This document shows, in pieces, positions 1-60,586 of a stretch of 60,586 nucleotides of DNA. Every line of letters begins with the position of its first letter. Positions within the stretch are counted from its first letter, which is position 1. The translations under genes and the position numbers were made by a program. Under the pieces are notes generated by a model. That model made no database searches. It was not told the DNA's origin and saw nothing but the letters and a program-made list of their open reading frames with translations. The DNA comes from Anoxybacteroides voinovskiense (lineage in GTDB: Bacteria; Bacillota; Bacilli; Bacillales; Anoxybacillaceae), in the NCBI RefSeq assembly GCF_014196205.1, contig NZ_JACIDE010000020.1, forward strand, positions 1 to 60,586, read 5' to 3'.

Positions 1-2
1 AT

Positions 3-851
3 CAAGATACCACAAAAATCAAAATCACACATACCCATGTGAAACTAGAAAAACTGACGATATCCAGAAAGAAAAACAAACAAAAGCTGAATTGGATTCG
101 TCTCGCAGAACGAGGAAAAATTCCTTATGGAAAGCATGTGAAATATACGAACCCAAGAGTCGTATTTGACGGACTCCATTGGTTTTTAACGATCGGTGTA
201 GAAGAAGGAGAAGGGAAGCATGAAGCCTACACTGAAGGCATGGGTGTCGATTTAGGCATAAAAAACTTAGCAACGGTAAGCAATGGAAGGACGTTCAAAA
301 ACATCAACCAAACGCCCAAAGTGAAAAAGTTGGAAAAAAGCATCAAGCAACTGCAAAGAAAGCTGTCGCGAAAGTATGAAATGAATAAAATCCAAACCAA
401 AGGAGGGGAATACCGTTACAGAAAAACAAAAAACATCAAGAAGCTAGAACTCCTTGTTCTGAAAAAGCGAAGAAGGCTGAAAAATATACGATTAAATTAT
501 ACCCACCAAATCACGGCAACATTGGTGAAAGCCAAACCAGCGTATGTTGTGATGGAACATTTAAATACAAGTGGAATGCTTAAAAACAATAAGCTATCGA
601 AAGCGATTCAAGAACAAACATTCCATGAGTTCAAAAGACAAATGACGTACAAATGTGCATGGCGTGGAATCAAGTTTGTTGTTGCCGATCGTTTCTATCC
701 TTCAAGCAAAATGTGTAGCAATTGCGGTCATGTGAAGGAGAAGCTGCCTTTATCTGAACGAACATATCGCTGCGAAGCATGTGGAATGGAAATGGATCGC
801 GACTTGAACGCAAGCATCAACTTGAAAAACTACGCTAAGTCCATGGTTTAG
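3..851 (+). CDS. tnpB: TnpB RNA-guided nuclease of an IS200/IS605-type element (5' truncated by window edge)
   Basis: The reading frame is open from base 3, so the N-terminus lies outside the window. TnpB proteins are reRNA (omegaRNA)-guided RuvC nucleases that cut at the element's own insertion sites. All three RuvC acidic motifs are visible: GVDLGIKNLA, then VVMEHLN, then DRDLNASINL. A zinc ribbon of two CxxC pairs (CSNC and CEAC) sits between the second and third. No TnpA transposase is seen on this side, so the element may be non-autonomous or have tnpA upstream. The C-terminal half looks intact. The next gene starts only 178 bases after the stop. Confidence 0.93.
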   Translation, partial: QDTTKIKITHTHVKLEKLTISRKKNKQKLNWIRLAERGKIPYGKHVKYTNPRVVFDGLHWFLTIGVEEGEGKHEAYTEGMGVDLGIKNLATVSNGRTFKNINQTPKVKKLEKSIKQLQRKLSRKYEMNKIQTKGGEYRYRKTKNIKKLELLVLKKRRRLKNIRLNYTHQITATLVKAKPAYVVMEHLNTSGMLKNNKLSKAIQEQTFHEFKRQMTYKCAWRGIKFVVADRFYPSSKMCSNCGHVKEKLPLSERTYRCEACGMEMDRDLNASINLKNYAKSMV

Positions 852-1015
852 CACGACACGCGATCATGGATATGTACCCATCCGTTAGTGGGGAGTTTAA
901 GCCTTCGGAGCGCCGCAAGAAACGAGAGTAGCTTCGGCGAAATCGGGTGCGATGAACAAGGAAGGAAACGTAGATCTTTATAAGTTTCTTATAAAGTCTT
1001 ATAAGTTTTCTGTAA
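852..1015 (+). ncRNA. Right end of the tnpB element with probable reRNA (omegaRNA) scaffold
   Basis: This stretch between tnpB and the next gene is G-rich, non-coding and able to fold (for example CGCCG near 910 with CGGCG near 936). TnpB guide RNAs are processed from the 3' end of tnpB mRNA through the right end, and the guide is the flanking chromosome. The exact element boundary cannot be fixed by eye; it should lie shortly after the hairpin at 976-996. Confidence 0.45.
976..996 (+). repeat. Perfect subterminal hairpin of the IS right end
   Basis: CTTTATAAG, TTT, CTTATAAAG forms a perfect 9-bp hairpin with a 3-base loop, followed by a third TTATAAG copy at 999-1005. Subterminal hairpins near the ends are the TnpA recognition structures of IS200/IS605 elements. 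Confidence 0.6.
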
Positions 1016-1028
1016 CGGGAATGGGCAG

Positions 1029-2141
1029 ATGGAAGAGCTACAAACATTAAAAACGATAGCGGAAACGCTAAATGAAGCAAATGATTTACAAACAATGCTT
1101 CATACGGTATTAAAGCAACTAGTGAACTTGACCAAATTGCAATGCGGCTGGATTTTTTTCGTCGAAAACGGGCGCTATTCGCTTATTGCTGACTATGAAC
1201 TTCCGCCTGCTTTGCTAAAAGATGAGAAAAGAGTGATGTGTGAAGGAGATTGTTGGTGTTTAAGCCGCTATAATGATGGGAGATTAAAACGCGCGGTGAA
1301 TATTATCGAATGTAAGCGGTTAGAAGAGGCGATTGCAGGGAATTGGGGGGAAACGAACGGAATTACCCATCATGCGACAGTGCCGCTTCGAGCAGGTGAA
1401 GAAACGTTCGGGTTATTAAACGTCGCTTCGCCACATAAACATACATTTTCGGATAAAGAATTAGCGCTGTTAGAATCGGTAGCTTATCAAATTGGTACTG
1501 CGATTAAGCGAATAAAACTAGCAGAAAACGAGAAAAAGCACGCTTTGTTGGCCGAGCGCAACCGACTTGCCCGTGATTTACACGATTCGGTCAGTCAATT
1601 GCTTTTTTCCTTATCGCTCACTGCCCGTGGGGCAAAAGAAATAGCTGTGGATGAGGCGTTACAAGTAGCATTAAATGACATCCAGCAACTAGCACAAGAA
1701 GCGCTCCAGCAAATGCGAGCGCTCATTTGGCAACTACGTCCGCAAGGATTGGAAAATGGGGTGGCAAGCGCTCTCATTAATTATGGCAAAATGTTAGGGC
1801 TTTGTGTAAATGTCCAACTTCATGGGGTGCTTCATTTACCAAGCGAAATAGAGGAATGTTTATGGCGCATTGGACAAGAAGCGTTAAATAATTGCAAAAA
1901 ACATGCCGGTGTTTCCGACGTTTTGATTTTGCTTTTCGTCGAGCGAGAGCAAGTACGTATGGAAATGATTGATAAAGGTTGTGGGTTTCATTATACAGGG
2001 GAAGAAACGCTCTCCTTTGGGTTAAAAAGTATGAAGGAGCGAGCAGAAGCAGTAAACGGTACGTTTTTGCTACAAAGTGAAATCGGGAAAGGAACGAGAA
2101 TAACGATACGTATCCCATTGGAAAAGGGGAGAAATGAGTGA
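1029..2141 (+). CDS. yhcY: YhcY-like GAF sensor histidine kinase
   Basis: Cytoplasmic kinase of the NarX/DegS class. An N-terminal GAF domain (about residues 8-160) is followed by a HisKA_3 dimerisation helix with the phospho-accepting His185 in RDLHDSVSQ and a C-terminal HATPase domain (GLKSMKERAE). No membrane segment is present. The GAF domain has four cysteines, C71, C75, C77 and C95, which could hold a metal or sense redox. Its 3' end overlaps the response regulator by four bases (GTGA). The ribosome site is weak and the tnpB element ends just upstream, so native expression may be altered. The match to B. subtilis YhcY rests on architecture and on the following yhcZ-yhdA order. Confidence 0.88.
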   Translation: MEELQTLKTIAETLNEANDLQTMLHTVLKQLVNLTKLQCGWIFFVENGRYSLIADYELPPALLKDEKRVMCEGDCWCLSRYNDGRLKRAVNIIECKRLEEAIAGNWGETNGITHHATVPLRAGEETFGLLNVASPHKHTFSDKELALLESVAYQIGTAIKRIKLAENEKKHALLAERNRLARDLHDSVSQLLFSLSLTARGAKEIAVDEALQVALNDIQQLAQEALQQMRALIWQLRPQGLENGVASALINYGKMLGLCVNVQLHGVLHLPSEIEECLWRIGQEALNNCKKHAGVSDVLILLFVEREQVRMEMIDKGCGFHYTGEETLSFGLKSMKERAEAVNGTFLLQSEIGKGTRITIRIPLEKGRNE

Positions 2142-2773
2142 TTAAAGTGTTAATTGTTGATGATCATCATATCGTGCGTCGGGGACTATTGTTTTTTTTA
2201 AAAACGCAAAAAGACATTATCGTTGTCGGGGAAGCAGCAAATGGAGAAGAAGCTGTCCGGCTTGTAGCAGAACATTGTCCGGACGTAGTGATGATGGATC
2301 TTGTCATGCCGGGGATGGATGGAATAGAGGCAACGAGAAAAATTAAAGAACTATCGCCGCAGACGAAAGTACTTATTTTAACGAGTTTTTCCGATGAAGA
2401 TTATGTCATCCCAGCGATTCGTGCTGGCGCATCCGGCTACCAGCTTAAGGATATTGAGCCAGATCAACTCGTAGAAGTGCTCCGCTCTATCTATCAAGGC
2501 GAACACCGTCTTCATCCGAAAGCGACTGCGCATATGATTACGCACGTATCGCACGTGGAGCAAAAAGAAGGGCGACTTGTTGAAGAACTAACGAAACGAG
2601 AAAAAGAAGTATTGGCAGAGATTGCGAAAGGAAAAAGCAATAAAGAAATTGCAGCAACGTTAATGATTACAGAAAAAACGGTGAAAACGCACGTGTCGAA
2701 TATTTTAGCAAAGCTGAACGTGACAGACCGAACACAAGCTGCATTATATGCGGTTAAGCATCTCGGACTTTAG
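2138..2773 (+). CDS. yhcZ: YhcZ-like NarL-family response regulator
   Basis: Receiver domain (about residues 1-120, phospho-acceptor Asp54 in MMDLVMPG) joined to a LuxR-type helix-turn-helix (LTKREKEVLAEIAKGKSNKEI, residues about 148-205). The GTG start overlaps the kinase stop codon, so the two are translationally coupled and are the cognate pair. Target genes are not visible, but the azoreductase immediately downstream is the partner gene in B. subtilis too, pointing to quinone or electrophile stress as a possible output. Confidence 0.92.
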   Translation: MIKVLIVDDHHIVRRGLLFFLKTQKDIIVVGEAANGEEAVRLVAEHCPDVVMMDLVMPGMDGIEATRKIKELSPQTKVLILTSFSDEDYVIPAIRAGASGYQLKDIEPDQLVEVLRSIYQGEHRLHPKATAHMITHVSHVEQKEGRLVEELTKREKEVLAEIAKGKSNKEIAATLMITEKTVKTHVSNILAKLNVTDRTQAALYAVKHLGL

Positions 2774-2881
2774 TCGTACGTTTTGTTGCGACGATCGATG
2801 GAGCGGAAAATCCGTTTTCTTGCCGATGAATTTGACGTTTGCGCGGGTTACATTGTTAGTAGAAACGGAGGAGAGCAAACG

Positions 2882-3412
2882 ATGAATTTAGTTGTTGTAA
2901 ACGGAAGTCCGCGCAAATATGGACGAACAAGGATTGTTGCGAAGTATATTGCAGAACGATATGGGGCAGTGTTATTTGACATCAGTGAAGACATCTTACC
3001 GCTTTATAACGGAGAAGAAGGACAAATGGAGTTGCCGCTTGTCAAAAAGATATGTCAGCTAATGAAGGAGGCAGACGGGATCATCCTTTGTTCCCCAGAG
3101 TATCATAACGCGATGAGTGGAGCGTTAAAAAATGCACTCGATTTTTTAGGAAGCGACGAGTGTGCTGATAAACCAGTGGCGTTAATCGCGGTAGCAGGGG
3201 GAGGAAAAGGTGGGATCAATGCTTTAAATAATATGCGCACCGTGATGCGTGGATTGTATGCCAATGCCATTCCGCGTCAGCTCGTGTTAGATCCATCCGC
3301 TTTTCAGGAAGGGAGATTAACAATGGCAGCAGCTGAACAAGTAGCTGTTCTTCTTTTCGAGTTACGCCGGTACATGAAGGCCACGCGATATTTGGAGTTG
3401 GCAGATGAATAG
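2882..3412 (+). CDS. azr: NADPH-dependent FMN reductase / azoreductase (YhdA family)
   Basis: Flavodoxin-like fold enzyme that reduces FMN-bound azo and quinone substrates with NADPH. The FMN phosphate loop is at the N-terminus (VNGSPRKYGRT, residues 5-15) and the second flavin motif is SPEYHNAMSGALKNALD near residue 75. The ATG at 2882 is preferred over an earlier in-frame start at 2783 because GGAGGAG precedes it and homologues begin MxxxVVNGSPR. The length of 176 residues fits the family. The downstream MFS gene overlaps by 8 bases. Confidence 0.9.
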   Translation: MNLVVVNGSPRKYGRTRIVAKYIAERYGAVLFDISEDILPLYNGEEGQMELPLVKKICQLMKEADGIILCSPEYHNAMSGALKNALDFLGSDECADKPVALIAVAGGGKGGINALNNMRTVMRGLYANAIPRQLVLDPSAFQEGRLTMAAAEQVAVLLFELRRYMKATRYLELADE

Positions 3413-4622
3413 TCTGTTTCGTGATCGTCGCTTACATTATTTACTGGCGGCGAATACGTTATCGTCTATCGGAACAGGCATGACGATGATTGCCATTCCT
3501 TGGTTATTCGTGCAAAAACATGGCGGAGAAACGACGTTTGGCATAATTACAACGACATTGACCGTCATTATGTTTTTGCTTACACCAACTGTCGGAATGT
3601 GGATTGATCGGGTGTCGCGCAAAACGCTACTGCTTGTTGGTGAAGCATCGGGGGGCATCATTGTCAGTTTGTTTGCACTCATTGGAACGAGCGGAAACGA
3701 ATACTACCCGTGGCAGTTGGCAGTATTATTTGCGAGTGGTTCTTTGTATTATTTTCTTTTTTATCCGACGATGTTTGCCTTTACACAAGAAATATTTGAA
3801 CGAGAGCAATACGAAGCGGTGAACGGCATGACGGAAATCCAAGGACAATTAGCCACTGTTGTTTCTGGTGGCTTGGCTAGTGTGATGATAGGAAAGGTGC
3901 CGTTTCATTGGCTACTATGGCTAGATGCCTCCACATATTTAGTGGCGTTTTTCTGTTTATCGCTCATCTCGTATCGTCGTACGCGGCAAGTGACGACAAC
4001 CGCTTCCTTTTGGAACAAATTAACGGAAGGATATCGCTACATGCAAAAACATCCGGCATTATTTTGGTTTTTTCTCGCTTCGTTTATGCCCTTCATTGGG
4101 GTGATGATGACGAATTATTTGCATCCAATTTATATTGCCGATATATTGCAAAAAGATAGCTCGGTTTACGGAATCCAAAGTATGGTATACGGAATCGGAG
4201 CAGCCTTAGCAGGGGCAATTGTACCGTTTTTCGTAAAGCGAATGGGAGCAACGGCTACCATTGTGCTGAATGTTGGAATTTATGCGTTTGGGGTAACGAT
4301 GTTTTTGGTGTTGGATGAACCGTTTCTCTTTTATATGTTTGTCATCTTTACCGCCTTTGGAAACGCTGGGGCGAGAGTTGCGCGTAGTTCGCTTATGATG
4401 GCGGTTGTTCCAAACGATAAAATAGGAAGAGTGGACAGCTTGTTTCGTGCAATAGGGTTTATGATTCGCTTTTTATTACTAAGTGCATTTACGGGTTTGG
4501 TGTCGACAGGACATATTCTTATTCCGTATTCGATATTGAGCGGGTTGTTATTTTTGGCGTTATGGATCGTATTAAAACTTGCCGCCGTTGTAAACAAGTC
4601 AAACATATCCGAAGCATCGTAA
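3405..4622 (+). CDS. MFS multidrug-type efflux transporter (DHA3-like)
   Basis: About 12 hydrophobic segments in 405 residues with the MFS loop motif between helices 2 and 3 (GMWIDRVSRKTLLL, about residues 65-78). The N-terminal helix pattern LLAANTLSSIGTGMTMIAIPWL is typical of macrolide-efflux-like DHA3 members. It overlaps azr by 8 bases, so it likely exports or protects against the same compounds sensed by the upstream two-component system. Substrate is not predictable from sequence. Confidence 0.85.
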   Translation: MNSLFRDRRLHYLLAANTLSSIGTGMTMIAIPWLFVQKHGGETTFGIITTTLTVIMFLLTPTVGMWIDRVSRKTLLLVGEASGGIIVSLFALIGTSGNEYYPWQLAVLFASGSLYYFLFYPTMFAFTQEIFEREQYEAVNGMTEIQGQLATVVSGGLASVMIGKVPFHWLLWLDASTYLVAFFCLSLISYRRTRQVTTTASFWNKLTEGYRYMQKHPALFWFFLASFMPFIGVMMTNYLHPIYIADILQKDSSVYGIQSMVYGIGAALAGAIVPFFVKRMGATATIVLNVGIYAFGVTMFLVLDEPFLFYMFVIFTAFGNAGARVARSSLMMAVVPNDKIGRVDSLFRAIGFMIRFLLLSAFTGLVSTGHILIPYSILSGLLFLALWIVLKLAAVVNKSNISEAS

Positions 4623-4647
4623 AAGGAAGGGAGCTCCCTTCCTTTTT
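4621..4647. terminator. Bidirectional intrinsic terminator
   Basis: A perfect inverted repeat with 13-bp arms (AAAAGGAAGGGAG and its complement) and T-runs at both ends, between convergent genes. Confidence 0.9.
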
Positions 4648-4648
4648 G

Positions 4649-4900
4649 TTAATAATAGGCATATTGTGTTGTTGCTTCGTTTTGTTCGTTTGTTTCTAAT
4701 GCATGGTCGATGTAGCGCAAAAGTGCGGTCAGACGTTTTTGAATGACAGAATAGTCGTGTTCAAAGTTATAGGCGTGCAGAAAATGTTCGATTTTTTTCG
4801 AAAGCAAATCATCTTTCGTGCGCACCATTAAAATGAGCAGATTGTCCCATTCTGAGCGGTGCGTGTAATATAATGCTTTATCATAATCGATTGTATTCAT
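4649..4900 (-). CDS. yhdB: YhdB-like small cytosolic protein
   Basis: An 83-residue hydrophilic, helical protein (YDKALYYTHRSEWDNLLILM near the N-terminus) resembling the Bacillus YhdB family. No catalytic motif is visible. In B. subtilis yhdB also follows yhdA, which supports the assignment. Start is an ATG preceded on its strand by GAAGGAGG. Function unknown. Confidence 0.72.
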   Translation of the reverse strand: MNTIDYDKALYYTHRSEWDNLLILMVRTKDDLLSKKIEHFLHAYNFEHDYSVIQKRLTALLRYIDHALETNEQNEATTQYAYY

Positions 4901-5083
4901 GTGCTTGCCTCCTTCGTTGAGGAGCTACTGTTAGTGTGTGACGAGAACTTTATTTTTTTGCCCTGTAAATGTTTCGTAATGAGCCAAAAAATAAATTATA
5001 ACTGAAAATAAAGAAAATGTGCGGATGAAAATATTGCAATTTTGTGACAAAAATATTATCTTTAAAGAAAGGGGATGATAACG

Positions 5084-5317
5084 ATGAGAAATGATGGAAA
5101 AGAAATTACACAAATGTGTAAAATGATTGCCTCTGTTGGATTGATTGTCGGGTTTTCGTTATTTTTGTTAAGTTTTATCGCAAGCGCTTACAATCGGGAC
5201 TTTTTCTTAACGATTGTTAGCTTAGGAATTATGGGGGCTTCTATGGTTATGTTCGGTTTTGGTACGTTTATGGGCATTTTGACGGAAACGTATCAAAAAA
5301 CAGAACTGCCTTCTTAA
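5084..5317 (+). CDS. Small two-helix membrane protein
   Basis: 77 residues with two hydrophobic helices (about 13-35 and 43-67). The ATG at 5084 is chosen because AAAGGGG ends nine bases before it; an ATG at 5075 directly abuts that site. No recognisable family or motif. It is a single-gene unit closed by a terminator. Confidence 0.7.
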   Translation: MRNDGKEITQMCKMIASVGLIVGFSLFLLSFIASAYNRDFFLTIVSLGIMGASMVMFGFGTFMGILTETYQKTELPS

Positions 5318-5319
5318 AT

Positions 5320-5356
5320 AAATAAGCACCGTTTTTCATAAAAACGGTGCTTATTT
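5320..5356. terminator. Bidirectional intrinsic terminator
   Basis: Arms AAATAAGCACCGTTTT and AAAACGGTGCTTATTT with a short loop, lying between two convergent genes; the distal arm overlaps the end of the dedA-type gene. Confidence 0.9.
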
Positions 5357-5956
5357 ATTAGGAAGGGCTTTTTTATTTTTTAAATAAAAAAAGAAACTGA
5401 TGATAGCGACGACGACAAGTAATGGGATTAGGTAACTGCTGTAATGCTCTGCGTATTGTTTCACCATTTTCCAATCTCTCCCTAATGTCCTTCCTAATGT
5501 GATGAACGTAAAAACCCAAAAAAAGGCGCCGGTGTAGGCAAATATAGCAAATTTTTTAAAGCGGTATTCGTTAATTCCCGCAAGAAAAGCGGAGACGTGG
5601 CGGATACCTGGAATAAAGTAGCCAATAAATAAGACAAACGGTCCCATTTTTGTAAAAAGCACTTTTGCTTGTTCGATTCGTTTTTCGGTAATATGCAGTT
5701 TTGGGCCGAATTTATGCAAAAAAGGTGAGCCTAGCCGGATACCTAAATAGTAGCTAATCGTAATGCCTAGTAACGCTCCCGCGAAACTACATGTTAAGGT
5801 GAGGGGGTAGGACATCATGCCAGTTGACACATTATATCCAACATATGTTAATAGCACTTCATCGGGCACCGGGAGGCCGATAATTCCTCCAGCTAAAGCA
5901 ATCATAATACCGATATAGCCAAAGTGTTCAATAAAATGATGCAAATGTTGTTCCAT
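5351..5956 (-). CDS. DedA-family (SNARE-associated) membrane protein
   Basis: 201 residues, four to five membrane segments. The DedA signature is present: GLPVPDEVLLTYVG near residue 27, and FIGYFIPGIRHVSAFLAG near residue 110 with the conserved G-x-R. DedA proteins are proton-coupled phospholipid flippases/carriers (for undecaprenyl phosphate or phosphatidylethanolamine). Which one applies cannot be told here. Confidence 0.9.
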   Translation of the reverse strand: MEQHLHHFIEHFGYIGIMIALAGGIIGLPVPDEVLLTYVGYNVSTGMMSYPLTLTCSFAGALLGITISYYLGIRLGSPFLHKFGPKLHITEKRIEQAKVLFTKMGPFVLFIGYFIPGIRHVSAFLAGINEYRFKKFAIFAYTGAFFWVFTFITLGRTLGRDWKMVKQYAEHYSSYLIPLLVVVAIISFFFYLKNKKALPNK

Positions 5957-6028
5957 TCAATCACCGCACTTTATTGTTCATCGTTATTTATTATAAACGA
6001 CGGAGCGAAGTAAAGGAAGCGGTGCTGT

Positions 6029-6060
6029 AAAAAACCCGCTCCGACGAACGGTAAGCGGGA
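6029..6060 (-). terminator. Intrinsic terminator for the small gene at 6070-6183
   Basis: On the minus strand CCCGCT and AGCGGG form a stem followed by six T residues, ten bases past the stop of the small gene. Confidence 0.75.
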
Positions 6061-6069
6061 TAATAACAG

Positions 6070-6183
6070 TTATTTTTCTTCTTTGCCTAGCTGTTCAAAT
6101 GACTTTGCTTTTTCGTGCGGTGGGTTTTGTGCCTGTTTGCGTACTGTCCATTGCCGTTCTTTTTGCCGTTTTGATTGTGTCAA
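6070..6183 (-). CDS. 37-residue basic peptide, TTG start
   Basis: TTG start preceded by a strong AAAAGGGAGGTGA ribosome site seven bases upstream, a short open frame, and an intrinsic terminator right after the stop. The peptide is highly charged (starts MTQSKRQKERQWTVRK), with no hydrophobic segment. It lies divergent from sspH, which suggests a sporulation-related small protein, but I do not recognise the family. Confidence 0.6.
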   Translation of the reverse strand: MTQSKRQKERQWTVRKQAQNPPHEKAKSFEQLGKEEK

Positions 6184-6294
6184 AATATCACCTCCCTTTT
6201 TAGGATGGCATGTTCATTGATTCGCCATGCGTATATTTTAGTGAAGCATGACAAATATTATGAACGTCATCATCAAAAAAAGGCAGGTGTACTC

Positions 6295-6474
6295 ATGAAC
6301 ACTCAACGAGCACAAGAAATTGCTGCTTCTCCGATTATGGCAAATGTGACGTACAACGGGGAGCGCATTTATATTGAACAAGTAGATGAACAAAGCGGCA
6401 CTGCTTTAATTCATCCGTTACACGCACCAAATAACAAACAACGAGTAGCGGTTTCGAGCTTGCAAGAACATTAA
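6295..6474 (+). CDS. sspH: Small acid-soluble spore protein H
   Basis: 59 residues with the SspH pattern: N-terminal MNTQRAQEIAASP, then VTYNGERIYIE, then a variable acidic tail. SspH is a minor SASP made in the forespore and packed in the spore core. ATG chosen with AGG at the proper distance; an upstream extension has no ribosome site. Followed by a terminator. Confidence 0.88.
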   Translation: MNTQRAQEIAASPIMANVTYNGERIYIEQVDEQSGTALIHPLHAPNNKQRVAVSSLQEH

Positions 6475-6500
6475 GCACCACATTTTTGTGGTGTTTTTTT
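6475..6500 (+). terminator. Intrinsic terminator of sspH
   Basis: CACCACA, TTTT, TGTGGTG hairpin followed by eight T residues. Confidence 0.9.
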
Positions 6501-6552
6501 TCGTATCAATTCCCCATCTTGTTCATACATTGAGGTAAAGGGGGGAATGCGA

Positions 6553-7971
6553 ATGAAACAGGAGGAGTTGAAGGCGTTAGAGCGGGCGATTGCAGAAATT
6601 ACGGAAATTGCGGAAGGGTTTGGGCTAGATTTTTATCCGATGCGTTATGAAATTTGTCCGGCCGATATTATTTATACATTTGGAGCGTACGGAATGCCGA
6701 CGCGCTTTTCTCATTGGAGTTTCGGCAAACAGTTTTATAAAATGAAGCTTCATTACGATTTAGGACTAAGCAAAATTTATGAACTAGTGATTAACTCCGA
6801 CCCGTGCTATGCCTTTTTGTTAGACTCCAATTCGCTTATTCAAAATAAATTAATTGTCGCTCACGTATTGGCGCATAGTGATTTTTTCAAAAACAACGTT
6901 CGCTTCAGTAATACAAAGCGCGATATGGTCGAAAGTATGGCAGCGACAGCGGAACGGATTAAGCAGTACGAGCATCAATACGGAAAATTGGAAGTGGAAA
7001 AATTTTTAGATGCCGTTTTAGCGATTCAAGAACATATTGACCCGTCGCTTTTACGACCGAAGCTATCGTGGACGCTTGAGGATACGGAAGTGTATGAGGA
7101 AGAAGAACAAGCGAAACCAAGTCCGTATGACGATTTATGGTTACTGGATAAAAAGAACAAACAGCAAAAGCAACAGCGCAAAAAACGCAGGAAGTTTCCG
7201 CCGCAGCCGGAAAAAGATGTTCTTTTGTTTATTGAGGAATATAGCCGTGAACTCGATGATTGGCAGCGGGATATTATGACGATGATGCGCGAAGAAATGC
7301 TGTATTTTTGGCCGCAGCTTGAAACAAAAATTATGAACGAAGGCTGGGCGTCGTATTGGCATCAGCGCATTTTGCGAGAGATGGATTTAACGAGCGATGA
7401 GGCGATTGAGTTCGCCAAATTGAATGCAGGGGTTGTGCAGCCGTCACGAACGAGCATTAATCCATATTATCTAGGGCTAAAAATTTTTGAAGACATTGAA
7501 GAACGGTGGAACAATCCGACAGAAGAGATGAAACGAAGAGGAGTGAAGCCTGGATCGGGAAGAGAAAAAATTTTTGAAGTGCGTGAATTAGATTCGGATA
7601 TTTCTTTCCTTCGCAATTATTTAACGAAAGAGCTTGTGATGCGCGAAGATATGTATTTGTTTCAAAAGCAAGGAAAAGACTATAAAATTGTCGATAAAAA
7701 TTGGGAAAATGTGCGCGATCAGCTAGTAAGCATGCGTGTCAACGGTGGATTCCCATATATTACAGTAAACGACGGCGATTATATGCGAAACGGGGAGCTT
7801 TATTTAAAACATTGGTATGAAGGGATTGAACTCGACATTAAATATTTAGAAAAAGTGCTTCCGTATATTTATCAGCTATGGGGGCGTACGGTGCATATGG
7901 AAACAATGATGGAAAATAAACCGGTGTTGTTTACGTATGACGGAAAAACGGTGCACCGGAAGTATATATAA
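6553..7971 (+). CDS. spoVR: SpoVR-family sporulation protein
   Basis: 472 residues with strong SpoVR-family features: a conserved N-terminal half ([24 protein letters not shown] split over residues 30-55, then [12 protein letters not shown]) and a C-terminal block ending in [17 protein letters not shown]. In B. subtilis SpoVR is needed for proper spore cortex. A charged lysine-rich insert lies near residues 195-220. Start at 6553 is preferred over 6547 because the AAAGGGGGG site would touch the latter. Confidence 0.92.
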
Positions 7972-7998
7972 AGGGGCCTTTTAAATGGCCCCTTCTTT
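7971..7998. terminator. Bidirectional intrinsic terminator
   Basis: AAGGGGCC and GGCCCCTT arms between the convergent spoVR and amtB genes. Confidence 0.88.
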
Positions 7999-9299
7999 TA
8001 GCCGAGCGCTTTTTTATTTCCTGCCGGAGCGACGACGATACCAGTCGTTTCTTCAAAGTCATATAAGCCGGTAGGAAGATCGGTAAAACGCTCTAGTTCA
8101 TTGTAGGCTGGAATCCCATGATAAGCCATGTCCAACCCTTCTTCTTCCTCGCGTTCTGTTGCTCGCAATCCAACTGTTTTTTCGCAAACTTTCGCCATCA
8201 ATGTCCCCCCGAGCACTCCCCAAACGATGACAACCGCTGCTCCTAATAACTGAACAAGGAAGAGCGAAACATGGCCGGTGGTCAAAAGGCCTTCCGTTGT
8301 ATCAAATAATCCGACTGCAATTGTACCAAATATGCCATTAAACCCATGCACGGCTACCGCCCCAACCGGATCGTCCACCTTGACCGAATCAACGAGTAGC
8401 GTCGCGTAAATGACGATGATTCCGCTCATCGCTCCAATGACAATAGCGCTCCATTGCGAAACGAACGCGCAGCCCGCTGTAATGGCGACGAGCCCTGACA
8501 ACACACCGTTAATCGTCATACTTGGGTCGGCTTTGCCGAATTTTTTCATCGTTAAAAAGAGTGCGGTTGTTCCCCCGCTTGCTCCAGCTAACATTGTATT
8601 AAGTGCAATGGAAGCAAGCGACGTATTTGCGGCGTCTAACGTACTCCCAGCGTTAAAGGCGAACCAGCCGAACCATAAAATAAATGCCCCGGCAGATGCA
8701 AGCGGAATGTTGCTTGGCGCAAAGACGTTGACACTGCCGTCAGAATTGAACCGACCTTTGCGGGGACCTAGCAACTTAGCCATCGCGAAAGCAGCGAAGC
8801 CACCGACCGCGTGAATGGCTGCAGAGCCAGCAAAATCTTTCATGCCTAATTTCGCTAACCATCCATCGCTATTCCAAATCCAGTGGCCGGACAACGGATA
8901 GACGATGGTGCAGATGAGCGCAGCGGTCACGATATATGCTTTAAAACTCATGCGTTCTGCCACAGCGCCAGAAATAATCGAAATGCAGGCGACCGCAAAT
9001 CCGATTTGGAATAAAACAAAAGCAGCGCTCGGCAATTTGAGGGAAAGAGAAATATGTTCTGGCGCCCCAAACAAATTAGTGCCGATAAAGCCAAAGGCAT
9101 CTTTTCCGAACATCATACCAAAACCGATGAGCCAAAATGCAAGGGCTCCAATCGTTAAGTCAACAAAAATTTTCATCGTCACGTTTACCGCATTTTTTGT
9201 CCGAACGAGCCCTGCTTCCAATAAGCTAAACCCGCCTTCCATAAATAACACCATCGCTGCTGCGAGAACAACCCAGATTGTGTTGACATATGTGATCAT
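7998..9299 (-). CDS. amtB: Ammonium transporter AmtB/NrgA
   Basis: 433 residues, about 11 membrane helices. The two pore histidines are in SAAIHAVGGFA (about residue 164) and VAVHGFNGIFG (about residue 318). It imports ammonium when nitrogen is poor and is blocked by the PII protein. The ATG overlaps the glnK stop by four bases (ATGA), so the two are coupled. The order glnK-amtB is the reverse of B. subtilis nrgAB. The unusually long acidic C-tail (about 50 residues) is the usual PII contact. Confidence 0.94.
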   Translation of the reverse strand: MITYVNTIWVVLAAAMVLFMEGGFSLLEAGLVRTKNAVNVTMKIFVDLTIGALAFWLIGFGMMFGKDAFGFIGTNLFGAPEHISLSLKLPSAAFVLFQIGFAVACISIISGAVAERMSFKAYIVTAALICTIVYPLSGHWIWNSDGWLAKLGMKDFAGSAAIHAVGGFAAFAMAKLLGPRKGRFNSDGSVNVFAPSNIPLASAGAFILWFGWFAFNAGSTLDAANTSLASIALNTMLAGASGGTTALFLTMKKFGKADPSMTINGVLSGLVAITAGCAFVSQWSAIVIGAMSGIIVIYATLLVDSVKVDDPVGAVAVHGFNGIFGTIAVGLFDTTEGLLTTGHVSLFLVQLLGAAVVIVWGVLGGTLMAKVCEKTVGLRATEREEEEGLDMAYHGIPAYNELERFTDLPTGLYDFEETTGIVVAPAGNKKALG

Positions 9300-9664
9300 G
9301 AACGTCCCTCCTGTTGATTGGCTAAATCGTCAATATCGTAATCAAGTGTTCCGGTGCGAATGTTGTAAGCTTCTAAGATCGGATAAACAAAAATTTTCCC
9401 ATCGCCTTCTTCACCTGTTTGCGCGGCAATGACAATCGTTTGAATCGTTCGCTCTACCATGTAATCCGAAAGGATGATTTCGAGCTTGACTTTTGGATGC
9501 AAGGTGACTTTATAGTTTTTGCCGCGATACACTCCTTGCGTATCTTTTTGTTTTCCTCTACCGACGACTTGCGAAACGGTAAAACCAGTGACGCCAATTT
9601 GCTTTAGTCCTTTAATCGTCTCCGTTAATTTCTCTGGCCGGATAATCGCCTCGATTTTTTTCAT
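9296..9664 (-). CDS. glnK: PII nitrogen regulatory protein GlnK/NrgB
   Basis: 122 residues, complete PII fold. Starts MKKIEAIIRPEKL. The T-loop carries VYRGKNYKV with a tyrosine at the position uridylylated in Gram-negative PII, and the ATP-site GDGKIFVYPI is present. It senses 2-oxoglutarate and ADP/ATP and gates the ammonium transporter encoded in the same operon. Confidence 0.93.
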   Translation of the reverse strand: MKKIEAIIRPEKLTETIKGLKQIGVTGFTVSQVVGRGKQKDTQGVYRGKNYKVTLHPKVKLEIILSDYMVERTIQTIVIAAQTGEEGDGKIFVYPILEAYNIRTGTLDYDIDDLANQQEGRS

Positions 9665-9684
9665 TTTTCCTTCACCCGCTCGTT

Positions 9685-9723
9685 TGTTAGATTTTCTAAC
9701 ATTATATGTTAAACATTATAACA
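9685..9723 (-). promoter_or_regulatory. Two TnrA/GlnR boxes over the glnK-amtB promoter
   Basis: Both 9685-9701 (TGTTAGATTTTCTAACA) and 9707-9723 (TGTTAAACATTATAACA) match the TnrA/GlnR consensus TGTNAN7TNACA exactly, and they start 22 bp apart, two helical turns. On the minus strand TATAAT hexamers lie at 9720-9715 and 9706-9701, with TTGACA or TTGATT upstream. The boxes therefore cover the promoter core rather than sit at -49. Confidence 0.85.
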
Positions 9724-9811
9724 ATCAAAAATATTCTGTCAATAGGAAGTGATAAATTTTTACGCTTTGAAAAGGAAAAGTGATATGATGTTGATGGAAG
9801 GAGGAAGTGTA

Positions 9812-10180
9812 ATGGAGAAGCAAAAGCAGGTGACGGAAGACTCGAAATATATTCAGCAACATCTCGCAAACGAGCGGACGTATTTGGCGTGGATTCGGAC
9901 AGCGATTGCGATTACAGGTATTGGTTTTTTAATCATTAATTTACATATCAAATCATCGGTTCATTCTTTGTCTAATGCTACGGTAAGAGAGATTGGAGCG
10001 CTTTCCGTCCTAGCGGGGATAAGCACGATTGTATTTTCCACCATAGGCTATTTTCAAAAAGCAAAACAAATTAACGAACAAACATTTCGCACTTCTCGAC
10101 CGCTTATTTTATTTCTATCCGCTCTTATGCTAGTTGTCCTTTGTATGTTTGGCGTTTACTTTTTCGCTGTCCTTTTATAG
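9812..10180 (+). CDS. DUF202 (YidH-type) small membrane protein
   Basis: 122 residues with the DUF202 hallmark LANERTYLAWIRTAIA at residues 20-34 followed by three membrane helices. Function unknown. ATG at 9812 follows GAAGGAGGAAG; upstream in-frame ATGs lack a ribosome site. It lies just before the sulfide oxidation genes without a clear terminator between, so weak read-through into sqr is possible. Confidence 0.85.
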   Translation: MEKQKQVTEDSKYIQQHLANERTYLAWIRTAIAITGIGFLIINLHIKSSVHSLSNATVREIGALSVLAGISTIVFSTIGYFQKAKQINEQTFRTSRPLILFLSALMLVVLCMFGVYFFAVLL

Positions 10181-10203
10181 GGCAGTTTTTTTAATATAAG
10201 GGG

Positions 10204-10219
10204 ATTCCCCTATAGGTAT
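10204..10219 (+). promoter_or_regulatory. CstR-type operator upstream of sqr
   Basis: ATTCCCCTATAGGTAT, reverse complement ATACCTATAGGGGAAT, fits the 16-bp palindrome repeated across the island. It lies 77 bases before sqr, between candidate -10 boxes TAATAT (10191) and TATAAT (10237). Confidence 0.7.
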
Positions 10220-10295
10220 GTTATTAATGATTGAAATATAATAAAGATAAGCTTTCGACTTAAAAATGTAAGCGAATACAAAAGGGGGTATTTCG

Positions 10296-11492
10296 ATGTT
10301 TAGTGATAAAACAACCGTAGCGATTGTCGGGGCTGGATCAGCAGGCCTTTCTATTGCGGCTCGATTAGTTCGAAAAGCACCTTTTTTGAAAAATAATGTC
10401 GTCATTATCGATCCATCCGATAAACACTACTATCAGCCGCTATGGACATTAGTAGGTGGTGGCGCTGCTGAGGTAGAAGATTCCGTTAGAGAGCAGAAAT
10501 CGTTAATCCCAGAAGGAGTACGATGGCTGAAAGAAGCGGTTCAAACGTTCGTTCCGGAAGAAAATAAGCTGTTGACAAAAGAAGGGACGGAAATTCAATA
10601 CGATTATTTAGTCGTAGCAACAGGTGTCCAAATTTACTGGGATAAAATCAAAGGACTAAAAGAAACAATCGGCAAAAACGGGGTGTGTAGCAACTATTCG
10701 TATGATTATGTGCAAAGTACGTGGGAGAACATCCGAAAATTTAATGGCGGGACGGCTATTTTTACACAGCCAAGTACACCAGTGAAGTGTGGGGGAGCGC
10801 CGCAAAAAATTATGTATTTAGCAGATGACTATTTTAGACAATCAGGCGTTCGCGACAAAACGAACATCATTTTTGCATCTGGTCTTCCGAATATTTTTGC
10901 CGTAAAACGGTATGCGGATACATTAGAAAAAGTCATTGAGCGAAAAGGAATTGAAACGAAATATCGTGTAGAATTAATCGGGATTGATGGAGAGCGTAAA
11001 CAGGCGATATTCCAACATTTAGATACGAATGAAACGTTTCCCCTTCACTATGATATGATTCACGTGACCCCACCAATGGGACCGCATGAATTTGTAGCAA
11101 AAAGCCCAATTGCAGACCAAGATGGGTGGGTAGATGTAGATAAATATACGTTAAGACATAAAAAATACGGTAATATTTTTGGCGCGGGAGATTGCACGAA
11201 TTTACCAACCTCAAAAACAGGAGCGGCAATTCGCAAACAGGCACCAGTAGTAGCAGAAAACTTGCTTTCCTTAATGAATGGAAAAGAAATGAAAGCGAAA
11301 TATGATGGATATACATCATGTCCATTAGTGACAGGGTATAACAAACTTGTGCTTGCGGAATTTGACTACGACAAAAATCCGAAAGAATCTTTCCCGATTG
11401 ATCAATCTAAAGAAAGAACGAGCATGTACATTATGAAAAAGCATTTGTTGCCTATTATGTATTGGAATGGGATGTTAAAAGGTCTTATGTAG
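10296..11492 (+). CDS. sqr: Sulfide:quinone oxidoreductase
   Basis: 398-residue FAD enzyme that oxidises H2S to persulfide or polysulfide and passes two electrons to the quinone pool. The FAD motif VGAGSAGLS is at residues 11-19, the second nucleotide motif VVATGVQ near 106, and the C-terminal FAD motif GAGDCTNLPTSKTGAA near 297. The redox pair is Cys165 (PVKCGGAPQK) and Cys342 (YTSCPLVTGYNK), as in the mitochondrial/type II-like SQR class. A C-terminal amphipathic tail likely docks to the membrane. It opens an operon with a DUF1641 gene and cstB, behind a CstR-type operator. Confidence 0.93.
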   Translation: MFSDKTTVAIVGAGSAGLSIAARLVRKAPFLKNNVVIIDPSDKHYYQPLWTLVGGGAAEVEDSVREQKSLIPEGVRWLKEAVQTFVPEENKLLTKEGTEIQYDYLVVATGVQIYWDKIKGLKETIGKNGVCSNYSYDYVQSTWENIRKFNGGTAIFTQPSTPVKCGGAPQKIMYLADDYFRQSGVRDKTNIIFASGLPNIFAVKRYADTLEKVIERKGIETKYRVELIGIDGERKQAIFQHLDTNETFPLHYDMIHVTPPMGPHEFVAKSPIADQDGWVDVDKYTLRHKKYGNIFGAGDCTNLPTSKTGAAIRKQAPVVAENLLSLMNGKEMKAKYDGYTSCPLVTGYNKLVLAEFDYDKNPKESFPIDQSKERTSMYIMKKHLLPIMYWNGMLKGLM

Positions 11493-11507
11493 GAAGGAGG
11501 GAGAGGG

Positions 11508-12074
11508 ATGGCTTCACTCAAAAATTCACGAATAGAAATGGTATTAGAACAGCTCGAACAACAAGAACAGCTGGAGTCACTTCACTATCTTGTGCAAAGA
11601 TTACCGGAACTTGTGGCTGTCATTCAGTCGCTGGAAAATCAAATGGCGTTTGTGGCAAGTGTTGCTCAAGATCGTGAATCTTTACAGCGCATGGTAAATG
11701 AAGCAGAAAGAAAATTAGAACAACTATCTATCACGAAGGAGCATATAGAATCATTAATAACTATAGTACAAATGTTGCCGACTATTACTCGGTTGTTACA
11801 AAAAATAGAAGATGTTGTTATGTTTATTGAGAATGTAGTGACAGATAGTGATTCGATAGCATATACGTGGAAAGGAATTAACGATCTTCTCCCAATTGAG
11901 AAAGGAATAACTATTTTAAAAGAAACAAACGAGCGCTTTCAACAAGGAAAACAAGATAGCCATTTTTCGTTATTACGGATGTATCGGCTGTTGAAAAACC
12001 CACTTGTTCAACAAGGGATTAAGTATATAGAAACATTATTAGAAGTAGCTAATAAAAAAATGAAAGGAGAATGA
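11508..12074 (+). CDS. DUF1641 family protein
   Basis: 188 residues, almost all alpha-helical and hydrophilic with leucine-spaced heptads, no cysteine. DUF1641 proteins have no established enzymatic role but are often encoded beside SQR or formate dehydrogenase genes. It sits 15 bases after sqr and directly abuts cstB, so it is probably an accessory or scaffold for sulfide oxidation. Start is an ATG after AAGGAGGGAGAGG. Confidence 0.8.
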   Translation: MASLKNSRIEMVLEQLEQQEQLESLHYLVQRLPELVAVIQSLENQMAFVASVAQDRESLQRMVNEAERKLEQLSITKEHIESLITIVQMLPTITRLLQKIEDVVMFIENVVTDSDSIAYTWKGINDLLPIEKGITILKETNERFQQGKQDSHFSLLRMYRLLKNPLVQQGIKYIETLLEVANKKMKGE

Positions 12075-13481
12075 ATGATGTTATTTCGTTCTTTCTTTGA
12101 TGAGCAACTTGCTCATATGTCTTATTTAGTTGGTTGCCAACGTACAGGTGAAGCAATTGTGATTGACCCGGCTAGAGATATCGAACCGTATATTCGTACA
12201 GCAGAAAAGGAAGGATTGACAATTACTGCCGCAACCGAAACACACATTCATGCTGATTTCGTTTCTGGGGCGAAAGAATTAGCAAAACGATGTGGGGCAA
12301 CTCTTTATTTATCAGATGAAGGGGACGAAAATTGGAAATATCAATATTTAGATGAAGTAAACTACGTCCTTGTAAAAGAAGGTAGCGTCTTTTCGGTTGG
12401 AAATGTCGAATTTAAGGTTATTCATACACCTGGTCATACTCCAGAGAGTATATCGTTCATTTTAACGGATAAAGGAGGAGGGGCGACAAAGCCAATGGGC
12501 ATTTTTACAGGGGACTTTGTATTTGTTGGGGATATCGGTCGCCCAGATTTATTGGAAAAAGCCGCAGGGGTTGTAGGAACAGCAGATAGTGGCGCCAGAC
12601 AAATGTTTCAATCATTGAAAAAATTCAAAGAACTTCCAGATTATTTACAAGTATGGCCTGCTCACGGGGCAGGAAGCGCATGCGGGAAAGCACTTGGAGC
12701 CGTTCCGGTTTCCACGATTGGGTATGAAAAAATGACAAACTGGGCGTTACAAATAGAAAATGAAGAGGAGTTTGTCAGTGCGTTACTTGCTGGTCAGCCT
12801 GAACCACCAAAATATTTTGCGATGATGAAAAAAATAAATAAAATTGGCCCTGCGTATGTAAATAATGAGCCGGTTCCAGTGTTAGCGAGTGTCAGGACGT
12901 TAGAGCAGTACAAAGGAGCCGTATTATTGGATGTGCGTCCGTCTGCGCAATTTGCAAAAGGCCATTATAAAGGCTCGATTAACATACCGTTTAACAAGTC
13001 GTTTACTACATGGGCAGGCTGGCTTCTCCGTTATGACCAAGATATTGTTCTTATTGCAGAAGAAAAAGAAATAGAAAGTATTCGTAAATCGTTAGCATCC
13101 ATTGGATTTGATCGTGTGGTTGCGGTGATTGAGCCATCCGTTCTGTTGGCAGGTGAAGCAATGGACGAGCGATACGAAGAAATCGATGTTCACCAACTGA
13201 AACAACTACTAAGCGAGGACGACTACTACCTTATTGATGTGCGCAATCAAGCAGAATGGGAAGAAGGAAGAATCGAATCAGCTCATCATATCATGCTAGG
13301 GACGTTATTAGACCGACTTCATGAACTTCCAAAAGGGAAAACATATGTTGTGCAATGTCGTTCAGGAGCTCGCTCTGCTATAGCTGCTAGCTTGCTACAA
13401 GCGAACGGGTACACGGAGGTTCTAAACGTTAAAGGTGGATATTTAGCTTGGACAAAAGAAAAGCTACCTGTAGTGAAATAA
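12075..13481 (+). CDS. cstB: CstB-type persulfide dioxygenase with two rhodanese domains
   Basis: 468 residues. Residues 1-245 form a metallo-beta-lactamase-fold Fe(II) persulfide dioxygenase: HIHAD (His57, His59, Asp61), HTPGH (His117, His121), Asp147 and His197, plus Cys203 as in S. aureus CstB. Residues 270-360 are a rhodanese fold without catalytic cysteine. Residues 370-465 are an active rhodanese with Cys428 in CRSGAR. This is the known CstB order: dioxygenase, pseudo-rhodanese, rhodanese. It converts persulfide to sulfite and thiosulfate. The gene abuts the DUF1641 stop codon. Confidence 0.92.
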   Translation: MMLFRSFFDEQLAHMSYLVGCQRTGEAIVIDPARDIEPYIRTAEKEGLTITAATETHIHADFVSGAKELAKRCGATLYLSDEGDENWKYQYLDEVNYVLVKEGSVFSVGNVEFKVIHTPGHTPESISFILTDKGGGATKPMGIFTGDFVFVGDIGRPDLLEKAAGVVGTADSGARQMFQSLKKFKELPDYLQVWPAHGAGSACGKALGAVPVSTIGYEKMTNWALQIENEEEFVSALLAGQPEPPKYFAMMKKINKIGPAYVNNEPVPVLASVRTLEQYKGAVLLDVRPSAQFAKGHYKGSINIPFNKSFTTWAGWLLRYDQDIVLIAEEKEIESIRKSLASIGFDRVVAVIEPSVLLAGEAMDERYEEIDVHQLKQLLSEDDYYLIDVRNQAEWEEGRIESAHHIMLGTLLDRLHELPKGKTYVVQCRSGARSAIAASLLQANGYTEVLNVKGGYLAWTKEKLPVVK

Positions 13482-13499
13482 TGATTTTCATTTCGATGA

Positions 13500-13528
13500 A
13501 TCGGCTGAACAACAGCCGATTTATTTTT
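13500..13528 (+). terminator. Intrinsic terminator after cstB
   Basis: ATCGGCTG and CAGCCGAT arms with loop AACAA followed by a T-rich tail. Confidence 0.85.
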
Positions 13529-13556
13529 GTATAAATCACACTTTTTTAGTTATAAT

Positions 13557-13572
13557 ATACCTATACAGGTAT
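13557..13572 (+). promoter_or_regulatory. CstR-type operator of the PAS kinase operon
   Basis: ATACCTATACAGGTAT directly follows a -10 box TATAAT (13551-13556) with TTGTAT 18 bases upstream. Binding here would cover the transcription start and repress the kinase/regulator pair. Confidence 0.75.
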
Positions 13573-13586
13573 AGAAGAGGTGGAAT

Positions 13587-14627
13587 ATGAAAAAAAGTAA
13601 ACAAGAGTTTTTAGATAAAATTTTTCATTATATACAAGATGGCATTATTGTGATGAATCAAAGAAGAGAGATTATTGAAATGAATCCTGCGGCGCGTAGG
13701 CTAACAGGATGGAATATTGGTGGAAAAGTACCTTATTGCTCTTTTTGTGAACAACGAGAAGTAAAAGAGGGGGAGGAACGGTGCTACTTAATCGCAACAG
13801 AAGAAGTACCTTATTTTTTATCGGAAATGCCGACGTATCATGGAACGATGATTGATGTAGAGATGAGCACAGCACTTATTTTAGAAGATGAAGTGACACA
13901 AGAAAAATATTATTTGCTCGTGCTGCGTGACCAAACGATTAAAAAGAAAGAGGAAGAGGCAAGAATTTCAAAATTAATGGTAAAACAACTAACAGAAGCA
14001 AAGGAGATGGAGCATAAACGGCTTGCTCAAGAGCTTCATGACGGTGTAGGACAATCTTTATATAGTATTGCGATTGCATTGGATAACATTATTCAACGAG
14101 TTCATGACCAAAAACTACATGAATATATTAATGAAGTTCGAAAAGAATTAGGGAAAGTAATGGAGGATGTGAAATCTTATTCACAGCAGCTTCGTCCCAA
14201 AAGTATAGATGAATTAGGACTTGTGCCGACAATTGAATCGCTTGTGCAGTCGGTTCAAACGAAAATGCCAACTACGACTTTTGTGTTTTCTGCAAACTTC
14301 GAAATGCGTCTATCACCCACGTTAGAAATTAATTTATACCGTGTTGTACAAGAAGCGTTGCACAACATAATGAAATATTCGAAGGCGACACATGTCGTTA
14401 TTCGAGTCGAAAAACGCACGCAATGGCTATATATTTATATCGCAGATAACGGAGTTGGTTTTTCTGTAGAGGAGAAGAAGGAAGGGTTAGGCCTAAAACA
14501 TATACGAGAGCGGATTTCGCAACTAAACGGCATGATTAATATTCAGTCGACGATTGGGGAAGGAACGATTATTGAAATTCACGTGCCGATAGAGGAGGAG
14601 GAAGATGAACGTTATCATCGTGGATGA
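13587..14627 (+). CDS. PAS-domain sensor histidine kinase with a three-cysteine motif
   Basis: 346 residues, soluble. A PAS domain (about 8-115) carries C51, C54 and C66 (CSFC, then C twelve residues on), close to the four-cysteine Fe-S PAS of staphylococcal NreB but lacking the fourth cysteine. A linker helix leads to HisKA_3 with His151 (AQELHDGVGQ) and a HATPase domain (NGVGF, GLGLKHIRER). Lies behind a CstR-type operator, so it is likely part of the sulfide response. A sulfur, oxygen or redox signal is plausible. Overlaps the regulator gene by 23 bases. Confidence 0.85.
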   Translation: MKKSKQEFLDKIFHYIQDGIIVMNQRREIIEMNPAARRLTGWNIGGKVPYCSFCEQREVKEGEERCYLIATEEVPYFLSEMPTYHGTMIDVEMSTALILEDEVTQEKYYLLVLRDQTIKKKEEEARISKLMVKQLTEAKEMEHKRLAQELHDGVGQSLYSIAIALDNIIQRVHDQKLHEYINEVRKELGKVMEDVKSYSQQLRPKSIDELGLVPTIESLVQSVQTKMPTTTFVFSANFEMRLSPTLEINLYRVVQEALHNIMKYSKATHVVIRVEKRTQWLYIYIADNGVGFSVEEKKEGLGLKHIRERISQLNGMINIQSTIGEGTIIEIHVPIEEEEDERYHRG

Positions 14628-15234
14628 CCATGTTCTTATTCGAAAAGGAATACGGTTGTTGTTGGAAGAATTTCCGGAAGTTAATGTTGTTGCTGAGGCG
14701 AGTGATGGGGCGGAAGCTATTACGTTAGCGATTAAACACATTCCTGACATTATTTTGATGGATTTATCGATGCCGGATGGATTAGACGGATTTACAGCTT
14801 CGAAAACAATTTTGGAAGAAGTGAAACAAACGAAAATTATTTTGCTTACTATGCACGACGAAGAAATATATGTAAAAAGAGCGTGGGAATGTGGAATACA
14901 TGGATACTTATTAAAAAATAGTCAGGCGAACGAATTGTATGAAACGATGAAGCGTGTTGCTAAAGGTGAACGAGTATATCAAACGAAAATACCGATGGAA
15001 CAATTAAAACGAGTTTCAAAAGAACGAGGGGCTTCTATTTTAACAAAAAGGGAGCAAGAAATTGTACGACTCACATCGCTAGGATACACAAATATGCAAA
15101 TTGCTCAACAATTAAAAATTAGCCCGAAAACGGTTGAAAATCATAAAGCAAATATTATGCAAAAACTTGCTTTACGAGATAAACACGATTTGGTGACGTA
15201 TGCTATTAAAAATGGATTGATTGGCTTGTTGTAA
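14605..15234 (+). CDS. NarL-family response regulator paired with the PAS kinase
   Basis: 209 residues: receiver domain with Asp53 (LMDLSMPDG) and LuxR-type DNA-binding domain (ILTKREQEIVRLTSLGYTN near residue 145). Start at 14605 follows GAGGAGGAGG and lies inside the kinase gene. The next genes downstream encode cytochrome bd, a natural candidate target, but no binding site could be derived. Confidence 0.9.
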   Translation: MNVIIVDDHVLIRKGIRLLLEEFPEVNVVAEASDGAEAITLAIKHIPDIILMDLSMPDGLDGFTASKTILEEVKQTKIILLTMHDEEIYVKRAWECGIHGYLLKNSQANELYETMKRVAKGERVYQTKIPMEQLKRVSKERGASILTKREQEIVRLTSLGYTNMQIAQQLKISPKTVENHKANIMQKLALRDKHDLVTYAIKNGLIGLL

Positions 15235-15256
15235 AAGTGGCGATTTAGCCACTTTT
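15233..15256 (+). terminator. Intrinsic terminator after the response regulator
   Basis: AAAAGTGGC, GATTTA, GCCACTTTT hairpin overlapping the stop codon; only a short T stretch follows. Confidence 0.75.
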
Positions 15257-15329
15257 GTCATAAAACCGACAAAAAAACGTCACGGTTTTGTCATTGTGTC
15301 GCGCTACGGTTTTCGGTATGTTTAAGAAG

Positions 15330-15358
15330 TATAATAATTGAATGTGAAGTTTATCACA
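15330..15358 (+). promoter_or_regulatory. cyd promoter -10 with a Rex/Fnr-type box just downstream
   Basis: TATAAT at 15330-15335 is followed by TGTGA-N6-TCACA at 15343-15358, flanked by A and A. The half-sites fit both Fnr and Rex recognition. Its position at about the transcription start favours a repressor (Rex) over an activator. A further imperfect palindrome lies at 15397-15418. The untranslated leader is therefore about 150 bases. Confidence 0.6.
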
Positions 15359-15497
15359 ATCGGAGTTTCGTCACAAAAAGTTCAACGTTTCTCGGGATAT
15401 AGGGGAGATTCCTTATATAATGCTAGCTGCAGTATTTTTACAATATAAATACAGGGATAATAATAATAACGTGCGCGATGGAGAAGGGAGAAGTGTC

Positions 15498-15590
15498 ATG
15501 TGGAAAACGCACGAAAAACGATTAGTTGTGCTTAGTTTTGTCGTTGCCTCAATTATGTTGTTATCAATAATAGGAAGATTGTTTTCGTGA
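15498..15590 (+). CDS. 30-residue single-helix membrane peptide upstream of cydA
   Basis: ATG after GAGAAGGGAG, 31 codons to a TGA, 13 bases before cydA. A charged N-terminus (MWKTHEKR) is followed by one hydrophobic helix (residues 9-28) ending in GRLFS. Size and topology resemble CydS/CydX-type bd-oxidase subunits, yet the real cydS lies after cydB. Either an additional small subunit or an assembly/leader peptide. No family recognised. Confidence 0.62.
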   Translation: MWKTHEKRLVVLSFVVASIMLLSIIGRLFS

Positions 15591-15603
15591 AGGAGGAAGT
15601 TAT

Positions 15604-16947
15604 ATGTATAATCCGGTGTTATTTAGCCGAATATTGACAGAGTTGACGCTGACGTTTCACATTATTTACGCAACGATCGGCGTTGGCGTTCCGCTTATGA
15701 TTGCGATTGCGCAATGGGTAGGAATTCGTAAAAACGACGAGCATTACATTTTATTAGCGCGACGGTGGACACGCGGATTCGTCATTACGGTAGCGGTCGG
15801 AGTAGTGACCGGGACAGCCATTGGATTGCAGTTATCGTTATTGTGGCCGAATTTTATGAATTTAGCTGGGCAAGTCATTAGCCTTCCATTATTTATGGAA
15901 ACGTTCGCGTTCTTTTTCGAGGCGATTTTTTTAGGGATTTACTTATATACGTGGGATCGGTTTAACGATCAGAAGAAGCACTTTTTATTGTTGATTCCGG
16001 TAGCGATCGGTTCATCCGCTTCTGCACTCTTTATTACCATCGTCAACGCATTTATGAATACACCGCAAGGGTTTGAATGGAAAAATGGCGTGATTACGAA
16101 TATTCAGCCGCTTGTCGCGATGTTTACACCAGCGATGCCGACAAAAGTGGCGCACGTCTTAACGACAGCATACATGACTTCAGCGTTTGTATTGGCGTCG
16201 ATTGCTGCTTTTCATTTATTGAAAGGAAATCGCCATCCATACCATAAAAAGGCGCTTCATTTGACAGTAAAAGCAGCGCTTATTTTCTCGCTTGCGACGA
16301 TTGTTGTCGGAGATTTATCGGGGAAATTTTTAGCGAAATATCAACCAGAAAAACTAGCTGCTGCCGAATGGCATTTTGAAACGAGCACACATGCCCCTCT
16401 TGTCTTGTTCGGGACATTAGACGAAAAAAAGGAAGTAAAAAACGCGATTAAAATACCGTCTGCCCTTAGTATTTTGGCGCATAATCTACCAAGCGCCGAA
16501 GTCACAGGGTTAAATGATATTCCGAAAGAGGAGCAGCCGCCATTATATATTCACTATTTGTTTGACTTAATGGTACTTATCGGTGTTTGGTTGACAGTAA
16601 TGGCTACTTTATATTGGGCAGGAATGAAAAAGGGGCTCGCATTTCCGCTGAAAAAACCATTTTTGTGGCAACTAGTGTTGTCGGGTCCGCTAGCAATGCT
16701 TGCGATTGAAATTGGTTGGTATTTTACAGAAGTAGGAAGACAGCCGTGGATTTTGCGCGGATATATGAAAACGGCGGAAGCGGCAACGAAATCAGCCCAT
16801 GTCGATACGTTGCTCGTTATATTCTCGCTCCTTTATCTCGTGTTGGGGGTTGCTAGCGTCGTTGTATTAACGAAAATGTTCCGCAACAATCCAGTGGAGC
16901 GAGAACTAGAAGAACGTGCGCTCAATCAAGGAGGGGTTTCCTCATGA
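15604..16947 (+). CDS. cydA: Cytochrome bd quinol oxidase subunit I
   Basis: 447 residues, nine membrane helices. His19 fits the haem ligand of helix 1, and the GRQPW motif is at residues 378-382. The Q-loop is short, as in Bacillaceae bd oxidases. It oxidises quinol and reduces O2 to water. Known bd oxidases tolerate sulfide that poisons haem-copper oxidases, which fits its place inside a sulfide-oxidation island. Overlaps cydB by four bases. Confidence 0.94.
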   Translation: MYNPVLFSRILTELTLTFHIIYATIGVGVPLMIAIAQWVGIRKNDEHYILLARRWTRGFVITVAVGVVTGTAIGLQLSLLWPNFMNLAGQVISLPLFMETFAFFFEAIFLGIYLYTWDRFNDQKKHFLLLIPVAIGSSASALFITIVNAFMNTPQGFEWKNGVITNIQPLVAMFTPAMPTKVAHVLTTAYMTSAFVLASIAAFHLLKGNRHPYHKKALHLTVKAALIFSLATIVVGDLSGKFLAKYQPEKLAAAEWHFETSTHAPLVLFGTLDEKKEVKNAIKIPSALSILAHNLPSAEVTGLNDIPKEEQPPLYIHYLFDLMVLIGVWLTVMATLYWAGMKKGLAFPLKKPFLWQLVLSGPLAMLAIEIGWYFTEVGRQPWILRGYMKTAEAATKSAHVDTLLVIFSLLYLVLGVASVVVLTKMFRNNPVERELEERALNQGGVSS

Positions 16948-17957
16948 CATTAGAAATAGTAGGGATTTCGGTACTATGGCTATTTTTATTCGGCTACATT
17001 ATCGTTGCGTCGATTGATTTTGGTGCGGGATTTTTTAGTGCTTATAGTGAACTTGCGAACAAAAAACATGTCATTCATCAAATTATTCAGCGATATTTGT
17101 CGCCGGTATGGGAAGTGACGAACGTCTTTCTCGTCTTCTTTTTCGTCGGCATGGTCGGGTTTTTCCCGAAAACGGCGTATTATTATGGAACGATTTTGTT
17201 AGTTCCAGCGAGCATTTCGATTATTTTATTGGCCATTCGCGGTTCGTATTATGCATTTAGTACGTATGGGATAAAGGATAATAAATGGTACATGTTTTTA
17301 TACGGAATGACAGGGGTGTTCATTCCAGCATCGCTTTCGATTGTTTTCACGATTTCAGAAGGTGGATTTGTACGGATAAACGATGGAGAGCCGACGCTAT
17401 TATATAAGCAGCTATTCGTCAGCCCGTTCACATGGAGCGTTGTGCTGCTTAGCTTGACGAGCGTGTTATATATTTCGGCGAACTTTTTAACGTATTATGC
17501 CAATGCTGCTGGGGATGAACGTGCGCGTGAGTTGCTGCGAAAATATGCGCTCGTTTGGAGTGGGCCGACCATTTTATCAGCATTAGTTATTACTTATCAA
17601 TTAAACCATCATAATGTGGAACATTATACGAAAATGATGGATGTATCATGGATGTTTGTTGTTTCGTTTTTCTTTTTCCTTGTTTCGCTTTACTTGCTTG
17701 TCAAAAAGCGTTATTTCGGGTGGTCGTTTATTAGCTTAGTGTTGCAATATGCATTTGCGTTTTATGCATACGGTATTTCACATTATCCGTATTTGTTGTA
17801 CCCGTATTTAACGATTTATGACAGCTTTACAAATAAAACGATGGCAACTGCATTAGTCATTGCGTTTATTGCTGGATTGTTCTTACTTATTCCATCGCTT
17901 GTTTTGCTGTTGAAATTGTTTTTATTTGATAAAAAATATGTCAAAGGACAAATATAA
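16944..17957 (+). CDS. cydB: Cytochrome bd quinol oxidase subunit II
   Basis: 337 residues with eight to nine membrane helices, beginning near IVGISVLWLFLFGYIIVASI and carrying the DFGAG motif (residues 26-30) typical of CydB. Structural partner of CydA. ATG overlaps the cydA stop (ATGA). Confidence 0.93.
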   Translation: MTLEIVGISVLWLFLFGYIIVASIDFGAGFFSAYSELANKKHVIHQIIQRYLSPVWEVTNVFLVFFFVGMVGFFPKTAYYYGTILLVPASISIILLAIRGSYYAFSTYGIKDNKWYMFLYGMTGVFIPASLSIVFTISEGGFVRINDGEPTLLYKQLFVSPFTWSVVLLSLTSVLYISANFLTYYANAAGDERARELLRKYALVWSGPTILSALVITYQLNHHNVEHYTKMMDVSWMFVVSFFFFLVSLYLLVKKRYFGWSFISLVLQYAFAFYAYGISHYPYLLYPYLTIYDSFTNKTMATALVIAFIAGLFLLIPSLVLLLKLFLFDKKYVKGQI

Positions 17958-17970
17958 GGAGGATTTCGCC

Positions 17971-18069
17971 ATGCAAACATTTTTAATCATGTATGCCCCG
18001 CTTCTTGTTGTTGCTTTATCAGTCGTAGCCGCTTTTTGGGCAGGATTAAAAGACGAGCAAGTAGAATAA
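17971..18069 (+). CDS. cydS: CydS small subunit of cytochrome bd
   Basis: 32 residues, one membrane helix, starting MQTFLIMYAP and ending in an acidic tail. It closely resembles the third subunit CydS described in the Geobacillus thermodenitrificans bd oxidase structure. AAGGAGGA ribosome site, 13 bases after cydB. It caps the haem b595 side of CydA in that structure. Confidence 0.9.
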   Translation: MQTFLIMYAPLLVVALSVVAAFWAGLKDEQVE

Positions 18070-18079
18070 AGTTATTCTC

Positions 18080-18112
18080 TCACCGCCTGTATATTGGGCG
18101 GTGAATTTTTTT
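18080..18112 (+). terminator. Intrinsic terminator after cydS
   Basis: TCACCGCC and GGCGGTGA arms followed by a run of T. The T-run runs into the -35 (TTGCAT) of the next unit. Confidence 0.9.
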
Positions 18113-18154
18113 GCATAAGCTGTGATGTATGTAGTAAAATACATACACAGGTAT
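18111..18154 (+). promoter_or_regulatory. Promoter and CstR-type operator of the methyltransferase-MFS operon
   Basis: TTGCAT (18111-18116), 18-base spacer, TAAAAT (18135-18140), then ATACATACACAGGTAT at 18139-18154 overlapping the -10. Confidence 0.68.
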
Positions 18155-18224
18155 ATAAAGATGATGTGAAGTAGTCGTAAAAACAGCTCACGTTAGAAAT
18201 AGATGAAGAAAGGTGAGGATAGAA

Positions 18225-18794
18225 ATGGCAGGACATCGATTTAATCCAGAAAAAGCAGGAAGGCTGTTAGATCCAAAAAGGAAAGAACTAATTTCCCCTC
18301 AGCAAGTTCTTTCTTTATTGCAAATGGACGAGCGTGATATTGTTGCAGATTTAGGTGCAGGTAATGGTTACTTCACTGTACCATTAGCCAAAACGACGAA
18401 GGAAATTGTCTATGCAATCGACGTGCAACCTGAAATGCTTGAACTGTTGAAGGGGCATGCGGAAAAAGAAAAAGTTGCAAACATTGAATATATCGTTAGT
18501 GATGTGACGGCAACCCCTCTACCTCCTCATTTCATTGATAAAGGAATAATGGCGTTTGTTTTTCACGAAATTGCCGAGTGGGACGCAGCATTTGATGAAA
18601 TAAAGCGAATCATGAAGCCAAATGGAAAATTTCTTTTGATTGACTGGGAAGCTGCCGAAAGCGAGATGGGACCACCGCTCCATGAACGTATTCCATCTGA
18701 GGAGTTGCTTGCGTATGCGAACACAAAACGTATAGACACGCAGCTTATTCATTTTCATCCCGCGGTGTATGGCTTATTGCTGACGCATTTATAA
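18225..18794 (+). CDS. Class I SAM-dependent methyltransferase (UbiE-like)
   Basis: 189 residues. SAM motif I is VADLGAGNGYFTVPLA (about residues 42-57), acidic motif YAIDVQPEM follows, and post-I/II motifs FVFHEI and GKFLLIDWE are present. The small size lacks an extra substrate domain. Operator-linked to the persulfide island and followed by an MFS pump, so it may methylate a thiol, metalloid or sulfide compound; the substrate is inference. ATG at 18225 follows AAAGGTGAGG; the GTG at 18213 lies in that site. Confidence 0.82.
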   Translation: MAGHRFNPEKAGRLLDPKRKELISPQQVLSLLQMDERDIVADLGAGNGYFTVPLAKTTKEIVYAIDVQPEMLELLKGHAEKEKVANIEYIVSDVTATPLPPHFIDKGIMAFVFHEIAEWDAAFDEIKRIMKPNGKFLLIDWEAAESEMGPPLHERIPSEELLAYANTKRIDTQLIHFHPAVYGLLLTHL

Positions 18795-18822
18795 ATGTGG
18801 ATAAGGAGGGTTATGGATAACG

Positions 18823-20058
18823 ATGGTTTTTTTAAAACTTGGGATAAAAGAGAACTGGTTGCAATTTTTGTTATTAGCCGTTATTAATGTGTTTGTTGGC
18901 TCGATGGTGGGGATTGAACGAACCGTTTTGCCGTTATTGGGAGAAAAACAATTTGGGCTCACTTCTATGAGTGCAGCTCTTTCTTTTATTATTAGTTTCG
19001 GGTTTTCGAAAGCAATTGTGAACTATTTTGCTGGGCAAATTGCTGATTATATTGGTCGAAAACGAGTGTTATTATTAGGCTGGATCATTGGTGTATTCGT
19101 TCCGCTTCTTATTATTGTTGCACACAAATGGTGGGTCGTTGTATTAGCAAACGTTTTATTAGGAATGAATCAAGGATTGACATGGTCAATGACGGTCAAC
19201 ATGAAAATTGATATCTCGAAACAAAATGAAAGGGGAATGGCAGTAGGGTTAAACGAATTTGCAGGCTATTCTGGTGTTGCCGTTATGGCAGCTGTATCAG
19301 GGTATATTGCTTCTTCGTATTCATTTAGGCCGGAACCGTTTTATTTAGGAATTGCGGTTGCTCTTGTGGGCATTGTTTTATCTACAGTTGTTCGGGATAC
19401 TCGCCAACACTTGCAATTGCAAATGGGTGATGCCCAGAAAGGAAAACGTGTGGAGCAGCAGTTATCAGCAAAAGAAGTGTTTCAGCTAGTAACTTGGAAA
19501 CATAAAACACTTTCTAGCCTTAGCTTTGCAGGACTAGCCACCAACTTAAAAGATGGAATGGCATGGGGACTTTTCCCTTTATATTTTACTGTTTCTGGAT
19601 TAAGTGTTCGTCAAATCGGAGTGATTGTCGCCATATATCCAGCGGCGTGGGGGCTTTTTCAACTAGTTACAGGTGCTTTAAGTGATAAAATCGGGCGAAA
19701 ATGGATGATCACATATGGAATGTTGTTGCAATCATTCGCCATTTGGTTCATTCTCGTTGTTAACCATTTTTTTTTCTGGGTTGTTGGTGCGGTCTTTTTA
19801 GGACTTGGAACAGCTATGGTGTATCCGACATTACAAGCAGCTACTAGTGATGTTGCTGCCCCATGCTGGCGCGCTTCTGCCATGGGAGTATATCGGTTTT
19901 GGCGAGATAGTGGGTACGCATTAGGGGCGCTTATAGCAGGGATGGTTGCAGATGTACTAGGGGTCACATGGGCAATGGGGTTAGTTGCTCTGCTACCGTT
20001 TAGTGCGGGAGTGTTGGTGTACGCTCGAATGGATGAAACGATCGAGGAAACAGTCTAA
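18823..20058 (+). CDS. MFS transporter
   Basis: 411 residues, 12 predicted helices. MFS loop motifs GQIADYIGRKRVLLLG (about residue 71) and its repeat GALSDKIGRKWMITYG (about residue 285) are clear. A central hydrophilic loop separates the halves near residues 190-220. The start lies 13 bases past AAGGAGGG, longer than usual; an out-of-frame ATG at 18813 sits between. Cotranscribed with the methyltransferase and so probably an exporter of its product or of a related toxic compound. Confidence 0.85.
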   Translation: MVFLKLGIKENWLQFLLLAVINVFVGSMVGIERTVLPLLGEKQFGLTSMSAALSFIISFGFSKAIVNYFAGQIADYIGRKRVLLLGWIIGVFVPLLIIVAHKWWVVVLANVLLGMNQGLTWSMTVNMKIDISKQNERGMAVGLNEFAGYSGVAVMAAVSGYIASSYSFRPEPFYLGIAVALVGIVLSTVVRDTRQHLQLQMGDAQKGKRVEQQLSAKEVFQLVTWKHKTLSSLSFAGLATNLKDGMAWGLFPLYFTVSGLSVRQIGVIVAIYPAAWGLFQLVTGALSDKIGRKWMITYGMLLQSFAIWFILVVNHFFFWVVGAVFLGLGTAMVYPTLQAATSDVAAPCWRASAMGVYRFWRDSGYALGALIAGMVADVLGVTWAMGLVALLPFSAGVLVYARMDETIEETV

Positions 20059-20228
20059 ACATATAAACGAATGTTGGCGATGCTATATTCTTCCGCATAC
20101 TTCATCATTTTCTTAGCTAATTCCTCGTTACGCCAATTCGCGTAGCGTGCTAAAAACTTTTAACAGAAGCGTGATGTTTTTAGTGGAGGTAAAAAAGTAA
20201 GGCTATTGGGAAAAAATAATCCAGAACG

Positions 20229-20290
20229 TTGACATTTAGTAAAATCTATTTTAATATATACCTATAGGGGTAATATACCTATATATGTAT
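20229..20290 (+). promoter_or_regulatory. Promoter with two tandem CstR-type operators
   Basis: TTGACA (20229-20234), 17 bases, TAATAT (20252-20257), then ATACCTATAGGGGTAA (20258-20273) and ATACCTATATATGTAT (20275-20290) with start-to-start spacing of 17 bp. The only unit in the island with a doubled operator. Confidence 0.78.
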
Positions 20291-20311
20291 TTTGGTGAGG
20301 AGGAATGAAAA

Positions 20312-20701
20312 ATGAAAGTAGCGATTATTGCAGCAAACGGCGGATTGTTTGATGCGTATAAAGTATTTAACATTGCAACGGCAGCAGCGGCAACAGAAGG
20401 TGAGGTAGCGATTTTCTTTACGTTTGAGGGATTGAACCTCATTCATAAAGAAGCGTATAAGCAGTTGCCAATGCCAGCGGGAAAAGAACACTTCCAAGAA
20501 GGATTTGAAAAAGCGAACGTCCCATCAATTCCGGAGCTTGTAGCGATGGCGCAAGAGCTTGGCGTGAAAATGATCGCTTGCCAAATGACGATGGACGTCA
20601 TGGGACTAGAAAAAGACCAATTTGTTGATGGGGTAGACGTTGCTGGAGCAGCAACTTTCTTAAGCTTTGCGAAAGATGCAGATATTACGCTCACATTCTA
20701 A
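20312..20701 (+). CDS. DsrE/DsrF-like sulfur carrier (first copy)
   Basis: 129 residues, DsrE2-type fold: N-terminal beta strand VAIIAANGG, FFTFEGLNLIHK, and the single cysteine Cys90 in MIACQMTMDVMG. DsrE-like proteins accept and pass on persulfide sulfur through this cysteine. Two bound operators lie upstream and glutaredoxin follows after 12 bases. Confidence 0.86.
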   Translation: MKVAIIAANGGLFDAYKVFNIATAAAATEGEVAIFFTFEGLNLIHKEAYKQLPMPAGKEHFQEGFEKANVPSIPELVAMAQELGVKMIACQMTMDVMGLEKDQFVDGVDVAGAATFLSFAKDADITLTF

Positions 20702-20713
20702 TGGGGGATTGGT

Positions 20714-20944
20714 ATGAATAAAGTAACCGTATATACGACAACTACTTGTCCATATTGTGTGATGTTAAAAAACTTTTTGCAGGCACAAGGCATCCCGTTT
20801 ACAGAAGTAAACGTTCAACGCGATCCAATTGCTGCGAGAAAATTAGTGGCTACTACAGGACATATGGGAGTACCACAAACTGAAATTAACGGGCAATGGG
20901 TGCTTGGGTTTGACCCAGAAGCGATTATGGCGCTTATTAAATAA
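20714..20944 (+). CDS. Glutaredoxin-like thiol reductase
   Basis: 76 residues, one glutaredoxin domain with CPYC (Cys12, Cys15) and the cis-proline motif GVPQTEING near residue 53. Dithiol class, so it can reduce mixed disulfides or persulfides. Cotranscribed with a DsrE protein; likely reduces the carrier or the bacillithiol persulfide pool. Confidence 0.9.
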   Translation: MNKVTVYTTTTCPYCVMLKNFLQAQGIPFTEVNVQRDPIAARKLVATTGHMGVPQTEINGQWVLGFDPEAIMALIK

Positions 20945-20947
20945 TCG

Positions 20948-20976
20948 AAAAGCGAGACCGACTAGTCTCGCTTTTT
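20948..20976 (+). terminator. Intrinsic terminator after glutaredoxin
   Basis: AAAAGCGAGAC and GTCTCGCTTTT arms with a six-base loop and T-tail. Confidence 0.9.
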
Positions 20977-21017
20977 CCATTTCTACATAAGCCCGATAGA
21001 AACAATCGGAAAAATGC

Positions 21018-21046
21018 TTGATTAAATACAGACAGGGGTATATAAT
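21018..21046 (+). promoter_or_regulatory. cstR promoter with autoregulatory operator
   Basis: TTGATT (21018-21023), 17-base spacer, TATAAT (21041-21046); ATACAGACAGGGGTAT (21026-21041) fills the spacer. Confidence 0.75.
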
Positions 21047-21104
21047 TATTATATAAATGCTATAATAAACGTATAATGTTTTACGTTTGAAAAGAGGTGG
21101 AGGC

Positions 21105-21365
21105 ATGGAATATAGCAAAGAAATCAAAAACCGGCTGAAGCGAATTGAAGGGCAAGTGAAAGGTGTTTTAGGAATGATGGAGCAAGGAAAAGATTGCAAA
21201 AGCGTCGTTGCGCAACTATCCGCTGCACGTAATGCAATCGATAGAGCGATGGCTGTCATTGTTAGTTCCAACCTCGAGCATTGTATTCGAGAAAATATCG
21301 AAAAAGGGGAGCAGACGGAACACCTTGTCAAAGAAGCGGTGGAACTACTCGTGAAAAGCCGATGA
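21105..21365 (+). CDS. cstR: CstR persulfide-sensing repressor (CsoR family)
   Basis: 86 residues, the same length as S. aureus CstR. All-helical CsoR/RcnR fold (KNRLKRIEGQVKGVLGMM). The two sensing cysteines are Cys31 (GKDCKSV) and Cys60 (LEHCIREN), and the copper-binding histidine pattern of CsoR is absent. CstR forms di- to tetrasulfide bridges between these cysteines when persulfides accumulate and leaves DNA. ATG at 21105 follows AGAGGTGGAGG; an in-frame TTG at 21087 lacks a site. Its operator-like sequence recurs through the whole island. Confidence 0.92.
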   Translation: MEYSKEIKNRLKRIEGQVKGVLGMMEQGKDCKSVVAQLSAARNAIDRAMAVIVSSNLEHCIRENIEKGEQTEHLVKEAVELLVKSR

Positions 21366-21394
21366 ACAAAATCGTCAACTCTTGAAAAGAAGGG

Positions 21395-21437
21395 TTGACA
21401 AATTTTTTGATGCATAATAATATACGTATAGGGGTAA
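21395..21437 (+). promoter_or_regulatory. Promoter and CstR-type operator of tusA
   Basis: TTGACA (21395-21400), 17 bases, TAATAT (21418-21423), overlapped by ATACGTATAGGGGTAA (21422-21437). Same layout as the promoter at 20229. Confidence 0.77.
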
Positions 21438-21472
21438 TGGTAAAAAACAAAAATACAAGGAGGAGACAATAG

Positions 21473-21700
21473 ATGAACATTGTAAAGACAGTAGATGCGA
21501 AAGGATTATCTTGCCCAATGCCACTTGTAAAAACAAAAAAAGCAATTGATGAGTTAACTTCTGGGCAAGTGTTAGAAGTGCACACAACTGATAAAGGGGC
21601 AAAAAACGATTTAGCTGCTTGGGCGAAAGTGAGCGGACATAAATTAATTGAAATGAAAGAAGAAAATGGTGTGCTTATATTTTTGATTGAAAAAGCATAA
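21473..21700 (+). CDS. tusA: TusA-family sulfur carrier
   Basis: 75 residues. The TusA signature CPMP with Cys14 in GLSCPMPLVKTKKAI lies at the start of helix 1. TusA accepts a persulfide from rhodaneses or cysteine desulfurase and hands it on. Nearly identical in its first half to the TusA domain of the fusion at 22935, which points to duplication. Confidence 0.92.
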   Translation: MNIVKTVDAKGLSCPMPLVKTKKAIDELTSGQVLEVHTTDKGAKNDLAAWAKVSGHKLIEMKEENGVLIFLIEKA

Positions 21701-21716
21701 CTTTTTCGTTTATTAT

Positions 21717-21732
21717 ATACCTATACACGTAT
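21717..21732 (+). promoter_or_regulatory. CstR-type operator before the second dsrE gene
   Basis: ATACCTATACACGTAT follows TATTAT (21711-21716), 20 bases before the start codon. Confidence 0.7.
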
Positions 21733-21751
21733 AAGTTGAGGAGGCGAAGGA

Positions 21752-22231
21752 ATGACAGAAAAGAAGAGGACAACGATTATTTTATTCAGCGGTGATTACG
21801 ATAAAGCAATGGCTGCTTATATTATCGCAAACGGTGCGGCAGCATACGATCACGAAGTAACAATTTTCCATACATTTTGGGGGCTTAATGCGCTTAGAAA
21901 AGAAGAACAAGTACGTGTACAAAAAGGTTTTTTAGAAAAAATGTTTGCAAAAATGATGCCGCGCGGCGCAGATAAACTCGGATTATCGCGCATGCATTTT
22001 GCAGGTATCGGCCCAAAACTCATTAAACAAGTGATGAAAAAGCATAACGCAATGCCGCTTCCGCAATTGATCGATATGGCGAAAGAACAAGGAGTCAAGT
22101 TAGTTGCTTGCCAAATGACAGTGGACCTTTTAGGACTAAAGCAGGAAGAACTTATTGATGGTATTGAATTTGCTGGGGTTGCCGCTTATTTAGCAGACGC
22201 CTCCGAGGGAAATGTAAATCTCTTTATTTAA
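21752..22231 (+). CDS. DsrE/DsrF-like sulfur carrier (second, longer copy)
   Basis: 159 residues. Same fold and motif as the copy at 20312 (LVACQMTVDLLG, Cys120) but with a 30-residue insert rich in basic and methionine residues (KMFAKMMPRGADK, near 63-75). Likely a persulfide carrier that works with the rhodaneses downstream. First gene of a four-gene unit. Confidence 0.86.
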   Translation: MTEKKRTTIILFSGDYDKAMAAYIIANGAAAYDHEVTIFHTFWGLNALRKEEQVRVQKGFLEKMFAKMMPRGADKLGLSRMHFAGIGPKLIKQVMKKHNAMPLPQLIDMAKEQGVKLVACQMTVDLLGLKQEELIDGIEFAGVAAYLADASEGNVNLFI

Positions 22232-22241
22232 GGTGAGCGAT

Positions 22242-22607
22242 ATGACACAAACGATCATTAATATACTGTTATTCGTATTGGTTGCATGGTTTCTTGCTGG
22301 CCGTCTTCTTCCCGCTAAAGGGGTGCGAACGATTACGACGGCACAGTTAAAAAAAGAGCTAGGGAAAAAAGATGTCCAATACATTGATGTTCGCACACCA
22401 ATGGAATTTCGCGCCCATCATATTCGTGGGTTTCGAAATATTCCGTTGCACGAATTAAAGCAACGGGCGCATGAGTTAACGAAAGAAAAAGAAGTCATTG
22501 TGATTTGTCAAAGTGGAATGCGCAGTACGAAAGCGAGTAAATTATTGAAAAAGTTAGGGTTCCAGCACGTCACGAACGTGTCTGGTGGCATGAATACATG
22601 GACATAG
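22242..22607 (+). CDS. Membrane-anchored rhodanese
   Basis: 121 residues: an N-terminal membrane helix (about 5-23) and a single rhodanese domain with Cys89 in CQSGMR. It transfers sulfane sulfur at the membrane face, close to SQR. ATG at 22242 follows AAGGTGAGC; the GTG at 22233 is inside that site. Confidence 0.88.
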   Translation: MTQTIINILLFVLVAWFLAGRLLPAKGVRTITTAQLKKELGKKDVQYIDVRTPMEFRAHHIRGFRNIPLHELKQRAHELTKEKEVIVICQSGMRSTKASKLLKKLGFQHVTNVSGGMNTWT

Positions 22608-22618
22608 GAGGAAGAAAC

Positions 22619-22915
22619 ATGAAAGAAATTACAGCGAAAGAAGTAGAACAACTTTTACAAAACGGCACACCATTAAACATCATCGATGTACGGGAAGTCG
22701 AAGAAGTAGCGGCTGGAAAAATTCCAGGTGCTGTCAACATTCCGTTAGGATTGATTGAGTTTCGCATGAACGAACTTTCTAAGGAAAAAGAATATATCAT
22801 CGTCTGTCGTTCCGGTGGACGAAGCGCACGTGCCACTCAATTTTTAGAAAGCTATGGCTATAACGTGACCAATATGCTTGGTGGCATGCTAGCATGGGAA
22901 GGACCTGTCGAGTAA
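22619..22915 (+). CDS. Single-domain rhodanese sulfurtransferase
   Basis: 98 residues, rhodanese domain with Cys63 in CRSGGRS and CH2A-type motif IIDVREVEEV at residue 21. Cytosolic. AGGAGGAAG ribosome site, 11 bases after the membrane rhodanese gene. Confidence 0.9.
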   Translation: MKEITAKEVEQLLQNGTPLNIIDVREVEEVAAGKIPGAVNIPLGLIEFRMNELSKEKEYIIVCRSGGRSARATQFLESYGYNVTNMLGGMLAWEGPVE

Positions 22916-22934
22916 ACGAAAAGGGGGAATGAGA

Positions 22935-23507
22935 ATGATTCAAGTCAACATGACTGTCGATGCGAAAGGGTTATCGTGCCCGATGCCAATCGTTAAAACG
23001 AAAAAAGCAATGAATGAGCTTGCACCAGGGCAAGTGCTTGAAGTGCAAGCGACCGATAAAGGGTCAAAAGCAGACATTAAGGCGTGGGCAGAAAGCACCG
23101 GTCATCAATACCTTGGCACAGTAGAAGAAGGGAATGTGTTAAAACATTATATTCGCAAAGCAAGCGAGAACGAAGCAAAAGAGGAAGCAAAATTTCCACA
23201 TGTCATTTCCAACGAAGAGTTGCTGACAAAGCTAAGCGACCCATCTGTAACGATTTTAGACGTTCGCGAACCAGCAGAATACGCATTTGGTCATATTCCA
23301 GGAGCAGTTTCCATTCCGCTTGGCGAATTGGAAGTTCGCGTGAATGAATTAGAAAAAGAAAAAACGATTTATGTTATTTGCCGTACAGGCAGCCGTAGTG
23401 ATTTAGCAGCGCAAAAATTAGCGGAAAAAGGATTTGTAAATGTTTGGAATGTTGTTCCAGGTATGTCACAATGGAATGGAGCGGTAGAATCAGAGCCGCT
23501 CGAATAA
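22935..23507 (+). CDS. TusA-rhodanese fusion protein (CstA-like)
   Basis: 190 residues. Residues 1-75 are TusA with Cys15 (GLSCPMP); residues 90-185 are rhodanese with Cys149 (CRTGSR). S. aureus CstA likewise joins rhodanese, TusA and DsrE modules, so this operon looks like the same functions split over several genes. The ATG at 22935 is favoured over 22929, which abuts the AAAAGGGGG site. Confidence 0.88.
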   Translation: MIQVNMTVDAKGLSCPMPIVKTKKAMNELAPGQVLEVQATDKGSKADIKAWAESTGHQYLGTVEEGNVLKHYIRKASENEAKEEAKFPHVISNEELLTKLSDPSVTILDVREPAEYAFGHIPGAVSIPLGELEVRVNELEKEKTIYVICRTGSRSDLAAQKLAEKGFVNVWNVVPGMSQWNGAVESEPLE

Positions 23508-23530
23508 AGGGGATTTTTATTGAATATATT

Positions 23531-23546
23531 ATACTATAGGGGGTAT
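23531..23546 (+). promoter_or_regulatory. CstR-type operator over the ribosome site of the second dioxygenase
   Basis: ATACTATAGGGGGTAT lies eight bases before the start codon and its G-run doubles as the Shine-Dalgarno sequence; TATATT (23525-23530) is a possible -10. Confidence 0.65.
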
Positions 23547-23553
23547 TTAAGCT

Positions 23554-24684
23554 ATGAAAGAAATGACAGTACAGCAATTAACGAGCAAAGTGTTAAACAA
23601 AGAAAGCGTGTTTATTTTCGACGTGCGAAACGAAAGCGATTTTAACGATTGGAAAATTGAAGGGGAAAACTTTCAATATTTAAACGTTCCGTACTTTGAA
23701 TTGTTAGATGGGGTAGACGCGGTAAAAGACCGTCTCCCACATGATAAAGAAATTGTCGTCGTTTGCGCCAAAGGTGGGTCATCTGCATTTGTAGCAGAGC
23801 AGCTAGAAGAAGCAGGCTTTGACAATGTATATACGCTTGTGGACGGAATGAAAGCGTGGAGCGAACATCTTCATAAAGCTAAAGTGTATGAAGATGATAA
23901 CGTGAAAGTATACCAGTTCATTCGCGTCGGTAAAGGGTGTTTATCGTACATGGTCATCTCTGGAGAAGAAGCGCTTATTGTCGACCCTTCTCGATTTATT
24001 GACGTGTATGAGAGCGTGGCGAAAGAAGAAGGGGTGCGTATTACGCATATTGTCGACTCTCACTTGCATGCTGACCATATTTCAGGAGGTAGAACGTTAG
24101 CAGAGCGGACAGGTGCGAAATATTACTTAATGAAAAGTGAAGGAGCCGTCTTTTCGTTTGAACCGCTAGAAGCACATGACAAAATCGAATTTGCACAAGT
24201 TCAGCTGGAAGTGCTTGCGGTAAAAACACCGGGGCATACCCCAGGAAGTGTATCGTTCTTCGTCAACCAAAAATTGCTTTTCTCCGGTGATACTATTTTC
24301 GTTGGCGGATTAGGTCGTCCGGACTTAGGGGGGAAAGCAGCTGAGTGGGCAGCAGATTTATACGACACAGTATACGAGAAAGTAGCAGCAATTGCAGATG
24401 ATGTCATCGTATTGCCAGGGCATTATGCAAACTTAGACGAAGAAATGAACGACGCTGGTTATATCGGCGATACGTTAGGCAATATTCGTTCGCGCAATGA
24501 TATGATGCAAAATAAACAAAAAGAAGAATTTATTGACATCGTTGTGCAAAACGCCAATACGGAAACACCGCCAAACTTTGAAGATATTGTTGCCATCAAC
24601 CGTGGACAAAAAGTGGTCGATGCGGAGCAACAACAAGAACTTGAAATCGGTCCAAACCGTTGTGCGTTGCACCATACACATTAA
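23554..24684 (+). CDS. Rhodanese-persulfide dioxygenase fusion (reverse domain order)
   Basis: 376 residues. Residues 1-108 are a rhodanese domain with Cys71 (VVCAKGGSS). Residues 115-340 are a metallo-beta-lactamase-fold dioxygenase with HLHADH (His170, His172, Asp174, His175), His228, Asp246 and His290. Order is opposite to the CstB protein at 12075, and there is no second pseudo-rhodanese. Expected to oxidise persulfide to sulfite. It has its own operator-like site. Confidence 0.9.
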   Translation: MKEMTVQQLTSKVLNKESVFIFDVRNESDFNDWKIEGENFQYLNVPYFELLDGVDAVKDRLPHDKEIVVVCAKGGSSAFVAEQLEEAGFDNVYTLVDGMKAWSEHLHKAKVYEDDNVKVYQFIRVGKGCLSYMVISGEEALIVDPSRFIDVYESVAKEEGVRITHIVDSHLHADHISGGRTLAERTGAKYYLMKSEGAVFSFEPLEAHDKIEFAQVQLEVLAVKTPGHTPGSVSFFVNQKLLFSGDTIFVGGLGRPDLGGKAAEWAADLYDTVYEKVAAIADDVIVLPGHYANLDEEMNDAGYIGDTLGNIRSRNDMMQNKQKEEFIDIVVQNANTETPPNFEDIVAINRGQKVVDAEQQQELEIGPNRCALHHTH

Positions 24685-24692
24685 GAAAATAT

Positions 24693-24720
24693 AGGGGGCG
24701 AAAGTTGCCCCCTGCTTTTA
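24693..24720 (+). terminator. Intrinsic terminator after the rhodanese-dioxygenase gene
   Basis: AGGGGGC and GCCCCCT arms with a seven-base loop; the T-run is short, so read-through into tauE is likely. Confidence 0.7.
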
Positions 24721-24735
24721 TAAGGGGGATTTTTA

Positions 24736-25518
24736 ATGGATGTGACATTAAATTATATTATTGTCATTTTTCTCATTGGTTTTATCGGTTCGTTTATTTC
24801 CGGAATGGTCGGAATCGGTGGTTCGATTATTAAATATCCGATGTTGCTTTACCTCCCGCCGCTATTTGGACTTGCGGCGTTTAGCGCCCACGAAGTAGCC
24901 GGCGTCAGCGCCGTACAAGTGTTTTTTGCAACGATTGGTGGCGTATGGGCGTATCGGAAAGGCGGCTATCTTAATAAAAAACTCATTCTTTACATGGGGA
25001 TTAGCATTTTGATTGGAAGTTTTATTGGTGGGTATGGTTCAAAACTAATGTCAGAAAATAGTATTAATATCGTCTATGGCGTGTTAGCGGCAATCGCAGC
25101 CATTATGATGTTTGTCCCGAAAAAGGGAATTGATGATGTTCCATTAGACAAAGTGACGTTCAATCAATGGCTCGCGGCAACGCTTGCTTTTGTTGTCGGA
25201 ATCGGTTCTGGAATCGTCGGAGCAGCTGGTGCGTTTTTATTGGTACCGATTATGCTCGTTGTGCTTAAAATTCCGACGCGCATGACGATTGCTTCTTCTT
25301 TAGCAATTACGTTTATTTCTTCCATCGGTTCAACGTTCGGGAAAATTGTCACAGGGCAAGTCGAATTTATTCCAGCGCTTATTATGGTCATTGCAAGCAT
25401 TATCGCTTCGCCGCTCGGGGCAAAAACAGGACAAAAAATGAATACAAAAGTGCTGCAAGTCATTTTGGCAGTACTTATTTTCGCAACCGCGGTAAAAATT
25501 TGGCTCGGACTTTTATAG
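24736..25518 (+). CDS. tauE: TauE/SafE-family exporter
   Basis: 260 residues, seven to eight membrane helices, with paired glycine-rich motifs [16 protein letters not shown] (near 20) and [17 protein letters not shown] (near 155). TauE proteins move sulfite, sulfoacetate or other sulfur compounds; in S. aureus tauE belongs to the cst locus. Probably exports sulfite or thiosulfate made by the dioxygenases. No promoter seen, so probably transcribed by read-through. Confidence 0.9.
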
Positions 25519-25543
25519 AAGGTGTACACACCTTCTTTTTTTA
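25517..25543 (+). terminator. Intrinsic terminator after tauE
   Basis: AGAAGGTGT and ACACCTTCT arms followed by a T-run; closes the sulfur island. Confidence 0.9.
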
Positions 25544-25546
25544 TGG

Positions 25547-25574
25547 TAAAATAAGAATGTATGTTCTTATTTTA
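25547..25574 (+). promoter_or_regulatory. 28-bp perfect palindrome ahead of the VOC gene
   Basis: TAAAATAAGAA, six-base centre, TTCTTATTTTA: 11-bp perfect arms starting just after the tauE terminator and ending 15 bases before the start codon. Probably an operator; no matching regulator is encoded next to it. Confidence 0.6.
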
Positions 25575-25589
25575 TAGGGAGGAACGAGA

Positions 25590-25952
25590 ATGATTAAACG
25601 AATTGCGACAGTGGCTTTGTATGTCGAAGACCAGCAAAAAGCGAAACAGTTTTGGACAGAAAAGGTAGGATTTGATGTGGTAGCAGAGCATCCGATGGGA
25701 CCGAACGCGTTTTGGCTTGAGGTCGCTCCAAAAGGCGCGCAAACAGCGCTTGTTCTTTATCCGAAGGCGATGATGAAAGATGCAGATGAAAAAAAGCCAT
25801 CGATTGTGTTTGAATGTGACGACGTTTTTACTGCATATGAAGCGATGAAAGCAAACGGCGTGGAGTTTTTAAGCGAGCCGCAACAAATGCAGTGGGGAAC
25901 GTTCGTTCAATTTAAAGACGAAGACGGAAATGAGTTTGTGTTAAAAGGATAG
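25590..25952 (+). CDS. Glyoxalase/bleomycin-resistance (VOC) family protein
   Basis: 120 residues, one VOC module pair (starts ATVALYVEDQQKAKQFW; ends FKDEDGNEFVL). VOC proteins are metal-dependent lyases, dioxygenases or drug-binding proteins. The lack of an N-terminal metal histidine (ATVAL instead of xHxx) suggests a binding rather than catalytic role. Monocistronic. Confidence 0.82.
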   Translation: MIKRIATVALYVEDQQKAKQFWTEKVGFDVVAEHPMGPNAFWLEVAPKGAQTALVLYPKAMMKDADEKKPSIVFECDDVFTAYEAMKANGVEFLSEPQQMQWGTFVQFKDEDGNEFVLKG

Positions 25953-25977
25953 GTTGCCATGTACGGCAACCTTTTTT
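25951..25977 (+). terminator. Intrinsic terminator
   Basis: AGGTTGCC and GGCAACCT arms, then a T-run. Confidence 0.9.
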
Positions 25978-26003
25978 CATCATAAATGACTTGACTTTTT
26001 CAG

Positions 26004-26030
26004 TTGTTGTAACTATAATGATTACAACAA
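26004..26030 (+). promoter_or_regulatory. Inverted repeat over the promoter of the Rrf2 regulator
   Basis: TTGTTGTAA, nine bases, TTACAACAA; a TATAAT -10 lies in the spacer and TTGACT is at 25991. A likely autoregulatory site. Confidence 0.65.
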
Positions 26031-26042
26031 AGGAGGAAACAT

Positions 26043-26483
26043 ATGAAAATTAGTAGCCGTTTTACGGTGGCCGTGCATATTTTAGCGTTATTGTCCATCG
26101 AAAATGAAGCACATTGTACGTCGGAATGGATTGCTGGAAGTGTCAATACGAATCCGGTCGTCGTCCGGAGAGTGATCGGTCAGTTGAAAAAAGCAGGACT
26201 CGTGCAAGTGCGGCCAGGAACGGGAGGAGCATTTTTAACAAAAGATATAAAAGAAATTACGTTGCTCGACATTTACCACGCGGTTGACGTTGTGGAAGAG
26301 GGAGAGTTGTTTCAAATGCATGAACACCCAAACCCACAATGCCCTGTCGGTGCCAATATTCAAGCCGTCCTTGAAGTAATTTTGCGACGTGCGCAGGCAG
26401 CGATGGAACACGTATTGAAAGAAGTTCGTCTATACGACGTTGTTCACATATTGGCCGAAAAAATCGAGTCGTCCCGTTCTTAA
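26043..26483 (+). CDS. Rrf2-family regulator (YwnA-like)
   Basis: 146 residues with an N-terminal winged helix (SSRFTVAVHILALLSIE; VVRRVIGQLKKAGLVQVRPGTGGAFL). The three-cysteine Fe-S ligand set of IscR/NsrR is absent; only Cys25 and a cysteine in NPQCPVG are present. Paired with a YwnB-like enzyme gene downstream, as in B. subtilis. Likely a redox or electrophile-responsive repressor of that gene and itself. Confidence 0.85.
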   Translation: MKISSRFTVAVHILALLSIENEAHCTSEWIAGSVNTNPVVVRRVIGQLKKAGLVQVRPGTGGAFLTKDIKEITLLDIYHAVDVVEEGELFQMHEHPNPQCPVGANIQAVLEVILRRAQAAMEHVLKEVRLYDVVHILAEKIESSRS

Positions 26484-26499
26484 TTTTTTTTCTTTTTGT

Positions 26500-26518
26500 T
26501 GTAACTAATATGGTTACA
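26500..26518 (+). promoter_or_regulatory. Second Rrf2-type operator before the NAD(P)-binding gene
   Basis: TGTAAC, seven bases, GTTACA. Shares the TTGTTGTAACTA left half with the site at 26004. Confidence 0.6.
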
Positions 26519-26565
26519 TCGTTGTTTCCTCCAAATATTTATTAACCGGAAAGGGGAAGATGGAG

Positions 26566-27201
26566 ATGAAAATTGCTTTATTCGGTGCTACTGGCATGAT
26601 TGGTCAACGAATTTTAAACGAAGCGTTAGGACGAGGGCATGAGGTGACCGCCATTGTTCGCGACCGTGCTCGTCTTGGCGTTCAGCACGAACGGTTAACG
26701 GTTGTAACGGGGGATATTTTGAATACGGAACAGGTAACAGACACTGTTCTTGGGCATGAAGTAGTGATTAGTGCATTCGGACCAAAAATGGGGGAAGAGC
26801 AGACATTATTGGATGCAACGCGGTCGCTGATTGCTGGGGTGAAAAAAGCAGGCGTAAGCCGCCTTATTGCTGTCGGTGGCGCTGGCAGTTTAGAGGTAGC
26901 ACCGGGTGTGCAGCTTGTGGATACGCCTGAATTTCCAGATTTTATAAAACCGATTGCGCTTGCTCATCGTGAGGCGTTAGAAATATATCGACAAGAAAAA
27001 GAGCTCCACTGGACGAACGTAAGCCCGGCCGCCGTAATTGAACCAGGAGAACGGACGGGAACGTACCGCACCGGAACAGACGAACTTGTCGTAAACGAAC
27101 AAGGGGAAAGCCGCATTTCTGCAGAAGATTACGCAGTTGCCATTTTGGATGAAGTCGAGAATCCTCGGTTTAGCCGAATGAGATTTACAGTCGGCTATTG
27201 A
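26566..27201 (+). CDS. NAD(P)-binding SDR/NmrA-like protein (YwnB-like)
   Basis: 211 residues, Rossmann fold with GATGMIGQRIL at residues 8-18 and no obvious SDR tyrosine-lysine catalytic pair in the usual place, as in NmrA/YwnB proteins. ATG at 26566 is preferred to 26560 from the spacing to AAAGGGG. Probably regulated by the Rrf2 protein upstream. The substrate is unknown. Confidence 0.82.
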   Translation: MKIALFGATGMIGQRILNEALGRGHEVTAIVRDRARLGVQHERLTVVTGDILNTEQVTDTVLGHEVVISAFGPKMGEEQTLLDATRSLIAGVKKAGVSRLIAVGGAGSLEVAPGVQLVDTPEFPDFIKPIALAHREALEIYRQEKELHWTNVSPAAVIEPGERTGTYRTGTDELVVNEQGESRISAEDYAVAILDEVENPRFSRMRFTVGY

Positions 27202-27214
27202 AAGGATGGATGAG

Positions 27215-28072
27215 ATGAGAACCATTCACCCCGAAACAGCCATTGGACACGTTCATTTAGTAGTCACGAATTTAGAGCAGTCGCTTCGTTTTTATCATGA
27301 GATGATTGGCTTTCAAGTGCTGAATGTAGCGAACAAAAAAGCAGCGTTAACAGCAGACGGAAAAACCGTGCTCGTTGTCCTAGAAGAACGATCGGATGCT
27401 ATCCGAAAACCACGGCGAACAACAGGATTGTACCACTTCGCCATTTTAGTGCCGGAGCGAAAACATTTGGCGCAAGTGCTGCTTCATTTATTAAAAAGCG
27501 GATATCCGCTGCAAGGAGCGTCTGATCATTTGTTTAGCGAAGCGGTTTATTTAGCCGATCCAGACGGAAATGGCATAGAACTATATGCTGACCGTCCAAG
27601 AGAAAAATGGGAAAAAACTGAAACCGGCGAATATAAAGGGGTTTCAAAGCCGCTTGATATCCAGCATTTACTTGCAGAAGCAGAGGATGAACCGTGGAAA
27701 GGGCTTCCGCCAGCAACGAAAATCGGCCATGTTCACCTCCATGTCGCAAACATGGAAGAAACGTATCGGTTTTATGTAGAAGGCCTTGGATTTGAGCCAG
27801 TCATTCGCATGGGCGATCACGCCTTATTTGTTTCCGCAGGTGGTTATCATCACCATATCGGTTTAAATACGTGGGCGGGAGTCGGTGCTCCAAAGCCGCC
27901 AGAAAATGCGGTTGGCTTGCAGGTATTTTCCATCGTCCTTCCAAACGAAGAAGAACGAAACAAAGTCATCGCGCAACTTCAACAAATAGGGGCAACAATC
28001 TGTGAAGAAACATCTGTTGTGACAGTCGTTGATCCAGCAGGCAATCAACTCGAGTTGCGGACTATAGGATAG
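27215..28072 (+). CDS. catE: Two-domain extradiol dioxygenase-like VOC protein (CatE-like)
   Basis: 285 residues, two VOC modules (about 1-125 and 165-285). Metal ligands fit GHVHL in each half, with His in YHFAIL and Glu in GNGIELYADRP or GNQLELR. The best match by memory is B. subtilis CatE, a catechol 2,3-dioxygenase protecting against catechol. Start at 27215 is chosen because AAAGGA abuts the ATG at 27206. Follows the NAD(P)-binding gene by 13 bases, so probably cotranscribed. Confidence 0.78.
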   Translation: MRTIHPETAIGHVHLVVTNLEQSLRFYHEMIGFQVLNVANKKAALTADGKTVLVVLEERSDAIRKPRRTTGLYHFAILVPERKHLAQVLLHLLKSGYPLQGASDHLFSEAVYLADPDGNGIELYADRPREKWEKTETGEYKGVSKPLDIQHLLAEAEDEPWKGLPPATKIGHVHLHVANMEETYRFYVEGLGFEPVIRMGDHALFVSAGGYHHHIGLNTWAGVGAPKPPENAVGLQVFSIVLPNEEERNKVIAQLQQIGATICEETSVVTVVDPAGNQLELRTIG

Positions 28073-28086
28073 CTATTCGTTTTTAG

Positions 28087-28122
28087 TGGAGGCAAGATGT
28101 CTTGCCTCCATCGTTTGTTTTT
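28087..28122. terminator. Intrinsic terminator between convergent genes
   Basis: TGGAGGCAAG, ATGT, CTTGCCTCCA with a T-rich tail. Confidence 0.9.
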
Positions 28123-28429
28123 ATGCTTCAAAAAAAGATTCCCGTTCCACTTGACAGACCCGTAGTGAAAAGCGGCGGTACCATTCTTTTCTTCCTCTTT
28201 CTTGCGCAACTTTGTGCGCGGCGTGTTCTTTCCATTGTTGAATCGCTTCTAACGAATCCCAATATGACACCGTAATGCCGAAACCGGAAGCATCGCGAGC
28301 GCTTTCAACGCCGAGAAATCCAGGTTGTTGTTTTGCTAGTTCGACCATTTGTTGCGCCATCTCGGCATACCCATTGTCTCCATCGGTGCGTTCCGAACTA
28401 AAAATGACGGCATAGTATGGTTGCTTCAT
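28121..28429 (-). CDS. Antibiotic biosynthesis monooxygenase (ABM) domain protein
   Basis: 102 residues with the ABM fold pattern (YYAVIFSSERT, QQPGFLGVESARD, GITVSYWDSLEAIQQWKEH). Members include haem-degrading monooxygenases and quinol oxygenases. Its start faces the Fur-controlled flavodoxin gene, so iron control of both is possible. Activity cannot be set from sequence. Confidence 0.82.
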   Translation of the reverse strand: MKQPYYAVIFSSERTDGDNGYAEMAQQMVELAKQQPGFLGVESARDASGFGITVSYWDSLEAIQQWKEHAAHKVAQERGRKEWYRRFSLRVCQVERESFFEA

Positions 28430-28491
28430 TTTCTTTCCCCCAAGCTTTTTTGCTTAGTATAGCATAAGAAAAAGACTTTTGAAAAAAGATA

Positions 28492-28547
28492 TTGACAATG
28501 ATAATCTTTATCAAATAAAATTTAAAACGATAATGATTATCATTTTT
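28492..28547 (+). promoter_or_regulatory. Flavodoxin promoter with two Fur boxes
   Basis: TTGACA (28492-28497), 18 bases, TAAAAT (28516-28521). Fur-like sites are at 28494-28512 (GACAATGATAATCTTTATC) and 28529-28547 (GATAATGATTATCATTTTT); the second is close to the classic Fur box. Confidence 0.85.
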
Positions 28548-28566
28548 ATTCGAAAGGGAGAGTCAA

Positions 28567-29022
28567 ATGGCTAAATTGCTAATGATTTATACAAGCATGA
28601 CGGGGAATACGGAGGAAATTGCGAATGCGATTTCCGAAGGAGTGGAAGAAGAAGGAGTCAAGTTAGAAGTAAAAGAAGTATTGGATGCAGACGCAAGCGA
28701 GCTAGAAGCATATGACGGTATTTTGCTTGGGGCGTATACGTGGGGAGATGGAGAGTTGCCAGATGATTTTCTTGATTTTTATGACGATATGGACGGGCTT
28801 GATTTAACAGGGAAAAAAGCAGCCGTATTTGGCTCTTGCGATTCTAGCTATGAAAAATATGGGGCAGCGGTGGACATTTTAATCGAGAAACTGCAACAAT
28901 TAGGGGCAGACGTCGTGCTTGAAGGGTTAAAAATCGAATTGTCGCCGAGCGCTGAAGAAAAAGAAGTGTGCAAACAGTTCGGCAAACAATTTGTGCAGGC
29001 GGTAATGAATAGAAATGATTGA
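28567..29022 (+). CDS. Flavodoxin (YkuN/YkuP type)
   Basis: 151 residues. FMN phosphate loop YTSMTGNTEEIA at residues 8-19, aromatic FMN contact in GAYTWGDGELPDD near 55, and FGSCDSSYEKYG near 87. Replaces ferredoxin as an electron carrier when iron is short, in line with the Fur boxes. The promoter of the next gene starts inside its last codon. Confidence 0.93.
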   Translation: MAKLLMIYTSMTGNTEEIANAISEGVEEEGVKLEVKEVLDADASELEAYDGILLGAYTWGDGELPDDFLDFYDDMDGLDLTGKKAAVFGSCDSSYEKYGAAVDILIEKLQQLGADVVLEGLKIELSPSAEEKEVCKQFGKQFVQAVMNRND

Positions 29023-29047
29023 CAGGCAGAAACAGATTGGTTAATAT
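29019..29047 (+). promoter_or_regulatory. Promoter of the Mn riboswitch-terC unit
   Basis: TTGACA (29019-29024), 17 bases, TAATAT (29042-29047), overlapping the flavodoxin stop codon. Confidence 0.75.
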
Positions 29048-29073
29048 GAGAGTAGCGATATGTATGAGATGTG

Positions 29074-29172
29074 TGTAAAAGGGGAGTAGCTTTTACAGCA
29101 AAGTCGTCAGTTCAGGGTTTACGCCCTCGGCTTTGTTGGCAACATTAACGTTGTTAGCGAGACCTTTACCGA
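29074..29172 (+). promoter_or_regulatory. yybP-ykoY manganese riboswitch aptamer
   Basis: Conserved blocks AAAGGGGAGTAGC (29078-29090), CAAAGTCGTCAGTTC, GCCCTCGGCTTTGTTGGC, and TTAGCGAGACCTTTACC fit the yybP-ykoY class that senses Mn2+. The controlled gene is terC/ykoY, a Mn exporter. Binding is expected to prevent the terminator and turn expression on. Confidence 0.9.
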
Positions 29173-29230
29173 TGTGGTAAAGGTCTGTACGAATAGAGAA
29201 GACCTTTACCGAGACGGTAAAGGTCTTTTT
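29160..29230 (+). terminator. Riboswitch expression platform with two near-identical hairpins
   Basis: AGACCTTTACC-GATGT-GGTAAAGGTCT (29160-29186) and AAGACCTTTACC-GAGAC-GGTAAAGGTCTT (29199-29227); the second ends in a T-run and is the terminator. The arms can cross-pair. Confidence 0.8.
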
Positions 29231-29266
29231 AATTTTAATTCTTTTATTTTAAAGGAGGAACGATTG

Positions 29267-29941
29267 ATGTCTATTGAATTTTTATCAGCGCTATTATCTA
29301 TCGTAATTATTGACCTTGTGTTAGCTGGGGATAATGCGATTGTTATTGGGCTAGCTGCACGAAATTTACCGAAGCATCAGCAAAAGCAAACGATTATTTG
29401 GGGAACTGTCGGTGCGATTGTCATTCGGGCATTAGCGACAATGGCGGTCGTTTGGCTGTTGAAAATCCCAGGACTACTGCTTGTCGGTGGCGTATTGCTC
29501 GTTTGGATTGCGTATAAATTGCTTATTGAAGAAAAAGGGCATGAAGTAGAGGCTGGTAAAAACATGTGGGAGGCGATTCGCACCATTATTATCGCTGATG
29601 CGCTAATGGGGCTTGATAACGTCTTGGCGGTAGCAGGCGCTGCCCACGGCAGCTTTTTGCTTGTCATTTTAGGACTGTTGATTTCTGTTCCGATTGTAGT
29701 GTGGGGAAGTACGCTCATTTTAAAATGGGTCGAACAGTTTCCAATTATTATTACGATTGGAGCTGGTGTATTAGCATGGACCGCTGCCAAAATGATTGTT
29801 GGTGAGCCGTTTTTAGCAACGTACTTCACCAATCCAACCATAAAATATGGGTTTGAGCTTTTCGTGATTGTTGGGGTGCTAGCAGCAGGAAGGTGGAAAA
29901 AAGAAAAAACGCATAAAAAAGTGAAAGCCGCCAACGGATAA
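29267..29941 (+). CDS. ykoY: TerC-family manganese exporter (YkoY)
   Basis: 224 residues, seven membrane helices. Acidic metal-site motifs DLVLAGDNAIVIG (about 17-29) and ADALMGLDNVLAVAG (about 108-122) define the TerC fold. TerC proteins export Mn2+, including for metalation of secreted enzymes. ATG at 29267 follows AAAGGAGGAACG; an upstream in-frame extension would run through the riboswitch terminator. Confidence 0.92.
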   Translation: MSIEFLSALLSIVIIDLVLAGDNAIVIGLAARNLPKHQQKQTIIWGTVGAIVIRALATMAVVWLLKIPGLLLVGGVLLVWIAYKLLIEEKGHEVEAGKNMWEAIRTIIIADALMGLDNVLAVAGAAHGSFLLVILGLLISVPIVVWGSTLILKWVEQFPIIITIGAGVLAWTAAKMIVGEPFLATYFTNPTIKYGFELFVIVGVLAAGRWKKEKTHKKVKAANG

Positions 29942-29954
29942 TTGGCGGCTTTTT
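29924..29954. terminator. Intrinsic terminator between terC and the convergent membrane protein gene
   Basis: AAAGCCGCCAA and TTGGCGGCTTT arms, T-run after. Confidence 0.9.
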
Positions 29955-30400
29955 CACGAGCGATTGAGAAGGGCTTGAATGGCCAGCCCGATGAATACAC
30001 CAGGAATGACGGATAGCATAGGAAGCCAAATCGGGCCAAAAAATATTCCAAAAAATGTTAGATGGGTAGAGTAAATAAGCCCAACTGTGACAAAATAAGC
30101 AGAAAACACAAATGGAAGAAACGCGTAAGGAGACTTCCCACCGCCCGCATCTTTATACGCGTCCCACATCGCAAAAAAATAGAGGCACGGATAGAACATT
30201 AGCCATTGCATATCAATAATTTTTGCTGCCTTTATATTTTCCCCTAAAAAACTTAACTGAATCGCTTCGTTAAACCGGGACTGAACGTTAATTAAAAACT
30301 CCAATAAAATAAAAACGGTTCCTTTGAAATATTTTTTATTCAAAAATTGTCCAAACCCTGGTAACGCAATACTCCACAATAATTGTTCTAACGCTTTCAA
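29954..30400 (-). CDS. Multi-pass membrane protein, unknown function
   Basis: 148 residues, four or five hydrophobic segments, with an N-terminal PGFGQFLNKKYFKG motif resembling the G-x-G-Q turn of TM2/DUF5683-type small membrane proteins. Monocistronic; no functional clue from neighbours. Confidence 0.75.
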   Translation of the reverse strand: MKALEQLLWSIALPGFGQFLNKKYFKGTVFILLEFLINVQSRFNEAIQLSFLGENIKAAKIIDMQWLMFYPCLYFFAMWDAYKDAGGGKSPYAFLPFVFSAYFVTVGLIYSTHLTFFGIFFGPIWLPMLSVIPGVFIGLAIQALLNRS

Positions 30401-30683
30401 TTGTCATTAACCCTTTACTTCATAAATTTTTATTTCCGCCATTTTTGCGACAGATGTTAGTATCGTTATCATCCCCTTTCGTGCGGTTGTATAATTCTAT
30501 TTTTAGCGTATATGTAAATTTTATACTTTTTTGCGATAACAAGTGCAAAAAAAGCGGATTCATTGCATGTTATTCGTGTATTTTGACATGTTAGTTGCGA
30601 TTTTTGGCATGTTAAGATGTAGTTTATCTAACTTTTCAGAATAATTAGTATAATAACGTTGAACAACTGAAAAGGGGGAGAGA
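30401..30683. promoter_or_regulatory. 283-bp divergent promoter region
   Basis: Serves the membrane protein gene and cstA. TATAAT at about 30649 fits a cstA -10. AAAGGGGGAG (about 30671-30680) is the cstA ribosome site. I saw no convincing cre site, riboswitch or small gene. Confidence 0.5.
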
Positions 30684-32765
30684 ATGGTGAAAGGACTAAA
30701 GTCGATGTTGCTTTGGGGACTTATTTCTGCTCTTGGGGCAGCTGCATTCGGCATTTTAGCGTTGCACCGCGGGGAAACGATTAACGCCGTTTGGCTCGTT
30801 GTTGCCGCTGTGTGCGTATACGCGGTTGCGTATCGTTTTTATAGTAAATTTATCGCCCAAAAAGTATTTCAATTAGATGACAACCGTAAAACACCAGCGG
30901 AAGTGTTTAACGATGGAAAAGATTATGTCCCGACGAATAAATGGGTATTGTTTGGGCATCATTTTGCAGCTATCGCTGGCGCAGGTCCGCTAGTCGGTCC
31001 GATTTTAGCGTCGCAAATGGGTTATTTGCCAGGGACGATTTGGATTGTTGTTGGTGTTGTGTTAGCGGGAGCAGTACAAGATTTTGTCATTTTGTTTGCG
31101 TCAATGCGCCGCAACGGCAAATCGCTTGGGGAAATGATTAAAGAAGAAATCGGTTCGTTTACTGGACTTATAGCAATGTTAGGTATTTTAGGCATTATGA
31201 TTATTTTATTGGCAGTTTTAGCGTTAGTTGTTGTGAAAGCGCTTGTAGGAAGCCCATGGGGCATGTTTACGATCGCTGCGACAATTCCGATTGCGATTTT
31301 AATGGGAGTATACATGCGCTATATCCGTCCAGGACGGGTTGGGGAAGCGTCGATTATTGGTTTTGTACTGTTAATGGCTTCGCTTGTATTTGGACAAAAT
31401 GTTGCCGAAAACCCGACATTGGCGAGCATGTTTACATTTAAAGGCGAAACGATTGCTCTCTTAATGATTGGTTACGGTTTTGTGGCATCCGCGTTGCCGG
31501 TATGGTTGTTGCTTGCGCCGCGCGACTATTTAAGTACGTTTTTAAAAATCGGAACGATTGTTGGGTTGGCGTTAGGCATTTTAGTCGTTGCACCAGATTT
31601 GCAAATGCCGGCGATTACAAAATTCGTCGACGGCACTGGTCCGGTGTTTGCTGGTAACTTGTTCCCGTTCTTGTTTATCACAATCGCGTGCGGAGCGGTT
31701 TCTGGGTTCCACTCGCTCGTTTCTTCTGGCACAACGCCAAAAATGATTGAAGTAGAAAGCCACGCTCGCCCGATTGGGTACGGAGCGATGTTGATGGAAT
31801 CGTTCGTTGCTGTTATGGCGCTTGTAGCAGCGTGCGTGCTTACACCAGGGGCTTATTTTGCGATTAACAGCCCAGCGGCTGTCATTGGTCAAGACGCCGT
31901 GCAAGCGGCGAAAACCGTTTCGTCATGGGGCTTTACAATTACTCCAGACGTGTTAACGCAATTGGCGAAAGATGTCGGTGAACAAACGATTTTATCGCGT
32001 ACAGGCGGAGCACCGACATTAGCGATTGGGATGGCCTTTATTCTTTCAAAAGTAATCGGTGGAAAAGCGTTTATGGCGTTTTGGTACCACTTTGCGATTT
32101 TGTTTGAAGCGCTATTCATTTTAACGACCATTGATGCAGGAACACGTGTCGGTCGATTTATGATTCAAGATATTCTCGGGCATTTTTATAAGCCGTTTGC
32201 AAGAACAGATTGGATCCCAGCAAATATTGTTGCGACGACGTTGTGCGTCTTTGGCTGGGGATACTTCTTATACCAAGGGGTTATTGACCCGTTAGGCGGT
32301 ATTAACACGTTATGGCCGCTATTCGGAATTGCTAACCAAATGTTGGCGGGAATTGCGTTATTGCTAGGAACAACCGTTTTATTCAAAATGGGCAAAAAAG
32401 CGTACGTATGGGTTACATTAGTGCCGACAACGTGGATTTTAGTAGTAACAATGACTGCAGGATTCCAAAAATTGTTCCATGAAAATCCAAAAATCGGCTT
32501 TTTAGCCCATGCCAAAGTATTTAACGATGCGCTAAACCAAGGAAAGATTTTGCCACCGGCAACGACGGAGGCACAAATGCGGCAAATTATTACAAACGAC
32601 TATGTCGACGCGACATTGTGCGCGATTTTCATGGCGGTTGTTTTAATCATGCTCATTTCGTCTATCAATATGTGGATAAAAGTGTTGAACAACAAAGGAA
32701 CGCCGCTGCAAGAAGCACCTTACATCCCACGTGATACGAACAGTGAGGTTAAGCATTATGCGTAA
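30684..32765 (+). CDS. cstA: CstA-family carbon starvation transporter
   Basis: 693 residues, about 18 membrane helices. Conserved CstA segments: KDYVPTNKWVLFGHHFAAIAGAGPLVGP (residues about 72-100) and SSGTTPKMIEVESHARPIGYG (about 347-367). CstA/BtsT proteins import pyruvate or peptides. This CstA is unrelated to the staphylococcal sulfurtransferase of the same name. Overlaps the ybdD gene by eight bases. Confidence 0.93.
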   Translation: MVKGLKSMLLWGLISALGAAAFGILALHRGETINAVWLVVAAVCVYAVAYRFYSKFIAQKVFQLDDNRKTPAEVFNDGKDYVPTNKWVLFGHHFAAIAGAGPLVGPILASQMGYLPGTIWIVVGVVLAGAVQDFVILFASMRRNGKSLGEMIKEEIGSFTGLIAMLGILGIMIILLAVLALVVVKALVGSPWGMFTIAATIPIAILMGVYMRYIRPGRVGEASIIGFVLLMASLVFGQNVAENPTLASMFTFKGETIALLMIGYGFVASALPVWLLLAPRDYLSTFLKIGTIVGLALGILVVAPDLQMPAITKFVDGTGPVFAGNLFPFLFITIACGAVSGFHSLVSSGTTPKMIEVESHARPIGYGAMLMESFVAVMALVAACVLTPGAYFAINSPAAVIGQDAVQAAKTVSSWGFTITPDVLTQLAKDVGEQTILSRTGGAPTLAIGMAFILSKVIGGKAFMAFWYHFAILFEALFILTTIDAGTRVGRFMIQDILGHFYKPFARTDWIPANIVATTLCVFGWGYFLYQGVIDPLGGINTLWPLFGIANQMLAGIALLLGTTVLFKMGKKAYVWVTLVPTTWILVVTMTAGFQKLFHENPKIGFLAHAKVFNDALNQGKILPPATTEAQMRQIITNDYVDATLCAIFMAVVLIMLISSINMWIKVLNNKGTPLQEAPYIPRDTNSEVKHYA

Positions 32766-32961
32766 GCTAATGAATGAACTGATGAAATATCGCCGACAGT
32801 TTGTCGATTTACTTGTCGGTGTTCCAAATTATGAGCGGTATGTAGAGCACATGAAAACGCACCATTCTGGGGCACCTATTAAATCGCGAAAAGAGTTTTT
32901 TTGCGAGGCGCAAGAAGCGCGGTATAACGGCAAAGGCGGGAAAGTTTCCCGCTGTTGCTAG
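32758..32961 (+). CDS. YbdD/YjiX small protein of CstA operons
   Basis: 67 residues, KCU-star/YbdD type: VPNYERYVEHMKTHHSGAPIKSRKEFF is the family core, with a CC C-terminus. Such proteins are nearly always encoded right after CstA or BtsT, and probably assist the carrier. Overlaps cstA by eight bases. Confidence 0.9.
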   Translation: MRKLMNELMKYRRQFVDLLVGVPNYERYVEHMKTHHSGAPIKSRKEFFCEAQEARYNGKGGKVSRCC

Positions 32962-32964
32962 CGA

Positions 32965-32993
32965 GAAAAGGGAGAGGAATTCTCCCTTTTCTT
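32965..32993 (+). terminator. Intrinsic terminator after the cstA operon
   Basis: GAAAAGGGAGA and TCTCCCTTTTC arms. Confidence 0.85.
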
Positions 32994-33000
32994 AATGAGA

Positions 33001-33060
33001 CGGAGATTTTTTCACGCCCCCTGCACGGGCTTTCTCCGATAAGGGGCGAGTTACCCTCCG
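33001..33060 (+). other. GC-rich foldable block before panE
   Basis: Nested arms CGGAG (33001-33005)/CTCCG (33056-33060) and CGCCCC (33015-33020)/GGGGCG (33043-33048), with AAAAAA-type internal loop. Non-coding. Could be a leader RNA structure of the pan type or an extra terminator; not identified. Confidence 0.4.
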
Positions 33061-33116
33061 GTTTATTTTCCATTCAAGTATAGAAATGCAGATTTTAATA
33101 AAGAGGGGGAAGAAAA

Positions 33117-34031
33117 ATGCGGGTATTAGTCGTTGGAGCAGGTGCAGTTGGTGGGTATTTTGGCGGGCGGTTAGTGGAAAAAGGAAGGGATGTTACGTTT
33201 CTTGTGCGTGAGCGGCGGAGAAAACAGCTAAAGGAAAACGGGCTTGTTATTCGCAGCATTCATGGAGATGCGGTTGTAACACCGAAAACGCTCGTCGCTG
33301 GAGAACAAGCAGCGCCGTTTGATGTCGTCGTGTTTTCGAATAAAGCGTATCATTTGCAAGAAGCGATTCGCGATGCTAAGCCATATATCGGAGAGAAAAC
33401 GATCGTGTTGCCGTTATTAAATGGCATGGCGCATATGGAATGGCTTTGGAAGGAGTTTGGCAAAGAGCGCGTGTTAGGGGGGCTTTGTTTTATCGAAACG
33501 ACGATGGAGCCAGATGGGACAATCGTTCAGTCAAGCCCGTCTCACGATGTGAAATTCGGGGAATGGTCTGGAGAAGTGACAGAGCGGGTACGAGCGTTGG
33601 AAGAATTGTTTTTTGGTTGCAACGCCCGCTTCCGTTTAAGCAAACAAATCGTTACCGATATGTGGCATAAATATTTGTTCATTGCTACCATGTCTGGGGT
33701 CACTACATTATTTCACGCACCGATGGGGCCTGTTCGTTCTGGAGAATATGGACAGGAGCTTTTGTTGACGTTGTTGAAAGAGATTGCATCGATTATGCGG
33801 GCGCACGGTGCACCGATTGCTGATGATATTGAAGAAACACAGTTGGCACAAATGAACGACATGTCGCCGCACATGAAATCGTCGATGCAGCGCGATATGG
33901 AAAAAGGGAACTTAGTAGAAGCAGACCACTTACAGGGGTATTTGCTAACACTGGCTAAGCAATACGGAATTACTGCGCCGTTATTAAAAGCGGTGTACCA
34001 CCATTTAAAATTGTATGAACAACGGGGCTAA
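33117..34031 (+). CDS. panE: 2-dehydropantoate 2-reductase
   Basis: 304 residues. NADPH motif VVGAGAVGGYFGGRLVEKG at residues 4-22, catalytic Lys in HKYLFIATMSG (about 185) and C-terminal ApbA domain motif SSMQRDMEKGN with the substrate-binding Glu/Ser/Asp. Reduces ketopantoate to pantoate in pantothenate and CoA synthesis. B. subtilis-type genomes carry two such paralogues, so this may be the minor YlbQ/YkpB-type copy. Single-gene unit. Confidence 0.88.
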   Translation: MRVLVVGAGAVGGYFGGRLVEKGRDVTFLVRERRRKQLKENGLVIRSIHGDAVVTPKTLVAGEQAAPFDVVVFSNKAYHLQEAIRDAKPYIGEKTIVLPLLNGMAHMEWLWKEFGKERVLGGLCFIETTMEPDGTIVQSSPSHDVKFGEWSGEVTERVRALEELFFGCNARFRLSKQIVTDMWHKYLFIATMSGVTTLFHAPMGPVRSGEYGQELLLTLLKEIASIMRAHGAPIADDIEETQLAQMNDMSPHMKSSMQRDMEKGNLVEADHLQGYLLTLAKQYGITAPLLKAVYHHLKLYEQRG

Positions 34032-34055
34032 GTTGCTAGTCCCGTTTTCTTTTTA
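34021..34055 (+). terminator. Intrinsic terminator after panE
   Basis: AACGGGGCTA and TAGTCCCGTT arms, overlapping the stop, with T-rich tail. Confidence 0.8.
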
Positions 34056-34157
34056 AAATTTTGTGACGAGAAAACTTTTTCTTTCCTGAACGGTTATTGT
34101 ATATTAAAATGAAGAATAGCATTGAAAGCGTATACGAAAAAAGAGGAGGAAACAGCC

Positions 34158-35825
34158 GTGAAAAAAACATGGTGGAAAGAAGGCGTCGCCTATCAAATTT
34201 ATCCGCGAAGCTTTATGGATTCGAATGGAGACGGGATCGGAGACTTGCGCGGCGTTATTTCGAAATTAGATTATTTGCGTGACCTTGGAATCGATATCAT
34301 ATGGATTTGTCCGATTTATAAATCGCCAAACGCAGATAACGGTTATGATATTAGCGACTATCATGCGATTATGGAAGAATTCGGAACGATGGCAGATTTC
34401 GATGAGTTGTTAGAAGAAGCCCATGCGCGTGGCATGAAAGTGATTTTAGATCTTGTCATTAATCATACGAGCGATGAACATCCTTGGTTTATTGAATCGC
34501 GCTCGTCGAAAGATAATCCGAAGCGCGATTGGTATATTTGGCGTGACGGAAAAAATGGACGCGAGCCGAACAATTGGGAAAGTATTTTTGGTGGGTCGGC
34601 TTGGGAATATGATCCGACGACCGATCAATATTATTTACATTTGTTTGCTGTCAAGCAGCCAGATTTAAACTGGGAGAATGACGACGTGCGCCGTGAGCTG
34701 TATAAGATGATTAATTGGTGGCTCGATAAAGGAATTGACGGTTTCCGCGTCGATGCGATTTCCCATATTAAGAAAAAGCCAGGGTTGCCGGATTTACCAA
34801 ATCCAAAAGGATTGCCTTATGTGCCGTCATTTGCTGCCCATATGAACCAAGAAGGGATTATGGATTATTTAAAAGAACTGAAAATGCAAACGTTTGCGCG
34901 ATACGACATTATGACAGTCGGTGAAGCAAACGGTGTGACGGCAGAAGAAGCAGAAGCATGGGTTGGCGAGGAAGATGGTATTTTTAATATGATTTTTCAA
35001 TTTGAGCATTTAGGATTGTGGGAAAAAGGAATAGATGGCGGAGTGAATGTGCGGCAGTTAAAGCGCACGCTCACCAAATGGCAAAAAGCGTTAGAAAATA
35101 AAGGATGGAACGCACTATTTCTTGAAAATCACGACCAGCCTCGTTCCGTTTCGACGTGGGGGAATGATAAAGAATATTGGAAAGAGAGTGCAAAAGCGTT
35201 AGGGTCTCTTTATTTTCTCATGCAAGGAACGCCGTTTATTTATCAAGGGCAAGAAATCGGGATGACGAACGTCCGCTTTGCGACAATTGAAGAATATGAC
35301 GATGTAGCGATGAAAACTTTTTATCGGCTAGAGCGGGAGAAAGGACGTCCACACGAAGAGATTATGGAAGTTATTTGGAAAAAGGGGCGGGATAACTCGC
35401 GCACACCGATGCAATGGTCAAGTGCAGCCAATGCGGGATTTACGACAGGAACGCCTTGGATGGGAGTGAACGAGAACTTTAAAGAAATTAACGTCGAACA
35501 ACAATTAAATGACGATGACTCTGTGCTTCACTTTTATAAAAAAATGATTCGGCTTCGAAAAGAAAAGGACGTGTTTATTTACGGAACGTATGACTTAATT
35601 TTAGAGAAAGATAAGGCGATTTATGCTTATACAAGAACGCTAGGAGCGGACAAAGCGGTCATTATTGTCAATATGACAGCCCAACCGGCGTTTTATCGCT
35701 ACGACGATCTCAAATTATCGTCTGAACAGTTAGTGCTACAAAACTATGAGGTAAAACCGCATAAAAACGCTACTCGTTTCAAACTAAAGCCGTACGAGGC
35801 GCGGGTGTATTTGTTAGAAGGATAA
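34158..35825 (+). CDS. GH13 alpha-glucosidase (oligo-1,6-glucosidase family)
   Basis: 555 residues, TIM barrel plus C-terminal beta domain. Catalytic nucleophile Asp199 (GFRVDAISHI), acid/base Glu256 (VGEANG), transition-state Asp326 (LENHDQPR). After the nucleophile it has Ala where 1,6-specific enzymes usually have Val, which points to activity on alpha-1,4 bonds (maltose-type). The GTG start at 34158 follows AAGAGGAGG; an upstream ATG at 34122 lacks a site. No sugar transporter or regulator adjacent. Cytosolic, no signal peptide. Confidence 0.9.
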   Translation: MKKTWWKEGVAYQIYPRSFMDSNGDGIGDLRGVISKLDYLRDLGIDIIWICPIYKSPNADNGYDISDYHAIMEEFGTMADFDELLEEAHARGMKVILDLVINHTSDEHPWFIESRSSKDNPKRDWYIWRDGKNGREPNNWESIFGGSAWEYDPTTDQYYLHLFAVKQPDLNWENDDVRRELYKMINWWLDKGIDGFRVDAISHIKKKPGLPDLPNPKGLPYVPSFAAHMNQEGIMDYLKELKMQTFARYDIMTVGEANGVTAEEAEAWVGEEDGIFNMIFQFEHLGLWEKGIDGGVNVRQLKRTLTKWQKALENKGWNALFLENHDQPRSVSTWGNDKEYWKESAKALGSLYFLMQGTPFIYQGQEIGMTNVRFATIEEYDDVAMKTFYRLEREKGRPHEEIMEVIWKKGRDNSRTPMQWSSAANAGFTTGTPWMGVNENFKEINVEQQLNDDDSVLHFYKKMIRLRKEKDVFIYGTYDLILEKDKAIYAYTRTLGADKAVIIVNMTAQPAFYRYDDLKLSSEQLVLQNYEVKPHKNATRFKLKPYEARVYLLEG

Positions 35826-35832
35826 ATAAGCG

Positions 35833-35864
35833 AAAGGATGTCCTGACGAGGGACATCCTTTTTG
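35833..35864. terminator. Bidirectional intrinsic terminator
   Basis: AAAGGATGTCC and GGACATCCTTT arms between convergent genes. Confidence 0.9.
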
Positions 35865-37049
35865 CTATTTCCGTGAATGCACTTCAAAAATGGCGAATTT
35901 TAAATAGTCTCCCTCATCGGCAGCGAGCAGTTTTGGGTGGTCGTAGCCGGCGCCGCTCCAGTGGACGAGGCGTAAAATCTTTTTCGCGTCAAACGCTGCT
36001 TCTTCAATCATCGCACGGAATAAATCGGCATGGACGTGGTAGGAGCAGCTGGCGGTGACGAAAAACCCGCCGTCTTTGACAAGTTTTAGCCCATGTAAGT
36101 TAATGTCTTTATAACCGCCAAGCGCCTTAGGTACAGCATTTGCCGATTTGGCGAATGCTGGAGGGTCGACAATGACGACGTCCCATTTCTTCCCAGCATG
36201 AACCGCTTCACGCAAATAATCAAACGCATTGGCCACGACAAATTCAACGTTCGTAAATCCGTTCAATGCCGCGTTTCGTTTCGCTGTTTCAATCGCATGC
36301 TCGGAAATATCAACCGCTGTGACATGTTTGGCTCCATACAAACACGCATTTAACATGAACGAACCGGTATGGGTAAAGCAGTCTAGCACCGTTGTGTCAC
36401 GGTCAATAAGCGGCTGAATGGCCGCGCGATTTTGCCGCTGATCAAAGAAAAAGCCCGTTTTTTGTCCGTTTTCGATATCGACGATGTAACGAACCCCATT
36501 TTCCTCGATCAGTATCTCTGTCTCACATTCCCCGTACCAAAACCCTTTTTCTTGAGGCAGCCCTTCTAGTTCTCGGACATATACATCATTTCGTAAATAG
36601 ATTGCTTTTGGCTGAAAAACGTCAAGCAATCCTTTTAAAATCCAATCTTTCCGTCTTTCCATTCCGAGCGAAAGAATTTGTACGACGAGCACATCTTCGT
36701 ATTTATCGACAATTAACCCTGGCAAAAAGTCCGCTTCTCCATAAATCGCGCGGCAAGAACGGACACCTGGAATCATGCGCTCGCGGTACGCCCATGCTTT
36801 TCGAATGCGTTCAACGAAAAACGATTCGTTTAATTCGTCTTCTGGATGATGCGTCAAGACGCGCACAATCATTTGCGATTTTGGATTAATATATCCTTTC
36901 GCAAGAAAATGCCGCTGATGATTATAAACATTGACAAAGTCGCCCGGTGCAAATTCTCCTTCAATATAATCGACTTCGCTTTGAAAAATCCAAGGATGCC
37001 CTTGTTCGAGTCGTTTTTTTCGCTTTCGCTTTAAAAATACGTTTGCCAC
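35865..37049 (-). CDS. RlmI-like rRNA large-subunit methyltransferase
   Basis: 394 residues. N-terminal PUA domain (KKRLEQGHPWIFQSEV...GDFVNVYNHQ) followed by a Rossmann methyltransferase: VLDCFTHTGSFMLNA (motif I), VDISEHAIETAKRNAALNG, and VIVDPPAFAKS (motif IV). Expected to make m5C in 23S rRNA, as RlmI does. GTG at 37049 chosen because GGAG lies upstream; a GTG at 37058 would add three residues. Confidence 0.86.
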   Translation of the reverse strand: MANVFLKRKRKKRLEQGHPWIFQSEVDYIEGEFAPGDFVNVYNHQRHFLAKGYINPKSQMIVRVLTHHPEDELNESFFVERIRKAWAYRERMIPGVRSCRAIYGEADFLPGLIVDKYEDVLVVQILSLGMERRKDWILKGLLDVFQPKAIYLRNDVYVRELEGLPQEKGFWYGECETEILIEENGVRYIVDIENGQKTGFFFDQRQNRAAIQPLIDRDTTVLDCFTHTGSFMLNACLYGAKHVTAVDISEHAIETAKRNAALNGFTNVEFVVANAFDYLREAVHAGKKWDVVIVDPPAFAKSANAVPKALGGYKDINLHGLKLVKDGGFFVTASCSYHVHADLFRAMIEEAAFDAKKILRLVHWSGAGYDHPKLLAADEGDYLKFAIFEVHSRK

Positions 37050-37176
37050 GTTCTCCACTCCATTACGTATGTATTTGCTTTTTTATCATACATAATTGAC
37101 CGTCAAGACGCAACGTGAAGGGAAACCGGAATAATCATAGCGGAAAACGAATAGAAATGGAGGAGAAGCAAATGCC

Positions 37177-37204
37177 TTGACAATAAGAAGGGGCGTGATA
37201 TGAT
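37177..37204 (+). promoter_or_regulatory. Promoter of the thiamin operon
   Basis: TTGACA (37177-37182), 16 bases, TATGAT (37199-37204). The rest of 37050-37238 shows nothing else. Confidence 0.75.
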
Positions 37205-37238
37205 AAATGTAAACAACCGAATATTTTTTGTTTTGCAT

Positions 37239-37329
37239 CCACTAGGGGGGCCTTTAGATAGGCTGAGACCAAAGTGTGCCTTTGAGACCCTTAGAACCTG
37301 ATCTGGGTGATACCAGCGTAGGGAAGTGG
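37239..37329 (+). promoter_or_regulatory. TPP riboswitch (THI box)
   Basis: Conserved elements AGGGGGGCC, GGCTGAGA, ACCCTTAGAACCTGATCTGG and GATACCAGCGTAGGGAAGTGG split over 37244-37329; P1 is CCACT/AGTGG. Binds thiamin pyrophosphate and shuts the operon off. Confidence 0.96.
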
Positions 37330-37357
37330 AATAATACATTCGCTTACTCACGTTTGT

Positions 37358-37396
37358 AACCACTTTCTTTACGCTCGTAAAGAAGGTGGTTTTTAT
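37358..37396 (+). terminator. Riboswitch-controlled terminator
   Basis: AACCAC..TCTTTAC and GTAAAGAAGGTGGTT arms followed by TTTTATTTTA, between the aptamer and ykoE. Confidence 0.88.
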
Positions 37397-37470
37397 TTTA
37401 GAGGGGGTATTTTATGTAGATGCTTGCGATGATAGAAAGGAAATTTTAACAAAAGGAAGGGAGAAAAACG

Positions 37471-38052
37471 ATGCAAAAAGGACTAAAATTAACCGATATT
37501 TTAACAACCGTTGTTATTTCGATTGTATTTGGGATTGTGTATAAGCTGTGGGGACCGTTTTATTATTTTGTGAAACCGTTTGGCCTTCATATCGATCAAT
37601 TGATTTATGGAATGTGGTTTATCGCCGCAACAGTAGCATTTCTTATCATTCGTAAACCAGGCGTTGCGTTGTTAGCGGAAATTGCTGCTTCTTCTGGCGA
37701 GTTTATTATGGGCTCGGAGTGGGGATTAGAAGTATTGCTTTACGGTGTTGTTCAAGGGTTATTTGCCGAAGTGGCGTTTGCAGCATTTCGCTATAAGCGA
37801 TTCGATGTATTTGTCGTTTCGTTAGCTGCTATCGGCTCTACCATTGGTTCGTTAATTATGGACTTTTATAAAGGATACATTGAAGCGTTAGCGCCGTGGA
37901 ACTTAGCGTTATTCTTGCTTGCGCGCTTCGTTGGGGCGATTCTCATTTCCGGTGTATTTGCTTCTTCGTTAGTGAAGGCGCTTGAAGCAACGGGGGTAAC
38001 GCAGCTCGTTCGTTCGGCGTCAAAAGAAGATTTTGATCAGTTAAACCGTTAA
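37471..38052 (+). CDS. ykoE: ECF transporter substrate-binding (S) subunit YkoE
   Basis: 193 residues, about six membrane helices; WGPFYYFVKPFG and EFIMGSEWGLEVLLYG are typical of YkoE. Captures a thiamin precursor (hydroxymethylpyrimidine-type) for the YkoDC energising module next door. First gene under the TPP riboswitch. Confidence 0.9.
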   Translation: MQKGLKLTDILTTVVISIVFGIVYKLWGPFYYFVKPFGLHIDQLIYGMWFIAATVAFLIIRKPGVALLAEIAASSGEFIMGSEWGLEVLLYGVVQGLFAEVAFAAFRYKRFDVFVVSLAAIGSTIGSLIMDFYKGYIEALAPWNLALFLLARFVGAILISGVFASSLVKALEATGVTQLVRSASKEDFDQLNR

Positions 38053-38068
38053 AAGGTGGCTTTTTCGT

Positions 38069-39517
38069 ATGTATGTAGCATCGGTTGATGAGTTGCGTCT
38101 GAAATTTCCTGGAACGGATACGTTGTTATTTGAAGATGTATCCGTTTCTTTTACAAAGGGCGAAAAAGTGTTGTTGCTCGGTCCGTCGGGATGCGGGAAA
38201 TCGACGTTATTGCAAGTACTATCTGGAATCATTCCGCATTCGTTAGACGTTCCGATGAAAGTAAACCATATCCGTATCCCCGACAATTGGGGATACGTCT
38301 TTCAAGATCCAGATTCGCAATTTTGCATGCCGTTCGTCGACGAGGAAATTGCGTTTGCGTTAGAAAATATCGGTGTGCCGCGCGAGCAAATGAAAGAGAG
38401 AATCGAGCAACTGTTGCAAGCGGTTGATTTGCCTGTACCGCCGCATACGAATATTCATACGCTATCAGGCGGGATGAAGCAACGGCTTGCGCTTGCTTCC
38501 GTTTTGGCGCTCGAGCCGGATGTCTTATTTCTCGATGAGCCGACAGCGATGCTCGATGACGAAGGAACCGAATTAATTTGGCAAACAATGAAACGAATTG
38601 CCCATGATAAGACGGTCATTATCGTCGAGCATAAAATTGAGCGCGTTTTGGATTTTGTTGATCGGATTATTTTGTTTAATGATGCGGGGGAAATTGTGGC
38701 AGACGGCGAAGCGTCTATTATTTTTCGCCTTCATAAAGAATTCATTGCCTCCCAAGGTATTTGGTACCCTGGAGTATGGGAAGATTATTTGCAACAAAAG
38801 AAGAAACGGGCAACGAACGAGGAACGACAAGCAATCATTCGTTTACATGAATTTCGCGGCTATCGAAAAAAAGAAGTGAAAATTCATGTTCCAAAGGCGC
38901 AAGTGCAAAAAGGAGAATGGATTGCGGTTACCGGCAAAAACGGCGCGGGAAAAAGTACGTTTTTGCACGCGCTCATGAAGCTCATTCCAACGAATGGGGA
39001 GTATGAAGTGGATGACGAACGGCTAGCGCAGACGAAACAGCTTGCTCGAAAAATCGCGTTCGTCTTTCAAAACCCAGAGTTTCAGTTTGTGACGAATTCG
39101 GTATGGGATGAGTTGGCGTATTCGCTTCGACTAGCTAAAAGAGACGAACAAGAAATTACGGAAAAAGTAGAAGAAATGCTAAAGCGGTTTCATTTAGAAG
39201 CTCAACGTGCGCAGCACCCGTATCAATTATCGATGGGGCAAAAGCGCCGATTAAGCGTAGCTGCAGCAATCATTGGCGGACAAAAGTTATTGCTACTAGA
39301 CGAGCCAACGTTTGGACAAGACGCGAAAAATACGTTTGCTTTACTAGAGCTGCTCGAATCGTATCGGGAGCAAGGGACAACGATCATTATGGTTACCCAT
39401 GACGAACAAATTGTCAAACATTTTGCGACGCGCAGATGGGTTATTGAAAACGGGCAACTCGTTCGCGATGAGCCGGTCATACAGGAAGAAAGGGGAAGGC
39501 GCTGTGAGATTGGATAG
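38069..39517 (+). CDS. ykoD: ECF transporter double ATPase YkoD
   Basis: 482 residues, two fused ABC domains. Walker A GPSGCGKST (about 36) and GKNGAGKST (about 290); signature LSGGMKQRLALAS and LSMGQKRRLSVAA; Walker B LFLDEP and LLLDEP. Supplies energy to YkoE. The YkoF thiamin-binding protein of B. subtilis is absent. Overlaps ykoC by 14 bases. Confidence 0.92.
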   Translation: MYVASVDELRLKFPGTDTLLFEDVSVSFTKGEKVLLLGPSGCGKSTLLQVLSGIIPHSLDVPMKVNHIRIPDNWGYVFQDPDSQFCMPFVDEEIAFALENIGVPREQMKERIEQLLQAVDLPVPPHTNIHTLSGGMKQRLALASVLALEPDVLFLDEPTAMLDDEGTELIWQTMKRIAHDKTVIIVEHKIERVLDFVDRIILFNDAGEIVADGEASIIFRLHKEFIASQGIWYPGVWEDYLQQKKKRATNEERQAIIRLHEFRGYRKKEVKIHVPKAQVQKGEWIAVTGKNGAGKSTFLHALMKLIPTNGEYEVDDERLAQTKQLARKIAFVFQNPEFQFVTNSVWDELAYSLRLAKRDEQEITEKVEEMLKRFHLEAQRAQHPYQLSMGQKRRLSVAAAIIGGQKLLLLDEPTFGQDAKNTFALLELLESYREQGTTIIMVTHDEQIVKHFATRRWVIENGQLVRDEPVIQEERGRRCEIG

Positions 39518-40283
39518 TTATCGGGAAACGTGGCTGCATCGAACGAATCCGAGCGTAAAGCTTTTAGTTATGATCGGCGTTTTTTTCGTTGTGTTGTTTT
39601 TGCACAATCCAAATGTGCTCATCAATTTATCGGTCGGGTTGCTTCTTTTATTTTTCCTTTATACGGGCTATCCAATGAAATATTTAGTGCTTTTCTTCTT
39701 GCCGTTTTTCGTTATTTTCGTTTCAACCGCTTCGTCGATGACGTTCTTCGGGCAAGGAACGACGACGTGGGTGCGATGGGGGCTTGTTCATATCACAAAA
39801 GAAAGCTTTTTCCGCGGCATGCATCTTGGGTTTCGCGCCTTATCGTTTGCGCTCCTCGGCTTAATTTTTTCGTTAACGACAAGACCAGTGTATTTATTTT
39901 ACTCGTTAATGCAGCAGTTAAAGGTAAAGCCGAAATATGCGTATAGCTTTTTGGCAGGCGTTCGATTAATCCCGATGATGATTGAGGAATTTCAAACGGT
40001 ACAAAATGCCCTTAAAGTGCGTGGAGCAGATGGTGGTGGAATCGTAAACAAAATGAAACGGTATGCGGTGCCGCTTTTATCTCAAAGCATTCGTCGAGCG
40101 CAGCGCATTGCCGTAGCAATGGAAGCGAAACGGTTCTCGGATGCTAAAAACCGGACGTTTTACTATCAGATCGGGGTTAGCCGCTATGACGTTATTTTTT
40201 TCGTGTGGATGATTGGACTTATTGGGCTGTCGTATTATATGGCAACGGTTTTTCCGTATTTTCCGGTAACCGATGTCCGCTAG
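39504..40283 (+). CDS. ykoC: ECF transporter transmembrane (T) subunit YkoC
   Basis: 259 residues, five to six helices, CbiQ-like with the coupling motif VRGADGGG (about 172) and RRAQRIAVAMEAKRF (about 195-209). GTG start at 39504 is preceded by AAAGGGGAAGG and lies inside ykoD; longer in-frame starts fall within the ATPase and are rejected. Confidence 0.88.
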   Translation: MRLDSYRETWLHRTNPSVKLLVMIGVFFVVLFLHNPNVLINLSVGLLLLFFLYTGYPMKYLVLFFLPFFVIFVSTASSMTFFGQGTTTWVRWGLVHITKESFFRGMHLGFRALSFALLGLIFSLTTRPVYLFYSLMQQLKVKPKYAYSFLAGVRLIPMMIEEFQTVQNALKVRGADGGGIVNKMKRYAVPLLSQSIRRAQRIAVAMEAKRFSDAKNRTFYYQIGVSRYDVIFFVWMIGLIGLSYYMATVFPYFPVTDVR

Positions 40284-40296
40284 CGGGGGAAGCAAA

Positions 40297-40890
40297 ATGA
40301 AAAAACAGTTTCACGTGATTTCGACAGGGAGGCAGTCAACGGAGCAAGTGGTGGCGATTGCTTCACAGATCCATCCATATGTGGATGCCATTCATCTTCG
40401 CGAGAAAACGAAAACGGCAAAAGAGCTTGCAGAAATGATGGAAGAACTTCTTTTCCATGGCGTGCCAAAAGAAAAACTTGTCGTAAACGATCGCGTCGAT
40501 GTCGCTATTGTCTATGGGGTGAAAGTACAGCTTGCGTTTCATAGTTTGTCTGTTCGGCAAGTAAAGGAATGCTTCCCGTCGCTTTCTGTTGGCTGTTCCG
40601 TTCATTCGCAGGATGAAGCAAAAGAAGCGGAAGATGGCGGTGCAGATTACTGTATATATGGGCACGTGTTTCCGACAGCATCGAAACGAGGAGTTCCGCC
40701 AAGAGGGATAGAAGCATTGGCGCAAATCGTGGGTGCAGTGCGCATTCCTGTTATTGCGATTGGTGGCATTCAGCCGCATCACGTGCCGAGCGTATGGGAA
40801 GCAGGTGCAGCTGGCATTGCTGTAATGTCAGGGGTATTTTGCGCAGAAGATCCGCTTCGAGAAGTGAAACGCTACAGACAAATGTTTTAG
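40297..40890 (+). CDS. tenI: Thiazole tautomerase TenI
   Basis: 197 residues, TIM barrel related to ThiE. HVISTGRQS near the start, DAIHLREK, VVNDRVDVA, HSLSVRQVKE and IYGHVFPTASKRG match TenI rather than ThiE. It aromatises the thiazole carboxylate made by ThiG. The ATG at 40297 follows GGGGGAAGC. Confidence 0.87.
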   Translation: MKKQFHVISTGRQSTEQVVAIASQIHPYVDAIHLREKTKTAKELAEMMEELLFHGVPKEKLVVNDRVDVAIVYGVKVQLAFHSLSVRQVKECFPSLSVGCSVHSQDEAKEAEDGGADYCIYGHVFPTASKRGVPPRGIEALAQIVGAVRIPVIAIGGIQPHHVPSVWEAGAAGIAVMSGVFCAEDPLREVKRYRQMF

Positions 40891-40910
40891 AAAAGGGAGA
40901 GGGATGAAAG

Positions 40911-42095
40911 ATGATTGGCAGTCATTACGATGTCGCCATTATTGGCGGTGGGATTATTGGGGGATCCATCGCCTTTCAATTGGCGAAGCGAAACGCGCGA
41001 GTTATTGTATTAGAAAAAGGACGAATCGCAAATGAAGCTTCTAGCGCAGCAGCGGGCATGTTAGGTGCACAGTCGGAATTTTCCAACGACCATCCACTCC
41101 TTTCGAACGAGTCATATCCGTGCCAAAAATGTCCTTCGACTCCTTGTTTTCTGCCGTTTGCGCTAAAAGGTCGGGAGATGATTGTTTCGCTTGCAGAAGA
41201 ATTAAAAGAATTGACCGGCATTGATATCGGTCTTGTGCAAAAAGGGATTTTGAAAATTGCGTTGACAGAAGAAGAGCGTGAAGCGCTACAGCGAAATGAT
41301 GAGTTTTGGAAGCGAATGGAACAACCTGCACAATGGCTATCAAGCGATGAAGTAGCGGATGTTGAGCCGAATGTCACAAAAAACTTGCGCGGCGCACTAT
41401 ATTTGCCGAACGACGGGCAAGTAGGCGCACCAGATTTGTCGCATGCGTTTGCAAATGCATCGCTCGTGTATGGAGCAGAATGGCGCGAGTTCACAGAAGT
41501 ATTCGATATCACAAAAGACGGAACAAGCTATCGGTTGCATACAAATAACGGAGTCGTTCATGCAGGTGCGGTCGTTGTTGCTGCAGGTGCATGGTCAGCA
41601 CGCTTGTTAGAAAAAACCGGAATCTCACTTTCGATGTATCCGGTAAAAGGTGAATGCGTGCTTGTCAAAATCGAAAAACCGCTGATTCAAGCAACGATTT
41701 TTGCGAAAAATGGCTGTTATATTGTGCCAAAACGAGGGAATCGTTTATTAATTGGGGCGACGTCGACGCCACATACGTTTGACAAAAAAGTAACCGTCGA
41801 AGGAATGATGAGTTTATTAGAGCGGGCGCAACAGTTGCTTCCGGACATTCGCACAGCTGAATGGGAACGAGCGTGGGCAGGCATTCGTCCGCAAACTGGG
41901 GACGGAGTACCGTACATTGGCGAGCATCCACATTATCCAAACATTTGGATTGCGACCGGCCATTACCGCAACGGTATTTTGCTAAGCCCGATTACTGGGG
42001 GAATCGTCGCTGATTTAGTAGAAGGAAAGGGAAGTGGTGAATTTGACCTCGCCCCGTTTTCGCTGACACGACATCAGGCGACATATACGACGTAA
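40911..42095 (+). CDS. thiO: Glycine oxidase ThiO with a cysteine-rich insert
   Basis: 394 residues. FAD motif IIGGGIIGGSIAFQLA (residues 10-25), later GECVLVKIEK and a C-terminal GHYRNGILLSPITG. Oxidises glycine to dehydroglycine for ThiG. Residues about 62-85 hold an insert with C71, C74 and C79 (CQKC, TPCF) that I do not recall in B. subtilis ThiO. Start follows GGGAGAGGGATGAAAG. Confidence 0.9.
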   Translation: MIGSHYDVAIIGGGIIGGSIAFQLAKRNARVIVLEKGRIANEASSAAAGMLGAQSEFSNDHPLLSNESYPCQKCPSTPCFLPFALKGREMIVSLAEELKELTGIDIGLVQKGILKIALTEEEREALQRNDEFWKRMEQPAQWLSSDEVADVEPNVTKNLRGALYLPNDGQVGAPDLSHAFANASLVYGAEWREFTEVFDITKDGTSYRLHTNNGVVHAGAVVVAAGAWSARLLEKTGISLSMYPVKGECVLVKIEKPLIQATIFAKNGCYIVPKRGNRLLIGATSTPHTFDKKVTVEGMMSLLERAQQLLPDIRTAEWERAWAGIRPQTGDGVPYIGEHPHYPNIWIATGHYRNGILLSPITGGIVADLVEGKGSGEFDLAPFSLTRHQATYTT

Positions 42096-42108
42096 AGGTG
42101 GGAAAGCG

Positions 42109-42312
42109 ATGAAGTTAATTATCAATGGCGAAGCAATCGACGTACCGGAGCGTATTCGAACGGTTGCTGATTTGCTTGAGCATTTTCAGTTAAATAAAAA
42201 AATTGCCATTGTGGAAGTGAATGCATGTATTCTGCAAAAAGAGCAATATGCCACAGCAACATTAAATAGCGGCGATCGCGTCGAAATCGTTCATTTTGTA
42301 GGAGGCGGATAA
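42109..42312 (+). CDS. thiS: Sulfur carrier protein ThiS
   Basis: 67 residues, beta-grasp fold, ends in the Gly-Gly (VGGG) whose C-terminus is adenylated by ThiF and turned into a thiocarboxylate. Supplies sulfur for the thiazole ring. Coupled to thiG with two bases between. Confidence 0.93.
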
Positions 42313-42314
42313 TA

Positions 42315-43082
42315 ATGTTAAAAATTGGACCTTACGAATTTCACTCTCGATTGTTATTAGGAACAGGAAAATATCCGAATTTTGCGATTCAAAAAGAAGC
42401 GGTGGAAGTATCGGGGGCGGAAATTTTAACGTTTGCGGTGCGCCGGATGAATATTTTTTCCCCCGAGCAACCGAACTTTTTAGAACAGCTTGATGTAACA
42501 AAATATAAACTCCTTCCGAATACAGCTGGGGCGAAAACAGCGGAAGAGGCAGTACGCATCGCGCGGCTCGCCAAAGCATCGGGATTATGTGATATGATTA
42601 AAGTAGAAGTAATCGGTTGCGATAAAACGTTGCTTCCAGACCCAGTAGAAACGTTGAAGGCGACGGAAATGTTATTAGAGGAAGGATTCATTGTCTTGCC
42701 GTATACGTCCGATGATGTGGTTCTTGCGAAACGATTACAAGACTTAGGATGCCACGCGATTATGCCAGGAGCTTCCCCGATCGGCACTGGCCAAGGAATT
42801 ATTAACCCGTTAAATTTAAGTTTTATTATCGAGCAAGCGACTGTACCGGTCATTGTCGATGCGGGAATTGGCAGCCCAGCCGATGCGGCGTTGGCAATGG
42901 AATTAGGAGCAGACGGCGTGTTATTAAATACAGCAGTCGCCGGCGCTTCGGATCCGGTGAAAATGGCAAAAGCGATGAAGCTAGCCATTGAAGCAGGTCG
43001 TCTCGGATATGAGGCAGGAAGAATTCCGAAAAAACGATACGCAACCGCAAGCAGCCCAATGGAAGGAATGAGTACTGTTTGA
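42315..43082 (+). CDS. thiG: Thiazole synthase ThiG
   Basis: 255 residues, TIM barrel. Schiff-base Lys in [17 protein letters not shown] (about residue 95), phosphate motifs [24 protein letters not shown]. Joins DXP, dehydroglycine and ThiS-COSH into the thiazole. Overlaps thiF by four bases. Confidence 0.95.
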
Positions 43083-44104
43083 ACGAACGTTATTCACGGC
43101 AAGAGCTGTTTCGACCGATTGGAAAAGAAGGACAAGCAACTATTTCTGCTAAACATGTGTTAATTGTCGGCGCTGGGGCGCTCGGCACCGGAAATGCGGA
43201 GGCGCTTGTTCGTGCCGGAATTGGGAAACTAACAATCATTGACCGCGACTATGTCGAATGGAGCAACTTGCAGCGCCAACAGCTATATAGCGAAGAAGAC
43301 GCGAAAGCGCGGCTGCCGAAAGCGGTTGCCGCGAAGCAGCGGCTAGTACAAGTTAATTCTGAAGTTGAGATGGAAGCGGTTGTTGGCGATGCAAATGTGG
43401 AGGAATTGGAGCGGTTAGCGACAGAAGCAAGACCAGATGTGATTATCGATGCGACAGACAATTTTGAAACGCGCATGATAATCAATGATATTTCGTGCAA
43501 ATACGGCATTCCGTGGATTTACGGTGCTTGCGTAGGAAGTTACGGCATTAGTTATGCTTTTCTCCCAGGGAAAACGCCGTGCTTACATTGTTTGCTCGAA
43601 ACGGTGCCAATCGGCGGATTAACGTGTGATACAGCAGGGATTATTAGTCCGGCAGTACAAATGGTGGTCGCTTATCAAGTGACGGAAGCGTTAAAACTGC
43701 TCGTTGGCGATGAAGCATCATTGCGGGGCAAGCTCGTTTCGTTTGATTTATGGAACAATCAATATGCGTCTATTCGCGTCGATCAAGTGAAAAAAGACGA
43801 TTGCCCGTCTTGTGGGGGAAACCCGACGTATCCATACTTATCGTATGAGATGCAAACGAAAACTGCGGTATTGTGCGGACGAAATTCGGTGCAAATACGT
43901 CCTGCAGGGAAGCGGGAATACGACTTAGCGAAGCTTGCGGAATTGTTTTCTGACCAAGGATTTTCTGTAGATAGCAATCCATATCTCGTTTCTGTTTCAC
44001 TTCCTTCGCATCGTCTCGTCATATTTCGCGATGGACGGGCGCTCGTTCATGGAACGAAAGATATACAGGAAGCGAAGGCGATTTACCATCGGTATTTAGG
44101 ATAG
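43079..44104 (+). CDS. thiF: ThiS adenylyltransferase ThiF
   Basis: 341 residues of the MoeB/ThiF/E1 family. ATP motif [20 protein letters not shown] near 31, Asp in DATDNFETR, zinc-binding CxxC pairs CLHCLLE and CPSCGG. The C-terminal 80 residues form a small extra domain as in other Bacillus ThiF proteins. TTG start inside the thiG stop codon. Last gene of the thiamin operon. Confidence 0.93.
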
Positions 44105-44202
44105 ATTGTCAAAAAATTGTACGATTTACACAGTGGGTTGCGCGATGTTTTATGCTAAGGTATTGATGGGGGAATTCTTTCTACATAATGGGAGGCTAAA
44201 AA

Positions 44203-44286
44203 ATGGAAGATCTATCAATTACCTTAAATATCGCATCATTGTTAACGCTCGTGTTTGTGATTGGCGCAACATTGTTCGATTCGTGA
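44203..44286 (+). CDS. 27-residue membrane micropeptide
   Basis: ATG preceded by GGGAGG seven bases away, 27 codons, TGA, then immediately a strong terminator. One hydrophobic helix (residues 8-24) between an acidic N-terminus and FDS. An independent small transcription unit between thiF and the CorC-type gene. No family recognised. Confidence 0.6.
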   Translation: MEDLSITLNIASLLTLVFVIGATLFDS

Positions 44287-44316
44287 AAACTGCGGCGAGA
44301 TGTCCGCAGTTTTTTG
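44286..44316 (+). terminator. Intrinsic terminator of the micropeptide gene
   Basis: AAAACTGCGG and CCGCAGTTTT arms followed by T. Confidence 0.9.
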
Positions 44317-44399
44317 CATTTATTGTTTAGGTGATAGGAATTTTGTGAAAAATTTGATATGATAATACAAAAGTAGCGGTTTAGGAGTGTGACGATTCA

Positions 44400-45662
44400 T
44401 TGGGAGAATTGCCTCTGATTTTCAGTTTGCTTCTTTTTTTCATTGCGTTGTCGGCGTTTTTTTCTTCGGCAGAAGCAGCTTTTTCTGCAGTGAACAAAAT
44501 GCGGCTAAAGCACGATGCAGGCGAACAAGTAGACGATAGCAGGCGAACATTTTATATTGCGGATCATTTAGAAGAAGTGATGCTAACAGCAGTTGTGGCA
44601 AATCATTTTGCCAAAATGGTGGCGGTAGTGCTTTCCGTGAAAATAGCTGGCACTTTGTTCGGTGAAGCGGTTAGTCTATGGATTGGTGCGCTCGTCATAA
44701 CGGTGCTACTCCTTATTTTTAGTGAGATTGTGCCGAAAACGATTGCCGAAGAGCATGCAGAATCCGTAGCGCTAAAATATGCTGGCATCATGTATGTACT
44801 AATGAAAGCAATGTTTCCGCTGACTTGGTTGTTTGCTCGATTGAAAGGGAAGCTAGTGAGGCGGTTGACAGATGGGATGATAAGCCCTTCGATGACGGAA
44901 GAAGAAATTAAAGAAATGATTGACTTAAGTGAAGAAGAAGGCGTGATTGATAATAAAGAGAAGGAGTTAGTGCATCGGTCGCTTGATTTTAATGATATTT
45001 TAGTCGGGGAGATTTTTACCCCGCGCATTGACATGATTGCTGTGGAAGTGAATGATTCCGTCGAAAAAATTCGCGACGTTTTTTTACAGGAGCGCTATTC
45101 GCGTGTGCCGGTGTATGAAGACGATATTGACCATGTTATTGGCATTTTATCCGAGAGCGATTTTTTAAGTCAACTTGTGCAGCAAAAAGAAGTGAATATT
45201 CGCGCGCTATTGCGCAAGCCGCTGTTTGTCGTTGAATCGATGAAAATCGCGGATTTGTTGCCGGCTTTGCAAAAGAGCAAAGTACATATGGCGATTGTTG
45301 TCGATGAGTTTGGTGGGACGGCAGGGCTAATTACTCTTGAAGACATTATCGAGCAAATTGTTGGGGAAATATGGGATGAGCATGATGATGCTATTAAAGT
45401 CATTCAACAGATTGATGACTATAGCTATGAAATGAACGCAGAATTGCCGCTTGATGAGTTTTGTGAGTTTATGAAAATTGACGAGCCAGAAAGTTCTTCT
45501 CATACGTTAGGGGGATGGGTGTTTGAGATGTTAGAGCGCATCCCGACCGGCGGGGAGACGGTGCAATACGGACCGCTGACGTTAACGGTTCGGCAAGTCG
45601 AAAACCGAAGAATTCGCAAAGTGCTCGTTTCATTGAATGAACCGATTGCGGAGGAAGTGTAA
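44400..45662 (+). CDS. CorC/HlyC-family transporter with CNNM, CBS and CorC_HlyC domains
   Basis: 420 residues: N-terminal CNNM membrane domain (about 1-180, SAFFSSAEAAFSAVNKMRLK), a CBS pair (about 200-320, VYEDDIDHVIGILSESDF) and a C-terminal CorC_HlyC domain. Such proteins are implicated in Mg2+ or Co2+ efflux, with the CBS pair sensing nucleotide. TTG start with GGAG at 12 bases. Confidence 0.9.
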   Translation: MGELPLIFSLLLFFIALSAFFSSAEAAFSAVNKMRLKHDAGEQVDDSRRTFYIADHLEEVMLTAVVANHFAKMVAVVLSVKIAGTLFGEAVSLWIGALVITVLLLIFSEIVPKTIAEEHAESVALKYAGIMYVLMKAMFPLTWLFARLKGKLVRRLTDGMISPSMTEEEIKEMIDLSEEEGVIDNKEKELVHRSLDFNDILVGEIFTPRIDMIAVEVNDSVEKIRDVFLQERYSRVPVYEDDIDHVIGILSESDFLSQLVQQKEVNIRALLRKPLFVVESMKIADLLPALQKSKVHMAIVVDEFGGTAGLITLEDIIEQIVGEIWDEHDDAIKVIQQIDDYSYEMNAELPLDEFCEFMKIDEPESSSHTLGGWVFEMLERIPTGGETVQYGPLTLTVRQVENRRIRKVLVSLNEPIAEEV

Positions 45663-45671
45663 AGATGTCCG

Positions 45672-45911
45672 ATGAGGGCATCCGCGCTTGATCCGGAACT
45701 GGTGGGCGAAGTATTAAAGGTAATGAAAGATGTAGCAAATGAAGGAATGACGATGGTTGTCGTCACACATGAAATGCGGTTTGCCAAAGAAGTAGCAGAT
45801 GAAGTGATTTTTATGGACAAAGGGATTGTCGTAGAACGAGGAACTCCTAGCCAGCTGTTTGAACGTCCACAACATGAACGAACAAAGCAGTTTTTGCAGC
45901 TGATTCAATAA
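45672..45911 (+). pseudogene. C-terminal remnant of a polar amino-acid ABC ATPase
   Basis: The 79-residue frame begins at the D-loop ([17 protein letters not shown]) and includes the switch histidine (VVVTHEMRF), ending in [14 protein letters not shown] as GlnQ/ArtM-type ATPases do. Walker A, Q-loop and signature are missing, and there is no ribosome site. Just upstream GATGAG looks like the remains of Walker B, with a small deletion before TCCGCG. Not functional as an ATPase. Confidence 0.85.
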
Positions 45912-45942
45912 CGCCCTAGGCGATTGCCTAGGGCGTTTTTTG
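45910..45942. terminator. Intrinsic terminator
   Basis: AACGCCCTAGGC, GATT, GCCTAGGGCGTT followed by T-run. Confidence 0.92.
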
Positions 45943-45959
45943 CCATGTATATGCAATTG

Positions 45960-46166
45960 TTAGCGTGCGCTATATTGGCCGCCGAGTTGTTGTTGCGCCA
46001 TTGACACTAGACGTTTCGTAATTTCTCCGCCAACAGAACCGTTTGCGCGAGAAGTAGTGTCTGCGCCAAGGCTTACGCCAAATTCTTGAGCAATTTCGTA
46101 TTTCATTTGGTCAATCGCTTGTTGAGCACCAGCAACTAATACTTGATTGTTCGTTGTTCTTGCCAT
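45960..46166 (-). CDS. Alpha/beta-type small acid-soluble spore protein
   Basis: 68 residues with the alpha/beta SASP pattern: [18 protein letters not shown], the GPR protease site region, then [21 protein letters not shown]. Coats and protects spore DNA. Ribosome site AAGGAGATGA. Upstream leader contains the tRNA-like element. Confidence 0.94.
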
Positions 46167-46204
46167 GTGGAATCATCTCCTTATTTTTCGTTTTAAAGCT
46201 TTAA

Positions 46205-46276
46205 TGGCTGGGTTGGCTGGATTTGCACCAGCGCACACGCCCTTTTCAGGCATGCTGCCAAACTTGGCTGAACCCA
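46205..46276 (-). tRNA. tRNA-like element with encoded CCA, degenerate (pseudo-tRNA)
   Basis: Read on the minus strand: acceptor TGGGTTC pairs with CAACCCA (six of seven pairs), D-like arm GCCA-AGTT-TGGC, anticodon-like arm ATGCC-TGAAAAG-GGCGT, T arm GCTGG-TGCAAAT-CCAGC with a seven-base loop, then G and CCA. The ends resemble tRNA-Gln (TGGG...CCCAGCCA). U33 is replaced by G and the D loop lacks GG, so normal decoding is unlikely. 72 nt long, 38 bases before the spore protein start. Confidence 0.5.
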
Positions 46277-46412
46277 ATGGCTATTTTTGTAGTAGTAGTT
46301 TGAAACATTTTTGTTTTCTTATACTTTTTCACTCATAGTAATTTTTGGTATTTTATACTCGCGGAAGTTTGGGAATAGTAAAAATAAGGCAGTTTTCAAC
46401 AGGAGGATGACA

Positions 46413-46655
46413 ATGACAATTTGCCCGCTTTGTAACGGTCTTCGAGCATTTTACTTTTTTTGTCCCCGTTGTCAAACGGAGATGGAGGATCAAGGAAAGG
46501 TGACGGATTACTTTGACGACTATAGCCCGTATATGGAAATCGATGTAATGAAACAAGTGGACGGATATCCAATGACGCGGCGAAATCATGAATGTGTGCA
46601 CTTATTTTATTGTCCATATTGCCAAAATGAAGAGGTTCGATTTATAAAAGAGTAG
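46413..46655 (+). CDS. Small zinc-ribbon protein
   Basis: 80 residues with three CxxC pairs: CPLC (residues 4-7), CPRC (about 17-20) and CPYC near the C-terminus. Likely binds zinc; no enzymatic motif. ATG at 46413 lies seven bases after AGGAGG. Function unknown. Confidence 0.75.
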   Translation: MTICPLCNGLRAFYFFCPRCQTEMEDQGKVTDYFDDYSPYMEIDVMKQVDGYPMTRRNHECVHLFYCPYCQNEEVRFIKE

Positions 46656-46684
46656 CCCATGCTAAGTGGCATGGGCTATTTATA
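46653..46684. terminator. Intrinsic terminator between convergent genes
   Basis: TAGCCCATGC and GCATGGGCTA arms; serves the zinc-ribbon gene and msmX. Confidence 0.88.
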
Positions 46685-46699
46685 TAAAATTAGGGGGAC

Positions 46700-47812
46700 T
46701 CACTTTTCCGTATTGGCGCGAATGCGTTTCTCCGTTTCGATATCAAAGAAATGCGCCTTATTCATATCTAATGCAAGGTCAAGTTGGTATCCTGGTTTAA
46801 TTTCTGTGCGGGCATCGATGCGCGCAACAATTTCTTGACCAGCAATTTGCGAATAGATCATTGTTTCTGCACCAAGCAATTCAGCAACATCGACATTTGC
46901 TGTGATTTTTGTGTTTTGGGACGCTTCGATAAATACTGGCTCATCATGGAAATCTTCTGGACGAATGCCTAAAATGACTTCTTTGCCGACATAGCCTTGT
47001 TCGCGAAGCACTTTCATTTTGCCTTCTGGAACGCCAATGGAGACATTGTCAATGATGAATTTTCCATCTTCTAGACGTCCTTTTAAGAAGTTCATTGCTG
47101 GTGAACCGATGAATCCACCGACAAAAATGTTTTCTGGCTTTTCATATACTTCTTTTGGCGTACCGACTTGTTGGATGACGCCGTCTTTCATGACGACAAG
47201 GCGAGTAGCCATTGTCATCGCTTCTGTTTGGTCATGGGTGACGTAAATGGTCGTTGTGCCCAATCTTTGATGCAATTTCGCAATTTCTGAGCGCATTTGG
47301 ACGCGAAGTTTCGCATCAAGGTTAGAAAGCGGCTCGTCCATTAAAAACACTTTCGCATCGCGGACGATGGCGCGACCTAATGCTACCCGCTGGCGCTGAC
47401 CACCAGACAACGCTTTCGGTTTGCGGTCTAAATATTGTTCGAGCCCAAGAATGCGTGCAGCTTCTCGCACGCGGCGGTCGATTTCATCTTTCGGGAATTT
47501 CCGAAGTTTTAAACCAAACGCCATATTGTCATAGACGCTCATATGCGGATAAAGTGCATAGTTTTGGAATACCATGGCGATATCGCGATCTTTTGGGGCG
47601 ACATCGTTCATTCGTTTCCCGTCGATGTATAAATCACCTTTAGAAATTTCTTCAAGACCTGCAATCATTCGCAATGTCGTTGATTTTCCACAGCCAGACG
47701 GGCCAACGAAAACGATAAATTCTTTGTCTTGAATATGTAAATTAAAATCTTTTACAGCAGTGACGTTATTGTCATAAATTTTGTAAATGTGCTCTAAGCG
47801 AAGTTCCGCCAT
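46700..47812 (-). CDS. msmX: Multi-sugar ABC transporter ATPase MsmX/UgpC
   Basis: 371 residues. Walker A GPSGCGKST (about 38-46), signature LSGGQRQRVALGRA, Walker B VFLMDEPLSNLD, and a C-terminal TOBE domain (GIRPEDFHDEP). MsmX energises several sugar importers encoded elsewhere, so the lack of a permease here is normal. The ATG at 47812 follows GGAGGG; a 31-residue upstream extension lacks a site. A cre site covers the leader. Confidence 0.93.
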   Translation of the reverse strand: MAELRLEHIYKIYDNNVTAVKDFNLHIQDKEFIVFVGPSGCGKSTTLRMIAGLEEISKGDLYIDGKRMNDVAPKDRDIAMVFQNYALYPHMSVYDNMAFGLKLRKFPKDEIDRRVREAARILGLEQYLDRKPKALSGGQRQRVALGRAIVRDAKVFLMDEPLSNLDAKLRVQMRSEIAKLHQRLGTTTIYVTHDQTEAMTMATRLVVMKDGVIQQVGTPKEVYEKPENIFVGGFIGSPAMNFLKGRLEDGKFIIDNVSIGVPEGKMKVLREQGYVGKEVILGIRPEDFHDEPVFIEASQNTKITANVDVAELLGAETMIYSQIAGQEIVARIDARTEIKPGYQLDLALDMNKAHFFDIETEKRIRANTEK

Positions 47813-47826
47813 TACAATTCCCTCCA

Positions 47827-47840
47827 TGAAATCGGTTTCA
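47827..47840 (-). promoter_or_regulatory. CcpA cre site in the msmX leader
   Basis: TGAAATCGGTTTCA (TGAAACCGATTTCA on the gene strand) matches TGWAANCGNTNWCA fully. It lies downstream of the -10 (TATACG/TACGAT near 47860), a roadblock position, so glucose should repress msmX. Confidence 0.85.
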
Positions 47841-47926
47841 GTTAACTGTTTCCATCGTATAAAAAACAAAGAAAAACGTAAATGGACAGTGTGCACAAAA
47901 AACAAAACAAGTTTTAGGCAAGCTGC

Positions 47927-48835
47927 CTAAGAATGTTTTTGGTTTATATAATCGTTGAGCAAAATTGCTAAATACATGGCGGTTGCTCCTTGAAAATGGC
48001 GAATATCTATGCCCGTTTTTTCAATAAATTTTTCAATGCGATATTGCAAGCTATTGCGATGCATATAAAGTTTTTTCGCCGCAAGCGAGGCGTTTAAGTT
48101 GCATTCGAGAAATACTTTTACCGTCTCTAGCAGCTCGGCGTCTACTTTTGTTAAAAAGGAAAGCGATTGTTGAATCGTTCGTGCGTTTGGATGGCCGTTA
48201 ATAAGAGTGAGCGGCAATACATCGGCAATTGTATACACTGTTTTCGTGCGAATGGATGTATTGGCCAGTTCAAAAAAATATTTTTCCATTCGAAAACGTT
48301 CAAGCAAATGTTCATCATACGGATGTGTCTGCCCGATGAAAACACGCCATGTCATGTAAAAATCGCTCGCTAACGTGTCAATTAAATCAGTAAATGGAAG
48401 GGGAGATGATGCTTCGGTTTGTTTTTTCTCGATAATGACACCGCTCGTTGCTTGTTCCCAAATAAGCAGGACGTTTTCTTGGAATAGTCCTTCCACCGCT
48501 TCATAAAAATGTTCATGGTCAATGGAAGTTTGGTTCATTTGAAATTGGATAAAGCGGTAGTACGGAGAGTGATTGGACAGTAAACGAAGCTCGCTATCGT
48601 CCGCTTGGCTCACAAACCGCTGCCAAGCACTTTCCGTTTTGGTGAGCGGACGCGTTGGCAGAGAAAGCGGCGTGAGGAAAATGGACAATAGCTGTTTTTC
48701 TTTTTCCGTGAGCGCACTTTTTAAAATACCGATTTTCTCGCCTTCTTTTGTAGAAAACCATTCATAATCATTCGCGTTGGTTGGTTGTTCATGAACCACC
48801 GCTTCTTTAAAAAGCTGTTTTAATCGTTCCAACAT
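47927..48835 (-). CDS. PucR/CdaR-type helix-turn-helix regulator (YxkF-like)
   Basis: 302 residues. The C-terminal PucR-type HTH is clear (FLECNLNASLAAKKLYMHRNSLQYRIEKF split near 245-275, TGIDIRHFQGATAMYLAIL). The N-terminal 220 residues have no known ligand domain. B. subtilis yxkF is likewise next to msmX. Possibly controls sugar or purine related genes. Confidence 0.83.
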   Translation of the reverse strand: MLERLKQLFKEAVVHEQPTNANDYEWFSTKEGEKIGILKSALTEKEKQLLSIFLTPLSLPTRPLTKTESAWQRFVSQADDSELRLLSNHSPYYRFIQFQMNQTSIDHEHFYEAVEGLFQENVLLIWEQATSGVIIEKKQTEASSPLPFTDLIDTLASDFYMTWRVFIGQTHPYDEHLLERFRMEKYFFELANTSIRTKTVYTIADVLPLTLINGHPNARTIQQSLSFLTKVDAELLETVKVFLECNLNASLAAKKLYMHRNSLQYRIEKFIEKTGIDIRHFQGATAMYLAILLNDYINQKHS

Positions 48836-48874
48836 AACGAATAATTCCTTTCGTAGTAGTTGTATCTTTATTAT

Positions 48875-48920
48875 AGCATAAACCCGACTCCCTCTCGAGA
48901 GAGGAAGTCGGGTTTATGCT
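48875..48920. repeat. Long near-perfect inverted repeat
   Basis: 15-bp perfect arms AGCATAAACCCGACT / AGTCGGGTTTATGCT, extended inward by CCTCTC/GAGAGG after one mismatch. One arm abuts the -10 (TATAAT) of the PucR-type gene, and the other includes the last codons and stop of the next gene. No T-run follows in the minus direction. Confidence 0.8.
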
Positions 48921-49090
48921 TCGTAAGGCGGTTCTTCTTCGATTAAATCGCGCGCTTCTTCAATGTTTGTTGCGTCGTTTCTCGCATGAACATAGCCGCC
49001 TGCCATTCCTTCATTAATCATGCGGTCGATATCCATAAAGTATTTATCGCGTCCTTCATGGCATGAGTCTTTGCATCGTTCGTTATCCAT
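48914..49090 (-). CDS. 58-residue acidic protein
   Basis: ATG at 49090 seven bases after AGGAGGGG (49096 would touch the site). Contains C6 and C10 in RCKDSCHEGRDKYF, a central glycine pair and an acidic tail (EEARDLIEEEPPYEA). Its stop codon is inside the inverted repeat. I do not recognise the family. Confidence 0.7.
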   Translation of the reverse strand: MDNERCKDSCHEGRDKYFMDIDRMINEGMAGGYVHARNDATNIEEARDLIEEEPPYEA

Positions 49091-49176
49091 TGTCATCCCC
49101 TCCTATTGTTAGTTTGTCATATGTTTTTTTGTTCATTCATATATATAAATCGTGGACAAGCCAAAGGAGGGGGAGC

Positions 49177-49548
49177 ATGCTTCATATATTAGAACAAATT
49201 CTTCACATCATTTCCATGAATCAATCTTATATTCGTTTGCGCCTAGAAAACAGAAATGACGAAGCTGAATATGAAAAATTAGTGAATTACGCGGAACATG
49301 AGCAAAAACAATATCATCTCTGGCAATATGTATATTTTTTAGTAAAAGGGGCATCTTTCTCCCCTAAGAAACACGTTCAACCGCCAGACAATGTAGATGC
49401 ACTTCTTCTTTTCCATGAAATGAAAAAAGCGCTCCTTTATTACGAGTTAGTACCACATCTTTCCGGTGCGCAAAAACGGGCGGCGGAACAGGCGCTAACA
49501 AAAGCGCTTGAACATGGGTTGTTTTTTTCTAATCTCTCCCATCGCTAA
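49177..49548 (+). CDS. Helical cytosolic protein, unknown function
   Basis: 123 residues, mainly helical and charged, rich in His, Tyr and Leu, with no catalytic motif. Very strong AAAGGAGGGGGAG site. It precedes yheB by 86 bases. Family not recognised. Confidence 0.7.
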   Translation: MLHILEQILHIISMNQSYIRLRLENRNDEAEYEKLVNYAEHEQKQYHLWQYVYFLVKGASFSPKKHVQPPDNVDALLLFHEMKKALLYYELVPHLSGAQKRAAEQALTKALEHGLFFSNLSHR

Positions 49549-49633
49549 ATGGCACCTCTTTCATTGCTCTTTTGCTAAACAAACGATATAATGAAAAACT
49601 AGGCAAACGAGTAATGAAAGGAGCGGGGAAGAG

Positions 49634-50767
49634 ATGGAAACCGTTTTCTACTTTCTATTTATGATAGCAGTAGGAGCGATTATTGGCGGAGTGACGAACG
49701 CGCTAGCGATTAAAATGTTATTTCGCCCGTATCAACCGATCTATATATACGGGAAACGCCTTCCATTCACTCCAGGACTTATCCCGAAACGACGCGAAGA
49801 GCTTGCACACCAACTTGGAAAAATGGTCGTCGAACATTTACTCACCCCAGACGGCATTCGTCGGAAATTGATGGAACCTGAATTGAAAAACTATACCGTT
49901 CGTACGGTACAGCAATGGGTGGAACGGTGGTTTGCCTGTGAACGTACGGTGGCAGAACAGTTGCAGCTATTCGGAATAAACGACCCTGAGAAGATGGTGC
50001 ATACGAAAGCTAGCGAGTGGGCGGACAAGCTGTATAAGCAATGGATGAACGAGCACCAAGAAAAGAAAATTCGTGAACTGCTTCCGCCGGAAATACAAGA
50101 AAAAATGGAGAAATGGATTCATGAGGTGGCGAACTATATTGCCGAACGCGCGCTTCATTATTTTCAAAGTGACGCAGGAAAACAGCGTATCGCCAAAATG
50201 ATCGACGAATTTTTTATCGGTCGTGGGATGTTTGGGAATATGTTACAAATGTTTCTTGGCAACGTCAACTTAGCAGATAAAGTGCAACCAGAAATTATAA
50301 AGTTTTTGCACCATCGCGGAACGCGCGAAATGCTTGCGCAACTTCTGCTAGTAGAATGGCAAAAATGGACGGATTCGTCCGTTGCTTCTGTAGAAGCGCT
50401 AATCGGGGAAGAAAACGTTCGCCAATCGCTTCATGAACTGGTAGCGAAAGCAGTGGTAGCAAGCGGTATGTTAGAAAAAAAAGTAGCCAATGTACTGGCA
50501 CCATATCGACAACGGGCGATTGATGAGTGGGTTCCGATCATGGTAGAGAAAGGAATGCAATGGGTGAGCGACCGAGTAGAAACGCTTGTGGAAGGGCTAC
50601 AACTCGCGGACATTGTGCGGACGGAAGTTGAAACATTTTCGGTAGAGCGTCTCGAAGAAATGATTTTATCGATTTCGCGGCGCGAATTTAAAATGATTAC
50701 GTATTTAGGCGCGTTGCTCGGTGGAATCATCGGCGTTTTCCAAGCGCTCGTCGGGTTATGGGTATAG
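49634..50767 (+). CDS. yheB: DUF445 family membrane-anchored protein YheB
   Basis: 377 residues. N-terminal membrane helix ([26 protein letters not shown]) with the DUF445 motif [15 protein letters not shown], long helical middle, and a C-terminal membrane helix [17 protein letters not shown]. Function unknown; paired with yheA as in B. subtilis. Confidence 0.9.
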
Positions 50768-50841
50768 TTTTAGCATATCGTCTGTTTGCCTGCATATCGT
50801 AATAACAACGGCACGTTATTTTTTCACAAGGAGGCTTTTTT

Positions 50842-51192
50842 ATGTCCCAATTATATACAATCGCCCAGCAGCTAGAGCAGGCGATTCGCACGAGCGACGA
50901 GTTTCAACAATTAAAGCAAGCGTACGAAACGGTGCGCCGCGATGAAGCCGCGTATCGCATGTTTACACAATTCCGTGATATACAAATGCAGCTTCATGAA
51001 AAACAAATGATGGGTGCGGACATTTCGCCAGAGGAAGTTCAACAAGCACAAGCGATGGTGGCGCTTGCGCAACAAAACGAAAAACTAGTGGCGTTAATGA
51101 TGCTAGAACAACGAATGAGCACGGTGATTTCGGACATTAATCAAATCGCAATGAAGCCGCTAGAGGAGTTATATCGCTCCTTTACTGAATAA
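50842..51192 (+). CDS. yheA: YlbF/YmcA-family protein YheA
   Basis: 116 residues, two long helices (LEQAIRTSDEFQQLKQAYETV...), the Com_YlbF fold. Relatives YlbF and YmcA act with RNase Y. ATG follows AAGGAGGC. Confidence 0.9.
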   Translation: MSQLYTIAQQLEQAIRTSDEFQQLKQAYETVRRDEAAYRMFTQFRDIQMQLHEKQMMGADISPEEVQQAQAMVALAQQNEKLVALMMLEQRMSTVISDINQIAMKPLEELYRSFTE

Positions 51193-51194
51193 TG

Positions 51195-51222
51195 GAACAC
51201 TCGTTTGAGTGTTCTTTTTTTT
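51195..51222 (+). terminator. Intrinsic terminator after yheA
   Basis: GAACACTC, GTTT, GAGTGTTC followed by a T-run. Confidence 0.92.
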
Positions 51223-51273
51223 GTTATGTTGTCATAGCTATTAAAGTGACAACACGACAAAGGGGGACTAACA

Positions 51274-52140
51274 TTGGCGTATAAATTGCTTGCGTTAAAT
51301 ATTGACGGTACGATTTTAAAACCAAATGGACGGCTGCAAAAAGAAACGAAAGAAGCAGTCGAGTTTGTGAAACAAAAAGGTGTATACGTGACACTACTGA
51401 CGAGTCGCGATTTGCTGTCCGCAAGAAAAATCGCTAAATCGTTAAAACTCGATACAGCTATCATTGCCTTTCAAGGCGCGATGATTGGAAAATCAGTCGA
51501 TGAAAAAATATATGAAGCGCTCATTCCAGAAGAGCGGACGTTTAATATCATTCACGTACTTGAAAATTATGCATGCAATATTCGGTTAATGCATGAACGG
51601 TATTCGCTCGCGAATCGCAAAAAAGTGAAAAAACAGCTCGTGGCGAAAACAGTGCTTTCTTCGGGAGATCCGTTTTTTTACCCGACGCAGTTTGTTGATT
51701 CGTTAAGCGACGTATTGCGTGATGAGCCGCTTGCCGTTCCGAAAATCGATGTGTATTTTGCAAACGAAGAAGAACAAAAGGAAGCACTAGCGGTTTTACA
51801 CGAAGCGTTTCCGACCGTTGACATCATTACACAACCGAACGGAAAAATCGAGATTGTCGCTAAAGGAGTTTCTAAATTAGCTGGATTAAAACGTCTTGGA
51901 CAATCATTGAACATTTCGTTAAAAGAAATGGTCGTCATTGGCGATGGGATTGATGATATTCCGGCGATTGAAGCAGCAGGGTTAGGAGTGGCGATGGGAA
52001 ATGCGCCAAACGAAGTGAAAAAAGCAGCGGACTGGGTAACGCGCTCAAATGAACAGCTTGGGGTTGCATATATGGTAAAAGAACATTTTCGCAAACAGCA
52101 ACGCCCAGAGTTTTTGCATAAGCTGAAAACGAAGCAATAA
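51274..52140 (+). CDS. yhaX: Cof-type HAD hydrolase YhaX
   Basis: 288 residues, HAD subfamily IIB. Motif I is LALNIDGTI, with Asn replacing the usual nucleophile Asp (DxDGT), motif III Lys in GVSKLAGL and motif IV GDGIDDIPAIEAAG. The missing first Asp suggests reduced or altered phosphatase activity unless the frame is misread. TTG start after AAGGGGGAC. Same position before hemZ as in B. subtilis. Confidence 0.86.
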   Translation: MAYKLLALNIDGTILKPNGRLQKETKEAVEFVKQKGVYVTLLTSRDLLSARKIAKSLKLDTAIIAFQGAMIGKSVDEKIYEALIPEERTFNIIHVLENYACNIRLMHERYSLANRKKVKKQLVAKTVLSSGDPFFYPTQFVDSLSDVLRDEPLAVPKIDVYFANEEEQKEALAVLHEAFPTVDIITQPNGKIEIVAKGVSKLAGLKRLGQSLNISLKEMVVIGDGIDDIPAIEAAGLGVAMGNAPNEVKKAADWVTRSNEQLGVAYMVKEHFRKQQRPEFLHKLKTKQ

Positions 52141-52424
52141 ACCGGAGAAATTGCTCCACGAGTGTTGATTATCCATTATTTTACTAAAAAATACAGAATC
52201 ATATGACTGAACACAAACTTTTCTGCCTCTTCCCTCGAACAAGAACGCCGGCGGGCAAATGTCATTTGCCCGCAAAGCGTTCGTTGTTCGAGGAGGGCAT
52301 GCGTACAGCATGCCCAGTCAGCAAGCGAACCGCTTGTCGACTACGGCAGAAAAGCTAGGAATAGAGCGATGTCAACTGGTTTTTAATGGTTAATCAACAC
52401 GCCTGAAATTGCTCCGGTTTTTGT
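52141..52424 (+). terminator. yhaX terminator split by an insertion
   Basis: ACCGGAG (52141-52147) and CTCCGGTTTTT (52412-52422) are the two halves of one hairpin. Removing the insert and one copy of the 11-bp repeat restores ACCGGAG-AAATTG-CTCCGGT followed by T-run. Confidence 0.8.
52158..52404. mobile_element. 247-bp MITE-like element with inverted ends and 11-bp target duplication
   Basis: Flanked by direct repeats GAAATTGCTCC (52147-52157 and 52405-52415). Terminal inverted repeats of 21 bp (52158-52178 and 52384-52404) match at 18 positions and share the core GTGTTGATTA and CCATTA. No open frame. Inside, CTTTTCTGCC (52218-52227) pairs with GGCAGAAAAG (52345-52354) around three further hairpins. 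Duplications of 9-12 bp are typical of IS4-type transposases, a possible mobiliser. Confidence 0.82.
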
Positions 52425-52500
52425 ATGAGGTCACCGCTTGACGATTATAAACCGCCTTCTGTACACTTAAATAAGCTTGACAGAAGAAAGGTGGTTTCCG

Positions 52501-54000
52501 TTGCGTATTCAAGTGTACGGATTATATAATGCAGAACCATTTCAACGTCCACTAGAAGTAATTACTGGACTGTTTTTTGAGGAATATGAACTACTATTTG
52601 AACCTGTTGCTGCGGCAGATCTTGTCGTGACTTTTTCGCTTCATGGAGAAGAAACAGGCATTGTCACCGGTATGCTGATTGAAACAGCAAGCAGCCGGGA
52701 ATGGAAAGGGGAATATCGGGTTGACTTGCGGCCGTACTTAAGCGAAAAAGAACGGCTGAAGCAATGGAAAAATGCGGTTTCTCACGTATATTTAACTCTT
52801 TTTCAACAATATACGGGGCTTGTTCAGCCGTGGGGAATTTTAACAGGGGTGCGTCCCGTGAAGCTTTTGCATCAACACTTACGTTCGGGTCTTACGAAAG
52901 TGGAGGCGCATCGAACGCTTCGTGAAGACTATTTAGTCGCCGAAGAAAAAATTCAGCTGATGCAAGACATTGTTGACCGGCAGTTAACGGTTGTTCCTGA
53001 TTTATATGATCTTGCCCACGAAGTGAGCATTTATATCGGCATTCCGTTTTGTCCGACGAAGTGCGCCTACTGCACGTTCCCAGCTTACGCGATTAACGGC
53101 CGCCAAGGGTCGGTAGACTCGTTTTTGTCCCGGCTTCATTATGAAATGCAAGCGGTCGGGCAGTTTTTAAAGGAGCGAGGCGTTAACATTACGACCATTT
53201 ATTACGGCGGTGGTACTCCAACGAGCATTACAGCGGAAGAGATGGACGCATTGTACGAAACGATGTACGAATCGTTCCCGAACATGGAGCGCGTTCGCGA
53301 AATAACGGTCGAAGCAGGAAGGCCAGATACGATTACACCTGAGAAGTTGAACGTACTAAAAAAATGGAAGATTGACCGCATTAGCATTAATCCGCAGTCG
53401 TACATTCAAGAAACGTTACAAGCGATTGGCCGCCATCATACGGTCGATGAAACGATGGAAAAGTTTCATTTGGCGCGGCAAATGGGCATGAACAATATTA
53501 ACATGGATTTAATCATCGGGCTTCCGGGGGAAGGCATCGAGGAATTTAACTATACGTTAGCGGAGACGGAAAAATTAATGCCGGAGTCGCTCACCGTTCA
53601 TACCCTTTCGTTTAAGCGAGCGTCGGAAATGACAAAAAATAAGGAAAAATATAAAGTCGCTGACCGCGAGGAAATTAGCGAAATGATGAAAAGCGCGCAA
53701 AACTGGACGAAACGAAATGGCTACGTCCCGTATTATTTGTACCGGCAAAAAAATATTCTCGGTAATTTAGAAAACGTCGGGTACGCGCTCCCAGGGAAAG
53801 AAAGCATTTATAATATAATGATTATGGAAGAACAGCAGTCGATTATCGGGCTTGGCTGCGGCGCCTCCAGTAAATTCGTTCACCCGAAAACACGGGCAAT
53901 CACCCGCTTCGCCAACCCAAAAGAGCCGAAAGTGTATAATGAAAACTTTGTGCATTATACCGAAGAAAAACTAAAAATGATGGATCAATTATTTCAATAA
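52501..54000 (+). CDS. hemZ: Oxygen-independent coproporphyrinogen III oxidase-like radical SAM protein HemZ
   Basis: 499 residues. An N-terminal domain of about 170 residues precedes the radical SAM core with Cys184, Cys188 and Cys191 (FCPTKCAYC), GGGTPTS and the HemN-type INMDLIIGLPGE. HemZ acts in anaerobic haem synthesis or haem handling. TTG at 52501 follows AGAAAGGTGG and gives the usual MRIQVYG start; a TTG at 52477 lacks a site. Confidence 0.9.
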   Translation: MRIQVYGLYNAEPFQRPLEVITGLFFEEYELLFEPVAAADLVVTFSLHGEETGIVTGMLIETASSREWKGEYRVDLRPYLSEKERLKQWKNAVSHVYLTLFQQYTGLVQPWGILTGVRPVKLLHQHLRSGLTKVEAHRTLREDYLVAEEKIQLMQDIVDRQLTVVPDLYDLAHEVSIYIGIPFCPTKCAYCTFPAYAINGRQGSVDSFLSRLHYEMQAVGQFLKERGVNITTIYYGGGTPTSITAEEMDALYETMYESFPNMERVREITVEAGRPDTITPEKLNVLKKWKIDRISINPQSYIQETLQAIGRHHTVDETMEKFHLARQMGMNNINMDLIIGLPGEGIEEFNYTLAETEKLMPESLTVHTLSFKRASEMTKNKEKYKVADREEISEMMKSAQNWTKRNGYVPYYLYRQKNILGNLENVGYALPGKESIYNIMIMEEQQSIIGLGCGASSKFVHPKTRAITRFANPKEPKVYNENFVHYTEEKLKMMDQLFQ

Positions 54001-54004
54001 GAAA

Positions 54005-54042
54005 ACTCCCCGATTGATTGTGCAATCGGGGAGTGATTTTTT
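54005..54042. terminator. Bidirectional intrinsic terminator
   Basis: ACTCCCCGATTG and CAATCGGGGAGT arms, T-run after. Confidence 0.93.
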
Positions 54043-54226
54043 ACCGATGAAACAAAATCAATTTTCCGCTTGATGTTGTGCAGCGGTGGGTTTTGTCTAA
54101 GCAATTGTGCTCGCGCAATTTTTGTTCGCCGATTTTTTTCGCTTCTTCTTCGTTTACCGCCTCAAACGTTTCGTCTAACAGTTTCTCCCCTGTATGTTCA
54201 AAAGCAGTTAATGTAAACAGTGGCAT
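54041..54226 (-). CDS. YhzD-like small protein
   Basis: 61 residues. GEKLLDETFEAVNEEEAKKIG and a C-terminal THRCTTSSGKLILFHR resemble the short YhzD/YhzC proteins of bacilli. No enzymatic motif. Divergent from yhaQ. Confidence 0.65.
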   Translation of the reverse strand: MPLFTLTAFEHTGEKLLDETFEAVNEEEAKKIGEQKLREHNCLDKTHRCTTSSGKLILFHR

Positions 54227-54377
54227 GGTGTTTCCCCCTTTGCTGAATGATCGTTCATTATTTTTTATTCTTTTACTTTTAAAAAAATCCTTCTATCGGA
54301 TGAAACTTTTCGATAAGATAAAACGTGTAATAAGATGTGGAAAATTTATCTTTTATTTGTAAAATGGGGGAGTGAGT

Positions 54378-55277
54378 ATGAGTTTACGTCTTGAGCAAGT
54401 GACAAAGCGTTTTGGTTCGATAACAGCGGTCGATGGCGTCACGCTCCATATTCCGGAAGGAGAAATGTTCGGTCTTTTAGGCGCAAACGGTGCTGGAAAG
54501 ACGACGACATTTCGCATGATTCTTGGGCTTTTAACACCGACGGAAGGAACGATTACGTGGAACAATGAACCGATTCGCTATGACCAAAGCCATTTAATCG
54601 GCTATTTGCCGGAAGAACGCGGATTATACCCAAAGCTAAAAGTGAAAGAGCAACTCATTTATTTGGCACGGCTGCGCGGGATGAAAAAACCGGCCATTAT
54701 GAAAGAAATGATGGATTGGCTTGAACGATTTAAAGTTCCTGATTATGTCGATAAGCGGGTCGAAGAATTATCGAAAGGGAACCAACAAAAAATTCAATTT
54801 ATCGCCGCTGTTTTGCATCGACCGAAGTTGTTAATTTTAGATGAGCCGTTTAGCGGTCTTGACCCTGTTAATGTCGAACTATTAAAAGAAGCGGTTATCG
54901 ACTTAAAAAGAAATGGAACGACCATCGTTTTTTCAAGTCACCGCATGGAACACGTCGAAGAATTGTGCGAGCATTTATGCATTATGCATCGCGGCAAACC
55001 GGTCGTTTCTGGGGCGCTAAAAGAGATTAAACGCTCTTTCGGCAAAAAAAATGTCGTCATTCACGCTGATTTTTCGTTAGAGGAGCTAAGCCGTTTCCCA
55101 GGAGTTTTAAAAGCAAAGCAAACAGCAGAAGGAATCCATTTGCAAATCGAGCATGAAGACGTTTCGCAACGCATTCTTGCCCACATTGCAAACAAAGGAT
55201 TCATTCGAAAATTTGCCCTAGAAGAGCCATCGTTAAACGACATTTTCATTGAAAAAGTAGGTGCTGTCTATGAATAA
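54378..55277 (+). CDS. yhaQ: ABC transporter ATPase YhaQ
   Basis: 299 residues. Walker A GANGAGKTT (about 36-44), signature LSKGNQQKIQFIAA (variant LSKGN), Walker B LLILDEPFSGLD. The C-terminal 80 residues form the DUF4162-type extension of NatA-like ATPases. Pairs with YhaP for Na+ or antibiotic efflux. Start at 54378 follows GGGGGAG. Confidence 0.9.
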   Translation: MSLRLEQVTKRFGSITAVDGVTLHIPEGEMFGLLGANGAGKTTTFRMILGLLTPTEGTITWNNEPIRYDQSHLIGYLPEERGLYPKLKVKEQLIYLARLRGMKKPAIMKEMMDWLERFKVPDYVDKRVEELSKGNQQKIQFIAAVLHRPKLLILDEPFSGLDPVNVELLKEAVIDLKRNGTTIVFSSHRMEHVEELCEHLCIMHRGKPVVSGALKEIKRSFGKKNVVIHADFSLEELSRFPGVLKAKQTAEGIHLQIEHEDVSQRILAHIANKGFIRKFALEEPSLNDIFIEKVGAVYE

Positions 55278-56508
55278 GTTTTGGATTGTACTTTGGCATA
55301 CGTACATCACCAAATTAAAATCGAAATCGTTTCTTGTGATTACCGTTATTGTCGGGTTGCTTACGTTTGGCGTCACGAATTTGAACCATATTATTGACTT
55401 TTTTACGAAAGATGAAAAGAAAGTCGTCGGGGTCATCGACGAAACAGGAGCACTGTATGAACCGCTGCAAGCGCAACTGGCGAAAAATAAAGAGGAGAAG
55501 ATTGAACTGAAGCTGTTTCAAGGGACGAAAGAAGAAGCAAAACGACAAGTAAAGCGCGAAAAATGGGATGCTTTTTTAACCATTTCCTATGATGACAAAC
55601 AGCTCCCAAAAGCAGCATACTATGCGAATACGATTGCTGACAGCGCCACAGCGAGAACGCTAGAGCAGGCGCTCCAACAATTGAAAACGGCGCTAGCTAC
55701 CGCCAAAATTGGATTAACGCCAGAACAAGTGAAGCAACTATATGAACCGGTGGCATTTCAAAAAATTGCGTTAGAAAAAAGCGCAAAAACCGAAGAAGAG
55801 TTGCAGCAAGCACGTGGGCTTGTATATGCAATAGTGTTCGCGATGTATATGTTTGTCTTAATGTACGGATCGATGATCGCTTCTGAAGTGGCGACCGAAA
55901 AATCGTCGCGCGTCATGGAAATTTTAATTTCAAGCGTTTCGCCCGTTCAACAAATGTTTGGGAAAATTCTAGGGGTGGCACTACTTAGTCTAACACAGTT
56001 TGCGTTTTTATTTGCCATCGGTTTTAGCTCGCTGAAAAGCAACGGATACAAGTTGTTCCATATATTAGGAATGGAACAAATTCCGGCAAAAACGCTTGTT
56101 TATGCTGTCATCTTTTTCTTATTAGGCTATTTGTTATACGCTACACTTTTTGCGACGCTCGGTTCGATGGTCAGCCGTTTAGAAGATGTGCAACTTGTGG
56201 TGACTCCTGTAACATTGCTTGTGCTAGCTTCTTTTTTCATTGCGATGTTCGGGCTAGATTCCCCACAGTCCCCAGTGATTACCGTCACGTCGTTCATTCC
56301 GTTTTTTGCTCCGCTCATTATGTTTTTGCGCATCGGCATGTTGAATATTGCCGATTGGGAAGTGGCGGTAAGCATCGCGCTTTTAATCGGAACGATTATA
56401 TTTGTCGCTTTTGTCGGTGCAAAAATTTATCGTGGCGGGGTGCTTATGTATGGAAAGGGTGCTTCTTGGAAAGATATGAGAAAAGCGCTCGAGTTAACGA
56501 AAAAATAA
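55270..56508 (+). CDS. yhaP: ABC-2 type permease YhaP (NatB-like)
   Basis: 412 residues. One N-terminal helix, a large extracytoplasmic domain (about 45-185), then five to six helices including IASEVATEKSSRVMEILISSVSP, the ABC-2 coupling motif. ATG overlaps the yhaQ stop by eight bases. Confidence 0.9.
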   Translation: MNKFWIVLWHTYITKLKSKSFLVITVIVGLLTFGVTNLNHIIDFFTKDEKKVVGVIDETGALYEPLQAQLAKNKEEKIELKLFQGTKEEAKRQVKREKWDAFLTISYDDKQLPKAAYYANTIADSATARTLEQALQQLKTALATAKIGLTPEQVKQLYEPVAFQKIALEKSAKTEEELQQARGLVYAIVFAMYMFVLMYGSMIASEVATEKSSRVMEILISSVSPVQQMFGKILGVALLSLTQFAFLFAIGFSSLKSNGYKLFHILGMEQIPAKTLVYAVIFFLLGYLLYATLFATLGSMVSRLEDVQLVVTPVTLLVLASFFIAMFGLDSPQSPVITVTSFIPFFAPLIMFLRIGMLNIADWEVAVSIALLIGTIIFVAFVGAKIYRGGVLMYGKGASWKDMRKALELTKK

Positions 56509-56537
56509 GATCTTGCTTTGGCAAGGTCTTGTTTTTT
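56507..56537 (+). terminator. Intrinsic terminator after yhaP
   Basis: AAGATCTTGC, TTTG, GCAAGGTCTT then T-run. Confidence 0.88.
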
Positions 56538-56596
56538 GCCTTGTCACTCATATGGTATACTAAAAAAAATAGAAAACGGAGACGGGGGAGAAATGA

Positions 56597-57541
56597 TTGA
56601 CGAAAGGAATTATTCACTACGAAGTCGGCGAACAAATCGACGTTTATTTGCTAGTTAAATCGGTGACAAAGGGAATCGCGAGCAACGGGAAACCGTTTTT
56701 GACGCTCATTTTGCAAGATAAAACGGGAGAGATTGAAGCGAAATTATGGGATGCTTCGTTAGACGATGAAAATACATATGTTCCACAAAGCATCGTGAAA
56801 GTGTTAGGGGATATTAGCAATTATCGCGGGCGAACGCAACTGAAAATTCGTAACATTCGTCCAGCGAACGCCAGCGACCATGTGCGTGTGGCAGATTTTT
56901 TGGAAGTTGCTCCGATGAAACAAGAGGAAATGATGGAGAAATTAACGCAATATATTTTCGAAATGAAAAATCCAAACATTCAGCGCATTACGAGATATTT
57001 GTTAAAAAAATATGAAAACAAATTTCTCGAGTATCCGGCAGCAACGAAAAACCATCATGAATTTATTTCAGGATTAGCGTATCACGTTGTGTCGATGTTA
57101 GATTTAGCGAAAGCCATCGTGAAGCTGTATCCGTCGCTAGATGCAGATTTATTGTATGCAGGGATTATTTTGCATGACCTTGGCAAAGTGATCGAATTGT
57201 CTGGTCCGGTTTCAGCAACGTATACGTTAGAAGGAAATTTACTTGGCCATATTTCGATTATGGTGAGCGAAATAAGCAAAGCGGCAGAACATTTAGGCAT
57301 TAGCGGGGAAGAAGTCATTATTTTACAGCATCTCGTGTTGAGCCATCACGGAAAAGCGGAGTGGGGTAGCCCAAAACCGCCAATGGTCAAAGAGGCGGAA
57401 ATTCTTCATTACATCGATAACCTCGATGCGAAAATGAATATGATGGATCGCGCATTAGAAAAAGTAAAGCCGGGAGAGTTTACCGAGCGCATTTTCGCCC
57501 TTGATAACCGCTCGTTTTATAAACCGACATTTCATCGATAA
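56597..57541 (+). CDS. yhaM: 3'-5' exoribonuclease YhaM
   Basis: 314 residues: N-terminal OB fold (about 10-90) and HD domain with HH at 153-154 and His193-Asp194 (ILHDLGK). YhaM degrades RNA and single-stranded DNA from the 3' end with a metal ion. TTG start after GGGGGAG. Confidence 0.94.
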
Positions 57542-57614
57542 AAATAGAGCATAAACAACGAGGGACACTCATATAGTGAAAATAAGACAAGCTGAGAAAA
57601 ATGGAGGGAAAATC

Positions 57615-57797
57615 ATGCTGTCTTTGCCATGGTGGGTGTACCTTGTTGTGTCTGGAATCGTATTTAGCGGCTATATGACAGTAAGAACAGCCGCGCAAGA
57701 ACGAAAAATTGATGAGTCGTTCATTGAAAAAGAAGGCGAAATTTATATGGAGAGAATTCGGGAAGAAAAAATGCGGCGGAGCCAACAATCCTTGTGA
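57615..57797 (+). CDS. yhaL: Sporulation protein YhaL
   Basis: 60 residues with one N-terminal membrane helix (WWVYLVVSGIVFSGYMTV) and a charged tail. Matches YhaL in size, topology and location next to yhaM. ATG at 57615 follows GGAGGG. Confidence 0.85.
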   Translation: MLSLPWWVYLVVSGIVFSGYMTVRTAAQERKIDESFIEKEGEIYMERIREEKMRRSQQSL

Positions 57798-57822
57798 CGA
57801 ACACAAGGATTGAATTTTTTTT
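57786..57822 (+). terminator. Intrinsic terminator after yhaL
   Basis: CAATCCTTGTG and CACAAGGATTG arms, T-run after. Confidence 0.93.
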
Positions 57823-57918
57823 GTGAATTTAATGAGAATTGTCTTTATTTTTTTTATTTTCATGTTAGGATAATAAGTAACTGTTATTCATTAAAGAAAT
57901 AAAGTGGGGGATTGGAAC

Positions 57919-59001
57919 ATGAAACGAGCGTATAACTTTAATGCAGGTCCATCTGCACTTCCGCTTTCGGTACTTGAACGAGCGCAAAGAGAGTTGCTCG
58001 ATTTTCAAGGGACGGGGATGTCCGTGATGGAGTTAAGCCACCGCAGTAAAGAATACGATGCCGTGCACAACAATGCGAAGCAGCTACTAAAAGAGTTGAT
58101 GAACATTCCGGATACGTACGATGTGTTATTTTTGCAAGGCGGTGCAAGCTTACAGTTTTCGATGGTGCCGATGAATTTGTTAGGAAATGAGCAAATCGGG
58201 AATTATGTGTTGACAGGCTCTTGGTCGGAAAAAGCGTTGAAAGAGGCGAAGAAAGTAGGAAAAACGCACGTAGCCGCATCGACAAAAGAAGCGAACTATA
58301 CGCGCATTCCGGCAACAGAAGACATTCAGCTTTCAGAACAGGCGGCCTACTTACATATTACTTCTAACAATACGATTTTCGGCACGCAATGGCATGAATT
58401 TCCTGAATTACCGGTTGATTTAGTTGCGGATATGTCGAGCGATATTTTAAGCCGTGAAGTGAATGTCGAGCAATTTGCGCTCATTTATGCTGGTGCACAA
58501 AAAAATTTAGGACCATCGGGGGTGACGGTCGTTATCCTTCGTAACGACTTGCTCGAACGCATTCCGGACAATTTACCGACAATGCTCGACTATCGTACGT
58601 ATACTACTAGTAATTCTTTATACAATACACCACCAACGTTTGCGATTTATATGCTGTCGCTTGTGCTAGAATGGGTGAAAGAACAAGGTGGCGTGAAAGC
58701 GATTGAACAACGAAATAAAGAAAAAGCAGCTGTCATTTACGAGGCGATTGACGAAAGTAACGGGTTTTATTCGCCGCATGCAGAGAAAGACAGCCGTTCG
58801 TTGATGAATGTTACATTTACTTTACCGAACGAGGAAGTTACGAAAAAATTTTTAAGTGCGGCAAAAGAACGGGGATTTGTCGGACTCGCTGGACATCGTT
58901 CGGTCGGCGGATGTCGTGCGTCGATTTACAATGCCGTTCCGTACGAAGCGTGCGAAGCATTGGCACAGTTCATGGACGAGTTTCGAAAACAAAATGTGTA
59001 A
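57919..59001 (+). CDS. serC: Phosphoserine aminotransferase
   Basis: 360 residues, class V aminotransferase. NFNAGPSALPLSVLE at the start, PLP lysine Lys195 in IYAGAQKNLGPSG, and GHRSVGGCRASIYNAV near the end. Makes phosphoserine for serine and also serves B6 synthesis. ATG at 57919 follows GTGGGGG by eight bases. Confidence 0.95.
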   Translation: MKRAYNFNAGPSALPLSVLERAQRELLDFQGTGMSVMELSHRSKEYDAVHNNAKQLLKELMNIPDTYDVLFLQGGASLQFSMVPMNLLGNEQIGNYVLTGSWSEKALKEAKKVGKTHVAASTKEANYTRIPATEDIQLSEQAAYLHITSNNTIFGTQWHEFPELPVDLVADMSSDILSREVNVEQFALIYAGAQKNLGPSGVTVVILRNDLLERIPDNLPTMLDYRTYTTSNSLYNTPPTFAIYMLSLVLEWVKEQGGVKAIEQRNKEKAAVIYEAIDESNGFYSPHAEKDSRSLMNVTFTLPNEEVTKKFLSAAKERGFVGLAGHRSVGGCRASIYNAVPYEACEALAQFMDEFRKQNV

Positions 59002-59030
59002 AAGTTCTTTCCTTTTACACGATAAAGTAG

Positions 59031-59153
59031 TATAATGTGAGAAAATTCTAACAATAACACATGCAAGAAGAGGCGGCTAGTGGAGAAGAGAGGAGTAAGA
59101 AGTAGTTGATTTCCAGTATAAAAAACCCGATCGCCCTCTGGTCGGGTTTTTGC
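59031..59153 (+). ncRNA. Candidate small RNA or orphan leader
   Basis: TATAAT at 59031-59036 without a good -35, about 85 purine-rich bases with no credible gene, then a strong terminator (arms AACCCGATC/GGTCGGGTT, 59121-59153). Could also be just the shared terminator of serC. Confidence 0.3.
59121..59153. terminator. Bidirectional intrinsic terminator
   Basis: AAAACCCGATC and GGTCGGGTTTT arms with T or A runs on both sides; between serC and the convergent small gene. Confidence 0.9.
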
Positions 59154-59158
59154 TATAG

Positions 59159-59341
59159 CTAATGCAAACTCCATGCGATGAAAAAGAAAAGAATTGTGGC
59201 AATCATATATAGCGCCATTCGCTGTTTGAGCACTTTTTTCGGTGGATACATTTTCGCTTTTGGAATCGCGAGGAATGTGGAAATCGTTAGGCAGAAAAAA
59301 ACGAAGCTGAGCAAATAGAAAAAGGTTATCATATACATCAT
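59159..59341 (-). CDS. 60-residue two-helix membrane protein
   Basis: Two hydrophobic helices (about 4-24 and 41-59) around a basic loop (KAKMYPPKKVLKQR). ATG at 59341 follows AGGGGGAAG; longer starts have no site. Divergent from scoC. Family not recognised. Confidence 0.7.
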   Translation of the reverse strand: MMYMITFFYLLSFVFFCLTISTFLAIPKAKMYPPKKVLKQRMALYMIATILFFFIAWSLH

Positions 59342-59503
59342 TATCTTCCCCCTATGTTCACTATATGTGACGAATGGCTCAGTTATGAATGATTGGAAAA
59401 AAATTTTATTTAAAAATTCTAACATTTGCATCTTTATTAATTTTTATTTTACTGGCATAATAGAAAATAAAATAATAATGGTGAGGGAAGAGTGGGTGGA
59501 ACG

Positions 59504-60100
59504 ATGAAGAGCAAGGAACAACATTATTCTATAAAAGAGGCGATGCTATTTAGCCAACGAATTGCCCAGTTAAGCAAAGCGCTTTGGAAGTCGATCGAAA
59601 AAGATTGGCAACAATGGATTAAGCCGTTCGATTTGAACATTAATGAGCACCATATTTTATGGATTGCCTATCATTTTAAAGGCGCGTCCATTTCAGAAAT
59701 TGCTAAATTTGGCGTCATGCACGTTTCCACAGCGTTTAACTTTTCAAAAAAATTAGAAGAACGCGGATTATTGACGTTTTCGAAAAAGCAAGATGATAAG
59801 CGCAATACGTACATTGAGCTAACAGAAAAAGGGGAAGAAATATTATTAAAGTTAATGGAGTCGTACGATCCAAGACAAAACGCGGTTTTTAATGGGGCGT
59901 TGCCATTGCGTGAATTGTACGGGAAATTTCCAGAAATTTTAGAAATGATGTGTATCATCCGCAATATTTATGGGGACGATTTTATGGAGATTTTTGAGAA
60001 ATCGTTTGAAAACATTAAAGCAGACTTTATTGAAAAAGACGGGAAGCTTGTGAAAAAGCCGGAGCAGGAAGTAGAAGAATTCGCAAGTCCGTCGTCATGA
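59504..60100 (+). CDS. scoC: Transition-state regulator ScoC (Hpr), MarR family
   Basis: 198 residues, MarR-type winged helix ([25 protein letters not shown], then wing [17 protein letters not shown]). Matches ScoC/Hpr, which represses proteases, sporulation and peptide transport. ATG at 59504 follows GGGTGG. The last six bases overlap the convergent yhaI-like gene. Confidence 0.93.
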
Positions 60101-60430
60101 AGGAATCGTCGCCATTAACTTTTTAAATTCTTGCATGAGCGGGACGAATAATTGTTGCTGCAAAAGGGCGTCCACTGTTTGTTCAAGCGGAAGAGCGGGA
60201 TGGAGCATCCCAGCAAAATGGAGCAGAAGCGGAGTGAAAACCGTAAAGCCTTCCGCTTTTTGCTTTTCATATTCATTGCTCAAATATTCACAAAGAGAAA
60301 TTGTTTCTTCCACTTCTTCTTTCGATAAATTTTTCGCGACGACAAGGTGGTAAAACGGTTTTTTTGTTTCGTCGACCATTTCTAATAACAGCGAACGATG
60401 GAACGTTAGCTTTGCAATCATGTCTTCCAT
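60095..60430 (-). CDS. yhaI: DUF1878 protein YhaI
   Basis: 111 residues, helical. [27 protein letters not shown] followed by [19 protein letters not shown] fits DUF1878/YhaI. ATG at 60430 follows GGAGGAAG. Same neighbour of scoC as in B. subtilis. The remaining 60431-60586 holds only its upstream region; nothing else seen. Confidence 0.86.
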
Positions 60431-60586
60431 ATGCCGCTTCCTCCTTACATTTATTTTACCTAATGACAGTTTCTCTTGCAAAAAACATATTGATTTATGA
60501 TTGAGTCAAGAGTTTGTGGGAGATTTTTTTTGATATTTCGATTCTCTGGATATATTTGGTTTAAATAACCCAGTGTTTGTAAGCGT

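Follow-up and report, generated by a model that had tools for sequence, protein, structure and literature searches.

We identified, in the whole analysed stretch of Anoxybacteroides voinovskiense DNA (60,586 nucleotides, hereafter the window), an island of sulfur genes that is probably a two-tier sulfur-stress regulon, with CstR predicted to act as repressor and NreBC as activator. In the first tier, the CsoR-family repressor CstR, which senses persulfides, would occupy ATAC-N8-GTAT operators that cover the core promoters of nreBC, the methyltransferase-MFS pair, the dsrE-glutaredoxin pair (a tandem operator), cstR itself, tusA and the dsrE2-rhodanese operon, probably also that of cstB, and at least one distant site before a rhodanese lipoprotein gene. 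Persulfides would cross-link Cys31 and Cys60 of CstR and release it from DNA. In the second tier, derepressed nreBC would supply a sulfide-responsive kinase and a regulator that activates sqr-pdo and cydAB, each through a GGG/CCC inverted repeat lying upstream of its promoter. What we observe is the sites themselves, with their positions, conservation and spacing specificity, and which relatives have or lack them; binding, derepression and sulfide sensing we infer from work on B. licheniformis and S. aureus, and we further propose, with no precedent found, that NreC acts on cydAB and that the methyltransferase has a part in the response. The features are as follows.

10197-10213, + strand: NreC-type inverted repeat TAAGGGGATTCCCCTAT before sqr; the sqr promoters of genomes with NreBC conserve it
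10204-10219, + strand: CstR-like 16-mer overlapping the TAAGGGGATTCCCCTAT repeat (left-out matrix score 17.2)
10276-10291, + strand: further weak ATAC-N8-GTAT frame just before sqr, a candidate only (strict frame)
10296-13481, + strand: sqr (10296-11492), uncharacterised 188-aa protein (11508-12074), persulfide-dioxygenase-like MBL-rhodanese protein (12075-13481)
13557-13572, + strand: predicted CstR operator on the nreBC promoter, behind TATAAT at 13551-13556
13587-15234, + strand: nreBC-like PAS-HisKA_3 kinase (13587-14627) and LuxR-type regulator (14605-15234)
15400-15416, + strand: NreC-type repeat TAGGGGAGATTCCTTAT before cydA (sqr-site matrix)
15604-17957, + strand: cydA (15604-16947) and cydB (16944-17957), bd-type oxidase (cydB by position and homologous arrays)
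18139-18154, + strand: predicted CstR operator before the methyltransferase (left-out matrix score 17.0; same place in G013)
18225-20058, + strand: class I SAM methyltransferase (18225-18794), MFS transporter (18823-20058)
20258-20290, + strand: predicted tandem CstR operators, 20258-20273 and 20275-20290 (window pattern and matrix; tandem or overlapping pairs in relatives)
20312-20944, + strand: dsrE-like gene (20312-20701), glutaredoxin (20714-20944)
21026-21041, + strand: predicted CstR operator before cstR (left-out matrix score 12.6; identical in G010 and G012)
21105-21365, + strand: cstR, CsoR-family repressor with Cys31 and Cys60 (Pfam, alignment)
21422-21437, + strand: predicted CstR operator before tusA (matrix)
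21473-21700, + strand: tusA
21717-21732, + strand: predicted CstR operator before dsrE2 (matrix)
21752-23507, + strand: dsrE2 (21752-22231), rhodanese (22242-22607), rhodanese (22619-22915), TusA-rhodanese fusion (22935-23507)
23531-23546, + strand: weak but conserved operator frame before cstB (15/16 loci; fails the matrix)
23554-25518, + strand: cstB-like rhodanese-MBL protein (23554-24684), TauE-type exporter (24736-25518)

The original prediction named nine sites close to one consensus, and re-scanning the window recovered all nine at their coordinates. Eight are indeed close to ATACCTATANNGGTAT (three mismatches or fewer), but the ninth, 23531 (ATACTATAGGGGGTAT), differs at five positions. 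At this tolerance ATACCTATANNGGTAT has 17 strand-wise matches in the window, the eight sites among them, and 100 dinucleotide shuffles averaged 2.82 and never exceeded 8. With a leave-one-out matrix, each of the eight outscores every non-site position of the window, while 125 non-site positions equal or better 23531. The strict frame ATAC-N8-GTAT occurs 10 times versus 0.52 expected, ATAC-N9-GTAT once and ATAC-N7-GTAT not at all. The shuffles, the whole-genome counts and the reversed-pattern controls rule out chance as the source of the cluster. The sites were also predicted to lie at or near promoters or start codons. Sites 13557 and 21717 stand directly behind TATAAT/TATTAT, 20258 and 21422 behind TTGACA-N17-TAATAT, and 21026 between TTGATT and TATAAT; such promoter matches are no more frequent overall than in shuffles (40 vs 41.9). 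The exception is 10204, which lies further upstream of its -10. Having failed the matrix, 23531 could have been a ribosome-binding-site coincidence, a view we gave up because ATAC-N8-GTAT precedes cstB at 15 of 16 loci (the window counted among them) and, in L156, stands further from the start than elsewhere.

The predicted repressor gene is present as described. The protein encoded at 21105 belongs to the CsoR family (PF02583, Pfam 85.8 bits), its Cys31 and Cys60 align to the cysteines of 7MQ1/7MQ2, and operators at cst-type genes, as judged by matrix, relatives and the cstB frame, also point to CstR. A matrix score of at least 13 within 150 bp before cstR was found at only 10 of 59 loci.

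Across the whole genome (3.23 Mb, 58 contigs), ATACCTATANNGGTAT with at most one mismatch falls in six distinct places, five in the island and one on contig C16 (C16:5887), where the gene behind it encodes a rhodanese lipoprotein. When three mismatches are allowed, the palindrome ATACCTATATAGGTAT has 17 genomic places; 6 are in the island, versus 0.07 expected (P ~6e-11), and the remaining 11 about match the control (10). The expected genome-wide clustering appears for strict and palindromic matches but not for loose ones, as ATACCTATANNGGTAT with up to three mismatches is not enriched (95+102 vs 160+134 for the reversed control). At least one strong site, that on C16, lies outside the island, so the regulon extends beyond the 14 kb of the original prediction. 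A match at C21:37078 was dropped as a promoter site; it lies between convergent frames. Among 41 family genomes, the palindrome with up to two mismatches has 82 places vs 70 in the control, a count uninformative by itself, and 32 of the 75 places listed are less than 2 kb from cstR, vs 0 of 70 for the reversed pattern. At distances above 5 kb from cstR, 16 of 41 places are followed within 500 bp by a sulfur gene transcribed away from them, vs 0 of 30 in the control. With loose counts near control, the signal sits in the location of the places and not in their number. Two CstR-carrying genomes (G009 and G028) are without any palindrome place.

The second tier is suggested by the sqr promoter, where 10197-10213 is the window's best match to a matrix of sqr sites. 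This conserved inverted repeat stands where NreC binding is expected, which makes it a candidate NreC site by position. Among sqr leaders from other families, 3 of 12 score no more than 8.2. For the 188-aa protein encoded behind sqr, a Pfam search gave no support to the label DUF1641. An NreC-type repeat also precedes cydA at 7 of 8 NreBC-carrying loci (L154 is the one without) vs 0 of 7 NreBC-lacking loci. The window's copy is imperfect, with a score of 12.9 that 3 of 1500 shuffles reached, and across the genome the repeat pattern, with one mismatch allowed, shows no enrichment (18 vs 36 matches for the control). Among the PMC papers listed on cytochrome bd or cydAB with sulfide and two-component systems, no title or abstract opening describes NreC at cydAB.

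The kinase and regulator resemble a sulfide-sensing NreBC pair in that a PAS-HisKA_3 kinase and a LuxR-type regulator adjoin sqr-pdo, and SQR and the kinase co-occur in the same 9 of 41 family genomes. The staphylococcal oxygen sensor NreB, as described in the cited part of PMC4601167, binds a [4Fe-4S] cluster through four PAS cysteines; the present kinase differs from it, with three invariant PAS cysteines (C51, C54, C66) in 20 of 20 orthologues and no invariant fourth. The original prediction regarded a two-component system as new to such a regulon, which is not the case, as the CstR homologue YrkD of B. licheniformis represses a cluster containing nreBC (PMC9918477). What differs from that species is the candidate operator directly on the nreBC promoter, and 13557 is the genome's only 0-mismatch match to the predicted pattern.

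The methyltransferase-pump pair proposed for the regulon held up for the methyltransferase, a conserved member, but not for the pump. Operators stand at -38 to -40 before the methyltransferase gene, apart from cstR, in all six g2 genomes that bear it. The pump adjoins the methyltransferase only in the window genome and, in broken form, in one congener; since MFS genes in Geobacillus-type loci, where found, have no operator scoring at least 14 directly before them, we do not count it as a conserved member. The predicted structure of the methyltransferase (mean pLDDT 89.9) has the general class I fold, and its best Foldseek match is 3DH0, an Aquifex enzyme (TM 0.90) titled only "SAM dependent methyltransferase". 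NCBIfam rows for the window protein were below their own cut-offs. ArsM-type enzymes require cysteine, and an ArsM-like identity is disfavoured by the lack of an invariant cysteine across 29 aligned sequences. A PMC search found no literature linking CstR, a SAM-dependent methyltransferase and a rhodanese. We would entertain, only tentatively, a wider circuit in which the persulfide repressor directly gates the sulfide-sensing two-component system, turning on sqr-pdo and cydAB so that respiration is re-routed along with detoxification, and in which the methyltransferase, retained under CstR-like operators by two families of Bacillales, provides a third route of detoxification by methylating sulfide, persulfide or thiols.

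The site at 10204 bears on how many tiers there are. One sensor had been proposed to control at least eight units, and CstR-type operators do stand at many of them, yet sqr is more likely under NreC. If CstR alone repressed all nine promoters, it would act on sqr directly through 10204, perhaps with 10276, and the two-component system would be an output and not the controller of sqr. The 16-mer at 10204 scores well in the left-out matrix and differs little from the operators 20258 and 21422, its counterpart at sqr scores 13.6 in all eight family relatives, CCCCTATGGGTAT before sqr is kept in the same 8/8, and 10276 offers a second frame, one not retained in relatives. The single tier nevertheless appears unlikely to us. 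In other families the sqr promoter has the GGG/CCC repeat and no CstR-like 16-mer scoring at least 11, and the B. licheniformis sqr promoter is bound by NreC and not by YrkD in the cited part of PMC9918477. The 10204 site also lies upstream of the promoter core. As it overlaps a repeat that is conserved at sqr promoters of NreBC genomes and recurs at cydAB (15400), 10204 more probably represents an NreC site, either by itself or within a composite element, and would serve mainly the second tier.

It is decidedly improbable that function is limited to the core cst operators (20258-23531), with 13557 and 18139 recent or incidental and without effect on nreBC or methyltransferase expression. The sqr-nreBC block is missing in four congeners and the methyltransferase-pump block in two of these; eight family relatives, one of them with a broken gene, lack any counterpart of the direct nreBC operator, and outside the family a single nreBC locus of 17 has a site scoring at least 13 (14.4). 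Against this, 13557 is the best match in the genome and sits on a -10 element, and methyltransferase operators are retained in a second genus of the family and at 8 of 21 examined other-family loci, all eight from one genus. Binding of the sites by another regulator, such as the copper sensor CsoR, is the least plausible reading, far-fetched even though CsoR-family operators look alike and contig C16 encodes a second family member. The csoR leaders carry ATAC-N9-GTAT in 10 of 14 cases and the N8 form in none, albeit two (L262 and L264) contain a 16-mer scoring 14.3 with the CstR matrix; the sites track cstR and sulfur genes, and no palindrome place occurs in three genomes that lack a close CstR. 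The operator fits CstR, clustering in relatives at cstR and before sulfur genes, with the longer spacing in csoR leaders.

A two-tier reading would move CstR from a single-operon view to a regulon readable from the genome by operator spacing, which in this family is N8 for CstR and N9 for CsoR, and the distant matches before rhodanese genes suggest that such a rule predicts targets. It would also link sulfide sensing to terminal-oxidase choice through a concrete candidate site, and place an uncharacterised but widely retained methyltransferase in a regulatory setting from which substrates can be proposed.

In S. aureus, a single operon has been proposed as the direct CstR target (PMC5480029), and sequence and comparison bear out the predicted expansion beyond it. 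Both systems share Cys31/Cys60, CstB, SQR and TauE-type genes and CstA-type domains; here the latter are separate genes and sqr lies in another unit. Enterococcus faecalis CstR likewise controls rhodanese genes, and also coaP, with no two-component system or methyltransferase mentioned in the cited part of that source (PMC9405070). Thermus thermophilus TTHA1953 is similarly a CsoR-family regulator of sulfur genes with several sites, differing in its control of Sox genes (PMC10318464). MddH, MddM1 and MddM2, a candidate parallel to the window's methyltransferase, are SAM-dependent, H2S-induced bacterial H2S S-methyltransferases thought to detoxify H2S (PMC12904073). The closest parallel is B. 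licheniformis MW3 yrkD-nreBC-sqr-pdo, with a CstR-type repressor of sulfur-transfer genes and nreBC, and NreBC beside sqr-pdo; there, the 11-gene cluster under YrkD repression includes nreBC, whose products sense sulfide and turn on sqr-pdo (PMC9918477). The two YrkD-bound promoters are a further point in common. That cluster is co-transcribed as one, carries two YrkD sites and depends on read-through for nreBC (PMC9918477), whereas the window has separate units each with a predicted operator, one directly on nreBC, and adds an NreC-type cydAB site, the methyltransferase-MFS pair and a site elsewhere in the genome. The circuit seems to be a more densely wired form of one shown in a relative, with a poorly understood methyltransferase and a respiratory oxidase added. 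Its less familiar elements appear to be the CstR operator placed directly on nreBC, the NreC-type site at cydAB, and the CstR-like operators that a methyltransferase has in two families.

The cluster of palindromic sites between 10204 and 23546 (the island) proved to be real, as the pattern of the original prediction has 17 strand-wise matches with at most three mismatches in the window, against 2.82 expected. A symmetric matrix was built from the nine sites (10204, 13557, 18139, 20258, 20275, 21026, 21422, 21717 and 23531) and tested leave-one-out against all non-site window positions. The nine had been presented as alike, and eight scored above every non-site position; the ninth, 23531, failed, with 125 non-site positions scoring at least equally. 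In the window there are 10 occurrences of the rigid frame ATAC-N8-GTAT against 0.52 expected, with one N9 and no N7 spacing variant. The anticipated clustering also held across the 58 contigs, where the pattern with 0-1 mismatches has six places, of which five belong to the island and the sixth is on contig C16. For the palindrome with up to three mismatches there are 17 places, six of them inside the 13.3-kb island (P about 6e-11), and the remaining 11 are close in number to the reversed control (10). The off-island site on C16 (C16:5887) is strong and is found 30 bp upstream of a rhodanese lipoprotein gene, the first of three features considered here:

L002 (a locus on contig C16) 1099-1470, minus strand: rhodanese lipoprotein gene behind the C16:5887 operator
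Window, about 18070-20248: methyltransferase-pump presence/absence block with clean edges against congeners, missing in two (G010, G012)
Window, about 10187-15255: extra sqr-pdo-nreBC block with clean edges, missing in four congeners (G010, G012, G013, G014)

Near C16:5887, a NosD-like frame is oriented opposite to the lipoprotein gene.

The window's genome has two CsoR-family genes, the island cstR, whose product carries both Cys31 and Cys60 as predicted, and one at C16:39893, directly followed by what looks like a putative copper ATPase gene. Among 41 family genomes, the palindrome with at most two mismatches occurs at 82 places; of the 75 whose positions were analysed, cstR is at most 2 kb away from 32 and at most 12 kb away from 35 (32/70 with the window's genome left out), whereas for the 70 places of the reversed pattern these counts are zero and three. 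Among the 41 listed places more than 5 kb from cstR, with the window's 13557 excluded, 16 are within 500 bp of a sulfur gene oriented away from them, two of which (L002 and L154) match queries drawn from their own loci and added once the neighbours were known; the figure for control places, those with a locus among the 70 reversed-pattern places, is 0/30. These neighbours comprise eight membrane rhodaneses, three rhodanese lipoproteins, one glutaredoxin, one CoADR-rhodanese and three methyltransferases. No palindrome place at this threshold exists in G016, G034 or G039, three genomes that lack a close CstR, yet none exists in G009 or G028 either, in which CstR is present. Leaders of csoR-like genes hold ATAC-N9-GTAT in 10 of 14 cases and N8 in none, although in two of these leaders the CstR matrix gives a 16-mer a score of 14.3. 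Given the proximity to cstR and sulfur genes, the empty CstR-less genomes and the N9 frame of csoR leaders, the N8 operator is, on this sequence evidence, most simply taken to be CstR's. The csoR leaders of L025 and L256-L269 share ATACCCATTACCGGTAT or a similar 17-mer, which exceeds the CstR site by one base in length. In G020, CstR-like operators at L154:590 and L154:2399 stand before the CoADR-rhodanese gene and before frames resembling CcdA and TlpA (putative identities), which suggests further regulon members.

The operators are not equally conserved before all units. Across at most 59 loci, with some genomes counted twice, a score of at least 13 within 150 bp upstream was found for dsrE2 (40/52), tusA (28/53), dsrE (34/52, where dsrE2 was possibly matched instead if dsrE was absent), the TusA-rhodanese gene (12/52), cstR (10/59), the methyltransferase (3/16) and cstB (0/52). 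The matrix is misleading at cstB, where the frame is kept although the score is low: ATAC-N8-GTAT precedes cstB in 15/16 loci, the window counted, and four neighbouring genes in 1/18 (tauE), 0/18, 0/17 and 0/19. Congeners, as well as loci of Geobacillus and Parageobacillus, likewise carry operator pairs upstream of dsrE-glutaredoxin. Layouts with multiple operators are also present in other Bacillaceae, and the expanded regulon is thus a wider feature, not peculiar to the window's genome.

Orthologues of the methyltransferase, a predicted class I fold with no characterised close relative found in NCBIfam or by Foldseek on the predicted structure, occur in 25/41 family genomes (E up to 1e-40) and 51/397 genomes of the order (E up to 1e-45). 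An upstream site of at least 14 is present at 8 of 27 family loci, namely the window, G013 and six genomes of a second genus, where the gene and cstR are on separate contigs or more than 500 kb apart and the site lies at -38 to -40. In most Geobacillus-type loci, the gene sits within a dsrE-glutaredoxin-(cstB-like)-methyltransferase-cstR array with operators at the array's first promoter. Among 21 other-family loci examined, from 42 such genomes, eight, all from one genus of one family, have a site of at least 13 at -49 to -56, eight more have sulfur genes of the island set within 1.5 kb, and five have neither. The methyltransferase-pump block is broken in G013 and reduced to a diverged pump in G014. 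In the G013 copy (L159), the methyltransferase is split over two frames and the pump reduced to its end, with an intact-looking operator upstream.

Of the 41 family genomes, nine encode SQR, and the NreB kinase is encoded in exactly these nine (E up to 1e-60). The two edges of the sqr-pdo-nreBC block are contiguous in G010 and G012. The 10204 site overlaps a GGG/CCC repeat, a predicted NreC-type site, at 10197-10213, with the likely -10 of sqr (TATAAT, 10237) downstream. AGGGAAATCCCCTATGGGTAT is kept about 100 bp upstream of sqr in all eight sqr-bearing family relatives. In NreBC genomes of other families, the repeat is found in 9 of 12 readable sqr leaders, mostly as TAGGGG-N3-CCCCCTAT, and these nine have no CstR-like site that scores at least 11; the other three score 8.2 or less. 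Outside the 12 fall L318 (sqr start not located), L323 (no sqr seen) and L320, L325 and L328 (distant protein only). Before cydA, a matrix built solely from sqr sites detects the repeat in 7/8 NreBC-carrying loci (12.9 to 22.7) and 0/7 NreBC-lacking loci (5.1 at most); 3 of 1500 shuffles scored at least as high as the window's 12.9. The pattern derived from the two window repeats, TARGGGNNNNNCCYTAT, has no exact match elsewhere in the genome and, with one mismatch, is rarer than its control (18 vs 36 matches), with 13 such places outside the window, 10 of them within longer frames. The cydA -10 is probably TACAAT at 15439, chosen from two candidates. Immediately 3' of cydB lies a 32-codon frame (17971-18069), which we take to resemble CydS, the small bd-oxidase subunit.

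Without stress, CstR would occupy the sulfur-transfer promoters and, directly in the window's genome, that of nreBC. Persulfide would cross-link CstR, allowing production of carriers, rhodaneses, CstB and NreBC; with sulfide present, NreBC would activate sqr-pdo and, as we propose, cydAB. The cell could then keep respiring via the bd oxidase during sulfide oxidation, because bd oxidases are resistant to sulfide. Site positions are consistent with such repression and activation, as predicted CstR sites sit on promoter-like cores and both repeats lie upstream of likely -10 elements.

The kinase (13587-14627) has three invariant PAS-region cysteines, C51, C54 and C66 (C-x2-C-x11-C), in 20/20 orthologues. 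Staphylococcal NreB, in the passages cited, binds a [4Fe-4S] cluster through four (PMC4601167); given this difference, a cluster with three cysteine ligands to which sulfide has access may be proposed as a testable basis of sulfide sensing by NreB. The original prediction of an expanded regulon was partly right, with a larger share already known than it supposed. As described in the relevant parts of PMC9918477, Bacillus licheniformis YrkD, a CstR homologue released by sulfane sulfur, represses an 11-gene cluster and binds two promoters, with that of sqr reported there as bound not by YrkD but by NreC of the sulfide-responsive NreBC; such two-component genes adjoin sqr-pdo in Geobacillus. One CstR operon was inferred in S. 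aureus, in the portion cited (PMC5480029), and the E. faecalis regulon, in a source that also contains a pointer in the direction of bd-oxidase sulfide resistance, adds coaP (PMC9405070).
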